Source: Alphaproteobacteria bacterium (lineage in GTDB: Bacteria > Pseudomonadota > Alphaproteobacteria > UBA8366 > Aestuariispiraceae). Taken from it: 64,000 nt of DNA. Numbering within the stretch: the first letter of the stretch is position 1; each line of letters opens with the position of its first letter. Below the pieces are notes generated by a model that was not told where the DNA came from, searched no databases, and saw only the letters and a program-made list of their open reading frames with translations. The translations under genes and the position numbers were made by a program. Location of the stretch: the NCBI GenBank assembly GCA_033344895.1, contig JAWPMN010000001.1, forward strand, positions 434,001-498,000, written 5' to 3'. Of this stretch, positions 1-64,000 are shown one piece after another.

Positions 1-365
1 GCTTCCGGAGTGACATCCCGGAGGACGAGGTCTACTGCACGGAAACGCTCGCCAACCGCTTCGCAGGGCAGCCGCGCGACCACTGGGTCGCCCTGTTCGA
101 CGGTACGGACGGTTGCGTAACGCCTGTCCTGACGCTGGACGAGGCACCGCACCACCCCCACAACCAGGAACGGGGGGTTTTCCGAACCGTCGACGGCGTG
201 GTGCAGCCGGCGCCTGCCCCACGTTTTGAAGGCACGCCGGGCGACATCTCGACACCGGCCGCGGCTGCCAGCCGCAGCGACCCCGACATCCTCGCGCATT
301 GGGGCGTCGACCCGGCGCAGATCGAAGCCCTGGTCCGCGACGGCGTGGTGGTCGGCGCCGAATAG
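1..365 (+). CDS. CaiB/BaiF family CoA-transferase or alpha-methylacyl-CoA racemase, C-terminal part
   Basis: Only the last 120 residues are present; the frame is open from base 3 and stops with TAG at 363-365. The tail reads like the end of family III CoA-transferases and alpha-methylacyl-CoA racemases: TPVLTLDEAPHHPHN, then a VDGVVQPAPAPRFEGTP stretch and a final helix LAHWGVDPAQIEALV. These enzymes move CoA between carboxylic acids or epimerise 2-methylacyl-CoAs in the cytoplasm. It converges on the PaaK-like gene with one base between the stops, so it is not part of the following minus-strand operon. The match is to the tail of the family only; the active-site Asp lies outside the window. 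Confidence 0.8.
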   Translation, partial: FRSDIPEDEVYCTETLANRFAGQPRDHWVALFDGTDGCVTPVLTLDEAPHHPHNQERGVFRTVDGVVQPAPAPRFEGTPGDISTPAAAASRSDPDILAHWGVDPAQIEALVRDGVVVGAE

Positions 366-366
366 C

Positions 367-1569
367 TCAGAACCGGCGCGCATCGTCGATGTCCGTCTCT
401 ATGGTGAAGGCATCAACGCGGGTCACCGTATCGGCCCGCAGGCGCGTCACGGTCCGGAATGCCTCTTCAATTGCCGTCTCAGGCAGAGTACGCCCCCGGT
501 ATTCCAGGGCGATGTGATCGCGCCCATGCTGGCGCGTGACGCATGCCCGGACCGACTCCAATCCGTCCAGCCGCGTGGTTACCGCATTGAGATGGGCCGG
601 ATAGATGAAGATTTCCCTTACCTTTACGCCAGCGCCGACCCGCCCTTCAATCGGGCCGATCCGCGCGGCAAAGCCGTCCTGTGCGAAGGATTCTGCCCGT
701 GCCAGATCACCGGTGCCGAAACGGATCATCGGCCAACCCCGTGCCAGGGTGGAGACGACGACCTCCCCCGGCACCCCCGGTTCCAGAGGTGAGCCCGTCT
801 CCGGATCGCAGATCTGTACCAGCCGTTCCGGATGCACCGAGTAGCCGGGACGATCATCCTCCTCGTATCCGACCAGACCGACATCGGCGGTGCCGTATCC
901 GCCATGCGTCGAAATTCCGTGTGCGTCCTCCAACCGGCGTCGTTTGCCGTACCAGTCCCCGGGCTCCCCGCCCAGGAAGGCTCGGGTCAGGGACCAAACA
1001 CCCTTCGTCCCGCCATAACGCTCGGCAAAGGCCGCGGCGACCGTTTCGAAATAGGCGGTCGACCCCAGAAAGGCGGTCACGCCGGCCCGCGCCATCAACT
1101 GGACTTGCAGGTCCGTCTGTCCCGGCCCCGACGGGATGACACTGGCCCCGGCATCGCGGGCACCCTGACCGAACAGCAGACCGGCCGGCACGAGATGATA
1201 GTTCCAGGTGTTCAGGGCAATATCCCCGGGGCCGATCCCCGCCGCACGAAACATCAGATCGAACCCGCAGCCGCGCCCCGGCCCTTTCAGAACCGGTTCG
1301 AAGATCGGCCCCGGGGAGACATAGATGTGATCGACCTCTTCCATCGGGCAGGACAGGAAACCGGCAAAAGGCGGGTCCGCGGCCTGCAGCGCCATCAGCC
1401 CTTCCTTCTTCAGAACCGGCAACCGGTCGAGACCACCAGGTGCAGCCAGGTCCTTCGCGGACAACCCGGCATCGCGCAGCCGCGCGGCGAATGCCGGGGC
1501 ATGCCGGGCGGCCTCTTCAGCGACTTGGGCCAGACGGGTCAGGCGGGAATTCTGAGCTGTCGTTGTCAT
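367..1569 (-). CDS. PaaK-like phenylacetate-CoA ligase family protein with degenerate P-loop
   Basis: This is a 400-residue adenylate-forming protein of the phenylacetate-CoA ligase type. The later core motifs are visible: HGGYGTADVG (YGxTE-like) and RFGTGDLA. The ATP-binding P-loop, normally SSGTTGKP, is replaced by VSPGPIFEP around residues 84-92, so ATP hydrolysis or true ligase activity is uncertain. I chose ATG at 1569 because it overlaps the livF stop (ATGA) and has AAGAGG eight bases upstream; an in-frame GTG at 1578 is possible. It is the last gene of the livG-to-livF operon, which suggests a role in activating or sensing the carboxylate imported by that transporter. Confidence 0.75.
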   Translation of the reverse strand: MTTTAQNSRLTRLAQVAEEAARHAPAFAARLRDAGLSAKDLAAPGGLDRLPVLKKEGLMALQAADPPFAGFLSCPMEEVDHIYVSPGPIFEPVLKGPGRGCGFDLMFRAAGIGPGDIALNTWNYHLVPAGLLFGQGARDAGASVIPSGPGQTDLQVQLMARAGVTAFLGSTAYFETVAAAFAERYGGTKGVWSLTRAFLGGEPGDWYGKRRRLEDAHGISTHGGYGTADVGLVGYEEDDRPGYSVHPERLVQICDPETGSPLEPGVPGEVVVSTLARGWPMIRFGTGDLARAESFAQDGFAARIGPIEGRVGAGVKVREIFIYPAHLNAVTTRLDGLESVRACVTRQHGRDHIALEYRGRTLPETAIEEAFRTVTRLRADTVTRVDAFTIETDIDDARRF

Positions 1570-2363
1570 CCCAGCCACCTCTTGCGGCGGCGATAGTGCT
1601 TCACGTCACGATAGCTCGGTCGGTCCGCCGCACCTGACATGCCGAGATAGAATTCCTGTACGTCCTGATTGCCCTGAAGCTGTTCGCGGTCGCCATGCAG
1701 CACGATGCGCCCGCCTTCCATGATGTAGCCGTAGTCGCATTGCGCGATGGCGGCGCGAGCGTTCTGCTCGACAAGAAGCACCGTCAGCCCCTCTTCGCGC
1801 TTGATGCGCCCGATGGTCTGAAAAAGCTGCTGAACCAGGATCGGAGCAAGGCCCATGGACGGCTCATCAAGGATCAGCAGTTCGGGCCGGGCCATCAGGG
1901 CGCGGCCGATCAGCACCATCTGCATTTCGCCGCCCGACAGGTATCCAGCCGTGCGGTTCAGCAGCGGCGGCAGGGCGGGGAAGTAGTCATAGACCCGTTC
2001 CAGATCGGCCTTTACAGCAGACCGGTCGGCCCGCAGATGAGCGCCGACCATCAAGTTCTGCAACACCGTCAGATGCCCCAGGACGCGGCGCCCTTCCAGC
2101 ACCTGAACAATGCCGTCGCGCACCGTATCGGACGGATCCGCATTGGCTATGTCCTTGCCCTTGTATGTGATCCGTCCGGCGGTGACCTCCCCCAGTTCGG
2201 AATGCAACAAGGAAGAAATCGCCTTGAGGGTGGTCGTCTTCCCGGCACCATTGGCGCCGAGAAGAACCACCATCTGGCCCTCGCGAACCTCGATATTCGT
2301 CGAGCGCAGTACCTGGATCACGCCGTTATAGACGACATCCACGTTGGCGAGGGTAAGCGTCAT
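1566..2363 (-). CDS. livF: Branched-chain amino acid-type ABC transporter ATPase LivF
   Basis: This is a 265-residue ABC ATPase of the LivF type, powering uptake of a carboxylate or amino acid at the inner membrane. Walker A is GANGAGKT, the signature is LSGGEMQ, and Walker B is LLILDEPSMGL followed by the switch His region VEQNARAA. ATG at 2363 fits the usual LivF start; in-frame GTGs at 2378 and 2375 overlap the binding-protein stop and are alternatives. It pairs with LivG encoded at 7558-8355. Acyl-CoA ligase and dehydrogenase genes in the same operon suggest that the cargo is an acid that is turned into a CoA ester rather than an amino acid. Confidence 0.93.
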   Translation of the reverse strand: MTLTLANVDVVYNGVIQVLRSTNIEVREGQMVVLLGANGAGKTTTLKAISSLLHSELGEVTAGRITYKGKDIANADPSDTVRDGIVQVLEGRRVLGHLTVLQNLMVGAHLRADRSAVKADLERVYDYFPALPPLLNRTAGYLSGGEMQMVLIGRALMARPELLILDEPSMGLAPILVQQLFQTIGRIKREEGLTVLLVEQNARAAIAQCDYGYIMEGGRIVLHGDREQLQGNQDVQEFYLGMSGAADRPSYRDVKHYRRRKRWLG

Positions 2364-2371
2364 GACCCGGT

Positions 2372-3565
2372 TCACCACTTCTCGAGTTGAGGGACATCGA
2401 TCCAGCCGGTATCGGCAGGCACGATCTGGCCATTCCTGACGACTTCGGCCGTGGCCTTGATGTCTCCGACGGGGAACGGCGCGGAGGTGTCGAAGTCCAG
2501 CGTCGGGAGCGCTCCCAGCAGCTGCTCCTCACTGTATTCATGCGCCATCAGCGCGTCGTACATCGCCTGACCGGTGACATTGTCCTTGCCCACCGCAGCA
2601 ACAGCGTTTTCCAGAACTCGAAGGGCAAGAATGGCCTGGGCGCTGGCCTGGGCCGTGATCAGACCCCATTTGCCGTCGGTCTTGTACTCCTCGAACACGT
2701 CCCGGATCGGCAGATCCGCCTTGCCCGGCGCAGCGAAACTGAAGGCGCTGTAGGACCCGTCGAGCTGATCCAGCGCGATGCCCTTCGACGATTCATAGAG
2801 GCCGTTATGGGTCGACGCGACAATCGGAACGGTCTGCCCGAGTTCCTGCATCGCCTTGGCGGTCGCGATGACTTGCGCCGTCGTACCGCCGACCAGGACG
2901 AGGTCCGGCCCGTCGGCCAGGGCCGAACGCACCTGCGGGGTAAGCGACACCGGCGAAGTGTCGGCCCATTGCACGCTGGTCACCTCGAACCGGTCCGGAT
3001 ACTGGGTGGCCAGTTGCTTCACACCGTTCACCTGATCGACGAAGCCGGCCTGGTTCTGGGTGGAGACCGCCGCGATTTTAAGGACATCGCCCTTCTTCGC
3101 CTGCAGGTCGGAGAACAGACCCGCGAACTCGTGGCTGTAGGTCGGCCGGATGGAGAAATGCCAGCCATCCGGCTTCCAGACCAGGCCGACCATCGCAGTG
3201 CCCAGCAGCATCGGCACCTTGTCGTTCGGCAGTCGCCCCATCAGCGTAACCATATCCGGCGACCCGAAGCCCAGATGCATGACGGGGTTTTCCGACGAAA
3301 GGATCGCCGGCCAAGTCTTGGCGACGACGGCGCTGTCATAGCGCATGTCATGAATTTTCAGATCCACCTCGACATCCAGGCCGGTGCCGACTTCCTTGTT
3401 CCAATAGGCAACCATGGCCTTCAGACCGGCCATGGCATCGGGCATGACATCGGCGAAGGGACCCGAATAATCGGCGCTGGCCGTCATCACGTAGGTTTCC
3501 GCCGAAGCGGGACCCGCTAGGCAGAACGCGGTCGCGCCCGCCAATATCATCGACTTGAGCTTCAT
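2372..3565 (-). CDS. Periplasmic branched-chain-type ABC substrate-binding protein
   Basis: This 397-residue protein is a LivJ/LivK-type type I periplasmic binding protein. Residues 1-22 form a signal peptide (charged start, hydrophobic core, ASA before the mature ETYVM). The start at 3565 is set by AGGAGG a few bases upstream (3573-3578); the open frame continues 50 codons further but that extension is not protein-like. The binding protein lies between livM and livF, an ordinary order for these operons. The ligand cannot be read from sequence, but the acyl-CoA enzymes around it point to an aromatic, aliphatic or branched carboxylate. Confidence 0.9.
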   Translation of the reverse strand: MKLKSMILAGATAFCLAGPASAETYVMTASADYSGPFADVMPDAMAGLKAMVAYWNKEVGTGLDVEVDLKIHDMRYDSAVVAKTWPAILSSENPVMHLGFGSPDMVTLMGRLPNDKVPMLLGTAMVGLVWKPDGWHFSIRPTYSHEFAGLFSDLQAKKGDVLKIAAVSTQNQAGFVDQVNGVKQLATQYPDRFEVTSVQWADTSPVSLTPQVRSALADGPDLVLVGGTTAQVIATAKAMQELGQTVPIVASTHNGLYESSKGIALDQLDGSYSAFSFAAPGKADLPIRDVFEEYKTDGKWGLITAQASAQAILALRVLENAVAAVGKDNVTGQAMYDALMAHEYSEEQLLGALPTLDFDTSAPFPVGDIKATAEVVRNGQIVPADTGWIDVPQLEKW

Positions 3566-3653
3566 CACGTGTTTCCTCCTCTGTTGTTCGGATAACCCGC
3601 CCCGTTCGCCGGGGTCTGATCCTGTTCTTGTCCCATAGCGGTCCGTTGCGCGG

Positions 3654-4706
3654 TCAGTTGCGCGGAAATGGCCATAGCCGGAACCCGGTGACCGCCGTGT
3701 GCCAGAGATGCGCAAGGCCGCGCGGCTCGAAGATGAGCGCGATCAGGATGCACAGTGCGAGCACGACGGAGCTGAGCGCGAAGACCGCCCCTCCCCCCAT
3801 GAAGGCGCCGGATTGCATGAAGGCATTGGCCGCTGCGTGCAGGCTTTCCTGAACCAGCGTGACGAAGACCACGCCCAGGATCGGGCCCAGCGGCGTGTGA
3901 ATGCCGCCGACGATCAGCATGCCCAGATACCAAACCGACGTGAAAAGGGTGAAGCTGGACACGGTCACGAACTGCAGGAAATAGGCGAGGATGGCGCCCG
4001 CCACCCCGGCATAGAGGGCGCCGGCAAAGAAGGCTTCGATCTTGATCCGGGTGACGGGTATCCCCAGAACGCCGGCCGCCGTATCGTTGTCATGGACCGC
4101 ACGCAGGGCGCGACCGAAACGCGATCTTGGCAGATTGAACCCGGTCCAGACCGCCAGTACGGCGAAGGCAAAGGCCAGGTAGTAGAACCCCGCCGGCGTC
4201 GCCAGATTGAGCCCGAACAGGTCCGGCGCAGGGACCGGCATGCCCACCAGCCCGCCCAGCCAGGACATCGGCAGGGCCAGAATGACGATCGGGAAGATGA
4301 TCTGCGCCGCCAGCGTGGTCAGCGCCAGATAGAAGCCGCGCACCCGGGCGGCCGGCAGGGCAAAGATCACCGACACCATGCCCGTCACGAGCGCCGCCGC
4401 GGGAACCGCGAGCCAGAAGGGCAGCCCCAGCCCCGCGAATTTCGCCGCCGCGAAGGCACCGACCCCGACAAAGGCCGACTGGGCGATGTTGATCTGACCG
4501 GCCATGCCGACCGTCACGAACAGCCCATAGACGGCAATCAGGGTGATGAAGAGATGTGTCATCTCCCCCAGAAGCCAGGGTCCTGCGATCAGGGGCAGGA
4601 CCAGCAGGCCGAGGCAGAGCAGACCCAGCCAGATTCGGGAGCGTCTCGTTTGAAGGACACCCGCTTCGCCGGCATAGGTCTCGAACCAGATTCCGGTGGG
4701 CCGCAT
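3654..4706 (-). CDS. livM: Branched-chain-type ABC transporter permease LivM
   Basis: This 350-residue integral membrane protein has about nine hydrophobic segments and the LivM hallmarks: VGMAGQINIAQSAFVGVGAF near the first third and the cytoplasmic loop SRFGRALRAVHDNDTAAGVLG that contacts the ATPases. It forms the channel with LivH, whose gene ends three bases upstream. The N-terminus has about 25 extra polar residues before the first membrane segment. Start at ATG 4706. Confidence 0.92.
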   Translation of the reverse strand: MRPTGIWFETYAGEAGVLQTRRSRIWLGLLCLGLLVLPLIAGPWLLGEMTHLFITLIAVYGLFVTVGMAGQINIAQSAFVGVGAFAAAKFAGLGLPFWLAVPAAALVTGMVSVIFALPAARVRGFYLALTTLAAQIIFPIVILALPMSWLGGLVGMPVPAPDLFGLNLATPAGFYYLAFAFAVLAVWTGFNLPRSRFGRALRAVHDNDTAAGVLGIPVTRIKIEAFFAGALYAGVAGAILAYFLQFVTVSSFTLFTSVWYLGMLIVGGIHTPLGPILGVVFVTLVQESLHAAANAFMQSGAFMGGGAVFALSSVVLALCILIALIFEPRGLAHLWHTAVTGFRLWPFPRN

Positions 4707-4709
4707 CGT

Positions 4710-5609
4710 TCAGAGCCTTTCAATCTTGCGCCAGCCAAACAGGCCGTAGGGACGAATGAGCAGAACCGCGATCATCACCGCATAGGGCAGGACACCCGAT
4801 GCCGCGCCATTGGTGAGCGGGTCCAGATAGGCCGAGGCGAGGACTTCCAGAATGCCGATCAGCAGCCCGGCCAACGGCGCACCCCGGATGCTTTCCATGC
4901 CGCCCAACAGGGCGACGGGCAGCGCCTTGAACCCGATGACCGCGACTTCCAGCGACAGGATGGAGCCGGACAGCAGCACCACCGCGGCCGCCGCCGCGAC
5001 GACGGTACCCAGCACCCAGGCCACACCGATGGCCTGCCGCACCGACACGCCGAGCGACAGGGCCGTCGTATGGTCCTCCGCCACCGCCGCCAGCCGCAGG
5101 CCGAGGCGCGACCGGGTGAAGAAGACATGCAGGGCCTGGGTCAGGACGAGGGTAAAGATCGCCCCGATCAGCAGGCGGGAATTGACCAGAAACGGCCCGA
5201 TCTCAATCGCGCCCTCGGGCAGGATGACCGGCGCGGAGCGCGATTCCGCACCCCAGATCAGCTGGGCCAGACCGCGCAGCAGGATCAGCAACGCGACACC
5301 CGCCATGAAGATCGTGAAGGCAGACTGTCCGATCAGAGGCCGGAAAATCGTGCGTTCGACCGTCACGCCGAAGACCGTGCAGGCGCCGAGCGTCAGCAAC
5401 AATGCGACCGGCAGCGGGATGTCCCAGCCGACCCCCGCCGCGCCCTCGGTAAAGGTCCACAACATGAAGGCGCCGAAGACCAGCACCTCCCCCTGAGCCA
5501 GGTTGATGATCTTCGAGGCGCGGTAAATCACGACGAAGGAGATGGCGACCAGCCCGTAGACCAACCCGACCAGAGCGCCTTCGATCAGGATCTGGAAAAA
5601 TTCGATCAT
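4710..5609 (-). CDS. livH: Branched-chain-type ABC transporter permease LivH
   Basis: This is a 299-residue membrane permease of the LivH type. It shows INLAQGEVLVFGAF near the N-terminus and the ATPase-contact loop SRLGLRLAAVAEDHTTALSLG, then KALPVALLGGMESIRGAPLAG, all typical of the family. The start ATG at 5609 overlaps the stop of the acyl-CoA ligase gene (ATGA), indicating translational coupling. It forms the heterodimeric pore with LivM. Confidence 0.93.
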   Translation of the reverse strand: MIEFFQILIEGALVGLVYGLVAISFVVIYRASKIINLAQGEVLVFGAFMLWTFTEGAAGVGWDIPLPVALLLTLGACTVFGVTVERTIFRPLIGQSAFTIFMAGVALLILLRGLAQLIWGAESRSAPVILPEGAIEIGPFLVNSRLLIGAIFTLVLTQALHVFFTRSRLGLRLAAVAEDHTTALSLGVSVRQAIGVAWVLGTVVAAAAAVVLLSGSILSLEVAVIGFKALPVALLGGMESIRGAPLAGLLIGILEVLASAYLDPLTNGAASGVLPYAVMIAVLLIRPYGLFGWRKIERL

Positions 5610-7561
5610 TGCGCGGCCTCCATCCGGTTCATCGCGACATTGGCGCGCAGACGGCTCTTCCGTCCGTCCTGATAGGTCACGTCGATATCGATGGGCGCGA
5701 CCTCCGCGTCGCCGTAGAGCCCGTCGATCAGCGCGGCATATTTCGTCTCGATCGCCTCGCGCCGCAGCTTGCGGGAGCGGGTCAGTTCCTCCTCATCGGC
5801 ATCCAGTTCCTTCGGCAGATTGGCGAAGGCGGCGATGCGCGCCCCGGCGTCGACGATGGCGTTGACCCGTGCGACCGCCCGCGCGATTTCGGCGCGCACG
5901 GGTGGAAGCTGGCTGAGTTCCGAGAAGGTCCCGAAGGCGAGGCCCGACCGTTCCGCAAAACGGCCGGCGATTTCCATGTCGATATTGATCAGCGCCACCA
6001 CCCTGTCGCGGCTTTCGTCGCCGATCACGATGGCGTCCCGGATCATCGCGGCGGAACGCAGATGGTTCTCCAGGAATTGCGGCGGATAGGGCTGTCCGGT
6101 CGACAGCTTGCGCAGATCCTTGACTCGGTCGAGGAAGATCAGCTGACCGTTTTCGTCCAGCCGCACGGCATCGCCGGTGCGATAGCCGTCATCGCCTGTT
6201 CCCATCTCGGCGGTCGCCTCGGCATTGTCGAGATAACCGGAGAAAGCCCGCACCTTCAGGCGCAGTTGACCGTCGGGATCGACCCAGGCTTCCATCGGCG
6301 GGGCGATGGACGGGTCGGACGGCATAAGCTGCCCCATCGTTTCCGGGTTGGTGTCACCCGGCCGGTGGGTCGCGATCAGCCCCAGTTCGGAACTGCCGTA
6401 GAGATTGCCCAGTGGCACGCCGAAGGCGCGATAACGGCCGAAGAGTTCCGCCGACAGGCCCGATCCGCCGGACAGAACCGCCTTGGCGCGGGTCAGCCCC
6501 AGCAGATCGCGGACGCCTTTCAGCACCAACTGATCGGCCAGCGGCCACAGGACATGCCGATCGAAGGCGCCCCCCTTACCGGACGCGCGCGCCGTTCCTT
6601 GCTTCAGTCCCCAGGCAAACAGTTTCTGTCGCCATGCCGGGGCATCCATCATGCGGGCTTCGACGTCGCTTGCCTGCAACTCCCATTGGCGCGGGGTGAA
6701 CATCAGGAATTCCGGGCCAATCTCTCGCAGGTCGCCCTTCACGGTTTCAGGCTTTTCCGAGAAATGCAGCACCAGAGGCGCCAACATCGGCAGCGCAACG
6801 CCGAAAAACTGTTCCGCCGCCCAGGCCGGCGGAATGTAGGACAGATAATTGCCGCCCGGCCGGATACCCAGCGCCCCCATCAGACGATAGGCATTGTCGA
6901 GGATGAAGGCATGATCCAGCATCGCCGCCTTCGGGCGACCTGTCGTGCCGGATGTATAGCAATAGACCGCGACGTCGCCCTGAACGGCGGCATCGACGCT
7001 CTCATCGATCCGCGCCAGTGCAGTCTGGTCGATGTCAGCTTCGTTCTGTGCGTCCGCGAGGTTGATCAGCCGGTCGTCGGTATAGTTCCAAAGACCGTTC
7101 GGCTCGACATAGATGATCTGTTGGACTCCCGGCGCGGCACCGGGGCAGGCCAGGATCTTGTCGACCTGTTCCTGATCCTCGCCCAGCGCAAATCGGGCAC
7201 CGGAGTGATCCAGCACATAGGCGATTTCATCGACCGTGGCGTCGGGATAGATGTTCACCGCAACCGCCCCCAGCGCAATGGTGGCCATCTGCGTGATCCA
7301 CGCCTCTTCCCGGTTTTCGCTGATCAGCGCCAGGACTTGGCCGCGCCTCAGACCGAGGCCGGACAGTGCGGAAGCCGTTCTGCACACCCTCTGGTGAAGA
7401 TCCGCCCAGGACAGGTTGCGCCACAATCCCGCCCGCTTGGACCGGATCGCGGTGTCGCCCGCCATTTCCGCCGCATTGTCTCGCAGTATCTGCGGCAGCG
7501 TCCGTCCGCATGACCCGCGCGACAAGGCCACCGCCTGAGCCTGGAGCCGGATGCCCTTCAT
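5606..7561 (-). CDS. Long-chain-fatty-acid-type acyl-CoA ligase (AMP-forming)
   Basis: This 651-residue AMP-forming ligase activates a carboxylic acid to its CoA thioester through an acyl-adenylate. The P-loop is intact (YTSGTTGRPKAAM), as are the acyl-pocket GSSELGLIATH region and the YRTGDAVRLDENG hinge motif. The C-terminal lid ends with a basic SRKLRREAIETKY stretch typical of long-chain ligases. The gene is wedged between livG and livH with four-base overlaps on both sides, so it is made together with the transporter, presumably trapping the imported acid as a CoA ester. The substrate is not evident. Confidence 0.88.
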   Translation of the reverse strand: MKGIRLQAQAVALSRGSCGRTLPQILRDNAAEMAGDTAIRSKRAGLWRNLSWADLHQRVCRTASALSGLGLRRGQVLALISENREEAWITQMATIALGAVAVNIYPDATVDEIAYVLDHSGARFALGEDQEQVDKILACPGAAPGVQQIIYVEPNGLWNYTDDRLINLADAQNEADIDQTALARIDESVDAAVQGDVAVYCYTSGTTGRPKAAMLDHAFILDNAYRLMGALGIRPGGNYLSYIPPAWAAEQFFGVALPMLAPLVLHFSEKPETVKGDLREIGPEFLMFTPRQWELQASDVEARMMDAPAWRQKLFAWGLKQGTARASGKGGAFDRHVLWPLADQLVLKGVRDLLGLTRAKAVLSGGSGLSAELFGRYRAFGVPLGNLYGSSELGLIATHRPGDTNPETMGQLMPSDPSIAPPMEAWVDPDGQLRLKVRAFSGYLDNAEATAEMGTGDDGYRTGDAVRLDENGQLIFLDRVKDLRKLSTGQPYPPQFLENHLRSAAMIRDAIVIGDESRDRVVALINIDMEIAGRFAERSGLAFGTFSELSQLPPVRAEIARAVARVNAIVDAGARIAAFANLPKELDADEEELTRSRKLRREAIETKYAALIDGLYGDAEVAPIDIDVTYQDGRKSRLRANVAMNRMEAAQ

Positions 7562-8355
7562 GCCGCGCCCTCCGTCAGGGCATCGCCGCCGAGATAGGCC
7601 GCAACGACACGGGGATCCGCCGCGACCTGATCCGACGTGCCGTCGGCAATGACAGCCCCGAATTCCAGAACGGTCACCCTGTCGGAAATGTCCATCACGA
7701 CTTCCATGTCGTGCTCGACCAGGACCACCGGAATGCCGTAGCGGTCACGGATATCCAGAACGAATCGGGCCAGGTCGCCCTTCTCTTCCGGGCTCATCCC
7801 GGCCATGGGTTCGTCCATGATCAGGATCGACGGCGACAGGGCGAGCGCCCGACCCAGATCGACCTGTTTGCGCAGACCGTAGGACAGGCCGCCGACCGGG
7901 CTGTGCCGGACTTCCTCCAGTTCCAGGAAATCGATGATCTCTTCGGCCTTGGCCGCGAATTCCTCTTCCTGACGGATCGAGGCCGGGGTCCGGAACAGGG
8001 CGTGGAAGACCCCGCCCTTCATACGGGGGTGAAAGCCGGTCAGGATGTTTTCGCGAACCGTCATGGACGGGTAGGTCTGAATGCCCTGAAATGTGCGGCC
8101 AATGCCCCCGCGCGCCCGTTCCGGCGGGGACAGGTTGGAAATGTCCGCGCCCTTGAAGAGGACCGATCCGGAATACGGTCGGTAGAAGCCGGACAGACAA
8201 TTGAGCAGGCTCGATTTGCCGGCGCCGTTCGGGCCGATCAGGGCGTGAACCGAACCGGGCGCAACGGCCAGCGACACGCCGCGCAGCGCCTCAACGGCGG
8301 CAAATCGCAGGCACAGATCGCGTGCTTCCAGTATGGCGCCGGATTCCCGGACCAT
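7558..8355 (-). CDS. livG: Branched-chain-type ABC transporter ATPase LivG
   Basis: This 265-residue ABC ATPase has Walker A GPNGAGKSS, the LivG-type loop with GIGRTFQGIQTYPSMTV, and Walker B ILIMDEPMAGMSPEEK. The signature segment reads LSYGLRKQVDLGRALA, as usual in LivG where the LSGGQ motif is relaxed. I chose ATG at 8355 because GGGAGGAAG lies just upstream; the frame also opens at 8397, giving 14 extra residues without a better ribosome site. It heads the transporter part of the operon and works with LivF. Confidence 0.92.
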   Translation of the reverse strand: MVRESGAILEARDLCLRFAAVEALRGVSLAVAPGSVHALIGPNGAGKSSLLNCLSGFYRPYSGSVLFKGADISNLSPPERARGGIGRTFQGIQTYPSMTVRENILTGFHPRMKGGVFHALFRTPASIRQEEEFAAKAEEIIDFLELEEVRHSPVGGLSYGLRKQVDLGRALALSPSILIMDEPMAGMSPEEKGDLARFVLDIRDRYGIPVVLVEHDMEVVMDISDRVTVLEFGAVIADGTSDQVAADPRVVAAYLGGDALTEGAA

Positions 8356-8413
8356 TGTCTTCCTCCCTGGCTGTCGCGCTGGGTGTTCTTGCGGCACCCA
8401 TTCGGCGCGGAAA

Positions 8414-9574
8414 TCAGAACCGAACGTCGAGCCCGCAGGCGCGTGCGATCAGCATGGTCTGGATCTGGCTGGATCCATCGCCGATGGTGCAGATCCGGTT
8501 GTCGCGCAGATAGCGGGATGGCGGGCAGTCATCCATGAAGCCCCAGCCGCCGGAAACCTGGATCGCCAGATTGGCGACCTCCGACCCGACTTCGGTGGCG
8601 TGCAGCTTGGCCATGGAAAGCGCGCCCAGATCATCGATCCCCTGATCGACCTGCCAGGCGGCGCGATAGGTCACCAGCCGTGCGCTGTCGGTCTTCAGCG
8701 CCATCTTGGCGACCATTTCCTGGATCAACTGCAGTCGGCCGATCGGCCCGCCGAACGCCTGACGCTCCTGAGCGTAGGAGATCGCGTGGTCCAGACTGGC
8801 CTGGGCGAGGCCGAGCGAACTGGCCGCCAGAAACAGCCGCGCCGCCTGATAGCCTTTGTGCAGCAGATAGCGCCCGGAATGCGGTTCCCCCACCACGGAA
8901 TCCGGCCCCAGAACGCAGTCTTCAAGATAGAGCGGCCGCGTGTCGGAGCTTTTCCAGCCCATCTTGTTGTACAGCTTGCCCCGACTGTATCCGTCCGCGT
9001 CATTCGGAGTAAGGAACAGCGTGAACTTCTTCTTCTCCGCATCCTTCGGCGAACTGACCGCCAGGATCAGGGTGAAGGACGAGATCGGTGTGCCGGCATT
9101 GGTGATGAAGGCCTTCTCGCCGGTCAGCGACCAGCTGCCGTTCCCAAGCTCCGTCGCGCGGGTCTTGAATCCGCCGGTATCCGACCCCGCATCCGGCTCC
9201 GTACCGGCAATGGAGCAGATCTTCTGGCCGGAGATGATATCGGGCAGCCACTTCGCCTTCTGTTCGTCGGTGCCGTAGCGCGCGACCGTCAGGCCGGTTG
9301 CCATCGACACCATGGCAGAAACTGCGAGCGACTGATCGGCCCGGGCAATCTCTTCCAGTGCCAGGACCGCCTCGAACACGCCCAGCCCCAGACCGCCAAG
9401 TTCTTTGGGAAAGGGAATCGCCTGGACACCCATCTCCCCCAGGCGCTGGAACAGGTCGACGGGAAAAACCCCTTCCCGGTCCAGCGCTTCGGCACGCGGC
9501 GCGATCTCGGCCTGGGCGAAATCGTGGATCGCCTGCTTCAATTCCTTCTGTTCAGGGGTCAGGTCGAAATTCAT
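8414..9574 (-). CDS. Acyl-CoA dehydrogenase
   Basis: This 386-residue FAD-dependent acyl-CoA dehydrogenase introduces a 2,3-double bond into an acyl-CoA. Family features in order: N-terminal helical domain (MNFDLTPEQKELKQ), the flavin loop KICSIAGTEPDAGSDT, the middle beta domain, and YAQERQAFGGPIGRLQ in the C-terminal domain. At the usual YEGTSEIQ catalytic motif it reads IGDGSSQIQ, with Asp where many relatives carry the base Glu. The start at 9574 follows AAGGAG eight bases upstream; the longer frame to 9688 would overlap the TetR gene. It lies between the regulator and livG on the same strand. Confidence 0.9.
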   Translation of the reverse strand: MNFDLTPEQKELKQAIHDFAQAEIAPRAEALDREGVFPVDLFQRLGEMGVQAIPFPKELGGLGLGVFEAVLALEEIARADQSLAVSAMVSMATGLTVARYGTDEQKAKWLPDIISGQKICSIAGTEPDAGSDTGGFKTRATELGNGSWSLTGEKAFITNAGTPISSFTLILAVSSPKDAEKKKFTLFLTPNDADGYSRGKLYNKMGWKSSDTRPLYLEDCVLGPDSVVGEPHSGRYLLHKGYQAARLFLAASSLGLAQASLDHAISYAQERQAFGGPIGRLQLIQEMVAKMALKTDSARLVTYRAAWQVDQGIDDLGALSMAKLHATEVGSEVANLAIQVSGGWGFMDDCPPSRYLRDNRICTIGDGSSQIQTMLIARACGLDVRF

Positions 9575-9587
9575 GCGCAGGGCTCCT

Positions 9588-10256
9588 TCAGATTGACGTC
9601 GGACCGGCATCCATCCGACGCGCCGCATGCAGCGTTGCGGAGAGATGTCTGTCCGGATCGGCGGCAAGGCCGCGGGTGGCGATTTCAATGATGGCGTCGG
9701 ATACGTCTTCGGGGTTCCAGGTGCCGGTTTCGCGATACCATTTCGCGGTCCAGTGCACGGCCCCCAGCAGGGTGAACACAGCGACCTTCGGCTCCAGATC
9801 CAGGATCGAACCGTCCCGACGCCCTTCCTCTATCAAGCCTCGCAGGCGGCGTTCGTAATCATCGCGAAGGGCATAGATCCGCTCCGCAGCCGGCCCCTCC
9901 AGCACGTTCTCTTCCAGGATCAGGGCCGGCACGCCGAGTTCCGCCATCATGACGACCAGATAGTTGCGCAGGCTGAGGCGCACTTTCTCGAGCCCGTTCC
10001 GGCCCACGGCCGCCCCTTCGTTCAGGGCACGTTCGGCAATTTCCATCGCCTCTTCGTGGCAGGCCAGGATGAGGTCGTTCTTGTTGGAGACGTAGCGGTA
10101 AAGCGCCGCCGCCGACACGCCCAGCTGGCGCGCGACATCATCCAGCTTCGCACCGTGGCTTCCCCGTCTGGAGAAGACCTTCGCCGCCGCGCGGATGATG
10201 GCCTTGCGTTTGAGTTCCTGCTGCTCAGCGCGGTCAGGAACGGCGTTTCCCCACAT
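9588..10256 (-). CDS. TetR/AcrR family transcriptional regulator
   Basis: This is a 222-residue TetR-type repressor. The helix-turn-helix spans about residues 20-60 (IIRAAAKVFSRRGS, then LDDVARQLGVSAAALYRYVSNKNDLI), and the remaining alpha-helical domain should bind an effector, likely an acyl-CoA given the neighbours. ATG at 10256 is chosen; the frame also permits TTG at 10271. It is the promoter-proximal gene of the acyl-CoA and liv operon, 13 bases before the acyl-CoA dehydrogenase gene, so it probably represses itself and the operon through the inverted repeat at 10281-10292. Confidence 0.88.
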   Translation of the reverse strand: MWGNAVPDRAEQQELKRKAIIRAAAKVFSRRGSHGAKLDDVARQLGVSAAALYRYVSNKNDLILACHEEAMEIAERALNEGAAVGRNGLEKVRLSLRNYLVVMMAELGVPALILEENVLEGPAAERIYALRDDYERRLRGLIEEGRRDGSILDLEPKVAVFTLLGAVHWTAKWYRETGTWNPEDVSDAIIEIATRGLAADPDRHLSATLHAARRMDAGPTSI

Positions 10257-10280
10257 AACGATCTCGTACAATTTTTTATC

Positions 10281-10292
10281 TAACGTTTGTTA
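10281..10292. promoter_or_regulatory. Candidate TetR operator upstream of the TetR gene
   Basis: TAACGTTTGTTA has TAAC/GTTA arms separated by four bases and starts 25 bases upstream of the TetR start codon, in an AT-rich patch (ATTTTTTATC beside it) that suits a promoter. The position is right for autorepression. The arms are short, so chance occurrence is possible. Confidence 0.35.
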
Positions 10293-10495
10293 TAATTTCG
10301 CAATCGTTGACCGTCAATCAGTTTCGTTAATCCGGATTAACCGGCGTCCATCGCAATTGACGAACAGGGCGGACGGGCCGGCAGTTCCGACCGGTTCGGT
10401 CAGACGGCAATCAATGGGGGATTGGTGCCTCGGGGGCGCTGAATGTCTGACGGTCGCCTGACGACGACGCCGCTGGACAGGCAACCCGAAAAGGT

Positions 10496-10508
10496 CCGCT
10501 TCATGCGG
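10496..10508 (-). terminator. Weak hairpin after otnC
   Basis: On the minus strand directly after the otnC stop, CCGC-ATGAA-GCGG is followed by ACCTTTT. The stem is only four pairs, so this is a weak candidate terminator for the acid-sugar operon. Apart from this and the TetR promoter I see nothing in 10257-10508. Confidence 0.3.
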
Positions 10509-11141
10509 TCAGACCGGGCGCTCCATCAGGCGTTCTACGTCTTCCGGCGTCAACAGTCTGGGATTTCTGCCGTGCAGCATGAGCATCAATTTCGCCGTCT
10601 CTTCCAACTCCTCCATGGCGAAGACGGCAGCGTCCAGATCGCGTGCGGCGACCACCGGACCATGATTGGCCAATAGGACCGCGCTGTGCTTCCCGGCCAG
10701 CCCGCGCACGGCCTCCCCCATGGCGGGATCGCCCGGCATGAAGTATGGCAGAAGCTTCACCCGCCCCAACCGCATGATTGAATAGGCCGTGACCGGCAGC
10801 AGCACGTTGTCCGGATCGATTTCGGGCAGGGCCGATACGGCGGTCGCATGGCTGGAATGCAGATGCACGACAGCGCCAGCCGACCGTGTCTCATAAAAGG
10901 CGCGATGGAGCGCCAGTTCCTTGGTCGGCTTCATCCCGCCGATGTGACGCCCGTCGGCATCCAGTTCAGAGAGGCTGGCGGGATCCAGATTCCGGAAGCT
11001 CGATCCGGTCGGCGTGACCAGGGTTCGTCCGTCCTCAAGCTTCAGGGAAATATTGCCCGAAGCCCCGCCGGTCAGCCCCCGATCGAACATCGACCGGGCC
11101 CAGCCGCAGAGATTCTCTCGCAGTCGCGATTCCTCACTCAT
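10509..11141 (-). CDS. otnC: 3-oxo-tetronate 4-phosphate decarboxylase, class II aldolase family
   Basis: This is a 210-residue class II aldolase/adducin-fold protein. The metal site is visible as VVHLHSSHATAV and, later, LLANHGPVVAARDL; the phosphate-binding region is GASGNISLKLEDG. Its start codon overlaps the stop of a DUF1537 kinase (ATGA), the diagnostic OtnK-OtnC pairing. In the family, OtnC decarboxylates 3-oxo-tetronate 4-phosphate to dihydroxyacetone phosphate, which enters glycolysis. It is the last gene of the tctC-to-otnC operon. Assignment rests on pairing and length; related fuculose-phosphate aldolases look similar. Confidence 0.85.
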   Translation of the reverse strand: MSEESRLRENLCGWARSMFDRGLTGGASGNISLKLEDGRTLVTPTGSSFRNLDPASLSELDADGRHIGGMKPTKELALHRAFYETRSAGAVVHLHSSHATAVSALPEIDPDNVLLPVTAYSIMRLGRVKLLPYFMPGDPAMGEAVRGLAGKHSAVLLANHGPVVAARDLDAAVFAMEELEETAKLMLMLHGRNPRLLTPEDVERLMERPV

Positions 11142-12388
11142 ATCCCGCCCTCCAGAACCGTCAGGGCGGTTTCAAAGAAGTCCGTATCACCGAAGTTTCC
11201 CGACTTCAGCGCCAGAGACAGGCCGCCTGCGCCGTCCGACATGGCCGGCACGCCGGGCGCGATTTCAGGACCGATCCGTAGCTCAGAGAGCCCAAGCGCC
11301 GATACGACCGCCCCGGAGGTTTCCCCACCGGCCACGACCAGACGCTTGGCACCAGCATCGCGAAGCCTCTGCGCAACCACGCCGAAAAGAGATTCGATCA
11401 GGTTCGCCGATTTCTCCCTTCCAAGGCTCGCCTGCGCCGCCGCAACGGATTTCGGATCAGCCGTGGAATAGGCAATCGGCGCCACTTCAAGCCGCTCGAT
11501 CAGCCAATCCGCAACCGTATCGGCAGTTTGAGCGCCGGAAAGGATCTGTACCGGGTCGATTGCCAATGCCGGATGCGCCATTGCATATCGCCCAACCTGC
11601 GCGCGGGTCATGCTGGAGCAAGAACCGGACAGAACGGCACCCGGTCCGGAAAAGCCATGCCATTCCCCGGCGCGCCCCTGCCCGCGTGACCCGAAACTTT
11701 CCGGCAGGCCAAGACCGATCCCCGATCCGCCGGTGATCAGCGTGTCCTCGGACAGGCCCAGGCCGATCTCCCGAAGGTCGGCATCAGAGATCGCATCGAC
11801 GACGATGATGGGCCGGCCTGCCGTTCCCTCCGCCTCCAGCGCCGTCCGGATAGCGTCCCTGCCCTGTGAGACAATGCTGTGCGGCACATGTCCGACGGAC
11901 TGGCAGGTCTGCTGCGCCAGCCAGCGCCGAATGTCGGAATCGCGCATCGGCGTCAGCGGATGGTCACGCATGCCGGAGTCGCTCAGCAGCGTATCGCCGA
12001 CAAAGAGATGCCCCATATAGACACTGCGGCCATTCGCCGGAAAGGCCGGGCACACCAGCGCCCGTCTGGCGTTCAGTTCCGACATCAGCGCGTCGATCAC
12101 CGGCCCGATATTGCCCTCGGGCGTCGAATCTAAGGTGGAACAGTACTTGAAGAAGTACCGGCGGCAGCCCTGATCGCGCAGCCAGCGCAGCGCGGCCAGA
12201 CTGTCCGACACGGCCGTGTCCACCGGGCAGGTCCGGGTTTTCAATGCGACCACCCCCGCGTCGACCGACGGATTGGCGGCGCCCGTCGGCACGCCGCAAT
12301 ACTGGGTAACCTGCATGCCGCCATTGGCCAGCGTAAGCCCCAGATCGCTGGATCCGGTGAAGTCGTCTCCGATGCAGCCCAGGATCAT
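11138..12388 (-). CDS. otnK: 3-oxo-tetronate kinase, DUF1537/four-carbon acid sugar kinase family
   Basis: This 416-residue two-domain kinase of the four-carbon acid sugar family has the N-terminal substrate domain starting MILGCIGDDFTGSSDLG (the acidic GDDFTGS motif is diagnostic) and a C-terminal nucleotide-binding domain with KRLVVAGGETSGAVV and a closing Gly-rich loop. OtnK phosphorylates 3-oxo-tetronate at O4, making the OtnC substrate. It overlaps otnC by four bases. The usual partners of this pathway, L-threonate dehydrogenase LtnD and isomerase OtnI, are not in the window, so the 3-oxo acid must arise another way or elsewhere. Confidence 0.88.
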   Translation of the reverse strand: MILGCIGDDFTGSSDLGLTLANGGMQVTQYCGVPTGAANPSVDAGVVALKTRTCPVDTAVSDSLAALRWLRDQGCRRYFFKYCSTLDSTPEGNIGPVIDALMSELNARRALVCPAFPANGRSVYMGHLFVGDTLLSDSGMRDHPLTPMRDSDIRRWLAQQTCQSVGHVPHSIVSQGRDAIRTALEAEGTAGRPIIVVDAISDADLREIGLGLSEDTLITGGSGIGLGLPESFGSRGQGRAGEWHGFSGPGAVLSGSCSSMTRAQVGRYAMAHPALAIDPVQILSGAQTADTVADWLIERLEVAPIAYSTADPKSVAAAQASLGREKSANLIESLFGVVAQRLRDAGAKRLVVAGGETSGAVVSALGLSELRIGPEIAPGVPAMSDGAGGLSLALKSGNFGDTDFFETALTVLEGGI

Positions 12389-12397
12389 CGCACGCCC

Positions 12398-13204
12398 CTA
12401 CGCATCGACCGACCGGACGGGACCAAGATCCAGGCGCCGGGCGAAGTCCGGCAGCCCCTCCGTCGCCGCGAAGAGGTCGAACACCTGAGGGTCGTGGCCG
12501 GGAACCACCAGGGAAGGCGATGAGGCGAGGCGCTGCACGGTTTGAAAGCCGTCCAGCATTTCCTGCAGGTCGACGACGATAGGGAACGGCTTCCCCTTCA
12601 GATAGTTCTCGTAATAGTGTGAGGCGTCGGAGGCGAGGACCATCCAGCCTGCGGATGTGCGGACCCGGACGACCTGCAGTCCCTTTGTGTGGCCACCGAT
12701 ACGGTGGACCGTTACGCCGGGCGCAATATTTCCCTCCTGATCGTGGAAACGGACCCGACCGTCATAGAGCGTTCGGATCATCTGGCAGACATGCTCCGCC
12801 GAAAACGGATAGCGCAGATGCGGATGACACATGCAGGGGCCGGTGACGTACTGCATCTCCGCTTCCTGGATGTGGAATACCGCATTGGGAAACCGGTCCA
12901 GCCCGCCGGCATGATCGTAATGCATATGGGTGATGATGACGGTCTCGATCGCGTCCGGGTCGACCCCCACTGCCCGCAGCGCCACGTCCGGATCGCGCAG
13001 GACCGGGCGCCCGCGCCGGGCCCCCTCCGCCGTGTCGTAGCCGGTGTCCACCAGGATGGTGCCCAGGTCGGACTGAAGGACCCAGAGGAAATAGTCCATG
13101 GCATGGGGGCTGGCATGGTCGTCGTCCAGAATGAAGGAATCCTGCCGCGTCCGCGTGTTCCGGTCGGCATATTTGATGGCCGTCACCTGCCAGGTCTGTT
13201 CCAT
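12398..13204 (-). CDS. Metallo-beta-lactamase-fold hydrolase, AttM/AiiB-like (possible lactonase)
   Basis: This 268-residue protein has the metallo-beta-lactamase motif THMHYDHAGG for two metals, then further ligands in IGGHTKG, LASDASHYYEN and VPGHDP. It most resembles the N-acyl-homoserine lactonase-like branch (AttM, AiiB), which also contains lactonases for other substrates. GAGGAGG upstream supports ATG at 13204. Its place between the small monooxygenase and otnK suggests opening of a sugar lactone to the tetronate acid rather than quorum quenching; that is inference from context. Confidence 0.75.
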   Translation of the reverse strand: MEQTWQVTAIKYADRNTRTRQDSFILDDDHASPHAMDYFLWVLQSDLGTILVDTGYDTAEGARRGRPVLRDPDVALRAVGVDPDAIETVIITHMHYDHAGGLDRFPNAVFHIQEAEMQYVTGPCMCHPHLRYPFSAEHVCQMIRTLYDGRVRFHDQEGNIAPGVTVHRIGGHTKGLQVVRVRTSAGWMVLASDASHYYENYLKGKPFPIVVDLQEMLDGFQTVQRLASSPSLVVPGHDPQVFDLFAATEGLPDFARRLDLGPVRSVDA

Positions 13205-13217
13205 CCCGAATTCCTCC

Positions 13218-13511
13218 TCAGTTCTCGATTGCCTGATCGTAAGTCCGGACCGACTTTTCCACGATCATCGGCGACACGTCCCGATCGAACGTCTTGAAAT
13301 GCGTGCTCTGCAAATGAGCGTCGAAGGCCGCACGGTCGCTGTAGATTTCATAGAGGAACACCGTGGCGGGTGCGGCCCGGTCGGTCCAGACATCGAAACG
13401 CTGGCATCCCGGTTCCTCGGCAAGCGACGTGGCGGCCTGATGGCGCATCAGCCCCAGGAACGTCTCAATCTGTTCCGGATCAATCTCAAAGGTTACGCAG
13501 ACGGCAAACAT
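13218..13511 (-). CDS. Small antibiotic-biosynthesis-monooxygenase-domain protein
   Basis: This 97-residue protein matches the ABM/YgiN dimeric ferredoxin-like fold: FAVCVTFEIDPEQIETFL at the start, EEPGCQRFDVWTD in the middle and FLYEIYSDRAAFDAHLQSTHF at the end. Such proteins act as quinol monooxygenases, isomerases or mutarotase-like helpers, and the exact reaction cannot be read. It sits between tctA (one base gap) and the hydrolase gene in the same operon, so a role in processing the imported acid or lactone is likely. Confidence 0.75.
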   Translation of the reverse strand: MFAVCVTFEIDPEQIETFLGLMRHQAATSLAEEPGCQRFDVWTDRAAPATVFLYEIYSDRAAFDAHLQSTHFKTFDRDVSPMIVEKSVRTYDQAIEN

Positions 13512-13512
13512 G

Positions 13513-15039
13513 TCAGTTCTTCCTTCCGGACAAGGCGGCGGGCAGCGCCGCCGCGCACATCCGACGTGCGAATGGTATCTGCGACAGGATCAGCAGAACG
13601 TTGAGGGACAGCAGGATCGCCGCCCCCGGGCGCGTGACGAAAACAGACAGGTCCCCATCGGAAATCAGCAGCGACCGGCGGAAGGTCTCATCGAACAGCC
13701 CGCCCAGAATGACGCCGATCACAAGGGGCGCGATCGGGTACTTCATGGCGATCATGCCATAGGCGACGAAACCGACGCCTAGCATCAGGAACAGATCGTT
13801 GATTCCGCCGCCGACCGAAAACGATCCGATTGTAGTCAGAACCAGCACGACGGGCAGAAAGACGGTGCGCGGCAGTTTCAGGATCAGAATGAAGACCCGG
13901 GCCGTGAACAGGCCCATCAGGAACATGGTCAGCGACGCCATGACCAGGATCGCCACGATATGGACGATCAGCGCCGGATCGATTGTCGGCCCCGGAATGA
14001 CATTGTTGATCTTCAAAGCTCCCAACAAGGCAGCCGCCGGCGGCGACCCGGGAATACCCAGTACCAGAAGCGGAATCAGCGCCCCGCCGATTGCGGCATT
14101 GTTCGCGGTTTCAGCAGAAATCAGTCCGCGAAGCGATCCCAGCCCGAAGCGCGAGGAATCCTTCGCGACGCTCTTTGCGACACCGTAGGACACCCAACCC
14201 GCGACATCCTCCCCGACGCCGGGCAGCGCGCCGATTCCGGTTCCGATCCCGCCGGACCGCAGGATGCCGGGGAAATGCCGCATCACATCGCGCAGGCGTG
14301 GCACGATCCGGCCGACGGGCAGCGGCGCCCCGCCCGATACGGCCGCGCGCATGCCGTCCAGAATCTGCGGAATTGCGAAGGCGCCCATCAGGACCGGCAC
14401 GATCTGGAAGCCCGACAGCAGATAGGACCACCCGAAGGTATAGCGTTCCTCGGACAGGATCGGATCCAGGCCGACCATGGCCATGGCCAGTCCGACAAGC
14501 CCCGCGATCCAGCCCTTGATCACCAGATCCTGGCTCATCAACGTTCCGGACAGAAGAATGCCGAACAGCGCCAGCAGGGCCTTCTCCGGTGACGCGATGT
14601 TCTGCGCGACCAGCAGCAGCAGCCAGACGAAGATCAGCAGACAGAACGCCCCGAACAGGGTGCCGATGAAGGATGCCGTCGTCGTGATGCCCAACGCCTC
14701 CCCGCCACGCCCTTCCCTTGCAAGCGGGTGGCCGTCCATCGCCGTTGCGGCCGAGGCCGCGGTGCCGGGAATATTGAGCAGGATCGACGGATAGGATCCG
14801 CCGTAGATGGCGCCGACATAGGCCCCGATCAGGGCGATCAGGGATTGTTCCAGCGGAAACTTGTTGCCGAAGAACCCGGTCAGGATCGTCACGGCCAGCG
14901 TCGCCGTCAGGCCGGGCAATGCCCCGAAGACGATGCCCAGGAAGACCGAGACGATCAGATAGAGATAAGTCATCGGATCGCTGGCCAGCATGTGAAGACT
15001 GCCCGCGAAGGCGCCGAGCTGCGTCAGAACAAAATCCAT
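13513..15039 (-). CDS. tctA: Tripartite tricarboxylate transporter large permease TctA
   Basis: This 508-residue permease has about twelve membrane segments and TctA hallmarks: FGALPGLTATLAVTIL near residue 40, YGGSYPSILLNIPGTAASAATAMDG near 85, and a repeat of the same pattern, GALPGVGEDVAGW and LIPLLVLGIPGSPPAAAL, in the second half. It carries carboxylates across the inner membrane by ion coupling, fed by the periplasmic TctC. It lies immediately after tctB. The substrate is probably the acid processed by the hydrolase, OtnK and OtnC. Confidence 0.93.
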   Translation of the reverse strand: MDFVLTQLGAFAGSLHMLASDPMTYLYLIVSVFLGIVFGALPGLTATLAVTILTGFFGNKFPLEQSLIALIGAYVGAIYGGSYPSILLNIPGTAASAATAMDGHPLAREGRGGEALGITTTASFIGTLFGAFCLLIFVWLLLLVAQNIASPEKALLALFGILLSGTLMSQDLVIKGWIAGLVGLAMAMVGLDPILSEERYTFGWSYLLSGFQIVPVLMGAFAIPQILDGMRAAVSGGAPLPVGRIVPRLRDVMRHFPGILRSGGIGTGIGALPGVGEDVAGWVSYGVAKSVAKDSSRFGLGSLRGLISAETANNAAIGGALIPLLVLGIPGSPPAAALLGALKINNVIPGPTIDPALIVHIVAILVMASLTMFLMGLFTARVFILILKLPRTVFLPVVLVLTTIGSFSVGGGINDLFLMLGVGFVAYGMIAMKYPIAPLVIGVILGGLFDETFRRSLLISDGDLSVFVTRPGAAILLSLNVLLILSQIPFARRMCAAALPAALSGRKN

Positions 15040-15043
15040 TGCC

Positions 15044-15814
15044 CTAGTCCCCTTTCAGCATCGGCTTCAGGGTGACGTAGTAGTGATATTCGATCTGAGA
15101 GAAGATCAGGCCGGTCCGATTCGGGACATTCTGGCGGAACCCGAAGGCCATCCCGATGACCAGGATCAACGGCACCAGCAGCGCCACGATGGGTGTCGCG
15201 CTGACCACCCGGTCGACCGCCCCGCGGCGTCTTTCGACGCAGAACATCGCCAGGGTCAGGCTCAGCCAGGCGACCAGGGTCAGGACATCGTCGTCATGCG
15301 GCTTTGCCCATTCGGCCGGCAGCGGATGGATCACCACGGCATAGACCGCCGGCAGGATCGCCCCGGTCGCACTGAGAACCATCGGTAAGGACCGACCGCT
15401 GTGAAACCCGTAGGTCAGGGCCGTGAGGGTCAGTCCGCTGGCCAGGATGAAATCCACACGCGGCACCAAACCGCCGATATAGGCGATCAGGATCAGCGAC
15501 AGAAGGAGTATCCGGCGAAGCGCCCCCCATTGCGGATATACCGTTCGCGCTGGGGCGATGGATGTCAGAGCCCGCGATGCCCCGCCGTCCCGGATCGAAA
15601 TGCCGAGAAGGACCAGCGCCAGAAGCAGCAGCATCCCGAAAATGCCGAAGGGCACGATTGCGGCGGAATTGAACCATTGCGCGGAATCGACCCCCGCGGC
15701 CTTCGCCTCATAGAACGGCAGCGAACTGGTCTGCCGCAGGAACAGTATCGATACCGCGATCAGAAACAGGGACGTCCAGAAATCCCGCGTTCGCAAACCT
15801 GCCTTGTCTTCCAT
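15044..15814 (-). CDS. tctB: Tripartite tricarboxylate transporter small permease TctB
   Basis: This 256-residue membrane protein, long for a TctB, has four main membrane helices preceded by the typical basic-hydrophobic start RTRDFWTSLFLIAVSILF. The start ATG at 15814 (MEDKAGL) has a GGAGCGGGAA ribosome site; the frame continues upstream to 16003 but that part is arginine/proline-rich noise overlapping tctC. A polar loop, SIRDGGASRALTSIAPARTV, splits the first and second helices. It works with TctA and TctC. Confidence 0.82.
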   Translation of the reverse strand: MEDKAGLRTRDFWTSLFLIAVSILFLRQTSSLPFYEAKAAGVDSAQWFNSAAIVPFGIFGMLLLLALVLLGISIRDGGASRALTSIAPARTVYPQWGALRRILLLSLILIAYIGGLVPRVDFILASGLTLTALTYGFHSGRSLPMVLSATGAILPAVYAVVIHPLPAEWAKPHDDDVLTLVAWLSLTLAMFCVERRRGAVDRVVSATPIVALLVPLILVIGMAFGFRQNVPNRTGLIFSQIEYHYYVTLKPMLKGD

Positions 15815-15893
15815 TTCCCGCTCCACTCGCCGGGAAAGCGGCCGGCCCGCGTAGGCTGACGGACCGGCGCTTCCCACATGAACCCGAAACCGG

Positions 15894-16898
15894 TCAGGGT
15901 TTCTCGATTCCCAGCGACGCCGGGTCGACCTTGGCGGCGCCGAGATCCCAAAGGGTCCAGGCGAACGTGCTTTCCAGCTTGGCGAAGACGGCGGAAGCGT
16001 CATCGCCCGACTGGCCGGAAATGTCGTAATGGTTGGTCCTGGCCCAGTCCGCGACCGTGTCAGAGGCCATTGCCTTGTCGAAGGCGTCGGTCAGGGCCGC
16101 CTTCACCTCGTCGGGAGCGGAGGCATGCACGGCAAAACCGATGGCCTGCTTCAGCGGCAGATATTTGTCCAACCCGTCATACATCGTGAAAGCGGACGGA
16201 ATCTCCACCGATCCGACCGTGGCCGGTTCCGGCGTCAACGTCGCCAGCGGCCGCAGCAGCCCACCGTCGATCAGCGGCTGCTGCTCCGCCAGTGATGTGA
16301 CGACGACGGCAACCTCACCCGCAACGGCGGCTTCCTGACCGGGGGCCGACCCCTTGTAAGGGACAAATTTGAAGCTGGCGCTGGTCCCGTTCTCGATTGC
16401 CAGCAAATTCAGATGGTGGATCGATCCCGACCCCGACGCCGCCGCCGGAATGCTGCCGGGCGCGGCCTTCGCCGCCGCGATCAGATCCTGCAGCGTCTTG
16501 TGCGGAGAGTTCGCCGGCACCGAGATCAGGTCCGGCGACCCGCCGACGATGAACGGGTGCCAGTAGGAAAACTTCTGATCCCAGCCCCCCTGAACCGCAG
16601 CCGTCACATTCGATTCCGACAGGCCGACAAGGGTATAGCCGTCGTCGGGCTGGTTCATGACATAGACCATGCCGTTGGAGCCGGCGACACCGCCCGTCTG
16701 GTTGATGACGTTAATGCTGACCGGCAGGTGCTTTTCCATCTCTGCCATGATCATGCGGTTGATCGTATCCGTACCGCCACCGGCGCCCCAGACGACGGCA
16801 GTCGTGATATCGCGATAGGGATAGCTTTGCGCCTGTGCACCGGTCGCGATCCCCAGACCCAAAGCCGCCAGCGCGGCCACCCTCAAAATCCTCCTCAT
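15894..16898 (-). CDS. tctC: Tripartite tricarboxylate transporter periplasmic binding protein TctC/Bug family
   Basis: This 334-residue secreted binding protein has signal peptide MRRILRVAALAALGLGIATG ending AQA before QSYPYRDI. Bug-family signs include VVWGAGGGTDTINRMI near the N-terminus and the ligand-contact strand INVINQTGGVAGSNGM. AGGAGG before ATG 16898 fixes the start. It heads the minus-strand operon and is divergent from the dehydrogenase operon across a 134-base region containing a GntR-type palindrome. TctC proteins bind carboxylates. Confidence 0.92.
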   Translation of the reverse strand: MRRILRVAALAALGLGIATGAQAQSYPYRDITTAVVWGAGGGTDTINRMIMAEMEKHLPVSINVINQTGGVAGSNGMVYVMNQPDDGYTLVGLSESNVTAAVQGGWDQKFSYWHPFIVGGSPDLISVPANSPHKTLQDLIAAAKAAPGSIPAAASGSGSIHHLNLLAIENGTSASFKFVPYKGSAPGQEAAVAGEVAVVVTSLAEQQPLIDGGLLRPLATLTPEPATVGSVEIPSAFTMYDGLDKYLPLKQAIGFAVHASAPDEVKAALTDAFDKAMASDTVADWARTNHYDISGQSGDDASAVFAKLESTFAWTLWDLGAAKVDPASLGIEKP

Positions 16899-16940
16899 CG
16901 TTTCCTCCTGTTTCAATGGTGTGTTTGTTGTTGTGTGTGT

Positions 16941-16954
16941 TTATGTATACATAA
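16941..16954. promoter_or_regulatory. GntR-type operator between divergent acid-sugar operons
   Basis: TTATGTATACATAA is a perfect 14-base palindrome around the GTATAC core that FadR-subfamily GntR repressors typically bind. It lies between tctC (start 16898) and the dehydrogenase gene (start 17033), where one dimer could control both promoters. The GntR gene at 19164-19880 ends the plus operon and is the obvious candidate binder. Flanking sequence is AT-rich, unlike the surrounding genes. Confidence 0.65.
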
Positions 16955-17032
16955 TAATATGCACCGTCAATAATGCTTCACAAACACCCGGCAACGCGGT
17001 TCTGTCGGGTAGACGCGATGATGGGAGGAACC

Positions 17033-18130
17033 ATGCCGTCGGAATTCAAAATCGCCGTTTTCTCCGGGGACGGTATCGGGCCGGAGATCACGGCGCCGAC
17101 CTGCCGTGTGCTGGAACGGCTGCAGGCGTTGTCGGGGAAGTTCACCCTGATGTTCGAGGAGGCGCCGGCCGGCGCGGGACACTATGCCCGGACCGGCGAG
17201 TCGCTTCCGGCGGCGTCGCTGGCCACAGCCCGTGCGGCCGATGCGATCCTGCTGTCGGCGATGGGCGACCCCGCCATCCGCTATCCGGACGGTACCGAGA
17301 TTTCACCGCAGATCGAGTTGCGCAAGGAGTTGGACCTCTACGCCGGCCTGCGCCCGGTCCGCATTGCCCCCGGCTACCCCACGCCGTTGCGGCTTCCCGA
17401 TGATCGCATCGTCGATTTCATGCTGATCCGGGAATCGACCGAAGGCCTGTTCTGGTCGATGGGCCGTGGCGAGGTCAGTCGGGACGAAGCCCGCGAAACG
17501 CTGGTGATCACCCGCGAGACGTCGCGCAAGCTGTTCCGTCAGACTTTCGCACTGGCACGGCAGCGCGGCCTTCGGGACGGCCGGAAGGGAAAGGTCACCT
17601 GCGTCGACAAGGCCAATGTCTTTCGCGCTTTCGCCTTCTTCCGCGAAATCTTCGAGGAAGAGGCCGCCCAAAATCCGGATGTGGCGCATGACGCATCCTA
17701 TGTCGATGCAATGGCCCTGCGGATGGTCGCCGCGCCCTGGGCCCTGGATGTACTGGTCACAGAAAACATGTTCGGCGACATTCTGTCGGACCTGGGGGCG
17801 GGCCTGATGGGCGGGCTGGGCCTGGCACCTTCCGCCGATATCGGCGACGGGTATGGGGTCTTCCAACCGTGCCACGGCAGCGCCCCGGACATTGCCGGGC
17901 AAGGCATCGCCAATCCCATTGCGATGATCCTGTCTGGCGGGATGATGCTGGACTGGCTGGCCACCCGGCATCCGGAAGCGGGACTGGGCGAAGCCGCCGG
18001 ACGTCTGCGGGACGCCACGGACAGGGTCATTGCCGACGGCACGCACCTGACGCCGGATCTGGGCGGCGACTGCGACACCGAAGCCGTCGCCGATGCCGTG
18101 ATCGCCGCGCTGGAGGGGCGTACATCGTGA
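17033..18130 (+). CDS. Isocitrate/isopropylmalate/tartrate dehydrogenase family protein with Tyr-to-Phe active site
   Basis: This is a 365-residue NAD-dependent beta-hydroxyacid dehydrogenase. Visible family elements: GDGIGPEI at residues 10-17, substrate arginines in LRKELDLYAGLRPVR and RESTEG (R133), the catalytic Lys in VDKANVFRAF, and metal Asps in YVDAMALRM and TENMFGDILSDLGAG. The conserved Tyr of RENTEGEY/RELTGGIY is Phe140 here, the residue that in relatives helps protonate the enolate after decarboxylation. GGGAGG four bases before ATG 17033 fixes the start. Divergent from the tct-otn operon, it may oxidise a tetronate at C3 without decarboxylation; tartrate or D-malate are alternatives. 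Confidence 0.82.
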   Translation: MPSEFKIAVFSGDGIGPEITAPTCRVLERLQALSGKFTLMFEEAPAGAGHYARTGESLPAASLATARAADAILLSAMGDPAIRYPDGTEISPQIELRKELDLYAGLRPVRIAPGYPTPLRLPDDRIVDFMLIRESTEGLFWSMGRGEVSRDEARETLVITRETSRKLFRQTFALARQRGLRDGRKGKVTCVDKANVFRAFAFFREIFEEEAAQNPDVAHDASYVDAMALRMVAAPWALDVLVTENMFGDILSDLGAGLMGGLGLAPSADIGDGYGVFQPCHGSAPDIAGQGIANPIAMILSGGMMLDWLATRHPEAGLGEAAGRLRDATDRVIADGTHLTPDLGGDCDTEAVADAVIAALEGRTS

Positions 18131-19167
18131 AATCCGGCACGTTTTCCGACCCTTTGAAGGTCGCCGTTATCGGCGCCGGCTACTTCGCGCAGTTCCATCA
18201 CGATGCCTGGCGACGCATCCCGCGGGCCGATCTGACGGCGGTCGCCGACCGGGATATCGCCAAGGCACGGGCCACCGGCGCATCGGCATTCGACGATCCG
18301 GCCCGGATGCTGCAATCCGTGCGGCCCGACCTCGTCGACATCGCCACCCCGCCGGACACCCATCTGGACATGATCCGTCTCGCCCTGGACAGCGGCGTGC
18401 GGGCAATCATCTGTCAGAAGCCATTCTGCGGCGCCATCGACGCGGCACAGGAGGCGGTACGACTGGCCGAGGCTGCGGAGGCCACGGTGGTGGTGCACGA
18501 GAATTTCCGGTTTCAGCCCTGGTACCGCACCGCGCGCAGGCTGCTACGGGAGGGCCGGATCGGTACGGTCATGCAGGCAAGCTTCCGGATGCGCCCCGGC
18601 GACGGTCAGGGGCCGGAGGCCTATCTGGCCCGCCAACCCTATTTTCAGCAGATGCCGCGCTTCCTTGTGCATGAAACCGCGATCCATTGGGTCGACACGT
18701 TTCGATTCCTGCTTGGGGGTGAGCCGAGCTGGGTGTTCGCCGATTTGCTACGCCGGAACCCCGCAATCGCCGGTGAGGACTCGGGCAGCATCCTGTTCGG
18801 GTTCGAGGACGGTGTGCGCGCGCTCTATGACGGCAACCGCCTGCTCGACCATCCTGCGGAGAACCGGCGCCTGACGATGGGCGAGATGTCGCTGGAAGGC
18901 GACCGGGGCGAATTGCGCCTGTCCGGCGACGGGGCCCTGCATATCCGGGCATTCGGCGAAAACAACTGGACCCTCGTGGCGGCGCCCCCGGAATCGGCAG
19001 GGTTCGGGGGCGACTGCGTTCACGCCCTGCAATCCCATGTTGTCGACGGACTGCTGGAAGGGACCGAAATCGAAAATCGGGCTGGTTCCTATCTGCGCAA
19101 TATCGCGATAGAATCCGCCATCTACGAATCCGCCGATCTGGGCAGGAAGGTTTACCTCACGCAATGA
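18127..19167 (+). CDS. Gfo/Idh/MocA family oxidoreductase
   Basis: This 346-residue NAD(P)-dependent oxidoreductase has the Rossmann start VAVIGAGYFAQFHHDAW, the family motif QKPFC (EKP in most members, Gln here in place of Glu) near residue 100, and HETAIHWVDTFRFLLG with the catalytic His of the second domain. The start is GTG at 18127, overlapping the upstream stop (GTGA). Members oxidise or reduce hydroxyls on sugars, inositols and sugar acids. Its operon suggests interconversion of a sugar acid or lactone upstream of OtnK. The Gln of QKP is a mild oddity. Confidence 0.85.
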   Translation: MKSGTFSDPLKVAVIGAGYFAQFHHDAWRRIPRADLTAVADRDIAKARATGASAFDDPARMLQSVRPDLVDIATPPDTHLDMIRLALDSGVRAIICQKPFCGAIDAAQEAVRLAEAAEATVVVHENFRFQPWYRTARRLLREGRIGTVMQASFRMRPGDGQGPEAYLARQPYFQQMPRFLVHETAIHWVDTFRFLLGGEPSWVFADLLRRNPAIAGEDSGSILFGFEDGVRALYDGNRLLDHPAENRRLTMGEMSLEGDRGELRLSGDGALHIRAFGENNWTLVAAPPESAGFGGDCVHALQSHVVDGLLEGTEIENRAGSYLRNIAIESAIYESADLGRKVYLTQ

Positions 19168-19880
19168 ACGCCGCGCATCATGCCAGCACCGCCGCACAAG
19201 GCGTGGAAGATCAACCGGCCAAGGGCCTGTCGCAGACCCAGCGGGCGGTGCATGAATTGCGCGACATGATCGTCAACAACCAGTTGCCGCCGGGATCCAA
19301 CTACCTGGAAACCGAACTGGCGGAGATGCTGAACATGTCCCGCACGCCGGTGCGCGAGGCGGTCATCGTTTTGGAATCCCAGGGGCTGGTCGAGGTTCGC
19401 CCCCGGCGCGGGGTCCGTGTCCTGCCGCTTTCGGCCCGCGATATGGAAGAAATCTACGAGGTCCTGACCGAACTGGAGGCCCATGCCGCCGAAAAGGCCG
19501 CGTCCGGACCGGTCGATCCGGCGGATCGGGCTGCCGTCGAGGCGACATTGAAGGACATGGACCGGGCCCTGTCGCGGGACGACCGGGAAGCCTGGGCCCA
19601 GGCCGACAAGCGGTTCCATGATCTGCTGGTGCATCTGGGCGGCAACAACCGCCTGGCGGCGATCGTCGATTCCTTCAACGATCAGGTCCATCGCGCCCGG
19701 ATGCTGACCGTGCGGCTGCGTCCCTCCCCGATCAAGTCAAACGAGGATCACCGCGCCCTGTTCAACGCCATCCTTGCCGGTGACGGCGCGAAGGCCAGGG
19801 CCCTGCACATACGCCACCGCACCGAGGCGAAAAATTTGATCATCGGCTTGCTGGAACAGCACGGGTTTCACCAGGTTTGA
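19164..19880 (+). CDS. GntR family regulator, FadR subfamily
   Basis: This 238-residue regulator has a winged helix at about residues 25-90 (LETELAEMLNMSRTPVREAVIVLESQGLVEVRPRRG) and an FCD effector domain after it, with helical metal-binding candidates such as KRFHDLLVHLGGN and DHRALFNAIL. Such regulators usually bind a carboxylic acid and release DNA. The start overlaps the oxidoreductase stop (ATGA). As the last gene of the plus operon it probably controls both operons through the palindrome at 16941-16954. Confidence 0.9.
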   Translation: MNAAHHASTAAQGVEDQPAKGLSQTQRAVHELRDMIVNNQLPPGSNYLETELAEMLNMSRTPVREAVIVLESQGLVEVRPRRGVRVLPLSARDMEEIYEVLTELEAHAAEKAASGPVDPADRAAVEATLKDMDRALSRDDREAWAQADKRFHDLLVHLGGNNRLAAIVDSFNDQVHRARMLTVRLRPSPIKSNEDHRALFNAILAGDGAKARALHIRHRTEAKNLIIGLLEQHGFHQV

Positions 19881-19882
19881 AC

Positions 19883-19909
19883 GCATTTGCTCCCTACGCG
19901 GGAAAATGC
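19883..19909. terminator. Hairpin between convergent GntR and response regulator genes
   Basis: GCATTT and TCCC on the left pair with GGGA and AAATGC on the right, around a TACGC loop, in the 34 bases between two convergent stops. It could terminate transcription from both sides. No long T-run follows on either strand. Confidence 0.45.
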
Positions 19910-19914
19910 CGAAC

Positions 19915-20622
19915 CTATGCTTCGCCGTCACCGACGTTCAGCCGATATCCGACACCACGCACCGTCTGAATGACTGAAACATCGCCCATTTTGCGCCGAA
20001 TTCGGCTGACATAGGCGTCAATCATGCGATCCGTCGGGGGATCCGCCGTGTCGGAAACCGCATCCAGCAACTGATCGCGGCTGAGGACCCGGCGGTTCGC
20101 CCGGACAAGCGCGCCGAGAATACGGAGTTCCATTGGCGTAAGATCGACTGGACGCCCGTCCGCGTCCTTCAGGCTGTAGGCATCAAGATCGAGGCTCCAG
20201 CCGCCGAAGCGCTGCGTGGCGTCGTTGTCGATTGGGCCGGCGCGCCCATTGTTTCGGTTCAGAACGTTCTTGATGCGCGCCAGGAGTTCCCGCGCGTTCA
20301 CCTGTTTGTCGATGTAGTCGTCGACGCCCGCCTCGAATGCGGCCAGCCGTGCCTCATCCTCCTGCCGCGCGGTCAGGACAACGATGGGCGTATCGCGCAG
20401 GGTTCGAATACGACGGATCAGGACCAGTCCATCCTCGTCCGGTAATCCGAGATCCATCAGAATCAAATCGAAGACAGTCTGTTTGACCGCCGCCAGCGCC
20501 TCTTCCGCCTCACCGACGGCCGTGACTTCATGCCCCCCAGCCTCCATCTGAAGGCGGAGAAACTCTTGAATTATAAGAACATCCTCAATGATCAGGATGC
20601 GCGATGGCGATGGCCCAGTCAT
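19915..20622 (-). CDS. OmpR/PhoB-family response regulator
   Basis: This 235-residue regulator has an N-terminal receiver (ILIIEDVLIIQEF, phospho-Asp in LILMDLGLPDEDG at about residue 57, VVLTAR, then a Lys in YIDKQVNARELLAR) and a C-terminal winged helix with LTPMELRILGALVRANRRVLSRDQLL and VYSRIRRKMG-like VSRIRRKMGDVSVIQTVRGVGYRL. It should bind DNA as a dimer when phosphorylated. It is divergent from the ethylene-receptor-like kinase gene across 141 bases, and no kinase is co-transcribed with it, so one of the neighbouring kinases may be its partner. Confidence 0.92.
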   Translation of the reverse strand: MTGPSPSRILIIEDVLIIQEFLRLQMEAGGHEVTAVGEAEEALAAVKQTVFDLILMDLGLPDEDGLVLIRRIRTLRDTPIVVLTARQEDEARLAAFEAGVDDYIDKQVNARELLARIKNVLNRNNGRAGPIDNDATQRFGGWSLDLDAYSLKDADGRPVDLTPMELRILGALVRANRRVLSRDQLLDAVSDTADPPTDRMIDAYVSRIRRKMGDVSVIQTVRGVGYRLNVGDGEA

Positions 20623-20763
20623 GCGTCACAAACGCCCCCAGAGTCACATTCGAGTCACAATACACCAAAAACAGGATCAAGTGACAGCCCTATAACCTGA
20701 AAGTGCGTTAACAGGCGGCGCTCTCAAACGGCCCGCTGGAATCAAAACACAGGGCTGTCAGAC

Positions 20764-22137
20764 ATGATCGATACATTGACGAACCTTTTCGACGGTGCCG
20801 GGCTGATGCCCCACGGAGTCTGCTTCGCGTGGCGCCCCGATCTGGTTTTCGCCCACGCCGGCGCGGATCTGCTGATCACGCTCGCCTATCTGATCATTCC
20901 CGTTGCCCTCTACAAGCTGGTCCGGTCCCGAACCGACATTCAATTCGGCTGGGTCCTCTACACCTTCGCTGCATTCATCCTGCTGTGCGGCGTGACGCAT
21001 GCGGTCAATATCTATGTTCTCTGGGAGCCGAACTACGCCTTCCAGGCATTGATCAAGCTGGCGACCGCCATGGTCTCCATCGCAACGGCCTTTCTGGTCT
21101 GGCAGATCATGCCCGCCCTGCAGGGCCTGCCCAGCCTCAGCGAGCTGATGAATTCGAACCAGCGGCTTGCGACCGAGGTCAAGGAACATGCGGCCGCGAA
21201 AGGCGAATTGGCGCTGCGAACCCAAGAATTGCAGACATCCAACTCTGACCTGCTCGATTCCAATCGGAGCCTTGCCTCCGAAATTGAGGAACGCAAGGCG
21301 GTTCAAAAGCAGTTGGCGGATCGCACGACGGAATTGCAGACATCCAACTCTGACCTGCTCGATTCCAATCGGAGCCTGGCTTCCGAGATTGAGGAACGCA
21401 AGGCGGTCCAGAAGCAGTTGGCGGAGATGACCCAGGAGCTTCAGCGCTCCAACGAGGACCTGGAGAGTTTTGCCTATACCGCATCGCATGACCTGCGGGC
21501 GCCGCTGCGCGGGATCGGCAATCTGATCGGCTGGCTGCGCGAGGATCTCGGCGAGAATGTCGACGAGGACGCGGACGAGAAGTTCCGGCTGATGACCGAC
21601 CGGGTGCAACGCATGGAACGCATGCTGGAAGACCTGCTGCAGTATTCCCGCATCGGCCGGTCTGAAATGAGTACGACCGATTTCCGTCCGGAGGAAAAGA
21701 TCCAGGAAGCCTTCGATCTGCTGAACGAGGAACAGCGATTCGAGCTGGAGATATCGGACGATCTGCCCGAACTGCACGGGACGCCGATCGCGTTCCAGCA
21801 GGTGGTCGCCAATGTCATCGGCAACGCCGTCAAGCACCATGACGGCGAAACCGGAACGATCAAGGTATCGGCATCGCGGCTGGACGGGTTCGACCGCATC
21901 ACGATTTCCGACGACGGTCCCGGGATTCCGGAACAGTACCGCGAGCGTGTCTTCGCCCTGTTCCAGACCCTCAAATCCCGTGATTCCGTGGAAGGCAGCG
22001 GCATGGGCCTGGCCATCGTGCGCCGGGTGCTGGAGGTCGCCGGCGGCAGGGCCTCGATTTCTGACACCGACGATGGGCGCGGTGCGGCCGTGCATATCGA
22101 TTGGCCGCGAAACAAGGCGCAAGCCAACGCGGCTTGA
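20764..22137 (+). CDS. Ethylene-receptor-like (ETR1-type) membrane histidine kinase
   Basis: This is a 457-residue kinase. Residues 34-116 form three membrane helices matching the plant ETR1 and cyanobacterial Etr1 ethylene-binding domain: Asp35, Tyr42, Ile45, Pro46, Cys75 and His79 align with ETR1 D25, Y32, I35, P36, C65 and H69 with a constant offset of ten. These residues hold copper(I) and ethylene in ETR1. A coiled coil (about 125-235) contains a nearly exact 35-residue duplication. The kinase core follows: phospho-His242 in ASHDLRAPL, N-box VVANVIGNAVKHH, G1 SDDGPGIP and G2 GSGMGLAI. There is no GAF, PAS or receiver domain. It is first of five same-strand signalling genes. Confidence 0.9.
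   Translation: MIDTLTNLFDGAGLMPHGVCFAWRPDLVFAHAGADLLITLAYLIIPVALYKLVRSRTDIQFGWVLYTFAAFILLCGVTHAVNIYVLWEPNYAFQALIKLATAMVSIATAFLVWQIMPALQGLPSLSELMNSNQRLATEVKEHAAAKGELALRTQELQTSNSDLLDSNRSLASEIEERKAVQKQLADRTTELQTSNSDLLDSNRSLASEIEERKAVQKQLAEMTQELQRSNEDLESFAYTASHDLRAPLRGIGNLIGWLREDLGENVDEDADEKFRLMTDRVQRMERMLEDLLQYSRIGRSEMSTTDFRPEEKIQEAFDLLNEEQRFELEISDDLPELHGTPIAFQQVVANVIGNAVKHHDGETGTIKVSASRLDGFDRITISDDGPGIPEQYRERVFALFQTLKSRDSVEGSGMGLAIVRRVLEVAGGRASISDTDDGRGAAVHIDWPRNKAQANAA
21226..21425 (+). repeat. 105-base tandem duplication in the kinase coiled coil
   Basis: Two near-identical copies start at 21226 and 21331, each about 95 bases of matching sequence, with only a few third-position differences. 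The period of 105 bases is 35 codons, or five heptads, so the duplication lengthens the coiled coil without shifting its register. The third-position differences suggest that the repeat is maintained, not a sequencing error. Confidence 0.85.
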
Positions 22138-22149
22138 TGGAGGAAGACG

Positions 22150-22590
22150 ATGAATATTCTTCTGGTTGAAGACGACGAAGTCGACCGCATGCTGTTTCAC
22201 CGCGCCCTTAACAAGGCTGGCGCCAAATGTCGCGTGATCGATGCAGGTGACGGTGCCGAGGCCCTGGAACTGCTGCAATCCCTGATGGGTGGCAAGGGCG
22301 AGGCAAAAAAGGGTCAGCCCGGCAAGGGCGAGAAGACCGTCATTGTAACGGATATCAACATGCCGCGCATGAACGGCCATGAATTCATGGCGGCCGTGCG
22401 CGAGGACCCGGACCTGGCGAACTCGATCGTCTTTGTCTACTCCACCTCCGGAACATCCGAGGACCGCGAGCTGGCATACAGCCAGAACGTGGCCGGCTAC
22501 CTGCTGAAGCGTGGAACGGACGACGCCCTGAAGGACATCGGTTCTCTCTTTGACATCTACAGTCGAACCGTGGAGTTGCCCGATGCCTAA
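22150..22590 (+). CDS. Single-domain response regulator, Rcp1/CheY-like
   Basis: This 146-residue receiver has no output domain. Acidic pocket LLVEDDEVD, phospho-Asp68 in VIVTDINMPRMNG, switch Thr99 in YSTSGTSED and Lys120 in YLLKRGTDD are all present. A Gly/Lys-rich insertion (about residues 46-61) sits in the loop before the phospho-Asp strand, as in Rcp1-type regulators of phytochrome-like kinases. The gene follows the ethylene-receptor-like kinase by 12 bases with a GGAGGA ribosome site, so it is the most likely phosphate acceptor of that kinase. Confidence 0.9.
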   Translation: MNILLVEDDEVDRMLFHRALNKAGAKCRVIDAGDGAEALELLQSLMGGKGEAKKGQPGKGEKTVIVTDINMPRMNGHEFMAAVREDPDLANSIVFVYSTSGTSEDRELAYSQNVAGYLLKRGTDDALKDIGSLFDIYSRTVELPDA

Positions 22591-24598
22591 CACGCTTGAA
22601 ATCCTGGTCGTGGACGATGAAACACTGGACCGGATGCAGGTCCGGCGGTGTCTCGACCGATCCGACCTATCGGTCTCGCTGCACGAAGCTGCCGATGCCG
22701 AAGAGGCAAGGTCGATTTACGCCTCCAGAAAGTTCGACTGCATCCTGATCGACAATGGTCTGCCGGGCGCTTCCGGCCTCGAATTCCTGGCGGAACTGGT
22801 CGAAAAGTCCGACGTCGTGCCTGCCATCATCATGCTGTCGGGTGCCGGTAACGACATGCTGGCCGCCACCGCCATGAAGAACGGGGCCGACGATTATCTA
22901 GCGAAATCCGCCCTGTCCCCGGAAACCCTCGAGCGCGCCGTGCGCTCCTCCGTGAAGATCGCCGCGCTGCGCAACAACGCCGAACGATCGGAGATGCGCA
23001 GAGCGGCCGACCGCGGCGTCCTGGACAAGGCGGAAGAGATTGCCGGGCTGGGAAGCTGGCAGATCAACATAGAAGACGACAGCATCAAATGGTCCGCCGG
23101 AATGTATGAGGTCCTGGGCCTGAAGCAGGGTGACGAGCCGCCTCGGTTGGACATGCTCACCGACCTGATGGACAGCGACACCCGCGACACATTCCTGGAA
23201 CTCCGCACGGCAATGCTGGAACAAGGCAAGGGTTTCGAAACGGAATTCCAGGTCCTCGGAAAGGACAACCGTCCAAGATATCTCTACTATATCGGCCGTC
23301 CAGTCCGGGATTCACGCGACCGCCTCATCGGCGCAAATGGCATCGTGCAGGACGTTACCGCACGCCGTCTTTCCGAAGTGGCCCTGGAACGAACCAACAG
23401 GGTCGAGGCAATCGGCGCATTGTCCGGCGGGATCGCGCATGACTTCAACAACCTTCTGGGGATCATCCAGGGCAACCTGGACCTGATCCGGCGCAAGGCC
23501 GGTACGGACGAAACGCTCCAGAAGCGCCTCGACGCCGCGGAGAAGGCGACCAAACGGGGCAGCGACCTGACCCGGAAGCTGCTGAACGTATCGCGCCAGG
23601 AAAAGGGCCTGGGCGAACCCACGGACGTGGCCACCCTCGTCGAGGGCCTGAAGGAGATTCTGTCCAAATCCATTACCAGCCGGATCGGGCTTCAGATCTA
23701 TGCCCAGCCCGATCTCTGGCCCGCCGAAATCGTACGCGGCGATCTGGAAGACGCCATCATCAATCTGGTCATCAATGGCCGGGACGCGATGCCGGAAGGC
23801 GGCGACATCTATATCGAGATATCCAACAAGACGACGGACAGGCTGCCAAACCTCGGCACCATCAAGGGCAAGTCTCGGGATTTCGTCGTGCTGTCGGTCA
23901 GCGACACCGGAACCGGCATGCCCCCGCATGTTCGCGAGCGGGTGCTGGAGCCGTTCTTCTCGACCAAGGAAAAATCCAAGGGCACCGGTCTCGGCTTGAG
24001 CATGGTCTATGCCTTCGCCAAGCGATCCGGTGGAGACGTGAACATCTATTCGGAAGTCGGCATCGGCACGACGGTTCAGATTTACCTTCCGCGAAGCCTG
24101 AATGGTGAGGTCGTCTCGTCCATTGACGCAGACGTACCGCTTTCAGGCGCCCAACTCCAAGGAAGTGAACGCATCCTGTTCGTGGACGACGAGCCGGCGC
24201 TGCTCGATATCGGCGTCACGATGCTTCGCGATCACGGATACCACGTCATCACCGCCGTCGATGTCTCCACCGCCCTGAAGGCACTGGAAACAAACACCGT
24301 CGATCTGGTGATAACGGATGTGATCATGCCCGGCCCGCAGAACGGCGTGGATCTGGCCCGTATCGTCCGGCAACGCGAACCCGCCGTTCCGGTCATCCTT
24401 TCCTCAGGGTTCAGCGGAAGCCTGACGGCGAAGATCTGCGGGGAATCCTGCATCGAATTCGTCGACAAGCCATACACCGCAACGGACCTGCTGAAAGCGG
24501 TGAGAAGCGCCCTGGACGCAGTCGATCCGGAAGCCCTTTCCACCAGGACGGCACCGGCGCACGAAGAGAAAATTCTCGTCAGGGGAGACGTCTCGTGA
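22583..24598 (+). CDS. Hybrid sensor kinase: receiver-PAS-kinase-receiver
   Basis: This 671-residue cytoplasmic kinase has an N-terminal receiver (DDE pocket, Asp57 in LIDNGLPGASG), a PAS domain at about 150-265 (GSWQINIEDDSIKWSAGMYEVLG and GANGIVQDVT), a dimerisation helix with phospho-His286 in GGIAHDFNN, an ATPase domain ending GTGLGLSMVYAF, and a C-terminal receiver with Asp579 in VITDVIMPG. The HDFNN class often passes phosphate to its own receiver. ATG 22583 overlaps the upstream stop and is preceded by GTGGAG; the frame opens earlier at 22550 without support. It may take phosphate from the upstream kinase through its N-terminal receiver. Confidence 0.9.
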   Translation: MPNTLEILVVDDETLDRMQVRRCLDRSDLSVSLHEAADAEEARSIYASRKFDCILIDNGLPGASGLEFLAELVEKSDVVPAIIMLSGAGNDMLAATAMKNGADDYLAKSALSPETLERAVRSSVKIAALRNNAERSEMRRAADRGVLDKAEEIAGLGSWQINIEDDSIKWSAGMYEVLGLKQGDEPPRLDMLTDLMDSDTRDTFLELRTAMLEQGKGFETEFQVLGKDNRPRYLYYIGRPVRDSRDRLIGANGIVQDVTARRLSEVALERTNRVEAIGALSGGIAHDFNNLLGIIQGNLDLIRRKAGTDETLQKRLDAAEKATKRGSDLTRKLLNVSRQEKGLGEPTDVATLVEGLKEILSKSITSRIGLQIYAQPDLWPAEIVRGDLEDAIINLVINGRDAMPEGGDIYIEISNKTTDRLPNLGTIKGKSRDFVVLSVSDTGTGMPPHVRERVLEPFFSTKEKSKGTGLGLSMVYAFAKRSGGDVNIYSEVGIGTTVQIYLPRSLNGEVVSSIDADVPLSGAQLQGSERILFVDDEPALLDIGVTMLRDHGYHVITAVDVSTALKALETNTVDLVITDVIMPGPQNGVDLARIVRQREPAVPVILSSGFSGSLTAKICGESCIEFVDKPYTATDLLKAVRSALDAVDPEALSTRTAPAHEEKILVRGDVS

Positions 24599-25827
24599 AC
24601 TCGATATCAACCAGACGCAAACTGCTTGTCGTCGATGACGAACCCGACTTTGCGGAACTTGTCTGCGATGTCGCTGCGGAAATCGGGCTGGAAACCCATG
24701 CGGCCCACGATTTCGCACAATTCGAGGCGCGCTTTTCGCCGGATCTCGACGTCATCGCCCTGGATCTTTCGATGCCGGAGTCCGACGGGATCAAACTGAC
24801 CGGTTGGCTGGCCGAGCGAAACTACGCCGCCAATGTCATCCTGTTGAGCGGCGTCGACCGTCAGATCCTGGAAACCACCAAGGAACTGGCGACCGCGCGC
24901 GGACTGAATGTAATCGGCGCCCTGCAGAAACCGGTATCCATTGATGAACTGGAGGCCCTTCTGACCCTTCAATCCGAAGAAAAGGCCGGTTCATCCATGT
25001 CACCGGCCACGAAAACCTTCAGCGATGCCGAAATCGTATCGGCCCTGAAGCAGGGCGAGATCATTCCCTTCTATCAGCCGAAGATCTCGATGAGCCGCCT
25101 GGTCTGCAACGGCGTGGAGGCACTGGCACGCTGGATCCACCCCGTCCACGGGGTCCTGGGGCCGGGGACATTTCTGCCGCGACTGCTGGCGCTCGGCCAT
25201 GCCGACGAACTGGCCGAGGCGATGTTCTGTGCGGCTGCGGACGACCTTGCCGACCTCAGGCAGGCCGGCTACGACATCCCGGTCGCCCTGAATGTCGAAG
25301 GCGACCAGCTCGTCGACCCGCGCTTCCCCGACCGGATGAGCGACATTGCCGCCCAGCGCGGTCTGCGCTCCACCGACTTCGTCCTGGAAGTCACCGAGCA
25401 CGGGGTCGTAACGCGCCTCTACAATGCCATCGAAAACGTCCTGCGGCTTCGGTTGCGCGGCTTCAGTGTGTCGATCGACGATTACGGCACGGGCCATTCG
25501 ACCATGTCGCAACTGCAGCGGCTTCCGTTCTCGGAACTGAAGATCGACAAGTCCTTCGTCGACCGTCTGCCGGATTGCTCGAAATCACGATCCATCGTCG
25601 CGTCGACCATCGACCTGGCGCACCGGCTTGGCCTGAACGTCGTCGCGGAAGGCGTGGAAACGTTGGATCAGACGCACGCGCTGGCGGAGATGGGCTGCAA
25701 CTCGGTTCAGGGTTTTCTGCTGGCTCGCCCGATGGGGATCGACAATCTGCGCGATTTCCTGGCGGAGGGTACACCCGGCACGATCGGCGAGGCCCTGGCC
25801 CTGCCGCCGGAAAGTCAGTTCATCTAG
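24595..25827 (+). CDS. Receiver-EAL c-di-GMP phosphodiesterase
   Basis: This 410-residue protein has a receiver domain (LLVVDDEPDF, Asp57 in IALDLSMPESDG, Lys in ALQKPVS) and an EAL domain starting near residue 145. The catalytic set looks complete: Glu175 in VEALARW, Asn in ALNVEGDQ, Glu in LEVTEHG, Asp295-Asp296 in SIDDYGTG, Lys in LKIDKSF and Glu in VAEGVET, ending QGFLLARP. It should hydrolyse cyclic di-GMP under phosphorylation control. The GTG start overlaps the hybrid-kinase stop (GTGA), so the two are made together and the kinase is the likely input. Confidence 0.92.
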   Translation: MNSISTRRKLLVVDDEPDFAELVCDVAAEIGLETHAAHDFAQFEARFSPDLDVIALDLSMPESDGIKLTGWLAERNYAANVILLSGVDRQILETTKELATARGLNVIGALQKPVSIDELEALLTLQSEEKAGSSMSPATKTFSDAEIVSALKQGEIIPFYQPKISMSRLVCNGVEALARWIHPVHGVLGPGTFLPRLLALGHADELAEAMFCAAADDLADLRQAGYDIPVALNVEGDQLVDPRFPDRMSDIAAQRGLRSTDFVLEVTEHGVVTRLYNAIENVLRLRLRGFSVSIDDYGTGHSTMSQLQRLPFSELKIDKSFVDRLPDCSKSRSIVASTIDLAHRLGLNVVAEGVETLDQTHALAEMGCNSVQGFLLARPMGIDNLRDFLAEGTPGTIGEALALPPESQFI

Positions 25828-25865
25828 GTAGGGAACAGGGTTAGTCGCGTCAAACCTTCGCACTT

Positions 25866-28055
25866 ATGGATGAGGATACTTCGATGATTGATTTCAGTCT
25901 CCATCTGGTCCCGCTGGTCGCCAATGTCGGCATGTTGGCGCTGCTGGCCTGGGCTGTGTCCTTATCTGGCGCCATGAGAGCGATAGAAGGCACTCGAGGC
26001 CACGGAGCCTATGCTTGGATCATTGGGGTCACTTTTGGTAGCGGTGCGGCCGTCCTGATGAATGTGCCAGTCGAGTTGGAGCCCGGAATCCTGGGCGATG
26101 GTCGGGGGGCGCCGCTTTTGCTTGCTGGCATTGTCGGTGGTCCGGTCGCGGCAGGAATTTCCATGGTTATCGGTGTCGTAACGCGCATGACGCTAGGCGG
26201 CGCCGGAGCCATCCCTGGAGCTGTATATGTCGTTGTATTCTGCCTGGCCGGAGCCATTTGGGGTTTTTGGTACAATCGCAAGGCATCGGAAAATCAATAC
26301 GACATTGCGCGTCTGATGCTGCTTACCCTTTGCGTGACCGTCTTGACCATGCCGGTCGTGCTGTTTCTGCCTCAGGCCAAACAACTCGAGGTGCTTGTAA
26401 ATCTCTGGCCGATACTCGGGATAGCAAATCTGATCGGCGTCCTGATCCTCGCTACGCTGCTCCGGCACGAGGATTCCCGTCGCCGCCACGAGATCGCGTT
26501 GGAAAGGCAGAAAGAGGCCGCATACGCCGCGACACAGGCGAAATCTCGCTTTGTTGCCGCGATCTCGCACGATATCCGAACCCCAATGAACGGCATTCTC
26601 GGCGTGCTTCAGATGGCCGATCGATACCAGATGGAGGAAGAGTTTCGTTCCCGACTGGAAGTTGCCAAGAGTTCGGGATTCTATCTTTTGTCCCTGATCA
26701 ACCAGGTTCTGGACTTCTCCCGGATCGAATCCGACAAGCTGCAGCATTCGGAAGAGGAATTCACGCTCGGCGGACTGGCGTCGGATATCAAATCCATCTT
26801 CAGCTTCCAGTTCGAGGACAAGAACCTGACACTGATCGCTGACGCCCCGGCCACGGATGTCGGGACCTATATCGGGGATGTCACTCATATCCGGCAGATC
26901 CTGTTCAATCTGGTCGGCAACGCCCTGAAATACTCGGACAAGGGCAAAGTCACGGTGTCTTTCGACGTCATCGAACGAACGAACGAACTGTCGCAGTTGA
27001 AACTGTCGGTTCAGGATGAAGGTATCGGCATTCCCAAGGAGGACCTGGACAGAATCTTCGAAGAATTCGCCAAGGCCAGCAACGCACGTGGCGCGGGCAC
27101 CGGTCTGGGTCTCAGCATCGTCCACAAGATCATCAATTCGATCGGCGGAACGATCGACATTGAAAGTGTCGTCGGCCTGGGCACCAAGGTTACCTGCTGT
27201 GTGCCGGTCCATATCGTTGAATCGGACCAGACCGATGAATCGGAGGCCGCGATCGACGGCCCGCTTCACAGCGCCCGGATCCTCCTGGCGGAGGACAACC
27301 CGATCAATCAGATGATCGCCGAGAGTTTCCTGGTCGACGCCGGGCATCGCACAACGATCGTCGAGAATGGAAAGGAAGCCGTTGCCGAAATGCGCAATCA
27401 CCCCGACGAATACGATTTGATCCTGATGGACATTCAGATGCCGGAAATGGACGGCATGGAAGCCACCCGCCAAATCCGCAAGCTGGGTGGCCAGGCCGCC
27501 ACGGTGCCGATCCTGGCCTTGACCGCCAATGCCTTCGAGGATCAGAGGCAGGAATACCTCGACGCTGGCATGCAGGATGTACTGACCAAGCCGATCAAGC
27601 AGGAAAACCTGCACGATGCCATCCAGGCGCAACTCGGTCAGGGCCGGTCAACGGCAATGGCAGATGTCTCGGAACCCCAGCCGGAGAAAGCCGAAAGCCA
27701 CCCCGATCGGGTCGACTTCAGTCAGATCAAGGATCTGATCGACCTGGCTTCCGCGGCAAGCGTCTCTGGACTGGTGCAGAAGCTCGATGGTGAATGCCAG
27801 CGCATCCTCACACGGATCGATGACGGGTTCCGCGACGGCACCTGCATCGCCAGACCTGCCCATGAACTGAAGGGCATGGCCATGGGCTTCGGCATGACCG
27901 CGGTCGCCGATCTGGCCAATCGTCTGGAGACCGCCGACATCCGACAGACGGAGTTCGAGGACGTCAAGGACGCGCTGCGCCTGGAAGTTCAACAGAGCCT
28001 GGTCGAGGTTCAGACCTATGTTGAATTCCGGGCCCAGGAGAGCCTTTCAGGGTAG
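25866..28055 (+). CDS. LytS-type membrane hybrid histidine kinase with receiver and HPt
   Basis: This is a 729-residue phosphorelay protein. Residues 10-200 hold about six membrane segments with the 5TMR_LYT pattern NVPVELEPGILGDGRGAP and GGPVAAGIS. Then come a kinase with phospho-His235 in AISHDIRTPMNG, N-box LFNLVGNALKYS, G2 GTGLGLSIVHKI, a receiver with Asp522 in LILMDIQMPEMDG, and a C-terminal HPt domain with His666 in PAHELKGMAMG. All relay steps are in one chain, but no DNA-binding output is attached, so a separate regulator is needed. ATG 25866 is used; ATG 25884 is an alternative. It lies 38 bases after the EAL gene and is paralogous to 28849-31029. Confidence 0.9.
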   Translation: MDEDTSMIDFSLHLVPLVANVGMLALLAWAVSLSGAMRAIEGTRGHGAYAWIIGVTFGSGAAVLMNVPVELEPGILGDGRGAPLLLAGIVGGPVAAGISMVIGVVTRMTLGGAGAIPGAVYVVVFCLAGAIWGFWYNRKASENQYDIARLMLLTLCVTVLTMPVVLFLPQAKQLEVLVNLWPILGIANLIGVLILATLLRHEDSRRRHEIALERQKEAAYAATQAKSRFVAAISHDIRTPMNGILGVLQMADRYQMEEEFRSRLEVAKSSGFYLLSLINQVLDFSRIESDKLQHSEEEFTLGGLASDIKSIFSFQFEDKNLTLIADAPATDVGTYIGDVTHIRQILFNLVGNALKYSDKGKVTVSFDVIERTNELSQLKLSVQDEGIGIPKEDLDRIFEEFAKASNARGAGTGLGLSIVHKIINSIGGTIDIESVVGLGTKVTCCVPVHIVESDQTDESEAAIDGPLHSARILLAEDNPINQMIAESFLVDAGHRTTIVENGKEAVAEMRNHPDEYDLILMDIQMPEMDGMEATRQIRKLGGQAATVPILALTANAFEDQRQEYLDAGMQDVLTKPIKQENLHDAIQAQLGQGRSTAMADVSEPQPEKAESHPDRVDFSQIKDLIDLASAASVSGLVQKLDGECQRILTRIDDGFRDGTCIARPAHELKGMAMGFGMTAVADLANRLETADIRQTEFEDVKDALRLEVQQSLVEVQTYVEFRAQESLSG

Positions 28056-28056
28056 G

Positions 28057-28081
28057 GTCCGGACGGGATATTCCGCCGGAC
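28057..28081. terminator. Hairpin between convergent kinase and Cache genes
   Basis: GTCCGGACGG and CCGCCGGAC pair, with one bulged base, around GATATT in the 27 bases between two convergent stops. It is a candidate bidirectional terminator separating the plus-strand signalling operon from the minus-strand Cache gene. Confidence 0.55.
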
Positions 28082-28082
28082 A

Positions 28083-28796
28083 CTAGAGCTGTTCCAGGAT
28101 CACGACCTGAACATCCGTCTGGTCCGGCAGGATCGGCAGGCGAATCAGTTCGGCCCGGGACGATTGCCCGAAGGTTCTCGCGGCACTCTTGTCCTCGAAA
28201 TAGGACAAAGGCACGCCATTGGCATCGTGGAGTTCGACGACCAGATCGTGTTGATCCGCGGCTGTTTCGATCACCGATTTCAGCCAGGTCAGTTTGAGGC
28301 CGGTCACATAAACATAGCGTATGGACCCGTCTTCGTTCTTTACCACGTCGCTGACGGCCAGCACCGGTTCGCTGGAAACCTTGCCGACCAGAAACTCACC
28401 CACAATCGGCTTTCCGTGTTGCAGGGCCCGTTCGAAGTAGAGCCGGCTCGAAAGATCAACGTCCTTTGTGACCGGCCCCGCCGGGGTGCAGTCGAGCATG
28501 CCGTCCGGCCGGATTCTCAGAAAGACATCGTGCTCGTCCTGATGCCGTTGCAGCATTTCCGCCAATGGCAAATGGCAGTCGGCTTCGGCAAGGGCACGCG
28601 GGTCGTCCAGAAGGGCTTTCAGACGAGCCTGACCGGTCGTCACCGTCGTCGCCAGTTGCGCGGTGATGTCTTCATAGATGGCCTGCGCCGCCTCCACGCT
28701 GTCATTCGTGGATCGGTCCAGAAACACGACGAAGGCGGCAACGCCGACGCCAACGACGGCAGCGCCCGCGATCAGAGTCTTTGTGATCTTATCCAT
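28083..28796 (-). CDS. Orphan membrane-anchored Cache-domain sensor protein
   Basis: This 237-residue protein has one N-terminal membrane anchor (residues 7-28, TLIAGAAVVGVGVAAFVVF) and an extracytoplasmic Cache-like domain: DLSSRLYFERALQHGKPIVG and EPVLAVSDVVKNEDGSIR are typical of the ligand-binding half. No kinase, methyl-accepting or cyclase domain follows. GGAGG upstream of ATG 28796 sets the start; the longer frame to 28991 overlaps the next gene. It lies 52 bases downstream of a LytS-type hybrid kinase on the same strand, so it may act as a periplasmic ligand sensor for that kinase. Function is otherwise unknown. Confidence 0.75.
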   Translation of the reverse strand: MDKITKTLIAGAAVVGVGVAAFVVFLDRSTNDSVEAAQAIYEDITAQLATTVTTGQARLKALLDDPRALAEADCHLPLAEMLQRHQDEHDVFLRIRPDGMLDCTPAGPVTKDVDLSSRLYFERALQHGKPIVGEFLVGKVSSEPVLAVSDVVKNEDGSIRYVYVTGLKLTWLKSVIETAADQHDLVVELHDANGVPLSYFEDKSAARTFGQSSRAELIRLPILPDQTDVQVVILEQL

Positions 28797-28848
28797 CGGC
28801 AGTTCCTCCATTTCCCGTTCTGCGCCGCGTCCGGGATCGTCTGCAAGG

Positions 28849-31029
28849 CTACCCCTTTCGGGCGACCAACAATTCGTCGAGCTCGGATATCGATCGCTCG
28901 ACCTCACGCGCCAGTTCGTCGGCAACGGCCTCGACATTCCCGTGGGGCGGCGAATCCTTGATCCGTTCTGCGGCACGGGCGGCCCGGACAAGTCCGAAAT
29001 TCGAATACATTCCCTTCAGGTCATGGCTGATGACGCCAACCAGTTCCGGATCGTTCTCAACATTCCGCAATCTGGCGATCTGCGCCGCGGATCGGGATTT
29101 CAGACTGTCGGTCAGTTCGGTGAGCTTCTGCGAATCCATGATGGAAATCAGCGGGTCCAGAACCGCTGTATCAATGACGGGGACCGTCGGGTCCTCTTCT
29201 TCGTTGACCACCGCCCCCGGCAACTCCTTGCCGGCAGGCCGGGTCCGGCAGAACCGCTGTATGACCGCGCGAAGCTCTGCCAACTGAACCGGCTTGGAAA
29301 TCGCAGCATTCATGCCGACTTCTATGTATTCGGCCTGTTGTTCGGCAAAGGCATTGGCTGACAGCGCCACGATCGGCAGCGTTTCCGGATCGTGACTTCG
29401 ACGAATGGCCTCGGTCGCCTCGGCGCCATCCATGACCGGCATCTGGATATCCATGAACACGATATCCGGCAGTCCTTCGTCTCCCGACAGTCGGTTCAGG
29501 GCCTCCTGCCCGTCCGAGGCAATCAGAACGGTGTGACCATCCTGTTCCAGCATGGTCTTCGCGATCTCCTGATTGATCAGGTTGTCCTCGACCACCAGGA
29601 CGGTCACGGGCTTCACGGAAGACGGCTCGTCGGGCGCGGGGCTGCAGTCCTTCAACGCGCCGCGTGGTGCCTTCATGGACAATGTGAAGGTTGACCCCTT
29701 CCCGGGTTCGCTCTGCACGGATAGTTGCGCGCCAATCGTATCGGCGATGCGCTTGCAAATGGCGAGGCCGAGTCCTGTGCCGCCCCGCTGCACCCCGGTT
29801 TCTGTCTGCTCGAACTCCTCAAATATCCGCGCCTGGTCGTCCTTCGGAATGCCCGGCCCCGTATCCACGACGGAGATGCTGACGGAGCTGGTTCCTGGCT
29901 CGACCTCCGTGACACGCGCCCGCACCTGGACACTGCCCCGCGTGGTAAACTTGACCGCATTACCGATGAGATTGAACAGGATCTGCTGGACCAGATTGCG
30001 GTCGGCGACGACGACGCTGCCATCCGCATCATCACAGGACACCGTCAGATCGATCCCCTTGGCATTCGCCTGATAATGAAAGATGGACTGTTGTGCATTC
30101 ATCATCTCCGCGACGGAAAACGGCGCCGGTTTGACCGGTAGAGACCCGGCATCGATCTTGGCGAAATCCAGAATCTGGTTGATGAGCGCGAGGAGAAACT
30201 GGCCGGAATTCTGAGCCGTCTTGATCTTCTCCTTGGCATCATCCGACAGGTTGCCGCGCGACAGAATCTGATGGACGCCCAGAATGGCGTTCAGCGGCGT
30301 GCGGATTTCATGGCTCATGGCGGCGAGAAACTTCGCCTTGGCCTGGGCGGCCCTGTCCGCTCTCTCCCGCTCGCGCCGCGTTTGCACCTCTGCCAAGCGT
30401 CGAGCGTATTCACGCCCCAGCATGCCGCCCAGCAGGGCAATCCCGATCAGATTGGCAATCAGAAGCAACGGCCAGAGTTCGGTCAGGATCGCCAACCGCG
30501 CCTCAGGGCTGAAGGTCAGGACCGCGCTGCTCGACACGCCCGTCGTGATGGCCGCGATCAGCAGCACATGCGGAAGGGACGGCAACCTGCCCAGCCGCCG
30601 GTTGAAAACCCAGAAGGTTAGAATGCTGGCAGCCGCGAACAGTGCGATATAGATGACACCGGAGAGCATCCCGCCCCCGCCCAGAAAGATGCGCATACCG
30701 ACACCGATTCCGCCGGCGGCCAGCGCGGCAAGGGGCCCGCCCAATATGCCGGACAATAAAATCGGCACAGCGCGGCCGTCACCGAAAATCCCCGGCTCAA
30801 CCTCGATGGGAACATTCATCAGAAGCGCCGCGGCGCCCCCGAACGTCCCGCCGATCAGCAGCGCAAAACGGGGCCGCGGGTTCCGGGTATTCCGAACCAG
30901 CTCATGCCCATAGATCGAAACGATCCAAGCCAGAAGGGCGAGCACCCCGATATTCGCAAGGAACGGAATATAGCTACGTATCACAATGTCGGTAAGGTCG
31001 CCCAACCGCTCTATCCCCAGATCACACAA
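28849..31029 (-). CDS. LytS-type membrane hybrid histidine kinase with receiver and HPt (second copy)
   Basis: This is a 726-residue paralogue of the kinase at 25866-28055 with the same order: 5TMR_LYT-like membrane domain (NVPIEVEPGIFGDGRAVP), kinase with phospho-His240 in AMSHEIRTPLNA, N-box LFNLIGNAVKFT, G2 GTGLGLAICKRI, receiver with Asp527 in VFMDIQMPVMDG, and HPt His669 in ISHDLKGMYSN. The two are clearly related but divergent in linkers and receivers. The start is uncertain: GTG at 31029 gives the full membrane domain but no clear ribosome site is visible. It is followed by the Cache gene in the same direction. Confidence 0.88.
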   Translation of the reverse strand: MCDLGIERLGDLTDIVIRSYIPFLANIGVLALLAWIVSIYGHELVRNTRNPRPRFALLIGGTFGGAAALLMNVPIEVEPGIFGDGRAVPILLSGILGGPLAALAAGGIGVGMRIFLGGGGMLSGVIYIALFAAASILTFWVFNRRLGRLPSLPHVLLIAAITTGVSSSAVLTFSPEARLAILTELWPLLLIANLIGIALLGGMLGREYARRLAEVQTRRERERADRAAQAKAKFLAAMSHEIRTPLNAILGVHQILSRGNLSDDAKEKIKTAQNSGQFLLALINQILDFAKIDAGSLPVKPAPFSVAEMMNAQQSIFHYQANAKGIDLTVSCDDADGSVVVADRNLVQQILFNLIGNAVKFTTRGSVQVRARVTEVEPGTSSVSISVVDTGPGIPKDDQARIFEEFEQTETGVQRGGTGLGLAICKRIADTIGAQLSVQSEPGKGSTFTLSMKAPRGALKDCSPAPDEPSSVKPVTVLVVEDNLINQEIAKTMLEQDGHTVLIASDGQEALNRLSGDEGLPDIVFMDIQMPVMDGAEATEAIRRSHDPETLPIVALSANAFAEQQAEYIEVGMNAAISKPVQLAELRAVIQRFCRTRPAGKELPGAVVNEEEDPTVPVIDTAVLDPLISIMDSQKLTELTDSLKSRSAAQIARLRNVENDPELVGVISHDLKGMYSNFGLVRAARAAERIKDSPPHGNVEAVADELAREVERSISELDELLVARKG

Positions 31030-31100
31030 TCAAAAGTCCGCAACGGACCCGTATAGTATCCTATCCCTTAGATTGTGTTAACGCGGCACTGACTAAGGAG

Positions 31101-31137
31101 AAACGGGACGTCCCGGCATCGGGCGCCAGCCCCGTTT
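31101..31137 (-). terminator. Terminator of the hydroxyproline operon
   Basis: AAACGGG (31101-31107) pairs with CCCGTTT (31131-31137), and an inner CCCG-GCAT-CGGG stem sits between them. On the minus strand this follows the stop of the proline racemase homologue by two bases and ends in TTTCTCCTT, fitting intrinsic termination. The rest of 31030-31100 is the upstream region of the kinase gene. Confidence 0.6.
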
Positions 31138-31138
31138 C

Positions 31139-32173
31139 CTAAACGCCACGATCCGGCCAGGTGTCGTTGACCCGGTACCCTTCGGGCCACGGATCGTCCG
31201 GGTCCAGCATGTGCTGATGCGTCCCGGTGATCCAGGCGCGACCGCTGATTTCCGGCAGGATCGCAGGGCGCCCGCCGACAGTCGTGCGATCCGCGATCCG
31301 ACCCGTGAACCGGGAGCCGATGATGGAACGGGCTGTAAAGCGCTGGCTTTCGTCCATCAGCCCGCGCGCCGCCAGCAGTGCCATTCTGGCCGAAACCGCG
31401 GTCCCGGTCGGGGAACGGTCGACCTTGCCGGGTTGAATGGCGACGGCGGAGCCTGCCTCGAACCCTTCCGCGGCCTCCTGTAGCGGTCCCGCGAAGAGGC
31501 AGAAGGAAATGTGCCGCCAGTCCGGATTGTCGGGATGGTCGAAACCAAGCTGCGCATTCGCCGCCGCGATGATCCGCGACCCCGTCCGGGCAATTTCCGC
31601 CGCTTCGCCTTCAACGATCTCGAATCCCAGTGCTGCGGCATCCACGACGACGAAACTGTCCCCGCCAAAGGCGGTGTCGACCGTGAGTGAGCCCACCCCC
31701 TCGACCTCCAGGGGCGCATCCAGCTTACAGGCGAAAGACGGCAGGTTGCGCACATGGATGCGCTGTGCCTTTCCGTCACGGCATTCGGCGCGCACCCGGA
31801 TCAACCCGCCCGGCGCTTCCAATACCAGATGGGTTTCCGGTTCCGTCATTGGCACGATGCCACCATCCAGCAGCACGGTGGCAACACAGATCGAATTGGA
31901 CCCCGACATGGGCGGTGTGTCTTCCGGCTCCATGATGATGAACCCCATTCGGGCGTCCGGATGCTTGGGCGGCACCAGCAGGTTCACGTGACGAAACACC
32001 CCACCGCGCGGCTCGTTCAGGACAAAGTTCCGCAATGTCCCGTCACGCGCGATGAACCGGCTCTGGTCCCAAACGGTATCGCCGGGCGGGGGGGCCACAC
32101 CGCCGACGATCACATCCCCGACCTCCCCTTCGGCGTGGCAGGAAATCACATGAATTGTCTTGGCACTGCGCAT
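31139..32173 (-). CDS. Proline racemase superfamily protein with Ser/Thr in place of the Cys pair
   Basis: This 344-residue protein has the proline racemase fold signature but Ser90 ([11 protein letters not shown]) and Thr256 ([13 protein letters not shown]) where racemases and 4-hydroxyproline epimerases have Cys. Thr at the second site is known in trans-3-hydroxy-L-proline dehydratases, which however keep Cys at the first site. A dehydratase or dehydratase-like role on a hydroxyproline is therefore my best guess, with racemisation unlikely. It ends the hydroxyproline operon, 86 bases after the true Cys/Cys epimerase gene. Length and other motifs ([22 protein letters not shown]) are normal for the family. 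Confidence 0.8.
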
Positions 32174-32259
32174 TGTCTCTCCGTATCAGGACGGTAGGTG
32201 GGCCGATGGGCCGATTCTAAGGGCAATGCGCCCGTCGCGTCTCCCCACGGCAGGCGCCT

Positions 32260-33258
32260 TCAAATCACGACGAAACCATGCGCGAAGGGATCGCGGTCGT
32301 CGATCAGGATCGTATTGTACCCCGTGGTGCGCGCCCAGCCGGCAACGGAGGGCACGATTGCGGGGATGCCCGCGACCTCGGTCACCGCCTCGACACGGCC
32401 TTCGAAGGTCGAACCGATGATGCTCTCATGCACGAATGTACCACCCGGTTTCAGAACTCCCTGCGCGACGAGATGGGCCATCCTGGCGGATGTCCCGGTG
32501 CCGCAGGGCGACCGATCGATCGCCTTGTCGCCGTAGAAGACCGCATTGCGGCCGTCGCCGCCGACCGTCGGCACTCCGGTCCAGAGAACATGGCTGATGC
32601 CCTTGATCTCTGGATGGGACGGGTGCGCGATCTCGGCCGTCGCGTTCAAGGATGCCCTGAGATGACGGCTCATCCCCACCAGCTCGCCGGCGGTGAAATC
32701 CGCCATGTCCCGGTATCCCGGCTGCGGCGTTACGATAGCGTAGAAGTTCCCGCCATAGCAGACATCGACGGTCAGCGCCCCGATACCAGGGACATCAGCC
32801 GTCACGCCCTTCGCCGCAACGAATGCAGGCACATTGGTCAGGCGGACCTTCTCGACAAAGCGGCCGTGCTGCTCATAGGTCACCGTCACCACCCCGGCCG
32901 GGGTATCCAGACGAACCTTTCCAGGCTCTCGCGGGTGGATCAGACCGTTCTCGATCCCCAGGGTGACGACCCCGATCGTGCCGTGACCGCACATTGGCAG
33001 GCACCCCGATGTTTCGATGTAGAGCACCGCGATATCGCAATCGTCCCGGGTCGGGGGGTACAGGATCGCGCCCGACATCTGGTCGTGACCGCGCGGTTCG
33101 AACATCAGGCCCGTGCGGATCCAGTCATACTCCGCCAGGAAATGCGCCCGCCGGTCGAGCATGCTTCGACCTTCCAGCGCGGGAACTGCGCCCGAAACGA
33201 GCCGGACCGGGTTGCCGCAGGTATGTCCGTCGATACAGAAATAGGTATGTTGCGCCAT
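32260..33258 (-). CDS. 4-hydroxyproline 2-epimerase
   Basis: This 332-residue member of the proline racemase family has both catalytic cysteines: LPMCGHGTIGV and DRSPCGTGTSARM. It should interconvert trans-4-hydroxy-L-proline and cis-4-hydroxy-D-proline without cofactor, the first step of bacterial hydroxyproline breakdown. I chose ATG 33258 (MAQHTYFCIDGHTCGNP), twelve bases after the oxidase stop; the open frame extends to 33471 but overlaps that gene and is not protein-like. Neighbouring D-amino acid oxidase-like, deaminase and semialdehyde dehydrogenase genes complete the pathway. Confidence 0.9.
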   Translation of the reverse strand: MAQHTYFCIDGHTCGNPVRLVSGAVPALEGRSMLDRRAHFLAEYDWIRTGLMFEPRGHDQMSGAILYPPTRDDCDIAVLYIETSGCLPMCGHGTIGVVTLGIENGLIHPREPGKVRLDTPAGVVTVTYEQHGRFVEKVRLTNVPAFVAAKGVTADVPGIGALTVDVCYGGNFYAIVTPQPGYRDMADFTAGELVGMSRHLRASLNATAEIAHPSHPEIKGISHVLWTGVPTVGGDGRNAVFYGDKAIDRSPCGTGTSARMAHLVAQGVLKPGGTFVHESIIGSTFEGRVEAVTEVAGIPAIVPSVAGWARTTGYNTILIDDRDPFAHGFVVI

Positions 33259-33269
33259 GGCTGCCCTGT

Positions 33270-34526
33270 TCAGAAACGGGTGGGACGAAAAGGATGGAGG
33301 TTGATGGCCGGCGCACGGCCGGTGACCAGATCGGCAATCAGTTCCGCCGTGCCGGCCGATTGTGTCAGGCCCAGATGGCCGTGGCCGAAGGCATAGAAGA
33401 CCCGGGAACTGGCCGGTGCGCATCCGATGACGGGAAGACTGTCCGGCAGGGACGGACGAAACCCCATCCATTGTACCCCGCCATCGGTGACGAGATCGGG
33501 AAGGAACCTTTTGGCCCTGGCCAGCATCGCCGCGGCGCGCTGCATGCGCGGGGGCCTGGACAGCCCCCCCAGTTCCGCAGCCCCGCCGACCCGTACGCCA
33601 TCGCCGATCCGGGAGACGACGAAACCATGATCCCCGAAGGTCAGATGGGTGCGCAGATCAAAGGCTCCCGCAGGCAGGGTCGTGTTGTATCCCCGCTCGG
33701 TCTCCAGGGGAATTCTGTCGCCGAGACTGCGTGCCAGTCTGTGTGACCAGGCCCCGGCGCAAAGGACGACATGCTCCGCCGACAGCATCCCACTGTCGGT
33801 GCGTATGGCCGCGCGGGTCTCCGACGGCAGGATTCCACAGACGTCGGCAGTCTCGACCCTGCCGCCGCGCGCGCGGAAGGTTTCGGCCAGGTGCGTGGTA
33901 TAGACGAAGGGATCGGTGACGTTGAGCCAGTCCGGCGTATAGGTCGCATACCGGAACGCTGACGACAGGCCCGGCTGAACCGCAGCGATCGCGTCCGCGC
34001 CCTCGAGGTGGTCGAAGGCGATGCCGAAGTCCCGCCGATAGGCCCAGCCCGGCAGGGCAGCCTGATACGACTGCCGCGATCCATAGAGCGCCAGTTGCCC
34101 TTCGCGCCGCAACAGCGTCTCCCCTCTGATATCCCGGATCAGGCGGTCGAGGCTGTCCATGCTGTGTCGGTTCAGGGACGCCTGTGCCAGCGTGCTGGCC
34201 GCAACGCGGTCGCGCCAACTTGCCCGCCAGAACCGCAACAGCCAGGGCAGGATGGCGGGCAGGTAGCCTAATGGAATGCTGAGGGGCCCGTCCGGATCCA
34301 ACAGCCATTTCGGCGCCTTGCGCAGAATTCCCGGGGATGCCAGCGGCAGCACATCGCTGAAGGCGAAGGCCCCGGCATTGCCCCGGGACGCCTCCGCCGC
34401 GACGCCCTTTCGATCCAGCACCCGAACCGACAGCCCCCGCCCCTGCAGCGCCAACGCCACGGAAAGGCCCACGACCCCCGCCCCGATCACGATGACGTCC
34501 GGCGGCACTTCGCTTTCATCAGACAC
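33270..34526 (-). CDS. FAD-dependent D-amino acid (cis-4-hydroxy-D-proline) dehydrogenase
   Basis: This 418-residue DadA-like flavoprotein begins with the dinucleotide motif VIGAGVVGLSVALALQGRGL near residue 10 and ends with the family motif GFRPSLPDSLPVIG and FYAFGHGHLGLTQS, which close the FAD site. In this operon it should oxidise cis-4-hydroxy-D-proline to 1-pyrroline-4-hydroxy-2-carboxylate, probably donating electrons to the respiratory chain. It lies between the aldehyde dehydrogenase and the epimerase, 21 bases after the former. Confidence 0.88.
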   Translation of the reverse strand: MSDESEVPPDVIVIGAGVVGLSVALALQGRGLSVRVLDRKGVAAEASRGNAGAFAFSDVLPLASPGILRKAPKWLLDPDGPLSIPLGYLPAILPWLLRFWRASWRDRVAASTLAQASLNRHSMDSLDRLIRDIRGETLLRREGQLALYGSRQSYQAALPGWAYRRDFGIAFDHLEGADAIAAVQPGLSSAFRYATYTPDWLNVTDPFVYTTHLAETFRARGGRVETADVCGILPSETRAAIRTDSGMLSAEHVVLCAGAWSHRLARSLGDRIPLETERGYNTTLPAGAFDLRTHLTFGDHGFVVSRIGDGVRVGGAAELGGLSRPPRMQRAAAMLARAKRFLPDLVTDGGVQWMGFRPSLPDSLPVIGCAPASSRVFYAFGHGHLGLTQSAGTAELIADLVTGRAPAINLHPFRPTRF

Positions 34527-34547
34527 GCAGGTTCATCCTTTTCGCGG

Positions 34548-35978
34548 CTATGGCTGGGTGTAGGAAGTCTTCACACGGGTGAAGAACTCCGCTGCGTAAC
34601 GCCCCTGTTCGCGTGGACCGAAACTGGACCCCTTCGTGCCGCCGAACGGTACGTGATAATCAACCCCCGCCGTCGGCAGGTTCACCATGACCATGCCGGC
34701 TTGAGACGCCGCCTTGAAATGGGCGGCATGCTTCAGCGATGCCGTGCAGATGCCGGCGGACAGACCGAATTCGGTATCGTTTGCGACGGCAAGGGCTTCG
34801 TCATAGTCCCGAACCCGGATGACGCTGGCGACCGGGCCAAAGACCTCCTCCCGATTGATCCGCATGTCATTCGTCGTATCGGTCACCAGGGCTGGCGCCA
34901 TATAGAAGCCGTCATGCTTCAGGGTCCGCCTCTTTCCGCCCGCTACGGTACCGCCGTCGTCCGCCGCGATTTCCAGATAGCGCAGGTTCTGTTCCATCTG
35001 GCGATCATCCACGACCGGACCGATCTGGGTTTCCGCCTCAAGCGCGTGTCCGACCTTCAGAGCTGCCATCCGGTCCGACAGGGCCGCGACGAACCGGTCG
35101 TAAATGCCCTCGGTCACGATCAGGCGCGACGACGCCGTGCAACGCTGCCCGGTGGAGAAGAAGGCGCCGTTCAGACTGGCGGCAACGGCGATATCCAGAT
35201 CCGCGTCATCCAGGACAACCATCGGATTCTTGCCGCCCATCTCGAGCTGCAGTTTCTTCATCGTGACGCCGCAATCGGCGGCAATGGACCGGCCTGTCGC
35301 GACGGAGCCGGTGAACGAGATTGCATCGACCTTTGCGCTGTCGATCATCCGCCTTCCGACGACCGAACCTTTGCCGATCACCAGGTTGAAAACCCCATCC
35401 GGCAGGCCCGAGCGCGACAGGACCTCCGCCAGGGCATGGGCCGAAGCCGGCACCAGTTCCGCAGGTTTCAGCACGACAGCATTGCCGAAGGCCAGTGCCG
35501 GCGCGGTCTTCCAGGCCGGGATGGCGATCGGGAAGTTCCAGGGCGTGATCAGCCCAACCACACCGACCGGCCATCGGGTGACCTCCACCCCGACGCCGGG
35601 CCGGACGGAGGCGAGGATGTCCCCTGACTGGCGCAGGGCCTCGCCGGCGAAGAACTTGAATATCTGTCCGGCGCGAGCCGCCTCGCCGATCCCTTCGGCC
35701 AGGGTCTTGCCTTCCTCCCGGGAGAGCAACCGGCCAAGTTCCTCCTTTCGGGCCAGAATTTCCGACCCGACGAAATCCAGCACATCGAACCGCTGCTGCG
35801 GCGTGCTGGCGGCCCAGACCGACGCCGCGTCACGGGCTGCGTCAATCGCCCGGTCCATATCCCCGGTCTCCGCCTGCGCGGCATGGCCCAGGATGTCGGA
35901 AATGTCGGACGGGTTCACATTGGGAATACCGCCACCTGACGCCACCCATTCACCCGCGATGAAACTGCGATAGTCCAT
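34548..35978 (-). CDS. Alpha-ketoglutarate semialdehyde dehydrogenase-like aldehyde dehydrogenase
   Basis: This 476-residue NAD(P)-dependent aldehyde dehydrogenase has the catalytic Cys in STGQRCTASSRL, the base Glu in LQLEMGGKNP, the nucleotide loop SFTGSVATGR and the N169-type motif ITPWNFPIAIP. In the hydroxyproline pathway this step oxidises 2,5-dioxopentanoate (alpha-ketoglutarate semialdehyde) to 2-oxoglutarate. Assignment to that substrate rests on the neighbours: the deaminase gene lies 14 bases upstream. Confidence 0.88.
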   Translation of the reverse strand: MDYRSFIAGEWVASGGGIPNVNPSDISDILGHAAQAETGDMDRAIDAARDAASVWAASTPQQRFDVLDFVGSEILARKEELGRLLSREEGKTLAEGIGEAARAGQIFKFFAGEALRQSGDILASVRPGVGVEVTRWPVGVVGLITPWNFPIAIPAWKTAPALAFGNAVVLKPAELVPASAHALAEVLSRSGLPDGVFNLVIGKGSVVGRRMIDSAKVDAISFTGSVATGRSIAADCGVTMKKLQLEMGGKNPMVVLDDADLDIAVAASLNGAFFSTGQRCTASSRLIVTEGIYDRFVAALSDRMAALKVGHALEAETQIGPVVDDRQMEQNLRYLEIAADDGGTVAGGKRRTLKHDGFYMAPALVTDTTNDMRINREEVFGPVASVIRVRDYDEALAVANDTEFGLSAGICTASLKHAAHFKAASQAGMVMVNLPTAGVDYHVPFGGTKGSSFGPREQGRYAAEFFTRVKTSYTQP

Positions 35979-35992
35979 CTGACGCCCCCCGG

Positions 35993-36886
35993 TCAGTATT
36001 TCGAGAGATCGGGACGGGTGGCGATGGCATCTCGCACGATCTTTTCGACCCGTTGCCGGTGAGCGCCCCTGAGCGGCTGTCGCGGCATCCTGACATGCTC
36101 GGTCGAGCCCAGTTCGATGGCCTCCGCCAGCTTGATCTGCTGCACCAGATAGGTGGAGACATCGAGGTCGAGCAGTGGCCGGAACCAGCGGTAGATTTCC
36201 CGTGCCTCATCAATGCGGCCGGCCTGAACCAGGTCGTAAATCTTCACGTTTTCACGGGGGAAGGCCACGACCAGCCCCGCGACCCAGCCGACGGCGCCCA
36301 TCAGCAGCGCCTCAAGCCCCAGATTGTCGACCCCGGTCAGCACGGAATAACGGTCGCCCAGAAGATTGATGATCTCCGTCGTCCGGCGGATGTCGTCGGA
36401 GCTTTCCTTGACCGCCACCATCAGCGGTTCGTCGGCCAGTTCGGCCATTATTTCCGGCGTCACATCGACACGGTAGCCGACCCGATTCGAATAGATCATG
36501 ACCGGCAGGCCGCCCGCCCGCGCGATGGCGCGCAGGTTCGCGACCGTCTCGTCCCGGTCCGTGTGATAGATCGGGGACGGCACGACCATCAGTCCGTCGG
36601 CACCGGCCCTGGCCGCCTTTTCCGCCAGGATGCAGGCCTCCCGAGTGCCGGGTTCCGAAACAGTCATCAGGGCCGGCTTGGCCCCGGTCGCCTGCTTGCA
36701 GAGTTTCAGAACCTCGATCCGCTCCTCATGGCTCAGCATATTGCCTTCGCCCAGGGTGCCGCAGGCGATCAGTCCGTGACAGCCGGCCTCCATCTGGTAG
36801 CTGAAGCAGCGTTCCATTTCGGCATGATCCAGGGCACCGTCGGCGGTGAACTTCGTCGTGACGGCCGGGATGATTCCCTTCCACAT
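35993..36886 (-). CDS. 1-pyrroline-4-hydroxy-2-carboxylate deaminase-like DapA family protein
   Basis: This 297-residue TIM-barrel protein of the dihydrodipicolinate synthase/N-acetylneuraminate lyase family has the Schiff-base Lys in MVAVKESSDDIRR, the Tyr of the proton relay in VMIYSNRVGY and the phosphate/carboxylate loop GTLGEGNMLS. In hydroxyproline operons such proteins deaminate 1-pyrroline-4-hydroxy-2-carboxylate to 2,5-dioxopentanoate. It lies directly upstream of the semialdehyde dehydrogenase that would take the product. Confidence 0.88.
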   Translation of the reverse strand: MWKGIIPAVTTKFTADGALDHAEMERCFSYQMEAGCHGLIACGTLGEGNMLSHEERIEVLKLCKQATGAKPALMTVSEPGTREACILAEKAARAGADGLMVVPSPIYHTDRDETVANLRAIARAGGLPVMIYSNRVGYRVDVTPEIMAELADEPLMVAVKESSDDIRRTTEIINLLGDRYSVLTGVDNLGLEALLMGAVGWVAGLVVAFPRENVKIYDLVQAGRIDEAREIYRWFRPLLDLDVSTYLVQQIKLAEAIELGSTEHVRMPRQPLRGAHRQRVEKIVRDAIATRPDLSKY

Positions 36887-36918
36887 GGTCAGATTCCTTA
36901 TCTATGAATGGTGGGGGG

Positions 36919-37641
36919 TTAGCGGACCTTGGCGAGGAACCGCCGGGTCTTGTCGGATTGGGGGTCGCCGAAGATCTGCGACGGCGGACCGATTTCCTCC
37001 ATCACGCCGTCGTGGAAATAGGCGACCCGGTCCGACACATCGCGCGCGAAGCCCATTTCATGGGTCACGCAGATCATCGTCATGCCCTCGCGGGCCAGCA
37101 GGCGCATGGTGTCCAGTACCTCGCCCACCAGTTCCGGATCCAGCGCCGACGTCGCCTCGTCGAACAGCATGTATCCGGGTTCCATCGCCAACGCCCGGGC
37201 GATGGCCAGGCGCTGCTGCTGCCCGCCGGAAAGCGCGTTGGGATAGACGTCGCGTTTATCGATCAATCCGACATGTTCAAGCTGACGCTCCGCCACCGTC
37301 ACGGCATCGGCCCGCGTCAGCTTGCGAACGATCCGGGGGGCCAGGGCCACGTTCTCAAGTACAGTCAGGTGCGGGAAGCTGTTCCATTGCTGAAAGACCA
37401 TCCCCAGATTCTGGCGCAGGGTGTTGAGGTCGGTCCCTTTGGCGTGCACATCCACGCCGTCCACGGTGATCCGCCCGTCCTGGATCGCCTCCAGTCCGTT
37501 GATGCAGTACAGCAGGGTCGACTTGCCGGAGCCGGACGCGCCGATGACGCTCAGCACTTCCCCCCTGGTCACGGTCAGGTCGATGCCCTTCAGAACCTCC
37601 AGCGGACCGAAACTCTTGCGCAGGCCTTCGATCTGAATCAT
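36919..37641 (-). CDS. Polar amino acid ABC transporter ATPase (GlnQ/HisP type)
   Basis: This 240-residue ATPase has Walker [10 protein letters not shown], signature [16 protein letters not shown], Walker [18 protein letters not shown] and the switch His [14 protein letters not shown] 37641 overlaps the upstream permease stop (ATGA); an in-frame GTG at 37650 gives three more residues. It energises the permease pair encoded upstream and presumably imports hydroxyproline or a related imino acid, given the catabolic genes downstream in the same direction. Confidence 0.92.
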
Positions 37642-38300
37642 TGGCTCCACCTCTCTTCAAGCCGCGCGGCATAGCGCGATACGGGATAGGACAGGGCGAA
37701 GTAGAACGCGCCCGCCAGGGTGAGGATCAGGAACGGTTCCTGAGTACGGGTGATCAGGATCTGCGAGGCCTTCAGCAGTTCGACATAGCCCAGCACTGAA
37801 ACCAGGGCGCTGTCCTTCATGACGCTGAGGGCGACGCCGACCCAGGCGGGCAGCACGGCACGAAGGCCGATGGGCCAGACAACGTGGCGCATATCCTGCC
37901 AGTAGCTCATGCCCAGACTGCGCGCCGCCCGCCGCATCGGCTGACCGACCGCTTCGATCCCGCCGCGCGCCACATTGGCCACCAGCGCCGCGGTGTAGAC
38001 GGTCAACACGATGGCACCGGACAGAAACGGATCGAGCGCAAGGCCGACGATGGGGGCGAAATTGTAGAACAGCACCAGTTGAATGATCAGCGGCACGGAC
38101 CGGAATACATCCAGCACCGGGGCCAGCACCAGCGCCCCCCACAGCCGGCCCGCGCTCAGCATCCAGCCCAAGCCTGTGCCCAGCACCGTCCCGAAGCCGA
38201 TTGCGACCGAAGAAATCAACAGGGTCCGGCCCGCCGCCTCCGCCAGGAACAGAAGGTCCTGGGGCTTGAAGCCGGAAAAGAAACTGATTGTCGGTTCCAT
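37638..38300 (-). CDS. Polar amino acid ABC transporter permease (HisM/GlnP type)
   Basis: This 220-residue permease has about five membrane helices and the ATPase-contact loop IEAVGQPMRRAARSLGMSYWQDMRHVVWP, typical of the HisMQ family. It is similar to the next permease upstream, as expected for a heterodimer, and overlaps the ATPase gene by a few bases. Confidence 0.9.
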   Translation of the reverse strand: MEPTISFFSGFKPQDLLFLAEAAGRTLLISSVAIGFGTVLGTGLGWMLSAGRLWGALVLAPVLDVFRSVPLIIQLVLFYNFAPIVGLALDPFLSGAIVLTVYTAALVANVARGGIEAVGQPMRRAARSLGMSYWQDMRHVVWPIGLRAVLPAWVGVALSVMKDSALVSVLGYVELLKASQILITRTQEPFLILTLAGAFYFALSYPVSRYAARLEERWSQ

Positions 38301-38314
38301 GTTCTGTCCCCCCT

Positions 38315-38974
38315 TCAGTACCGAAACAGGCGATGGGAGAGCAGCCGCGCCGAGCCGAGAATGAGCTTCACGATCGCGTAATAGATCACCGCCGTAATCG
38401 CGAAATATTCGAAGATCCGGAAGGTCCTGGAGGCGGAGAACTGGGTTTCCCCCGTCAGTTCCCGGAACCCGACCAGCATGCCGAGCGACGACATCAGGAC
38501 GGCCCAGACCATCTGGTTGGTCATCGGGTGATAGACGATGCGCAGGACCTGAGGGATGACGATGCGGGTATAGGTCTGGATCGCCGTCATGCCGAGACTG
38601 CGGGCCGCGCGAAGTTGGGTCGTCGGGATTGCCTGGATGCCACCGCGGAAATTCTCCGCCAGATAGCCGGCATTGTTAAAGCTGAGCGCCGACAGCACGA
38701 TCATGTAGGGGCTGAGGTGCAGCCCGAACGCCCCGAGCCCGAAGCCGAAGAAGAACAGCTGGAACAGGGCTGGCGTGTTGCGGGCCAGCTCGATCCAGAC
38801 GCCTGCAACCCGGCAAGGCAGCCCGTGGGTGTATGTCCGCAGCAGTGCCAAAGTCAGGCCGAAGGCAATGCCCAACAGCATCGACAGAACCGCGACCTCC
38901 AGTGTCAGCAAGCCCGCACTGAGCAGTTGCGACAGGTCCCGAAAGACCGGTCGCCAGTGAAATGTATAATCCAT
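38315..38974 (-). CDS. Polar amino acid ABC transporter permease (HisQ/GlnP type)
   Basis: This 219-residue permease has about five membrane helices and the loop IQAIPTTQLRAARSLGMTAIQTYTRIVIPQ. It pairs with the permease at 37638-38300. The motif ELARNTPALFQLFFFGFG in the third helix region is characteristic of amino acid permeases of this type. It lies 64 bases downstream of the binding-protein gene. Confidence 0.9.
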   Translation of the reverse strand: MDYTFHWRPVFRDLSQLLSAGLLTLEVAVLSMLLGIAFGLTLALLRTYTHGLPCRVAGVWIELARNTPALFQLFFFGFGLGAFGLHLSPYMIVLSALSFNNAGYLAENFRGGIQAIPTTQLRAARSLGMTAIQTYTRIVIPQVLRIVYHPMTNQMVWAVLMSSLGMLVGFRELTGETQFSASRTFRIFEYFAITAVIYYAIVKLILGSARLLSHRLFRY

Positions 38975-39038
38975 GGGAAATTCCTAGGCCGGTCGCGGCC
39001 GGCGCCATCCCTGCGGGATGCGCCGACCGGACATGGCG

Positions 39039-39842
39039 TCAGTACATCACGCCGGGAATGCGAAGTTCCGGCGCATCACCGCCGACATACTGCCCCCAGA
39101 GTTCCGCATAACGGCCCGACCGCACCTGGTGGGTAACGAAGAGGTTGAGGTAGTTGATCCAGGACACGTCCTTGCGCGGACCGACGACCGACGTGTAGTC
39201 CGTGGTCCACGGCATGCGCGGCCCGGCAATGACATTGTCGTACTGTTCCGTTACCGGCCGAACGGCAGTGTTGGTGGTGATACCGACATCGGCCTTGCCC
39301 TGAGCAACCGCCAGGAAGACCTCGTTTTCGGACTGATAGCCCTGATACAGGTCTTCCGTGCCCCATTCCCGGGCGTATTTCAGGAATTCCTGTTCCGGCA
39401 CGGTTCCGACGGCGGCAGCGACCTTCTTCCCCTTCAGGTCCTCGAAGCTCTCGACACCGCTATCAGCCCCGACCACCGCCTGCGCGTAATAGATCGCGTA
39501 CGGAATGGTGAATCCGACCGTCTTGGCCCGCTCCAGCGAATCCGAGGTGGCGCCGAATACGACATCGGCACGATTGGTAACGATCACCGGGAGGCGTTCC
39601 GCCCAGGTAACCGGCAGGATCTCGGCATCGACATCCAGGGCTTTCGCCAGATCGCGGCAATACTCCACGTCGAACCCGGCCGGTTCATTGTTCCCGTCGC
39701 GATAGCCGATCGGCGGGAAGTCCAGCACCACGCCGCAGCGCAGCGTTCCCGCATTGATCACGTCATCCAGCTTGTCGGCCTGCGCCGGCAGCGCGACACC
39801 CAACATCAAGGCGCCCGCCAGCGCCAGTTTCCCGAACTTCAT
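39039..39842 (-). CDS. Periplasmic polar amino acid-binding protein
   Basis: This 267-residue secreted type II binding protein has signal peptide MKFGKLALAGALMLGVALPA ending with AQA before DKLDDVIN. The family pattern GTLRCGVVLDFPPIGYRDGNNEP and AGFDVEYCRDLAKALD is typical of GlnH/HisJ relatives. It is the first gene of the hydroxyproline operon, divergent from a GntR regulator, so the cargo is probably hydroxyproline or its betaine. Confidence 0.9.
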   Translation of the reverse strand: MKFGKLALAGALMLGVALPAQADKLDDVINAGTLRCGVVLDFPPIGYRDGNNEPAGFDVEYCRDLAKALDVDAEILPVTWAERLPVIVTNRADVVFGATSDSLERAKTVGFTIPYAIYYAQAVVGADSGVESFEDLKGKKVAAAVGTVPEQEFLKYAREWGTEDLYQGYQSENEVFLAVAQGKADVGITTNTAVRPVTEQYDNVIAGPRMPWTTDYTSVVGPRKDVSWINYLNLFVTHQVRSGRYAELWGQYVGGDAPELRIPGVMY

Positions 39843-39906
39843 CGATTTCCTCCCTGATTTAGGTCTTTACGCGAGGTTCCCCCTCGAACGGCAAAATGGA
39901 TAACGT

Positions 39907-39922
39907 ATATTGGATCCAATAT
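39907..39922. promoter_or_regulatory. GntR-type operator between binding protein and GntR genes
   Basis: ATATTGGATCCAATAT is a perfect 16-base palindrome, 65 bases upstream of the binding-protein start and 69 bases upstream of the GntR start at 39991. The AT-rich arms and central location suit an operator controlling both directions. The central GGATCC differs from the usual GTATAC core of this family, so specificity needs testing. Confidence 0.6.
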
Positions 39923-39990
39923 GCAATATAAAAATCTGGAAGGGGCGACGCGAATTTGCGAGTCTGGATTTCCGGCAATTGGAGGACAGC

Positions 39991-40653
39991 GTGCTGAAAC
40001 TGGGTACAGTCGACATCGCACAGACCGCATCGGCGTCGACCATCGTGTTCGAAGCCCTGCGAAAGGCGATCATCGAAGGCGATCTGAAGGACGGCGAGCC
40101 GTTGCGTCAGGATGAGGTTGCACGCCTGTTCAACACCAGCCGCATCCCGGTTCGCGAAGCGATCACCCGCCTGGAACAGTTGGGACTGGTTCGGACCCAG
40201 CGCTACAAGGGTGCTGTCGTCGCCCAGCTATCGGCGGATGAGGCGAGCGAGATCTTCGACTTCCGCGCCCTGGTCGAAGGCGAGGTGATCCGCACGGCCG
40301 TGCCTCAGATGCGTCCCGAATCCCTGGCCTATGCCCGCGAATGCTGCGAGAGCTTCTACAAATCCGACGATCCGATGGACTGGGGAGATCTGAACCGGGC
40401 CTTCCATCGCGCCTTGTATCAGGATTGCGCCCTGCCCTATCACCTGAGCGTGGTCGACAACAGCCTGGACCGGATCGACCGGTACCTTCGTGCACAGCTC
40501 ATGCTCAGCGACGGCATGGAACGGGCCAACCGCGAACATCTCGCCATCCTGGAAGCCTGTCAGCGCGGCGACGCGGACCGCGCGGCGGAACTGACCCGCG
40601 CCCATGTCAGGGGCGCCAAGGAAAGCCTGATGGACAAGCTTGCGTCGCGCTGA
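39991..40653 (+). CDS. GntR family regulator of the hydroxyproline operon
   Basis: This 220-residue FadR-subfamily regulator has a winged helix (about residues 20-75, with EVARLFNTSRIPVREAITRLEQLGLV) and an FCD effector domain containing NRAFHRALYQD and NREHLAILEAC. The start is GTG 39991 with GGAGGACAGC before it; a longer open frame begins at a TTG inside the palindrome and is rejected. Divergent from the hydroxyproline transport and breakdown operon, it most likely senses hydroxyproline or a pathway product. Confidence 0.88.
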   Translation: MLKLGTVDIAQTASASTIVFEALRKAIIEGDLKDGEPLRQDEVARLFNTSRIPVREAITRLEQLGLVRTQRYKGAVVAQLSADEASEIFDFRALVEGEVIRTAVPQMRPESLAYARECCESFYKSDDPMDWGDLNRAFHRALYQDCALPYHLSVVDNSLDRIDRYLRAQLMLSDGMERANREHLAILEACQRGDADRAAELTRAHVRGAKESLMDKLASR

Positions 40654-40674
40654 CCTGACAAGGCCGCCTCCCGC

Positions 40675-41769
40675 TCAGATCTGAGACACAGCCTCGCGCA
40701 TCCAGCCCTGCAGGACGCCGATGGAATGTTCCGAATTCACTCCGCCTTCCGGCGTGATGACCAGCGGCCCCGGCCGATAGCCGCGGCTTTGCAGCCCCTG
40801 CTGTACGGATTCCACCAGTCGGATGTCCTCTTCCACCGTCGTGGCACGATCCTGCTGGGCGAGACGTTCGACGACCTCCGAATCATACCCACCCTCGGTG
40901 AACCAGCCGCGCCAGACCGTGACCTGGTCATGACTGTCGGTCCGCCAGTGATAGGTGTTCAGCACATTGCCCGGATAGACCTGAAACGAGAATAGTGGCC
41001 ACAGGAACCAGGACCGGTACTCGCCGGCATGATCGTTGGCGCTCAGGTCGATCGGATAGCTCATGGATTCTAGACCGGAACACTCTGTCGTATGGCGCAG
41101 GACGTATCCCGGCCTGCGCTGAATGTCATAGGTCTCCGGCTTGACCACGCCGGTCGAAAAGGTCGGGTGGTTCAGGCTGCAGTGATAGCATTCGGAATAG
41201 TTCTCGACCGAGACCTTCCAATTGCAGTTCTCCGGAACATCGACCCAGTTGACCGGCTGAAGGTCGTCGATCTGGGGAACATATTCCCGTAACTCCTCGC
41301 GGACACCGGGATACCAGACATCCATCGGCTCCGCATCGGGATCAAGATTGACGAAAACGAACCCGTTGAAGATTTCCAGCCGCACCTCAGTCAGACAGAT
41401 CGCCGATTTGTCGAATCCGGCGACCTTGTTGATATTGTTGCCACCGCGCAGCCCACCGGTCAGATCATAGGTCCAGGCGTGATATGGACAGACGATCATG
41501 CGCGTCGTGCCCTGCCCCTGAACCAGTTGATGCGCACGGTGCTGACAGACGTTGTAGAAACACCGCAACTCCCCGTCCCGCCCCCGAATACAGAACAGGT
41601 TCTCGCCGGCGATCCGGAAGGTGAAGTAGTCGCCGGTCCGGGCAACTTCAGACACATGGCCGGCGAACTGCCAGGTGCGGGACAACAGACCGGCGCGTTC
41701 CTGACGAAAGATTTCCGGGTCGGTATAGTATCGGGCTTCGAGGCTGCGCAGCGGGACGGCGTCGTTCAT
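40675..41769 (-). CDS. Rieske oxygenase alpha subunit of the quaternary-amine demethylase group
   Basis: This 364-residue oxygenase has Rieske ligands Cys75-x-His77 and Cys94-x2-His97 and an iron site with His196 and His201. The bridging residue is Glu193 (ENYSECYHCSLNH) rather than the Asp of ring-hydroxylating enzymes. This Glu variant marks oxygenases acting on carnitine, glycine betaine and stachydrine, which oxidatively N-demethylate or cleave quaternary amines. The start overlaps the RpiR stop (ATGA). No dedicated reductase gene is adjacent. With the dimethylglycine-dehydrogenase-like gene and the hydroxyproline operon nearby, proline betaine or hydroxyproline betaine is a good candidate substrate. 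Confidence 0.88.
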   Translation of the reverse strand: MNDAVPLRSLEARYYTDPEIFRQERAGLLSRTWQFAGHVSEVARTGDYFTFRIAGENLFCIRGRDGELRCFYNVCQHRAHQLVQGQGTTRMIVCPYHAWTYDLTGGLRGGNNINKVAGFDKSAICLTEVRLEIFNGFVFVNLDPDAEPMDVWYPGVREELREYVPQIDDLQPVNWVDVPENCNWKVSVENYSECYHCSLNHPTFSTGVVKPETYDIQRRPGYVLRHTTECSGLESMSYPIDLSANDHAGEYRSWFLWPLFSFQVYPGNVLNTYHWRTDSHDQVTVWRGWFTEGGYDSEVVERLAQQDRATTVEEDIRLVESVQQGLQSRGYRPGPLVITPEGGVNSEHSIGVLQGWMREAVSQI

Positions 41770-42683
41770 TTGCGGGTTCCATCGTCTGAAACATACAGGC
41801 CCAGCCGGTGTCGGCGGGCGTGGAAGGTATCAATCCGCTCGATGACCTCCGGTTTCGCATCGGCAATGACGAAGGCCATCAGGGTTTCCAGAAGTGCGAT
41901 GATCGAAACCGAGGACGGGAAGAATTGCGGCGTGTCGGCGGACACGACGAACCCGTGCTCGGACCCGATGATGATCGGCGACGCGGCGCTGTCGGACAGT
42001 CCGACAATGGTGACGCCCTGTTCCCGCGCAATCGTAACGGCCTCGACGATTTCCTGGCGATAGGGCTTGCAGGTCATGGCGATCAGTACGTCGCCCTTTC
42101 CGGCCCCGGCGAGATCGTCGACCGCGACATTTCCTGGGCGGGGAATCGCCTCGATCTTGCCGACGGCCATATCGGCCAGATAGGCGAAGTTTCGGGCGTT
42201 CGAATGGTTCACCCCGACACCCAGCACATAGGTCCGGCGCGCCGCAACGATGGCATCCGCCGCCGCCTTGATCTCCGCCTCGCTGGTCGCGGCAAAGGTC
42301 TCCTCAATGTTCCGCAGGGCACTTTCCGCCATATCGGAGAACAGCGCGCCGAGCTGCCCATTGGCGCTCAACGCTTGCAGCCAGCGCGCCCGGTCCGGGA
42401 AACTGGCATTGCCGCGCCGGATCTCCTCCCGGAACGGCTCGCGGAACTCGTCATAACCTTCGAATCCGAAGGACCGGGCCAAACGGACGAAGGTGTTCGG
42501 CTTCACATCGGCCGCCTGGGCAATTTCCCGGATCGAGCTGACTCCGACATCGTTTGGATTCTCGATGACATAGGTCGCAGCCTTGCGCGCCTCCGGCGAC
42601 AGGGTGTCGAGCCCCTTGGCGAGCGCTTCCAGCACCGCGGCGGGGTCCCTTAGATCGGAATATGGTACATTTGTATCAGTCAT
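41766..42683 (-). CDS. RpiR/MurR family transcriptional regulator
   Basis: This 305-residue regulator has an N-terminal helix-turn-helix (SSIREIAQAADVKPNTFVRLARSFGFEGYDEFR) and a C-terminal SIS domain (TYVLGVGVNHSNARNFAYLADMA, then GDVLIAMTCKPYRQEIVEAV) that normally binds a phosphosugar but varies widely. Start ATG 42683; the open frame continues far upstream antisense to the next gene and is not real. It is co-transcribed with the Rieske oxygenase and divergent from the dehydrogenase operon, and likely controls both. Confidence 0.9.
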   Translation of the reverse strand: MTDTNVPYSDLRDPAAVLEALAKGLDTLSPEARKAATYVIENPNDVGVSSIREIAQAADVKPNTFVRLARSFGFEGYDEFREPFREEIRRGNASFPDRARWLQALSANGQLGALFSDMAESALRNIEETFAATSEAEIKAAADAIVAARRTYVLGVGVNHSNARNFAYLADMAVGKIEAIPRPGNVAVDDLAGAGKGDVLIAMTCKPYRQEIVEAVTIAREQGVTIVGLSDSAASPIIIGSEHGFVVSADTPQFFPSSVSIIALLETLMAFVIADAKPEVIERIDTFHARRHRLGLYVSDDGTRK

Positions 42684-42755
42684 GATTGACGATGGTAAAA
42701 ATGTTTGCTTATCGTGTCCACAGAAATCGCGAACGGGATTTGAGGAGCCATCCCC

Positions 42756-45218
42756 ATGTCGGACAAGAAGCTGCCGGAGACGGCGCGCGTGGTGATCGTC
42801 GGCGGCGGCGTCATGGGCTGCGGCCTGGCCTATCACCTGGCCCATGAGGGCTGGACCGATGTCGTCCTGCTGGAAAAGGCGGAGCTGACCAGCGGATCGA
42901 CCTGGCACGCAGCGGGCCAGATCACCTATTCGACATCCAGCTTCGGTCTCGGCAAATGCGTCGACTACAATGTCGGGCTCTATGCCGGAAAGCTGGAGGA
43001 AGAGACCGGTCAGTCGGTCACCTGGCACGGCTGCGGCTCGTTCCGGCTGGCCTATACCGAGGACGAGATGGATTGGCTCCGCCACACGCTGTCCGTCGGG
43101 CGGGCCCTGGGCTTCAACATTGAGCTGGTCGGAAAGGACCATATCCGCCGGCATCATCCCTTCTATAATCTCGACGGTGTATTGGGCGCCCTCCACACGC
43201 CCGATGACGGCCATGTCGACCCGTCCGGTGTGACTCAGGCGATGGCGACCGGTGCACGGCAACTGGGCGTAAAGATCATCCGCCGCTGCCGCGCGACGAA
43301 CATCACGCAACTTCCCAGCGGCGAGTGGCAGGTCGACACCGAGCAGGGCACGATTCGCTGTGAGCATGTCGTGAATGCGGGTGGGACCTATGCCCGCCAG
43401 ATGGGCGAATGGTCCGGGCTGCAATTGCCCATGACCTCCATGACCCATCATTACTTCGTCACCGACACCGTGCCGGAATTCCTGGAACTCGACCACGAAC
43501 TGCCGGTCATTCGCGATGACCGCGAAGTGTCCGGCTACATTCGGATGGAGCAGAAATCGGGCCTGATCGGAATCTATGAGAAAGAGAACCCGAATACCGT
43601 CTGGGAGGATCATTGCCCCTGGGAGGCGGAAAACGAGCTGTTCGACGCCGACTACGACCGGGTCATGCCCTGGTTGGAAAATGCACTGGAACGCATGCCG
43701 ATCTTTGCCGAACTGGGCATCAAGCGGGAAGTCCACGGCGCCATCAGCCACCCGCCCGACGGCAACCCGCTGATCGGCCCGGCGCCCGGTGTCCGGAACT
43801 ACTGGTGCTGCTGCGGCACGCAGATCGGTATCGGCTGGGGCCCCGGACTGACACGGGAACTGGCGCGCTGGATGGTGCATGGCGCGGCGGACATCTCCAT
43901 GCGCGAATTCGACCCGCGGCGCTTCGGCGACTACGCGACCAAGGAATGGCAGGTCATCAAGGCGAAGGAAGATTACTGCCTGCGCCACGAAATCCCGTTT
44001 CCACATTTCAACCGGCTCGCAGGGCGGCCGATCAAACCGTCCGCCCTTTATGACCGGCTGAAGCAGAAAGGTGCGGTGTTCGAGGAAGTCTACGGCCATG
44101 AACGCCCCCGCTGGTTTGCGGCCGAGGGCGTGGAACAGCGCGATCACTACTCCTTCCGCCGAACCGTCGTGCACGACATGGTCGGGGCGGAAGTGAAGGC
44201 CGTCCGCGAGCGGGTCGGCATCATGGACATTTCCGCGTTCACCAAGATCGAAGTCTCCGGACCGGATGCGGCCGGCCAGTTGGACCGGTTGATCGCCAAC
44301 CGGCTGCCGCGCAAGATCGGCGGCATCGCACTGACGCATTTTCTGAACGAGGCGGGTCGGATCGAACTTGAAGCGACCATTGTCCGAATGGAGGAGGATC
44401 GCTTCTACCTGGTCTGCGCCGCCTTCTTCGAGCAGCGCCTGCTGGACCATCTGGCCCGCCATGCCGGGGAGGCCGACCTGACCGTCCGGAACCTGTCAGC
44501 GGACTGGAATGCGCTGGCCCTGAATGGCCCGAAAGCCCGCGATGTCCTGGCGCGCTGCACCGACGCGCCACTCAGCAACGCCGACTTCCCCTGGCTGCAG
44601 GCACGCGAGATACCGGTCGCAGGGCAGAGACTCTGGGCGTTCCGCCTGTCTTACGCCGGTGAGTTGGGATGGGAGTTGCATATCCCGCGCGACGCGGCGC
44701 TAGCAGTCTATGACGCATTGTGGTCCGCGGGAGAATCCTACGGCATCGCGGATTACGGCTCCTTCGCCATGAATGCGATGCGCATGGAAAAGGGGTTCAA
44801 GGGCGCCGGCGAACTGACCAACGAGGTCACACTGCCGGAGGCGGATGTCATGCGTTTCGTGCGCCTGGACAAGGATTTCGTCGGCAAGGCGGCGACAGAG
44901 AGAAGCGCCGCCGGAACACTGCCCTGGATTTGCGCTTATCTGGAAATAGAGCCCGACAGCCAGGTCGACGGCCACGGCGGCGAAGCGGTCATGATGGGTG
45001 ACCGAGTCGTCGGCAGCACCGCATCCGTCGCCTATGGCCATTCCATCGGGAAAATCCTGGCCTTTGCCTATGTAAAGCCGGAAGCCGCAAAACCCGCTCT
45101 CGACCTGACCGTTGTGATCCATGGCAAGCCCCGCGCGGCCAGGGTCCTGTCCGCGCCCGCCTATGACCCGGAAAGCCTCCTGCCTCGGGCCGATGCGCTG
45201 GAAGCGGCTGCGGAATGA
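42756..45218 (+). CDS. Dimethylglycine/sarcosine dehydrogenase-like FAD-GcvT protein
   Basis: This 820-residue two-part enzyme has an N-terminal FAD amine oxidase domain (VVIVGGGVMGCGLAYHLAHEG near residue 12; STWHAAGQI, where His carries flavin in relatives) and a C-terminal tetrahydrofolate-binding GcvT domain (HDMVGAEVKAVRERVGIMDISA onwards, SYAGELGWELH). Relatives oxidatively remove an N-methyl group and pass the formaldehyde unit to folate. Divergent from the quaternary-amine Rieske gene, it would take the next demethylation step, for example on N-methylproline or dimethylglycine. It overlaps the next gene by four bases. Confidence 0.88.
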   Translation: MSDKKLPETARVVIVGGGVMGCGLAYHLAHEGWTDVVLLEKAELTSGSTWHAAGQITYSTSSFGLGKCVDYNVGLYAGKLEEETGQSVTWHGCGSFRLAYTEDEMDWLRHTLSVGRALGFNIELVGKDHIRRHHPFYNLDGVLGALHTPDDGHVDPSGVTQAMATGARQLGVKIIRRCRATNITQLPSGEWQVDTEQGTIRCEHVVNAGGTYARQMGEWSGLQLPMTSMTHHYFVTDTVPEFLELDHELPVIRDDREVSGYIRMEQKSGLIGIYEKENPNTVWEDHCPWEAENELFDADYDRVMPWLENALERMPIFAELGIKREVHGAISHPPDGNPLIGPAPGVRNYWCCCGTQIGIGWGPGLTRELARWMVHGAADISMREFDPRRFGDYATKEWQVIKAKEDYCLRHEIPFPHFNRLAGRPIKPSALYDRLKQKGAVFEEVYGHERPRWFAAEGVEQRDHYSFRRTVVHDMVGAEVKAVRERVGIMDISAFTKIEVSGPDAAGQLDRLIANRLPRKIGGIALTHFLNEAGRIELEATIVRMEEDRFYLVCAAFFEQRLLDHLARHAGEADLTVRNLSADWNALALNGPKARDVLARCTDAPLSNADFPWLQAREIPVAGQRLWAFRLSYAGELGWELHIPRDAALAVYDALWSAGESYGIADYGSFAMNAMRMEKGFKGAGELTNEVTLPEADVMRFVRLDKDFVGKAATERSAAGTLPWICAYLEIEPDSQVDGHGGEAVMMGDRVVGSTASVAYGHSIGKILAFAYVKPEAAKPALDLTVVIHGKPRAARVLSAPAYDPESLLPRADALEAAAE

Positions 45219-46327
45219 AGTCCGGCATCAAAATAACCGGGCTGTCCGCCTGGATCGTGCCGCTGACCAGCCATGTCGCCTATCACATGGCGTCGGGAAA
45301 GAGTTGCGAGACCGTGGAAACGGTCGTGATCCGGCTGCGCATGGATGACGGGCTGGAGGGCTGGGGCGAAGTCTGTCCGATTCCCGGCTACCTGCCGGCC
45401 TATGCACGGGGCGTTATCCCGGCATTGTGCGAATTGGCCCCTGTCCTGATCGGGTCGGAACTGACCGGACCGGAAGCGGTCATGGCAAGGTTGGACGCGA
45501 AGTTGAAGGGCCATCGCTACGCCAAATCGGCTGTCGACATCGCCCTTTGGGATCTGATGGGTAAAACCGCCGGACAGCCGCTTCATGCCCTGCTGGGCGG
45601 TCGACGTGTCCCGGACATGCCGATCTATCACTCGATCAGTTGCCTGCCGCCCGACGACATGGCCCGGATCGCGCGGGATGCCCACGCTACGGGAATCCGA
45701 CAGTTTCAGGTCAAGCTGGGCGTCGATGCCGACTGGCAAGCCGATGTCGCCCGCTTGCGCCGGGTCCGGGAGACCGTCGGGCCCGGGCCGCTGGTCTACG
45801 GCGACTGGAACTGCGGCAGCACCCGGCTGGATGCCATCCGGGTCGGTCGCGCCGTCGCCGATCTGGATATCATGCTGGAACAACCCTGTGAGACGATCGA
45901 GGAATGTGCCGCCGTCCGCGACGCGACCGGCCTGCCGCTGAAACTGGACGAGGCAGCGCATGATTCCGCATCGCTGCTGACCGCCTATCGACTGGGTTGC
46001 CTGGAAGCCGTCGCGGTCAAGCTGTCGAAATTCGGCGGCGTCAGCGCGGCCCGGCGAGCCCGCGATCTGTGCATGCATCTCGGCGCCAAGATGTGCATTG
46101 AGGACACCTGGGGATCCGACATCACGACCGCCGCCGTTCTGCATCTCGGCGCCGCCAGCCCACCGGAACTGGTGATGAATGTCTGCGACCTGTCCCACTA
46201 TGCCGCGCCGCGTCTGTGTCCCGGCGCCCCGGTTCGGAAGAACGGCCGGATCGCCCCGCCGGAGGGTCCCGGTCTGGGAGTCGAGCCGGATCCGGGCATC
46301 CTCGGAACGCCTGTTCTTGAATTGTGA
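45215..46327 (+). CDS. Enolase-superfamily epimerase/dehydratase (hydroxyproline betaine epimerase or cis-3-hydroxyproline dehydratase type)
   Basis: This 370-residue member of the mandelate racemase/muconate lactonising branch has catalytic Lys167 (QFQVKLG) and Lys269 (VAVKLSKFGG) on opposite sides, and metal ligands Asp197 (GDWNCG), Glu222 (LEQPC) and Asp245. It resembles both hydroxyproline betaine 2-epimerase (HpbD) and cis-3-hydroxy-L-proline dehydratase, with features such as CPIPGYLPAYARG and PEGPGLGVEPD. The flanking demethylation genes favour a betaine epimerase, but sequence alone does not settle it. The start overlaps the upstream stop (ATGA). Confidence 0.82.
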   Translation: MKSGIKITGLSAWIVPLTSHVAYHMASGKSCETVETVVIRLRMDDGLEGWGEVCPIPGYLPAYARGVIPALCELAPVLIGSELTGPEAVMARLDAKLKGHRYAKSAVDIALWDLMGKTAGQPLHALLGGRRVPDMPIYHSISCLPPDDMARIARDAHATGIRQFQVKLGVDADWQADVARLRRVRETVGPGPLVYGDWNCGSTRLDAIRVGRAVADLDIMLEQPCETIEECAAVRDATGLPLKLDEAAHDSASLLTAYRLGCLEAVAVKLSKFGGVSAARRARDLCMHLGAKMCIEDTWGSDITTAAVLHLGAASPPELVMNVCDLSHYAAPRLCPGAPVRKNGRIAPPEGPGLGVEPDPGILGTPVLEL

Positions 46328-46340
46328 AGGAAGATGAGCC

Positions 46341-47618
46341 GTGAACAAGCTGCATAGCCAGGCCGAATGGATCGAACGCGCCCGCGCCGTCCTGCCGGGC
46401 GGAACCTTCGGCAATTTCCCGCCGGACATCGTGATCCGGGAAGGACGCGGCAGCCGGGTCTGGGACGAGGATGGCAAGGAGTATATCGACTATCTGATCG
46501 GGTCGGGCCCGATGCTGTTGGGGCACGGTCATCCCGAGGTCATGGAGGCGGTGCTGGAGCAATTGCCCAGAGGCATGACCTTCTTTGCCAACAATGCGGC
46601 GGGCATCGAACTGGCCGAGGCGATCTGCGATGCCGCTGCCTGTGCCGAACAGGTTCGTTACGTCTCCTCCGGCGGTGAGGCGGATATGTACGCCATCCGC
46701 CTGGCCCGCGCCTTTACCGGACGCGACAAGATCCTGAAATTCGAAGGCGGTTATCACGGCATGTCGGCGGAAGCGCAGATGAGCCTGGCCCCGGAGCGAC
46801 TGGTAAACTTCCCGCAGGCCGTGCCGGACAGCGCCGGCATCCCCGAAGGCGTCCGCGCCGAGATGCTGATCGCCCCATTCAACGATATCGACTTCGTCCG
46901 GTCCCTGGTGGCGGAGAAAGGCGACGAGATCGCCGCGATCATCGTCGAACCGCTGCAACGGATCGTGCCGCCCCTGCCCGGCTTCCTGCAGGCATTGCGA
47001 GATCTGTGCGATGAGTCAGGGATCGTCCTGATCTTCGACGAGATCGTCACCGGATTTCGGCTGGCGTATGGCGGGGCGCAGGAATTCTATGGCGTCACGC
47101 CGGATCTGTGCACCTTGGGCAAGATCATCGGCGGCGGCTTCCCCCTTGCCGCCGTGGCGGGACGCCGGGACGTCATGGCGCATTTCGACAAGGAGTCGGT
47201 CGGCGCCGACAAATGGCTGATGCAATTGGGCACTCTGTCCGGCAACCCGGTCGCCGCCGTTGCCGGCCTGAAAACCATGGAGATCCTGCGCCGTCCGGGA
47301 CAGTATGACAGGCTCCGCAGCCTCGGCGAACGGATCATGTCATATGCCGCATCGGCGCTTGATACGGGCGGCATCGACCATCGCCTGGTCGGCGACTCCA
47401 CCCTGTTCGACATCGTCTTCATCGACCGGGATGTCCGCGACTATCGGGACGTGAAGGCGGCGGACGCCAAGGCCAATGCCCGCTTCAATGCCAGTCTGCG
47501 GTCATCGGGCCTGTTCAAATCCGCAGGCAAGCTCTATCCGTCACTCGCCCTTACGGAAGCGGACATGGTCCAGACAGAGGCGGCACTGAAACAAGCGGCG
47601 CGGGAACTGGCGGACTGA
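46341..47618 (+). CDS. Class III PLP aminotransferase (glutamate-1-semialdehyde aminomutase-like)
   Basis: This 425-residue PLP enzyme has the cofactor Lys in LGKIIGGGFPLAAVAG, the PLP-anchoring Asp in LIFDEIVTGFRLAYGG and the phosphate loop SSGGEADMYAIRLARA. Overall order matches GSA-aminomutase-like transaminases. Start GTG 46341 follows an AAGGAAG ribosome site; the ATG seven bases earlier is out of frame. Its substrate is not evident: it may handle an amine or amino acid formed in betaine breakdown. It is the last gene of the operon begun at 42756. Confidence 0.85.
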   Translation: MNKLHSQAEWIERARAVLPGGTFGNFPPDIVIREGRGSRVWDEDGKEYIDYLIGSGPMLLGHGHPEVMEAVLEQLPRGMTFFANNAAGIELAEAICDAAACAEQVRYVSSGGEADMYAIRLARAFTGRDKILKFEGGYHGMSAEAQMSLAPERLVNFPQAVPDSAGIPEGVRAEMLIAPFNDIDFVRSLVAEKGDEIAAIIVEPLQRIVPPLPGFLQALRDLCDESGIVLIFDEIVTGFRLAYGGAQEFYGVTPDLCTLGKIIGGGFPLAAVAGRRDVMAHFDKESVGADKWLMQLGTLSGNPVAAVAGLKTMEILRRPGQYDRLRSLGERIMSYAASALDTGGIDHRLVGDSTLFDIVFIDRDVRDYRDVKAADAKANARFNASLRSSGLFKSAGKLYPSLALTEADMVQTEAALKQAARELAD

Positions 47619-47655
47619 CCCTGGATTCCCGGACGGGATTCCCCGGAACGCAAAT

Positions 47656-48819
47656 TCAGCGACCTGGCAACAGTCGATCCCGCAGGATTCCCCACAGCAG
47701 CGACAGAATGTTCAACTGGCTGCCCTCGGATGTCGCCACCTCCTCCCCGGCGAGGTGCCGACCGAGATTCCGGGCAAAGTCCGACGACAGGCGCGAGGTG
47801 AAATCCCGAACCAGGCCGGATCGCCCGAACTGGGCCAGCGGTCCGGTCAGTTTGAACCGGACTTCGATGTCGACGGCCGTCCGCTCTTCGGCCTCGGTGC
47901 GCAAGGCGTAGGTCAGCCTGCCCTGAACATTGGTTCCACTCTTTCGGTCGGTCCCTTCGCCGGACAGCGTGACACGGCGCGCATTGGCGTCGATCTGCTG
48001 GTTGACCGTACCATTGAATCCGGCCGAAATCGGCCCGAAACGGATGGTCAGGCGCCCCTCGATCCGGTCGCCTTCAATCGCGGTGACTTCCGCGCCCGGC
48101 ATGCAGCGCGCCACGGTCGACACATCGGTCATGACCTCCCAGAGAGCGTTGCGGCGCTGGTCCGCCTTCATCTCGAGAGTCAGGATGGTCCAGCCGTCCT
48201 CGTCCACACGCATGACCGGCTTGCTCACCGACGCGGACACTTCGGCCGTGCCCCGAGCACCGCTTTTCGGTTCCGCGACCTCGAAGCAGGGAGGCGGCGC
48301 GTCGGGCGCCGGTCGTACGAGTGGCCTGACCGAGGACTGGCAGGCTTTCGTATGCGACTTCGTCTCGGACACGACATCCGATATCGCTTCGACAATACCC
48401 TGATAGCCGGTGCACCGACATATGTTTCCGCTCAACGCATGACGGATACGGGACTCGTCCGGTGTGTCGAGACGGTTCACGATGTCGCGCGCCGTGACGA
48501 GCATGCCCGGCGTGCAGAACCCGCATTGCAGTCCGTGCCGTTCGGAAAATGCCTTACGCAGCTTGCTCATCGTCTGATCGTCGTCGAACCCTTCGACCGT
48601 CCGGATGTCGGCTCCGTCGCAGGCCGCTGCCAGGGCAATGCAGGAACGCCCCGGCTGTCCGTCGATCATGATCGTACAGGCGCCGCAAACGCCCTGTTCG
48701 CACCCCAGATGCGTTCCGGTCAGGCCGAGGTGACCGCGCAGGAAGTCGGCGAGATGTGTCCTGGGCTCGACGGAACCGCTTACCGGCTGCCCGTTCACGG
48801 TGAGGGTTATCGATTTCAT
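47656..48819 (-). CDS. Fused [2Fe-2S] small subunit and CoxG-like domain of a molybdenum hydroxylase
   Basis: This 387-residue protein joins two normally separate proteins. Residues 1-155 are the two-cluster iron-sulphur small subunit (CEQGVCGACTIMIDG with GRSC, then CGFCTPGM and CRCTGYQG). After a linker, residues from about 205 form an SRPBCC/CoxG-type domain (NALWEVMTDVSTVARCMPGAEV, LSGEGTDRKSG, LAQFGRSGLVRDF). In CO dehydrogenase operons CoxG is separate and helps membrane attachment. It overlaps the medium-subunit gene by four bases and carries electrons from the large subunit to FAD. Confidence 0.88.
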   Translation of the reverse strand: MKSITLTVNGQPVSGSVEPRTHLADFLRGHLGLTGTHLGCEQGVCGACTIMIDGQPGRSCIALAAACDGADIRTVEGFDDDQTMSKLRKAFSERHGLQCGFCTPGMLVTARDIVNRLDTPDESRIRHALSGNICRCTGYQGIVEAISDVVSETKSHTKACQSSVRPLVRPAPDAPPPCFEVAEPKSGARGTAEVSASVSKPVMRVDEDGWTILTLEMKADQRRNALWEVMTDVSTVARCMPGAEVTAIEGDRIEGRLTIRFGPISAGFNGTVNQQIDANARRVTLSGEGTDRKSGTNVQGRLTYALRTEAEERTAVDIEVRFKLTGPLAQFGRSGLVRDFTSRLSSDFARNLGRHLAGEEVATSEGSQLNILSLLWGILRDRLLPGR

Positions 48820-49634
48820 GACGGATAGACCTGCTGGATCGCGCGCCGCAGCGCGACTTCATGTTGGCGGTGCGAAACCGGGGTGGCGTCGGGCAAGGCC
48901 GCACGCACCGTTTCGGATAGTTTGGACAGGGCCTTTCCCCCCTCCTTCGCAAGCTGTCGGGAGAAGCCATCCAGAACGACCGGGGCGCCATCGGTCGCCC
49001 CCATGACAACGCGGCAGTAGCGCTGCTCCGGATCGACGACCAGCGCGCCGATTGCCTCGGCGAACTCACCCACCTTGCGGCAAATCTTGTAGTAGCCCCA
49101 GCGGACCATATCCGATCGCTTCGGAATGCGGACGGCCTCGATGATTTCGCCGTCGCGCAGGGCGGTGGTGAACGCGCCCTGCATGAAGTCGGTCATCGCC
49201 ACTTCGCGGCTGCCTTCGGCGTTGCGCAGGGTCAGAACGGCGTCGAGCGTGGTCAGCGTCGTCACCCAATCCGCCGCCGGATCTGCATGGGCCAGCGATC
49301 CGCCGATCGTGCCACGGGTCCGGACCGCACGGTGGGCGATGCCCCCGGCGACATAACGCATCATACCGCCTGCCGGGTCCGGAACCTTGCCGTCTTCGAA
49401 TTCAGCGTGGCGCAGGGCGGCCCCGAGCGTAAGGGCATTCGTCCCGTCCTCGATGCGGCGCAAAGCCTCCGTCCCGGCCAGCCCGACCAGGCCGGTGGGC
49501 CGAACAAGTCGCAGATTCAGCATCGGGCCCAGGGACTGACCACCGGAAATCACCTTGATATCGGTGCTCGACAGCTGGGACAGGGCATGATCGACGGTTT
49601 CCGCGGCAGCATAGTCGAAGTCGACGGGTTTCAT
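48816..49634 (-). CDS. FAD-binding medium subunit of a molybdenum hydroxylase
   Basis: This 272-residue subunit has the FAD-binding patterns KVISGGQSLGPMLNLRLV near residue 35 and TRGTIGGSLAHADPAADW near 108, typical of the CoxM/xanthine dehydrogenase FAD family. It connects the iron-sulphur subunit with an external acceptor. Four-base overlaps with both neighbours show one translational unit with the large and small subunits. Confidence 0.92.
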   Translation of the reverse strand: MKPVDFDYAAAETVDHALSQLSSTDIKVISGGQSLGPMLNLRLVRPTGLVGLAGTEALRRIEDGTNALTLGAALRHAEFEDGKVPDPAGGMMRYVAGGIAHRAVRTRGTIGGSLAHADPAADWVTTLTTLDAVLTLRNAEGSREVAMTDFMQGAFTTALRDGEIIEAVRIPKRSDMVRWGYYKICRKVGEFAEAIGALVVDPEQRYCRVVMGATDGAPVVLDGFSRQLAKEGGKALSKLSETVRAALPDATPVSHRQHEVALRRAIQQVYPS

Positions 49635-51985
49635 GCCACGGCCTCCGCGACGGATTTCGTCTCGGCCTGGATCAGGGCCTCAAGGATTCTTTCCGGGGTT
49701 GCCGGAATTCGCGTCAGTTCGACCCCTCGTTCCTTCAATGCGTCGTTGATCGCATTGACGATGGCGCCCGGCGGCGCGATGGCACCGCCTTCGCCGACCC
49801 CCTTCATGCCATGGGCGGAATAGGGGGACGGGCTTTCCATATGTCCCACCTTCATCCGCGGAATCTCGAAGGCGCCGGGCAGGGTATAGTCCTGAAGCGT
49901 GGACGCCAGCGGCTGCCCCTGGACGTCGTAGGGAGATTCCTCGAACAGGGCTGTACCGATGCCCTGGACTGCGCCGCCGATCAACTGGCCGTCGACGATC
50001 ATCGGGTTCACCATGCGCCCGCAATCGTCCACGACGGCATAGTCGAGAAGTTCGACCTGCCCGGTCTCGTCATCCACCGCGACGACGGCAGCATGGGTCG
50101 AATAGGTGAAGACGCCGCTGTCGACCTTCGGCTTGTAGCCTTCGGTGACTTCCAGCCCCATTGTGTCGACATTGTCGGGAAGCTGTTCAGGGCGCAGATA
50201 CCAGGCCTTGCCGACATCGGCGAAGCTGATGCTGGCATTCCCGGAACAGATGGCGCCGTCCTTCAATTCGACACTGTCTTCGGAACACTGCATCAGATGC
50301 GCCGCGATCCGCCGGATGCGCCGGGCCAATTCGACGCTGGCACGGGACACCGCCCCACCGGCCATGACCATGCCGCGCGACGCATATGCCCCGGTCGAAT
50401 AAGGAGTAGAGGCCGTGTCGCCCAGGGTCACGCGCACCGAATCGAAGGCAATGCCCAACTCCTCCACCGCGACCTGGGACAGGGTTGTTTCCAGCCCCTG
50501 CCCGATCGTGTGGATTCCGGCCCGGATTTCCAGGCTGCCATCCGGGGTCAGGCGCACGGTCGCCTGTTCATAGCCGGGCACCAGCGGGATACCCCAGCTG
50601 GCGAAGACCTTGGTGCCGTGAGCCGATTGCTCGGTGAAGGTGGAAAAGCCGACACCGATCCGGCGGCCATCCGGCTCACCGGCGGCCTGCCGCTTCCGCA
50701 CGCCGGCCACATCGATCAGCTCCGCGGCCATGCGCAGCGATTCCGGATAATCGCCGCTGTCATAGTGCTTTCCGGTCACGTTCGTGTAGGGCATCTGCGC
50801 TGCCTGGACGAGGTTCTCGGCACGCACATCCATCGGATCACGGCCCACTTCGCGGGCAATGGCATCGATCATCAGTTCGATCGCGAAACACACGCCGGGC
50901 CGTGCAACGCCGCGATAGGGTGTGAAAGGCGGCTTGTTTGTGGCCACTGAAAACGTCTTGCAGCGATAGACATTGAAATCATACGGGCCCGGCAGGTTAC
51001 CACCGGCCTGCGCGGCCTCCAGGCAGGCCGTGAATGGCCAGACCGAATAGGCGCCGACGCTGACCGTTACTTCGGCGTCAAGGCCGAGCAACCGGCCGCG
51101 TTCATCCGCATAGGCGGTCAGCTTGTAATGATGTTCGCGGGAATTCGCCCCGGCGGTGAGATGCTCGCGTCGGTCCTCGATCCAGCGGAACGGCCGGCGC
51201 AGCGTCATCGCAAGCCAGGCGACGCAGATTTCTTCCGGCTGCAATACGCATTTGTATCCGAAACCGCCGCCGACATCCGGGGGAATGACCCTGATCTTCG
51301 CCTGATCCAGCCCCAGCGTCTCGGAGAGGCCGGTCCGGATCATGTGCGGCACCTGGGTGGAGGTATAGACGACCAGCTGACCGGCCTGGAAATCCCAATA
51401 GGCCAGAACACCCTTGCCTTCCATCGGGTGCATGCATTGCCGACCGGTGTTCAGTTCGCGCGAAACCTTGACCGGCGCAGTCCTGGCCAGCGCGTCGATA
51501 TCACCATTCACGGCGGTCGTCAGGAAGAGGTTGTCGCCCCAATCATCATGCACCAGCGGGGAATCCGGGCTACGAGCGGCGAGACTGTCCACCACGGCGG
51601 GCAGCTCCTCGATTTCGAGATCGACCGCCTCTGCCACATCCTCCGCTTCCGCACGGGTCGGCGCGATGCACATCGCGATACATTCCCCGACGAAACGGAC
51701 CTTGTCGGTCGCCAGTGCCGGATAGTCGGAGGTCTTGAAACCGGGGATGCCGGAATTCGCGACGATCGGATTGACGCCGGTCAGGTCGGCTGCGGTGAAG
51801 ACACGATCTTCCATACCCGTTGGCTTGGTGATCCTGCGGATTTTGCCATGCGCAATGGCGCTGCGCCGAAAGGCCACGTCCGACAGGCCCGGCATCGCGA
51901 TATCGGAGACAAATCGGCCCCGCCCATGAAGATGCCGTTCGTCTTCCTTGCGGATAACCCGCGCGCCGATCCCGTCTTTTACCAT
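49631..51985 (-). CDS. Molybdopterin-binding large subunit of a xanthine-dehydrogenase-family hydroxylase
   Basis: This 784-residue catalytic subunit has molybdopterin motifs such as GGGFGYKCVLQPEEICVAWLA, TPYRGVARPGVCFAIE near residue 357, and VGEGGAIAPPGAIVNAINDAL with the catalytic Glu near the C-terminus. The active-site loop reads PYRGVAR rather than the AYRCSFR of true CO dehydrogenase, so it hydroxylates an organic substrate, typically carbon beside ring nitrogen. With 2,5-dihydroxypyridine breakdown genes on the same locus, a pyridine carboxylate (for example picolinate) is a good guess. It follows dctP by 77 bases with a strong hairpin between. Confidence 0.9.
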   Translation of the reverse strand: MVKDGIGARVIRKEDERHLHGRGRFVSDIAMPGLSDVAFRRSAIAHGKIRRITKPTGMEDRVFTAADLTGVNPIVANSGIPGFKTSDYPALATDKVRFVGECIAMCIAPTRAEAEDVAEAVDLEIEELPAVVDSLAARSPDSPLVHDDWGDNLFLTTAVNGDIDALARTAPVKVSRELNTGRQCMHPMEGKGVLAYWDFQAGQLVVYTSTQVPHMIRTGLSETLGLDQAKIRVIPPDVGGGFGYKCVLQPEEICVAWLAMTLRRPFRWIEDRREHLTAGANSREHHYKLTAYADERGRLLGLDAEVTVSVGAYSVWPFTACLEAAQAGGNLPGPYDFNVYRCKTFSVATNKPPFTPYRGVARPGVCFAIELMIDAIAREVGRDPMDVRAENLVQAAQMPYTNVTGKHYDSGDYPESLRMAAELIDVAGVRKRQAAGEPDGRRIGVGFSTFTEQSAHGTKVFASWGIPLVPGYEQATVRLTPDGSLEIRAGIHTIGQGLETTLSQVAVEELGIAFDSVRVTLGDTASTPYSTGAYASRGMVMAGGAVSRASVELARRIRRIAAHLMQCSEDSVELKDGAICSGNASISFADVGKAWYLRPEQLPDNVDTMGLEVTEGYKPKVDSGVFTYSTHAAVVAVDDETGQVELLDYAVVDDCGRMVNPMIVDGQLIGGAVQGIGTALFEESPYDVQGQPLASTLQDYTLPGAFEIPRMKVGHMESPSPYSAHGMKGVGEGGAIAPPGAIVNAINDALKERGVELTRIPATPERILEALIQAETKSVAEAVA

Positions 51986-52016
51986 TTCAAAACTCTCTTA
52001 ATTCAGAAGAAGCGTG

Positions 52017-52048
52017 AGCCGGCATCACGCGTACACGCGATGCCGGCT
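52017..52048 (-). terminator. Hairpin between dctP and molybdenum hydroxylase genes
   Basis: AGCCGGCATC (52017-52026) pairs perfectly with GATGCCGGCT (52039-52048) around a short GC loop. No T-run follows at once on the minus strand, so it may act as a partial terminator or a stabiliser of the dctQMP message rather than a full stop. Expression ratios between transporter and hydroxylase could be set here. Confidence 0.55.
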
Positions 52049-52062
52049 TCACAAACACCCGA

Positions 52063-53166
52063 TCAGAGCCCGTAGGGGAAGTCCAGACCGCGCGCCTTCA
52101 TGAACGCCAGTTCCGACGCATTGGTGTACGACATCACCTGTTTCCGGAAGGTCATCAGGCTGGTGTACACTTCCTTGCTCAACTCATCCGCCTCGCCGGC
52201 TTCGGCGATGACTTTGCCGGCCACATGACCCAGCGTCGTCAGCGTCGCCTCATCGAGGAACTTCATCTCGATGCCGTGCTCATCCCGCAGCGTGTTGTAG
52301 GCCTGCGCGTTCTTGGCAACGAATTCAGACAGAACCACGCTGTTCGCGGTTTCATTCGCCATCTGCACGATCGCCTTCAGGTCGTCCGGCAGATCGTCCC
52401 AGGCCTGCTTGTTGATGAAGCAATCCAGAACGCCGCACGGCTCCATCCAGCCGGGCCAGTAGCAGAACTTCGCGACCTTGTGCAGGCCGAACGCCATATC
52501 GTTGAAGGGTCCGACGAAATCGGCACCGTCAATGGCGTTGGTCTGTAGGCCCTGGGGGACTTCACCCAGCGGCATCTGAACCGGCGTCGCGCCGATTTCG
52601 CGCAGAACCTTCGCGCCCAGACCGCCGGATCGGATCTTCATGCCCTTGTAGTCGTCGATGCTGTTGATTTCCTTGTTGAACCAACCGGCCGACTGCACCG
52701 AGGTATTGCCGCTGGGCAGGAACTTCACACCCATTTCGCCGTAAATCTTGTCGGCGATTTCCTGACCACCGCCGAAGCGGAACCAGGCATTCTGTTCCTG
52801 GGTGGTGATGCCGAAGGGCAGCGGGGTGAAGAACTGCACCGCCGGCAGTTTGCCCGCCCAGTAGGCCGGATAACCATGACCCATTTCCAGGCCACCGTCG
52901 GCGACCGCATCCATCAGCTGCAGCGGCGGGGCGATTTCACCGGCACCGTAGAGCTTGATCGACAGCTTCCCGCCGGAGGCCTTTTCGACCATCTCAGACA
53001 CCATCTTCGCGCCGGTCCACAGCAGCGGCGAGTTCTCCCGCCATGTGGCCTGCATGCGCCACTGGATCTTGCCCTGGGAAATGGCCGGGGTCGACAAGGC
53101 CGTCGCCGCCACACCGCCGGCGCCCAAAGCACCTGCGGCCTTAAAGAATTGTCTGCGCTTCATCAT
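52063..53166 (-). CDS. dctP: TRAP transporter periplasmic binding protein DctP, Tat-exported
   Basis: This 367-residue binding protein starts with a twin-arginine signal, MMKRRQFFKAAGALGAGG, then a hydrophobic region ending before QGKIQWRM. The DctP pattern includes LPSGNTSVQSAGWFNKEI and MKIRSGGLGAKVLREIG with the substrate Arg, then GLQTNAIDGADFVGP. GAGGAGACA precedes ATG 53166; the frame extends antisense to 54492 without meaning. Tat export suggests folding before export. The cargo is probably the aromatic acid degraded by the adjacent enzymes. Confidence 0.9.
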   Translation of the reverse strand: MMKRRQFFKAAGALGAGGVAATALSTPAISQGKIQWRMQATWRENSPLLWTGAKMVSEMVEKASGGKLSIKLYGAGEIAPPLQLMDAVADGGLEMGHGYPAYWAGKLPAVQFFTPLPFGITTQEQNAWFRFGGGQEIADKIYGEMGVKFLPSGNTSVQSAGWFNKEINSIDDYKGMKIRSGGLGAKVLREIGATPVQMPLGEVPQGLQTNAIDGADFVGPFNDMAFGLHKVAKFCYWPGWMEPCGVLDCFINKQAWDDLPDDLKAIVQMANETANSVVLSEFVAKNAQAYNTLRDEHGIEMKFLDEATLTTLGHVAGKVIAEAGEADELSKEVYTSLMTFRKQVMSYTNASELAFMKARGLDFPYGL

Positions 53167-53191
53167 TGTCTCCTCGTTCTCCTGTTCAGTC

Positions 53192-53205
53192 GGGGCGAAC
53201 GCCCC
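53192..53205 (-). terminator. GC hairpin between dctM and dctP
   Basis: GGGGCG-AA-CGCCCC is a perfect six-pair hairpin between the dctM stop and the dctP ribosome site. With no T-run it is more likely a message-stability element that lets dctP be more abundant than the permeases. Confidence 0.4.
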
Positions 53206-53255
53206 CTCACCTTCTCCTGACCCGTCTCCGCCCTGGAGGCATTTCGCATGAATAA

Positions 53256-54638
53256 TCAGAAGAGAAGTTTCGGTAGCCAGGTCGCGATGGACGGGAACAT
53301 CCAGATCACGGCGATGGCCAGTATTTGAATGGCGACAAAGGGAATGACGCCGCGATAGATCGCCGGCCCGCTCAGACCCTGAGCGACACCTTGCAGATAG
53401 AAGATGGCGAAGCCGAAGGGGGGCGTCAGATAGCTGGTCTGCAGGACGATCGCCATGGCGACACCAAGCCAGATCGGGTCGACTCCCATGATGATCAGGA
53501 TCGGCGCGAAGATCGGCACCACGATGAAGATGATCTCGAACGTGTCGATCATGAAGCCCAGCAGGAACATGATGAACAGCACGAAGATCGTGGCCCCGAG
53601 CGCACCGCCGGGCAGGTCCGCCACAAAGTCGCGGACGACGTCGTCCCCGCCCAGCCCGCGGAAGACCAGCGAGAAGATCGTCGCGCCCAGCAGGATCGCG
53701 AAGATCATGTTGCTGATCATCAGCGTCGATTTGGAAATGTCGAACAGCAGGGCGCGGTTGAAACGGCCCTTGAGCACCCCCAGAAGGCAGGCACCGACCG
53801 CACCGACGGCAGCAGATTCGGTAGCCGTGGCAATTCCCGTCAGGATCGAGCCCAGGACCAGGATGATCAGGACCATCGGCGGGATAACCGCGCGCAGCAT
53901 CCGGCGCCCCAGAGAGCGGCGTTCCTCCTCGGACATGATGAGCGGAGGGCATGCCTTGGGATTGAGTGCGGCGCGTATCAATAGCCAGACGATATAGAAC
54001 CCGACCAGCAGCAGCCCGGGCAGCAATGCCGCCGAGAACAGATCCGTGATCGTGACCTGGGCACCGTCGAACCGACCCAGTTCCAGATTGGCCTGGGTAT
54101 TCGCGTTCTGCAGCATGATGCCGAGAAGGATCAGGACCGTCGACGGCGGGATGAGCTGCGCCATCGTGCCGGATGCGCAGATGATTCCGCCGGCCAGACT
54201 GGGATCGTATTTTGCGCGCATCATGGCCGGCAGGCTGATGAGCCCCATTGTTACCACGGTGGCGCCGACAATGCCGGTGGACGCCGCCAGCAACGCACCG
54301 ACGATGATGACGGAAATCCCCAGCCCGCCGCGCATGCGGCCGAAGGCCTGCCCCATGGTAAGCAGCAGATCTTCCGCAATCTTGGACCGCTCCAGAACCA
54401 CGCCCATGAAGACGAACAATGGCACCGCCACCAGGGTCTCGTCGGTCATCAGGCTCACGAACCTGCCCAGTATCGAGGACGTCATGCCCCACACGAACAG
54501 ATCGAACTGCGACCCGATCAGTGCGAAGAGGATCGAGACGCCGGCCAGCCCGAAGGCAACCGGGAACCCGGTCAGCAGCACGGCGAAGGTCGCCACGAAG
54601 AACAGCAGGATGAAGAGGGCGTGCATGTCCTCAGCCAT
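53256..54638 (-). CDS. dctM: TRAP transporter large permease DctM
   Basis: This 460-residue permease has about twelve membrane helices with DctM features: LTGFPVAFGLAGVSILFALIG near the start, VPLFVFMGVVLERSKIAEDLL, and GIICASGTMAQLIPPSTVLILLGIM. It couples uptake to an ion gradient. It overlaps dctQ by eight bases. Confidence 0.93.
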   Translation of the reverse strand: MAEDMHALFILLFFVATFAVLLTGFPVAFGLAGVSILFALIGSQFDLFVWGMTSSILGRFVSLMTDETLVAVPLFVFMGVVLERSKIAEDLLLTMGQAFGRMRGGLGISVIIVGALLAASTGIVGATVVTMGLISLPAMMRAKYDPSLAGGIICASGTMAQLIPPSTVLILLGIMLQNANTQANLELGRFDGAQVTITDLFSAALLPGLLLVGFYIVWLLIRAALNPKACPPLIMSEEERRSLGRRMLRAVIPPMVLIILVLGSILTGIATATESAAVGAVGACLLGVLKGRFNRALLFDISKSTLMISNMIFAILLGATIFSLVFRGLGGDDVVRDFVADLPGGALGATIFVLFIMFLLGFMIDTFEIIFIVVPIFAPILIIMGVDPIWLGVAMAIVLQTSYLTPPFGFAIFYLQGVAQGLSGPAIYRGVIPFVAIQILAIAVIWMFPSIATWLPKLLF

Positions 54639-55164
54639 GATTCGACGCCCCCTTCTCGTCGGCAGATCGCAACAGATGGATCGCGCGGATCAGGTCTGAG
54701 AGCCCCTGCAGCGAGACCAGGACACAGAAGGCCGGCACGGCCGCCTTCATCACATACATGAACGGCAGCCCGTCGATGGACGGCGACATTTCCAGACTGA
54801 GGATCGATCGCAGCACCGCATTCCAGGACGCGGTTCCAATCACGTACATCGCCGGCCAGAGCAGACACAGGACGCCGAACACCGTCACGACGGCGCGCCC
54901 ACGCTCGGTTAACCGAGTATAGAGCACGTCCACCCGGACATGCTTGTTTTCGATCATCAGATAGGACGCGCCCAGCGTGATCACGAGACCATTGAGCCAG
55001 ACGAAGCTTTCCGAGAGCCACGGGAAGCCGAGCTGAAACCCGTATCTGAGAACGACGACCGATCCGCCCAGCAGCACGATCACCGGCAGACACAGGATCA
55101 TCAGATAGCCGATCATCCGACCCATCCCGTCGATCCGGTCGGCAAGCCACAGCGCCGCCGCCAT
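54631..55164 (-). CDS. dctQ: TRAP transporter small permease DctQ
   Basis: This 177-residue protein has four membrane helices, with the DctQ motif GLVITLGASYLMIENKHVRVDVLYTRL between helices two and three. It is first of the dctQ-dctM-dctP operon, which continues into the molybdenum hydroxylase genes. A CAGTATACTG palindrome lies about 140 bases upstream. Confidence 0.9.
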   Translation of the reverse strand: MAAALWLADRIDGMGRMIGYLMILCLPVIVLLGGSVVVLRYGFQLGFPWLSESFVWLNGLVITLGASYLMIENKHVRVDVLYTRLTERGRAVVTVFGVLCLLWPAMYVIGTASWNAVLRSILSLEMSPSIDGLPFMYVMKAAVPAFCVLVSLQGLSDLIRAIHLLRSADEKGASNHG

Positions 55165-55557
55165 CAGACGGCCCTTCCGCGGCAGGCAATCACGGGCGCA
55201 TCGATGCGCACACGTCCCGTAGGTGAGAACAATTTCATTCCCTCGGTCCCCAGACTTCTATCCCTCAACCAACCGGCTTCGCCGATCTTAGCTTTATTAA
55301 TAAGCAGTATACTGAGGTTTTTTTCGGTGTCAATCAGACGAAACAGAACCGCCAAATTCATCATTTTTCAACGAAAAATCAGATATTTATAGATTCCACA
55401 TAAAAACAACACTGCTTCTTAGCGGTTTAAAATGTGTTGAATTATGAGAGATACCTCACATATACCTGCGCCCAGAATCGGGGATGGCCCGACAAACGCT
55501 TGCGGCAAAGAACGCCGTTTGCGAGTGTTTTCGTAATAAGAAAAGCAAGGACGTGAT
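55165..55557. promoter_or_regulatory. Divergent regulatory region between dctQ and MarR genes
   Basis: This 393-base gap holds no gene. It is clearly more AT-rich than its surroundings. It contains the CAGTATACTG palindrome (55305-55314), shared with the Rieske fusion promoter, and an inverted repeat ATTTTTC-AAC-GAAAAAT (55363-55379) that could be a separate operator or the start of a transcript hairpin. Promoters for dctQ (leftwards) and the MarR gene (rightwards) should both lie here. Confidence 0.6.
55305..55314. promoter_or_regulatory. CAGTATACTG operator candidate, TRAP operon side
   Basis: This perfect ten-base palindrome (context GCAGTATACTGA) lies 141 bases before dctQ and 244 before the MarR gene. 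Related sites occur at 59529-59538 and 59692-59709. Three related sites in promoters of one catabolic locus argue for a shared regulator. Confidence 0.55.
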
Positions 55558-56067
55558 ATGGGAGCGAAAAAGGAAAAATCGGCCGAAGCCGACCAGCCGA
55601 CAACATTGCTGGAGCGGATGCCACTTTGGTCCCGGCCGGGCTTTCTCGTCCGGCGGTTGCATCAGATTCATCTCGCCCTGTTTCTGGAAGAGTGCAAGGA
55701 ATTCGACATTACGCCGGTCCAGTACGGACTTCTGACGACGCTCAAGCTGCGTCCCGATCAGGATCAGAATTCCCTGGGTCAGGAGCTGGGCCTTGACCGC
55801 ACGAATGTCGCGGATGTCCTGGTACGTCTCACCAAGCGCGGGCTCGTGGAGCGCCGCCGCAGCGAGGAGGACAAGCGGATGGTCCTCGCCCGCCTGACCG
55901 AAGAAGGCGAGAATGTTACCGAGGCCATGTACTCCGCCATGCAACGTGCGCAGGAACGTCTGCTGGAGCCATTGCTGCCACAGGAACGGAACGCTTTCAT
56001 CACCACGCTGATACGGCTGATCGACGGAAACAATCAGCACGGCAGAACCGTGTTCAAGCCGCACTGA
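55558..56067 (+). CDS. MarR family transcriptional regulator
   Basis: This 169-residue regulator has a winged helix with QNSLGQELGLDRTNVADVLVRLTKRGLVERRRSEEDKRMVLARLTEEG (residues about 70-120), the wing DEDKR-type motif being clear. Helices on either side form the dimer and ligand site. Its place between the TRAP/hydroxylase operon and the Rieske operon resembles the MarR-type PicR beside picolinate genes. Aromatic acids or their CoA esters are usual MarR ligands. It converges on the beta-subunit gene. Confidence 0.9.
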   Translation: MGAKKEKSAEADQPTTLLERMPLWSRPGFLVRRLHQIHLALFLEECKEFDITPVQYGLLTTLKLRPDQDQNSLGQELGLDRTNVADVLVRLTKRGLVERRRSEEDKRMVLARLTEEGENVTEAMYSAMQRAQERLLEPLLPQERNAFITTLIRLIDGNNQHGRTVFKPH

Positions 56068-56111
56068 TCGTTTCGGATACGCCCGGGCCCCAGGGGCGGA
56101 CAACGCCCGTT

Positions 56112-56669
56112 CTAAACCGGCAGCACCAAAGCTGTCGGTATGATCAGGCTGTCGTAGACGCAAATGCGCCTGCGCAATCGCAGCGCGCCATCCCCGCCCC
56201 GCAGGAATATGTCATGATATGATCCGGCCTGGTGGATATGCGTGGTCGGATCATCGTGCAGGGTCTCCAGCACCATGTAATTGGCCCGTGCCGCAATGCT
56301 GCCGTCTTCGGAAACGCCGAGCGCCATGGTGTTGGTGACGTAGTGCCGCAGGTAGCGCGGTGCGAACATGGCGGTGTGCTGGATTGCGAAGGCGCGATCT
56401 TTCAGCATCCCCTTGCCTTCGCAATGGACCAGACCGACCGGCATGTCGTTGTCGAAATTCTCCCGCGCGGTCACGGAATAGAAGGCGTCGTCGGTGAAGA
56501 ACTCCGGCCAGGCCTGCAGATCTCCCTCATCCAGGACCAGGCTGTACTGCGCGTTGAAGTCCTCCAAATCGGCTCTTAATGCGCGCCTTTCCTCGCCCGT
56601 CGGCTCCCGGAACCCGCCAGTTCCCGCACCGGCCGCATCTCCAATGATCGGTTTCGACATGAACGACAT
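56112..56669 (-). CDS. Ring-hydroxylating oxygenase beta subunit
   Basis: This 185-residue NTF2-like subunit has the aromatic-oxygenase beta-subunit pattern FNAQYSLVLDEGDLQAWPEFFTDDAFY, RHYVTNTMALG and a closing strand GALRLRRRICVYDSLI. Its role is structural, supporting an alpha3beta3 oxygenase. ATG 56669 overlaps the alpha-fusion stop (TGATG); GTG 56672 is one codon earlier. It belongs with the 944-residue fusion as the only separately encoded component. Confidence 0.88.
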   Translation of the reverse strand: MSFMSKPIIGDAAGAGTGGFREPTGEERRALRADLEDFNAQYSLVLDEGDLQAWPEFFTDDAFYSVTARENFDNDMPVGLVHCEGKGMLKDRAFAIQHTAMFAPRYLRHYVTNTMALGVSEDGSIAARANYMVLETLHDDPTTHIHQAGSYHDIFLRGGDGALRLRRRICVYDSLIIPTALVLPV

Positions 56670-59503
56670 CACAGCCCCATTTCCTTGCGCCAGTACTCAT
56701 ACATTCCACGGATTGCCGATTCGGAAATCAGCGTATCGGAGGTTCCGGTCGGCGTCTCCGGATCGAGGGCGACAAGATGGGTCCCATCGGTGCCTCGCAA
56801 CATGCCGTCCTGAACGAACTTCATCGCCTCGTTATCCTCGAGCCCAAGGAAGCCGGCCGGCCCCATGAGATTGCCCTGCCGCAGGCGGTGCCGGGTCATC
56901 TCCTCATCGTCCCCCTCATAGCCGAACATCGTCCAGTTCATGACGAATTCGTTCGGCCCCTTCGGAACGATTTGACGAACACCCAGGGTGTTCATCTCCC
57001 GCTGGACAATCAGGTTCGGCCAGATCGTCTGCATCGTCACAGACCAGGGCGAGTCGAACTCCGGAATGAAATCCATGAATTTCGGCTCGTTCAGCTCCAT
57101 GCCGTCGCGATAGGCGCGCATTTCGCTCTTGGCTGCGGAATCGATGGACTTTCCGTCACTCTTGGCCGATGCCATCGTGCCGTGCCGCCCGGTCGCATCC
57201 GCGATCATCGCCGACTTGTTGCCGGCCACCAGCAGACCGAACGTCACCAGGAAGGTATGCAGAAGGGTCGCATGATACGGATCCTTTAGGTTCTCGTGGT
57301 ACAGCTTCCAGTTTCCCGGCACCGTGTTCCGGTAATAGCCCAGGATAGTCAGTTTGCGCCCGTCGAAGGTGGCATCGAAATCCCGCAGAATATCCGGCCC
57401 CATGTATTCTTCGATCGTTTCCATATCATCGTGGTAAGAGGCGAACACGACACCGCGCCGTGTCGTGACGTTGAGCTTGCGGATGCCGTGCTGGGTCGGA
57501 TCGAAATCCTTCGCCATGCCGCCCTTGCCGCCCACGCCACGCCGGAACGGCACGCCGCTGAGGTTGCCTTCCAGATCATAGGTCCATTGGTGATATGGAC
57601 AGACAAACTCCGTCACCTTGCCACGCTGTTCGCGACAGAACTCCGCCGCCCGGTGTGCACACCGGTTTTCGAACACGTTGACTGCACCATCCTCGCCCCG
57701 CACGACCACCACCGGCGTCGGACCGACAAAGGACCGCACGAACTGACCCGGCTCGGGGATCTCCGCTTCCAGCGCGACATAGTTCCAGGAGCGGCCGTGA
57801 AAGATGCGATCGACTTCGCGTTCATAGATGGCGTCGCTGGTATAAACCCAATCCGGAATCCGATTAAGTCCGCCTTCAGGCCAGGTGTAGTGATCGGCAT
57901 CGGCCACGGCGGTCGCTGGCTTGCCGATACAGCCGGCCGGGCGCGTTTCAAACATGTCGTCAGGCACTGGTTCTCCCCTGCTCATCAATTTGCGGGCTTC
58001 CCGTATTGCCGTCGCATCCGAGAATGCGAAGACGGCTTGGAGCCGGTTGTCGGAATCGATCTGAAAGAAGGCCGTCGCATCTCCATCCGCCTGATCTCGC
58101 CTGCGGACCGCGCCACCGGGATCCGGGATACCGAGAATCTGAATGTTCAGGCCGATCTGGTCCGACCAGAACCACGGGATTCCCTCATATCGGGTCTCCG
58201 CCCCGGCCATGGTTCGACCGGCGGCGACTGCCTGATCCTGGGCGTTCTGCCAGGATTCAAGCCGCAGCGATTGGCCTTTCGGCGCATGCGGATAGTTGGC
58301 GACGTCGCCGGCCGCGAAAATCGCCGGATCGGACGTCCGCCCGGTCGCATCGACGACAATACCACCGTCGACGGCAAGCCCGACCGCCTTGGCCAGTTCG
58401 ACATTCGGTACCGCCCCGACCCCCACGACGACCAGATCGGCCGGAACGGTCTCGCCACTCGCAAGGGATACTGCCGACACGCCGCCCGCATCGCCGCAGA
58501 ACCCGGTCACGTCGACCCCGGTCCGGACATCGACACCTGCCGCCCGGGCGCGTCTGGCCAGTTCGTCGGAAACCGGTGCGGGCAGAATTCGGGACACCAG
58601 CCGCGCATCGCGCTCCAATACGGTGACCGACTTGCCGGCCGCACGCGCGGTGGACGCCACCTCGAGCCCGATAAAGCCGCCGCCGACGACCGCGACGGAA
58701 CCTGCCTTGGCCAGGCCCTCCTTAAGGGCGCGTGCATCCGCCTGGCTGCGCAAGTACAGAATGCCGCCCAGGTCGCAGCCGGGAACATCAAGCTGCCGAG
58801 GGCGCGCGCCGGTCGCAAGCAGAAGCGCATCATAGCCAAGCGTTTTGCCATCGCTCAGCGCAAGCTGACGTGCGTCGCGGTCGATACCCTGAACGGAAAG
58901 CCCCGGCCGAAAGTCGAGCGCCAGACGGTTCAATTCCGCAGGCGAGAACAGCAGAAGATCGGATTCCGACGCTTCCCCCGTCAGGATTCCCTTCGACAGT
59001 GGCGGCCGTTCGTAAGGCGCGGACGGTTCCTCGCCGATCAGAACCAGCTTTCCGGCATATCCGGCCATCCTCGCCGCTTCGGCTGCGCGGCCGCCCGCCT
59101 GACCGGCACCGACAATGACCATGCACCGGTCATCCGCGCCCTCAGCTACCGGCGCCGCAAGAATAGATTCCTTACCGTCGCCCGCCGCCGCGGGGCGGTC
59201 CGGGTCGATGTAGACCTCACCCGCGTCCACCTTGGTCAGGAATGTCGGCAGATCCTCTGTGACGGGGGCGCCTTGCGCCTTGCCTGTGCGCACGCAGAAG
59301 CGGCCCTGATGAAGCGGGCATTCGATGCAGCCGTCCTCAACGAACCCGTCGGACAGGATCGCCACCTGATGCGTACAGACGTCGCCGATGGCAAAGACCT
59401 CTCCATCCAGCCAATACAATGCAATGCGCTGACCATCGACCGTCAGCGGCAGAATTTTACTGCTGCGCACCTCATCCAGCGTCGCAACACGCACCCAAGC
59501 CAT
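56669..59503 (-). CDS. Triple fusion: Rieske ferredoxin, FAD ferredoxin reductase and Rieske oxygenase alpha subunit
   Basis: This is one uninterrupted 944-residue frame. Residues 1-105 are a Rieske ferredoxin (Cys43-x-His45, Cys62-x2-His65). Residues 126 to about 510 are a ferredoxin reductase: FAD motif GAGQAG at 132-137, NAD motif GGGFIG at 274-279 and the second FAD contact AAGDVANYPHAP. From about 535 follows an anthranilate/salicylate-type oxygenase alpha subunit: Rieske Cys615-x-His617 and Cys635-x2-His638, iron site His744 and His749 with bridging Asp741 (LKDPYHATLLH). Electrons could run from NADH to the iron centre within one chain. The beta subunit is encoded next. The pathway genes nearby suggest a hydroxypyridine carboxylate as substrate. 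Confidence 0.92.
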   Translation of the reverse strand: MAWVRVATLDEVRSSKILPLTVDGQRIALYWLDGEVFAIGDVCTHQVAILSDGFVEDGCIECPLHQGRFCVRTGKAQGAPVTEDLPTFLTKVDAGEVYIDPDRPAAAGDGKESILAAPVAEGADDRCMVIVGAGQAGGRAAEAARMAGYAGKLVLIGEEPSAPYERPPLSKGILTGEASESDLLLFSPAELNRLALDFRPGLSVQGIDRDARQLALSDGKTLGYDALLLATGARPRQLDVPGCDLGGILYLRSQADARALKEGLAKAGSVAVVGGGFIGLEVASTARAAGKSVTVLERDARLVSRILPAPVSDELARRARAAGVDVRTGVDVTGFCGDAGGVSAVSLASGETVPADLVVVGVGAVPNVELAKAVGLAVDGGIVVDATGRTSDPAIFAAGDVANYPHAPKGQSLRLESWQNAQDQAVAAGRTMAGAETRYEGIPWFWSDQIGLNIQILGIPDPGGAVRRRDQADGDATAFFQIDSDNRLQAVFAFSDATAIREARKLMSRGEPVPDDMFETRPAGCIGKPATAVADADHYTWPEGGLNRIPDWVYTSDAIYEREVDRIFHGRSWNYVALEAEIPEPGQFVRSFVGPTPVVVVRGEDGAVNVFENRCAHRAAEFCREQRGKVTEFVCPYHQWTYDLEGNLSGVPFRRGVGGKGGMAKDFDPTQHGIRKLNVTTRRGVVFASYHDDMETIEEYMGPDILRDFDATFDGRKLTILGYYRNTVPGNWKLYHENLKDPYHATLLHTFLVTFGLLVAGNKSAMIADATGRHGTMASAKSDGKSIDSAAKSEMRAYRDGMELNEPKFMDFIPEFDSPWSVTMQTIWPNLIVQREMNTLGVRQIVPKGPNEFVMNWTMFGYEGDDEEMTRHRLRQGNLMGPAGFLGLEDNEAMKFVQDGMLRGTDGTHLVALDPETPTGTSDTLISESAIRGMYEYWRKEMGL

Positions 59504-59528
59504 GAGCCATCTCCATTCTTATTTTTAT

Positions 59529-59538
59529 GCAGTATACC
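59529..59538. promoter_or_regulatory. CAGTATAC operator candidate upstream of the Rieske fusion
   Basis: GCAGTATACC starts 26 bases upstream of the fusion start, where an operator would overlap the leader or promoter. It matches eight of ten bases of the palindrome upstream of dctQ; the right arm is imperfect. Confidence 0.5.
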
Positions 59539-59691
59539 CCGTTTTAATCAAACTTCAACCATGTCCCTTACCGGAAGGAACGAGCGATAGCGTTCACCCG
59601 GCACCGCCAAAGCCTTGCCTTAAAGCGCCATATCTTTCAGGATGCGCGTGAAGTCACCCAAAATTGGCCTTGGGATTCTCTTGAGTGTTTT

Positions 59692-59709
59692 TAATCAGTA
59701 TGCTGATTA
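59692..59709. promoter_or_regulatory. CAGTATGCTG operator candidate upstream of the AraC gene
   Basis: TAATCAGTATGCTGATTA has seven-base arms TAATCAG/CTGATTA that pair perfectly around TATG. It lies 58 bases before the AraC start and on the shared 263-base region facing the Rieske fusion. The CAGTAT core is shared with the sites at 55305 and 59529. Confidence 0.6.
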
Positions 59710-59766
59710 TAAATCCAACTCTTGAACCTTGCCAGTCCTGAGCAAGACCAACACAGGGAGGTACGG

Positions 59767-60747
59767 ATGCGACATAGGGGAAGACGCCGACAGGACAGGA
59801 CGGCGCGCAGCGAGATTGGGCTGTACGGCATTTCGCAAGGCAGCCTCGAACTCGCCTTGCTGAAGGCCGTATTCGACACGGCGAACACGTTTGCGAGGCA
59901 CCGTCTGTTTGCACTCCGAAACGCCGGCACCGGTACCTATACAAGTGACATTTCCAGACTGGATGCATGTTTTATTGGCGGTGCCAGTGTCTCCGACGCC
60001 GCAGCGCCCGTTGCGGTCCGCAACGCCTACGATCTGAGGCGCCGCTCGGAGATCCTGCTCGGCATCGGATATGGGGCATTCACCTTGACCGCGGCGCGGC
60101 TGACCGACGGCACGAATACCGCCGTCCACAAGAAGGACCTTCCCAAGTTTCGCGAGCTTTTCCCCTTCTCGCCCTACAGCAACGCGCTGATAGAATGGAA
60201 CGAGCGATTGGTCACCTGCGCCGGCGGCATGGCAACAACCGAGGCGGCGCTTATGGTCGTCGAAAGAGTTGCCGGTCGCGCAATTGCCGGCGATGTGGCG
60301 GGCAGCCTGCTCTACCACCGAAACCGATTCACGCTGACGGGTCAGACATTGGCGGTGCCCGAACCGGCATCCCGAAGCGGCGACATGATGGGGCGCTTGG
60401 CAGAACTGCTGAGGGATCATGTCGAAACGCCCCTGTCGACGGAAGAGATCGCCGACCGTCTGGGCGTATCGATCCGGACACTGCAACGACTGGTGAAGCG
60501 GCGTCTGGATTGCACACTGATGGCGTACTACAGGCAAATTCGGCTGGAACATGCGAACTGGATGCTGCGCGAGACGTCGAACAGCATTTCCACGATCGCT
60601 GCCTCCACCGGATTCCCGTCGCATTCGAATTTCACCCGCCAGTATCGGACGGCCTACGGCGTGTCGCCTAGCGTCGTGCGACGCCGGGCGCGAAGCCAGT
60701 CGGTCACGCCCCGCGCGGCGACGGCGGCAATTCAAGTGCTTCGGTAA
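59767..60747 (+). CDS. AraC family regulator with GlxA-like N-terminal domain
   Basis: This 326-residue regulator has two C-terminal helix-turn-helix units (LSTEEIADRLGVSIRTLQRLVKRRL and NSISTIAASTGFPSHSNFTRQYRTAYGVSP) and an N-terminal part that follows the DJ-1/PfpI-like domain of GlxA regulators (SRLDACFIGG, GIGYGAFTLTAARLTDG, NERLVTCAGGMATTEAALMVVER). The usual Cys of the TGA elbow is absent, as expected for a non-catalytic sensor. AGGGAGG before ATG 59767 fixes the start. Divergent from the Rieske fusion, it probably activates that operon. Its end overlaps the convergent nicF gene by 44 bases. Confidence 0.85.
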   Translation: MRHRGRRRQDRTARSEIGLYGISQGSLELALLKAVFDTANTFARHRLFALRNAGTGTYTSDISRLDACFIGGASVSDAAAPVAVRNAYDLRRRSEILLGIGYGAFTLTAARLTDGTNTAVHKKDLPKFRELFPFSPYSNALIEWNERLVTCAGGMATTEAALMVVERVAGRAIAGDVAGSLLYHRNRFTLTGQTLAVPEPASRSGDMMGRLAELLRDHVETPLSTEEIADRLGVSIRTLQRLVKRRLDCTLMAYYRQIRLEHANWMLRETSNSISTIAASTGFPSHSNFTRQYRTAYGVSPSVVRRRARSQSVTPRAATAAIQVLR

Positions 60748-61348
60748 GCGTCAGGAGGCACGCGTTCTTCTGCTCCATATCGAACAGATTGGCGTTGTGC
60801 GGCTCCAGGGCGCGGTCCCCGACACAGTCCGACACGACGATCGGACGGAAGCCATGGGACATGGCATCGACCACACTGGCCCGCACGCAGCCGCTGGTGA
60901 CCGCCCCGGCGACGAACAGGGAAATCACCCCGCGCTGCGCCAGCCAGGGCGCCAACATCGTACCGAAGAAGGCCGACGGCACGGTCTTGCGCACGACCAT
61001 TTCCCCCGCGACAGGCGTCAGTTCGTCGACGATCTGACTGGCGGGCGACGCCTCTTTCAACTTCAGCAGGTTCGGCACCTTGGCCGAAAAGATATTGGCG
61101 TCGGAATCGTCATCGGCATAGACGATCCGGCTGTGCGCAACCGGCCATCCGGCCCGGCGCGCATGGGCCAGCAAGGCTTCCGTCTGCGCGATGGCGGGCC
61201 GGATATTGCCACCCCCGAACATCTCCGGATCGGCGAACCCGTTCACGAAATCCACGATCAACAGCCCGTAGGGCGGGACAGGTTCCAGCGATTGGCCGAA
61301 GCCCTGCTTCCGGTACGGCACCAGCGTTTCACTCGCCGCGCCACTCAT
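60704..61348 (-). CDS. nicF: Maleamate amidohydrolase, isochorismatase family
   Basis: This 214-residue cysteine hydrolase has catalytic triad Asp33 (LIVDFVNGFAD), Lys121 (VVRKTVPSAFFGT) and Cys154 (TSGCVRASVVDAM). In this operon it should hydrolyse maleamate to maleate and ammonia, as NicF does in nicotinate breakdown and PicF in picolinate breakdown. The start overlaps the nicX stop (ATGA). Family members also include N-carbamoylsarcosine amidases, but context is decisive here. Confidence 0.88.
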   Translation of the reverse strand: MSGAASETLVPYRKQGFGQSLEPVPPYGLLIVDFVNGFADPEMFGGGNIRPAIAQTEALLAHARRAGWPVAHSRIVYADDDSDANIFSAKVPNLLKLKEASPASQIVDELTPVAGEMVVRKTVPSAFFGTMLAPWLAQRGVISLFVAGAVTSGCVRASVVDAMSHGFRPIVVSDCVGDRALEPHNANLFDMEQKNACLLTLTEALELPPSPRGA

Positions 61349-62385
61349 GCCGCATCCTCCACCACGCGTCCTTCGATCACGACCGGCGTACCGTCCAGTT
61401 CGACAGTGCAGTTCCGTAAGGGGATATCCATGTGGCAGGCCGTCGTGCGCGTGCCCCCGGCCTCGTTGTTCGGGCCCAGCGAGAACAGGAAGTTGCCCTC
61501 ATAGGCGCGGGCATCCATCGCGATCGTGGCCTCCCGGTCGTAAAGGCCCAGGGTCGACCATTTCGCCCGCGGCTGCAGCCCCCAGCCGATATGGGACATG
61601 GCATAGGCTTCCGGATCGTTGAAGCTGGCCATGTATTCACGCAGCAGGGCCGCGTCGACACCGCCCTCGATCTTGGTCGCGAAGCCGTTCTCGATGGTCA
61701 GGATGATCGGATCCTGCACATAGGATTTCTGCGGGATCAGGATGTCGCCGCGATCGATGACGATGGTCCCGTTGCTTTCGCCCTCATTGGGAAAGGTGAA
61801 GGTGAAGCCGCTGGGCCAGTGATCCCAGCGCCCCGGCTCGTCCACGAACCCATATTCCGCGATGGCCGGAAAATCACCGATCCTGAATGTGACGTCGGTC
61901 CCAGCGGCGGAGGTCGCACGCATGGTGCGCGCTGCCTCGATCCGGGCCTTTGCCTTCAAGACACGGGTCTTGTCCGCCTCGGTCGGCAGGATACGCGCCA
62001 GCACCTCCGGCGGCTCCACCGCCAGCAGGATCTTCGTACCGGTCTTCAGGATTTCGATCTGTTCCGGCGAGAACAGCAGGGTCATCAGGTCCAGGACCAG
62101 GTCGCTGGCCTCCAGGGCGGAGATCGCAGCCTTGTTGCCGGTCAGCGGCGTCTCGCCCAGATAGGCCAGCGCGTCGCGGCTCAACGCCTTTTCCCCGTTC
62201 ACCGGGGGCAGATCGATCTGACAGACGATGGCCCCCATCGACTGGGCGGCGATCTTGGCCGTCGACAGGTTTTGCGGGTGGGTATTCACGCTGGTCAGAA
62301 TGGTCACGGTCTGCCCGGCTTCCAATCTGGACAGGCGCAACACCTCCTTCCAGGCCTCGATCATCTGAAAATCGGCTATCGGCAT
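61345..62385 (-). CDS. nicX: 2,5-dihydroxypyridine 5,6-dioxygenase
   Basis: This 346-residue iron(II) ring-cleaving dioxygenase converts 2,5-dihydroxypyridine to N-formylmaleamate. Sequence stretches match Pseudomonas putida NicX as I know it (AVEPPEVLARILPTE, EPGRWDHWPSGF, SHIGWGLQPRA, CHMDIPLRNC), and the iron ligands His265, His318 and Asp320 fall at the same numbers. It follows nicD and overlaps nicF. Finding it fixes 2,5-dihydroxypyridine as the central intermediate of this locus. Confidence 0.95.
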   Translation of the reverse strand: MPIADFQMIEAWKEVLRLSRLEAGQTVTILTSVNTHPQNLSTAKIAAQSMGAIVCQIDLPPVNGEKALSRDALAYLGETPLTGNKAAISALEASDLVLDLMTLLFSPEQIEILKTGTKILLAVEPPEVLARILPTEADKTRVLKAKARIEAARTMRATSAAGTDVTFRIGDFPAIAEYGFVDEPGRWDHWPSGFTFTFPNEGESNGTIVIDRGDILIPQKSYVQDPIILTIENGFATKIEGGVDAALLREYMASFNDPEAYAMSHIGWGLQPRAKWSTLGLYDREATIAMDARAYEGNFLFSLGPNNEAGGTRTTACHMDIPLRNCTVELDGTPVVIEGRVVEDAA

Positions 62386-62406
62386 CTCTCACGCCTCCCG
62401 TTCGTT

Positions 62407-63228
62407 TCAGGCGACCGCCGCGCCGAGGAAATCGCCCAGCGCCCGGTACAGCCCTTCTTCGTCATCCCATGGAATCATGTGCCCGGCGTCGGTCACGGTC
62501 GCGGATTGCAGGGACGGCATCAGCCCTCGCAATTCGGCTTCGTCCTCATCCAGGATCACCCCGCCCTTGCCCGCTCGAATCAGCAGGGTCGGCTGATCCA
62601 CATGCGGAAAATCGCTGTGGAAATCGGTGGTATGGAACTCCTCGAAACTCTGGCGGATCGCCCGTGCGTCGCAGGTATGCAGCCATTCCGCCCGCAGCCG
62701 CAGTTGCTCCTCCGTCCAGGTCGGGCAATAGGCGCGCATCGCGTCATGATCCATGCCCAGGACCGCCTCTGCGATACTGTCCATGTACCAGGGCAGCTTC
62801 GACGGATACTCGCGACGGCCCGGTCCGGAAACCGGCGGGTCGACCAGCACCAGCCGCGTCGGATGCCCGGGGTGACGGCGGGCCGCCCGCATCGCGATGC
62901 GCCCCCCCATCGAATGACCCAGAATGCTATAGCGCTTTAGACCAAGGGCCTCGGCAAAGGCGACGACATCGTCCGCCTGGGCATCCAGCCCATAGTCCAG
63001 ATCATCCGACGCTTCCGACAGACCGCGGCCGCGGACATCCAGGATATAGGTGTCGAAGGTCCGGCCCAGTCTTTCGCCGACGAAGCCCCAGGTTATGGCC
63101 GGGCTGGTAATGCCCGGCACCAGAACGATCGGATCCAGATCCGAACGGACGCTTTCGTCGGCATAGCGCAGATAGTGCTGCCGGATGCCGTTTGCGCGGA
63201 CATTGCCGCCATATCGGTAATTGCTCAT
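62407..63228 (-). CDS. nicD: N-formylmaleamate deformylase
   Basis: This 273-residue alpha/beta hydrolase removes formate from N-formylmaleamate to give maleamate. The triad is Ser106 (LGHSMGGR), Asp130 (LVLVDPPVSGPG) and His250 (DAGHMIPWDD), and long stretches such as ANGIRQHYLRY and VPGITSPAITWGFV match NicD. It lies between nicE and nicX in pathway-consistent company. Confidence 0.95.
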   Translation of the reverse strand: MSNYRYGGNVRANGIRQHYLRYADESVRSDLDPIVLVPGITSPAITWGFVGERLGRTFDTYILDVRGRGLSEASDDLDYGLDAQADDVVAFAEALGLKRYSILGHSMGGRIAMRAARRHPGHPTRLVLVDPPVSGPGRREYPSKLPWYMDSIAEAVLGMDHDAMRAYCPTWTEEQLRLRAEWLHTCDARAIRQSFEEFHTTDFHSDFPHVDQPTLLIRAGKGGVILDEDEAELRGLMPSLQSATVTDAGHMIPWDDEEGLYRALGDFLGAAVA

Positions 63229-63244
63229 TTAACGTCTCCCCAAA

Positions 63245-63997
63245 TCAGTAGGCGCCGGACAACAGCGCCCCGCCCCCCGGCGCGCGGCGTTCCAGGCCCA
63301 GTTCCTTCAGCATCGCGTAGGTCGTGGCGATGGCGGCGGTCACGACCGGCTTGCCGGTACGCGCCTCAACCTCCTCAACCGCGGCCAGGGACGGCATCTG
63401 CACGCAGGCCGACAGGACGACGGCATCGACGTCCGCGGTCTTCAGACCGGACACGATTTCCGGCAGGTTCGACGGGTCATGGCGCCCGACATCCAGATTG
63501 TTCGGGATCTCCAGCGCCCGCCAGTCGCTGACTTCATAGCCTTCGTTTTCGATATAGCCGACCACGGTCTCGGTCAGGGGCTTCATATAGGGGGCGACCA
63601 GCGCGACCTTCTTCGCGCCCAGCACGCCGAGCGCGTCGCATAACGCCCCGGCCGACGTGACAACCGGCGCCGCCCCGCCATTGTCTACGGTCGCCTGGTG
63701 CAGGCGCGCCTGCGATTCCCGGTGATAGCCGTGCCCCATGGACATGATCGCCACGAGGCAGGCGTAACCCATGACGTCGACCCGTGCGTCCGATAGTTCC
63801 AGCGCGCAACGGTCCGACTGCGCATCCATCGCGGCCAGTTCCTCCTTCTTCACCGTCATCATGCGCATGCGGCTGGAATGGAAGGTAAAGCGCTCCGGCA
63901 GAATGACCTGGCGTGCATTCAGGATTGCCGGGATTTCGGTTTCCATGGTGGTGTTGGAGCTCGGGACGATCTGCCCGATCCGGTAGGATTTCTTCAT
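63245..63997 (-). CDS. nicE: Maleate cis-trans isomerase
   Basis: This 250-residue member of the Asp/Glu racemase superfamily isomerises maleate to fumarate. The start YRIGQIVPSSNTTMETEIP and the two catalytic cysteines Cys80 (MGYACLVA) and Cys198 (LSACVQMPS) are typical of NicE/MaiA. It is the first visible gene of nicE-nicD-nicX-nicF and starts three bases from the window edge; further genes, perhaps a decarboxylase, may lie upstream. Confidence 0.95.
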   Translation of the reverse strand: MKKSYRIGQIVPSSNTTMETEIPAILNARQVILPERFTFHSSRMRMMTVKKEELAAMDAQSDRCALELSDARVDVMGYACLVAIMSMGHGYHRESQARLHQATVDNGGAAPVVTSAGALCDALGVLGAKKVALVAPYMKPLTETVVGYIENEGYEVSDWRALEIPNNLDVGRHDPSNLPEIVSGLKTADVDAVVLSACVQMPSLAAVEEVEARTGKPVVTAAIATTYAMLKELGLERRAPGGGALLSGAY

Positions 63998-64000
63998 GAT

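Follow-up and report, generated by a model that had tools for sequence, protein, structure and literature searches.

In Rieske oxygenases of the alpha-beta type, the electron-transfer components are usually separate polypeptides. Salicylate 5-hydroxylase and terephthalate 1,2-dioxygenase, both acting on benzenoid substrates, have separate electron-transfer proteins, and PicB is a four-component enzyme. Such multi-component electron delivery restricts the use of Rieske oxygenases; a 2025 perspective stated that a self-sufficient system had not been identified to date, and our literature searches found, among the matches listed, no published description of a natural fused Rieske oxygenase. The window (the whole 64,000-nucleotide stretch of DNA analyzed here) encodes a single chain that matches three of these component kinds. 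The sequence-only reading had correctly placed the gene at 56669-59503 without giving its strand, which is minus. The frame runs from 59503 to 56669, with an ATG start, 944 codons, and no internal stop, and its parts are as follows.

56669..59503, minus strand: fused Rieske ferredoxin, FAD/NAD reductase, and Rieske oxygenase alpha subunit, 944 aa, picB-like
59204..59503, minus strand: Rieske ferredoxin domain, residues 1-100, ligands C43, H45, C62, and H65; Pfam Rieske 3-88; NCBIfam AndAb 112 bits (cut-off, 150)
59123..59203, minus strand: linker 1, residues 101-127, variable
57956..59122, minus strand: BphA4/AndAa-type FAD/NAD ferredoxin reductase domain, residues 128-516; Pfam Pyr_redox_2 and Reductase_C; matches to putidaredoxin reductase and biphenyl dioxygenase reductase structures
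57965..57967, minus strand: weak candidate internal GTG start (V513), with a Shine-Dalgarno (SD)-like AGGGGAG just upstream; per-linker p 0.37
57884..57955, minus strand: linker 2, residues 517-540, variable; site of a possible internal alpha start in most relatives
56672..57883, minus strand: Rieske oxygenase alpha domain, residues 541-944; C615/H617/C635/H638, H744/H749/D890, D741, and R843
56112..56672, minus strand: beta subunit; Ring_hydroxyl_B; NCBIfam AndAd 126 bits (cut-off, 230)

The complete order ferredoxin-reductase-alpha claimed by that reading is borne out by the single open frame and by Pfam matches that each exceed their own cut-offs: two Rieske domains (best stretch, 3-88), Pyr_redox_2 (128-425), Reductase_C (444-516), and Ring_hydroxyl_A (726-942). 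The motifs it had described as intact, i.e., both sets of Rieske ligands, the FAD and NAD motifs (two GxGxxG, at 132 and 274), and the iron site (D741-x2-H744-x4-H749 and D890), are all there; from general knowledge, we take H744, H749, and D890 to be the mononuclear iron ligands and D741 the bridging Asp. The beta subunit is separate, as it had also stated, and its gene directly follows the fusion, overlapping its stop codon (TGATG). The alpha domain, like those of all 23 fused chains described below, has the features of the alpha-beta type (CxH...CxxH, 2-His-1-carboxylate, bridging Asp). It departs from the type only in its electron-transfer components, which are not separate polypeptides; because one frame holds ferredoxin, reductase, and alpha, we class the fusion as a variant of the alpha-beta type with a Rieske ferredoxin and a GR-type reductase. 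At the sequence level, all redox centers from NAD(P)H to the oxygen-activating iron sit on one chain, which would make the NADH-to-iron path complete and self-sufficiency plausible; the enzyme may be near-self-sufficient. An AlphaFold2 model of the fusion (8 alignment rows; pLDDT 43.9) is too poor for domain geometry.

Architectures were typed for 60 of the 111 sequences (110 loci and the window). This set leaves out 34 shorter or duplicate copies (including L038 of L090, L052 of L083, and L019 of L098), the paralogs L002-L008 from the source genome, the neighboring stretch L009, and nine more distant alphas (L041, L043-L047, L050, L059, and L061). The fused layout is present at 23 loci, the window and 22 others, in two proteobacterial classes, with members in Paracoccus (Alphaproteobacteria) and Alloalcanivorax (Gammaproteobacteria); phages gave no match at E<=1e-40. 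In tblastn, Caballeronia SBC1/SBC2 had the look of a fusion; SBC2 turned out to be three frames parted by stops and was not counted as fused. The 23 fused chains form one supported clade in both the alpha tree (58 rows, L090 and L110, without alpha, having fallen out of the 60) and the ferredoxin-reductase tree (32 rows), which argues for one probable origin of the full fusion, in an operon of the same gene order, and disfavors repeated, independent whole-chain fusions. An unfused operon with that order survives in Variovorax, where the clusters run ferredoxin, reductase, alpha, beta, PicC-like, NicX, and NicF. All 23 fused chains agree at 25 of the 26 key positions that were checked, the exception being the third FAD glycine (G in 8 chains, A in 15), and the cluster ligands of the N-terminal Rieske domain are kept in 23 of 23. 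Between the window and L015, dN/dS is 0.09 for the ferredoxin, 0.15 for the reductase, 0.02 for the alpha, and 0.21 and 0.29 for the linkers; the substitution pattern indicates that the three domains are under purifying selection. A beta match adjoins each of the 22 other fused loci, making 23 of 23 with the window.

The genes surrounding the fusion in the window point to its function.

47656..51985, minus strand: three-subunit molybdenum hydroxylase ([2Fe-2S], 47656-48819; FAD, 48816-49634; Mo, 49631-51985), PicA-like by context
52063..55164, minus strand: TRAP transporter (DctP, DctM, DctQ; Pfam), possibly for aromatic acid uptake
55558..56067, plus strand: MarR-family regulator
59722..60747, plus strand: AraC-family regulator, divergent from the fusion gene
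60704..61348, minus strand: maleamate amidohydrolase-like protein, which we take to be NicF/PicF; Isochorismatase family (Pfam); 3ot4/3uao (E 9e-88), there named only putative isochorismatase
61345..62385, minus strand: 2,5-dihydroxypyridine 5,6-dioxygenase (NicX/PicD); 7cn3 (E 2e-125)
62407..63228, minus strand: N-formylmaleamate deformylase-like protein (NicD/PicE); 4l0c, "Deformylase" (E 4e-85)
63245..63997, minus strand: maleate isomerase (NicE/PicG); 4fq7 (E 2e-109)

Together with a decarboxylase-like (PicC-like) neighbor, these provide a candidate gene for each pic step named in the available portion of PMC10142695, and PicR is likewise of the MarR family, to go by a reference title. By its predicted gene content, the locus is a complete picolinate-type cluster with the 2,5-dihydroxypyridine lower pathway. 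Because this context points to function, we read the fusion, with moderate confidence, as a naturally fused PicB, i.e., an NADH-dependent Rieske 6-hydroxypicolinate 3-monooxygenase with a separate beta subunit, whose role would probably be picolinic acid breakdown. In the stretches examined around the 23 fused loci, a PicC-like gene and at least two nic genes are found at 12, the Mo hydroxylase large subunit at 17, and a MarR gene at 21. In the alignments, R843 falls opposite Arg 342 (chain 7c8z) and Arg 309 (7vju), equated by offset counting with R323 in NagG and R309 in terephthalate dioxygenase, and it is a probable substrate-carboxylate arginine.

In the mechanism that we propose, the fusion chain would assemble with the separate beta, probably as alpha3beta3. 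Electrons from NADH would enter at the FAD of residues 128-516, move on to the N-terminal Rieske cluster and from there to that of alpha, and reach the mononuclear iron (H744/H749/D890), in the same alpha or in a neighboring one, via D741; cofactor loading and intramolecular transfer are presumed. With R843 holding the substrate carboxylate, 6-hydroxypicolinate and O2 would give 3,6-dihydroxypicolinate, which PicC would decarboxylate to 2,5-dihydroxypyridine, and NicX, NicD, NicF, and NicE would lead on to fumarate.

Most fused genes retain a ribosome-site-like sequence and a start codon ahead of the alpha domain, which suggests possible production of free alpha as well, in which case not every alpha need carry an electron-transfer arm. 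It is possible, if doubtful, that the gene yields two products, the full-length fusion and an internally started free alpha, which form mixed hexamers or leave the fusion mainly as an in-trans donor to alpha-beta. In 21 of 23 fused genes, an in-frame ATG with an SD energy of -5.9 or stronger precedes the alpha reference point by 5-23 codons, near candidate starts of unfused alpha genes; the mean SD energy is -7.05 kcal/mol at 28 linker ATGs versus -2.77 at 482 other in-frame ATGs, and a PLSDB gene table for Paracoccus has alpha alone beginning at exactly such an ATG. However, acidic codons, abundant in the linkers, resemble SD sequences, and synonymous recoding, although its median p is 0.17 at linker sites versus 0.74 at the 482 controls, reaches p<=0.05 for just 6 of the 23 genes, all from two lineages; a conservative per-lineage test yields 0.012 for ATG and 0.17 for all starts. 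The window and L015 have no SD-preceded ATG near alpha, only a GTG; the view that the window's gene has no internal start was dropped when this GTG with its SD-like site was found. The earlier phrase "one-polypeptide system" holds for ferredoxin, reductase, and alpha, which share one chain, and overstates the case as a whole: the beta subunit is a protein of its own, and alpha may be produced in free form too.

It is rather unlikely that the same fused electron chain serves another substrate, either a pyridine acid or hydroxypyridine whose breakdown ends in 2,5-dihydroxypyridine (e.g., 6-hydroxynicotinate or a pyridine dicarboxylate derivative) or, in relatives without NicX and PicC, another N-heteroaromatic acid. 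The nearest enzymes work on several aryl carboxylates, and among solved structures the window's decarboxylase-like neighbor is closest to gamma-resorcylate and 2,3-dihydroxybenzoate decarboxylases. In all four f135 fused genomes there is no match to NicX (E<=1e-30) or PicC (E<=1e-60), and of six fused f171 genomes searched for NicX, three have no match and two have only matches of 35-37%. Some fused relatives thus lie outside picolinate clusters, and the clade need not share one substrate. Against another substrate for the window stand its full set of pic candidates and the unfused relatives, which sit in the same cluster type.

Less probable still is a functionally neutral fusion, with electron delivery in vivo left mostly to ferredoxins and reductases encoded elsewhere in the genome and a tether that confers no self-sufficiency. 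The source genome does have a stand-alone reductase homolog (42%; C1:240415-241596), and four loci nested inside the fused clade lack the reductase domain. Some relatives, having lost it, are ferredoxin-alpha fusions, so the tethered reductase can be dispensed with. Beside such ferredoxin-alpha forms, no substitute reductase was detected by Pfam among 10 neighboring proteins of L085-L089, and six f171 draft genomes (those of L084-L089) have only reductase homologs 31-38% identical to the L105 reductase domain (E<=1e-30). The purifying selection on both arms, the universally kept ligands, and the presence of the layout in two classes speak against neutrality. Finally, an assembly or sequencing artefact uniting separate genes is practically excluded, because the source genome is one contig of 4.64 Mb and 22 homologous loci carry the same architecture, open across both junctions, with no frameshift or join of the kind that the sequence-only reading had named as refuting.

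Beyond the fused PicB favored for the window, we tentatively envisage a natural, near-self-sufficient Rieske clade with one origin and horizontal spread. Most of its members would set the ratio of armed to unarmed alphas by a retained internal start in a mixed hexamer; the window lineage would have lost the ATG, so that most or all of its alphas carry an electron chain of their own, and sublineages would later have shed the reductase while retaining the tethered ferredoxin. As the clade provides evolved fusions with linkers, a likely substrate, and an evolutionary series (separate genes, ferredoxin-reductase-alpha, ferredoxin-alpha), it allows a direct test of whether tethering works in an enzyme of the alpha-beta Rieske type.

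Among known systems, PicB of Alcaligenes faecalis JQ135 is likened to the fusion by context: it shares the Mo hydroxylase (by inference), the decarboxylase, the 2,5-dihydroxypyridine lower pathway, and the MarR regulator, and the available portion of PMC9060491 reports that the carboxylate Arg, probably R843 here, is conserved in the hydroxypicolinate 3-monooxygenase alpha, whereas its picB is four genes (picB1B2B3B4). The anthranilate 1,2-dioxygenase models AndAa, AndAb, AndAc, and AndAd are the best NCBIfam matches for the reductase, ferredoxin, alpha, and beta parts; however, they describe separate proteins, the fusion has pyridine pathway genes as neighbors, and a true AndA enzyme was rejected on scores below the equivalog cut-offs (404 versus 750, 336 versus 650, 112 versus 150, and, for beta, 126 versus 230). 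The nearest solved alphas, with the carboxylate-binding Arg aligned, are those of salicylate 5-hydroxylase (7c8z; E 4e-126) and terephthalate 1,2-dioxygenase (7q04, 7vju). The nearest solved reductases are 3fg2, 1q1r, and 1d7y; BphA4 and putidaredoxin reductase are likewise FAD/NAD reductases with a C-terminal Reductase_C domain but stand alone, whereas here the reductase is the middle domain of the chain. Self-sufficient P450s and LumU are haem enzymes without a beta partner. As in the fusion, redox partners and oxygenase are found on one chain in these P450s (CYP116B, CYP102) and in LumU, a self-sufficient comparison drawn from an excerpt of PMC12746152.

The fused chain encoded in the window is a real, conserved and new form of three-component Rieske oxygenase. 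There is a single frame of 944 codons, as the sequence-only reading had it; it lies on the minus strand, from an ATG start at 59503 to 56669, with a stop after codon 944, and the Rieske, reductase and alpha-subunit residues claimed for it were all found. Its Pfam domains are as follows.

Residues 3-88, Rieske ferredoxin domain
Residues 128-425, Pyr_redox_2
Residues 444-516, Reductase_C
Residues 726-942, Ring_hydroxyl_A, accompanied by a second Rieske stretch

The residues D741-x2-H744-x4-H749 and D890 are present and would form the iron site of the alpha domain. The beta subunit is indeed separate: the next gene encodes Ring_hydroxyl_B, and its start overlaps the stop codon of the fusion gene as TGATG. 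The source genome is a single contig of 4.64 Mb, in which the alpha region has matches at ten further places, with 26-34% identity, including the following one.

Window 40675-41769, minus strand, Rieske/Ring_hydroxyl_A protein of 364 aa

Within the window's family, 5 of 14 genomes encode a full-length fused frame, and all five belong to the window's genus, which has six genomes in the set. Such frames also occur in all 4 genomes of the bacterial family f135, in 7 of 149 genomes of another family, f171, in 5 of 385 genomes sampled from the window's class, in 3 of 398 of a phylum sample, and in 1 of 369 genomes of Gammaproteobacteria; these samples overlap, and several include the source genome. 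The single gammaproteobacterial match is the very genome by which that class was chosen, and it has the same position as that in the Alloalcanivorax gelatiniphagus record. A contig scan found seven relatives matched across residues 1-944, namely five Alloalcanivorax/Alcanivorax records, a Saccharospirillum metagenome-assembled genome (MAG), and CP051228.1. The latter (locus L015) is a MAG labelled Mesoflavibacter (Bacteroidota), but its coordinates are the same as those of a genome of the window's own genus and it shows a 77-98% match to the window cluster, so the record name looks wrong. Among 77 matching plasmid records, four match 80% or more of the query at a single site: the fused frame is intact in the alphaproteobacterium Paracoccus seriniphilus, Caballeronia SBC2 and Acidovorax DW039 were rejected as fusions because their components are separate genes, and SBC1 is known from the match alone. 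In total, 23 distinct fused chains, including the window's, entered the trees and counts, and 25 of the 26 functional positions checked are identical in all 23.

The three domains are under purifying selection. Between the window and L015 (an 86% relative), dN/dS is 0.09 for the ferredoxin, 0.15 for the reductase and 0.02 for alpha, with 0.21 and 0.29 for the linkers. Each domain stays far below 1 in 8 of 9 pairs with usable dS, at 0.04-0.29 for the ferredoxin, 0.07-0.18 for the reductase and 0.01-0.14 for alpha; linker values, based on 20-27 codons, range from 0 to 0.63, with one undefined. In the pair of the window and L091, synonymous sites are saturated. The ferredoxin and reductase arms change faster than alpha, but their low dN/dS shows that these electron-transfer arms are maintained as functional.

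One branch of the alpha tree (58 rows, quick method) unites the 23 fused chains with four ferredoxin-alpha fusions and two stand-alone alphas, L088 and L089 (SH-aLRT 99); it sits within a 40-row branch (support 100) that also contains unfused alphas of picolinate-type clusters; candidate sister branches are supported at 10 and 25 only. Owing to the six other forms inside the clade, the fused label requires 3 changes. The ferredoxin-plus-reductase tree (32 rows, careful method) likewise has a branch, supported at 97/96, that separates the 23 fused chains from the remaining rows; the branch order within the clade differs between the two trees. The simplest reading is that the fusion arose once, spread horizontally and in some members later lost its reductase part. 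The ferredoxin-alpha fusions, from f171 (L084-L087), join the two domains directly in open frames of 511 aa (L084, ending at a contig edge) to 616 aa, and no close reductase was found elsewhere in their draft genomes; they are nested in the fused clade, so the reductase domain can be lost. As for the route, the unfused Variovorax gene order (ferredoxin, reductase, alpha, beta) equals the domain order of the fused chain followed by beta. On the Caballeronia sp. SBC2 plasmid (L023 11983-14859), ferredoxin, reductase and alpha share one reading frame with stops in between, which yields a false full-length fusion in translated searches. Given this layout and gene order, loss of stop codons would be sufficient. 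The linkers are short and variable (21-40 and 27-43 residues, by the counting points used here).

The fused gene might yield two products, the full-length chain and a free alpha. An in-frame ATG with a Shine-Dalgarno-like pairing energy of -5.9 kcal/mol or stronger lies 5-23 codons ahead of the alpha reference point in 21 of 23 fused genes, close to candidate starts of unfused alpha genes. Such an ATG is absent from the window and L015 genes, which have GTG instead (V513 in the window; -8.3 and -9.4 kcal/mol, respectively). The mean energy is -7.05 over all 28 linker ATGs and -2.77 over the 482 ATGs that lie in frame elsewhere; a Mann-Whitney test gives 6e-11, although the rows are related to one another. 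Under synonymous recoding, the median p is 0.17 for linker sites versus 0.74 for the 482 controls, with p<=0.05 in 6 of 23, from Alcanivoracaceae and Saccharospirillum only; a worst-case-per-lineage test within linkers gave Fisher p values of 0.012 (ATG) and 0.17 (ATG/GTG/TTG). On P. seriniphilus plasmid p420573 (L022 14845-17811), the frame is open across all three domains, and PLSDB, whose gene table is by design not complete, gives alpha alone, starting exactly at the internal ATG 16567, with no entry for the ferredoxin-reductase part, so that the fusion is hidden there.

Upstream of the fusion gene, on the same strand, are genes for maleate isomerase, a deformylase-like protein, 2,5-dihydroxypyridine dioxygenase (NicX) and a maleamate-amidase-like protein, and just past the window end there is a candidate for the decarboxylase PicC.

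C1:498016-498984, amidohydrolase-type decarboxylase

The downstream genes include those for a MarR regulator, a TRAP transporter and a molybdenum hydroxylase of three subunits; next to the latter, a mandelate racemase/enolase-family gene is followed by a class-III aminotransferase (45215-47618, plus strand). Within the stretches examined, a PicC-like gene and at least two nic genes accompany 12 of 23 fused loci, and the molybdenum hydroxylase large subunit 17; a MarR match, at any identity level, was found for 21. At L017 and L097, both ending at contig edges, beta is the only neighbour match. The fused oxygenase lies beside a molybdenum hydroxylase and MarR in L094-L097 (f135, except L097) and L100-L105 (f171), with no picolinate lower-pathway genes in the stretches examined. 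No NicX (E<=1e-30) or PicC (E<=1e-60) matches were found in any of the four f135 genomes, and among six fused f171 genomes, NicX searches gave none in three, only 35-37% matches in two and 68% in one. This counts against one function for the whole clade, and the f135 and f171 enzymes may have a different substrate. The window gene product is most likely a fused PicB (6-hydroxypicolinate 3-monooxygenase). Work by Qiu and colleagues in 2019 reportedly describes PicB as four-component, and PicA is probably a molybdenum enzyme.

The component families are all already known, and architecture databases may already contain such uncharacterised proteins. Among the matches listed from the open-access literature, none reports such a fusion in nature, and a 2025 perspective states that no self-sufficient Rieske system has been identified (PMC12445004); judged from its domains, self-sufficiency of the fused enzyme is plausible. 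Picolinate, anthranilate and salicylate enzymes are grouped with terephthalate dioxygenase, with a conserved carboxylate-binding Arg, in PMC9060491; R843 of the window chain aligns with this residue and is present in all 23 fused chains. According to PMC10142695, the picolinate pathway comprises the dehydrogenase PicA, the monooxygenase PicB, PicC and then PicD/E/F/G, a set of steps that the window cluster matches. In that system, picB1B2B3B4 are separate genes, whereas in the window ferredoxin, reductase and alpha are joined in one chain.
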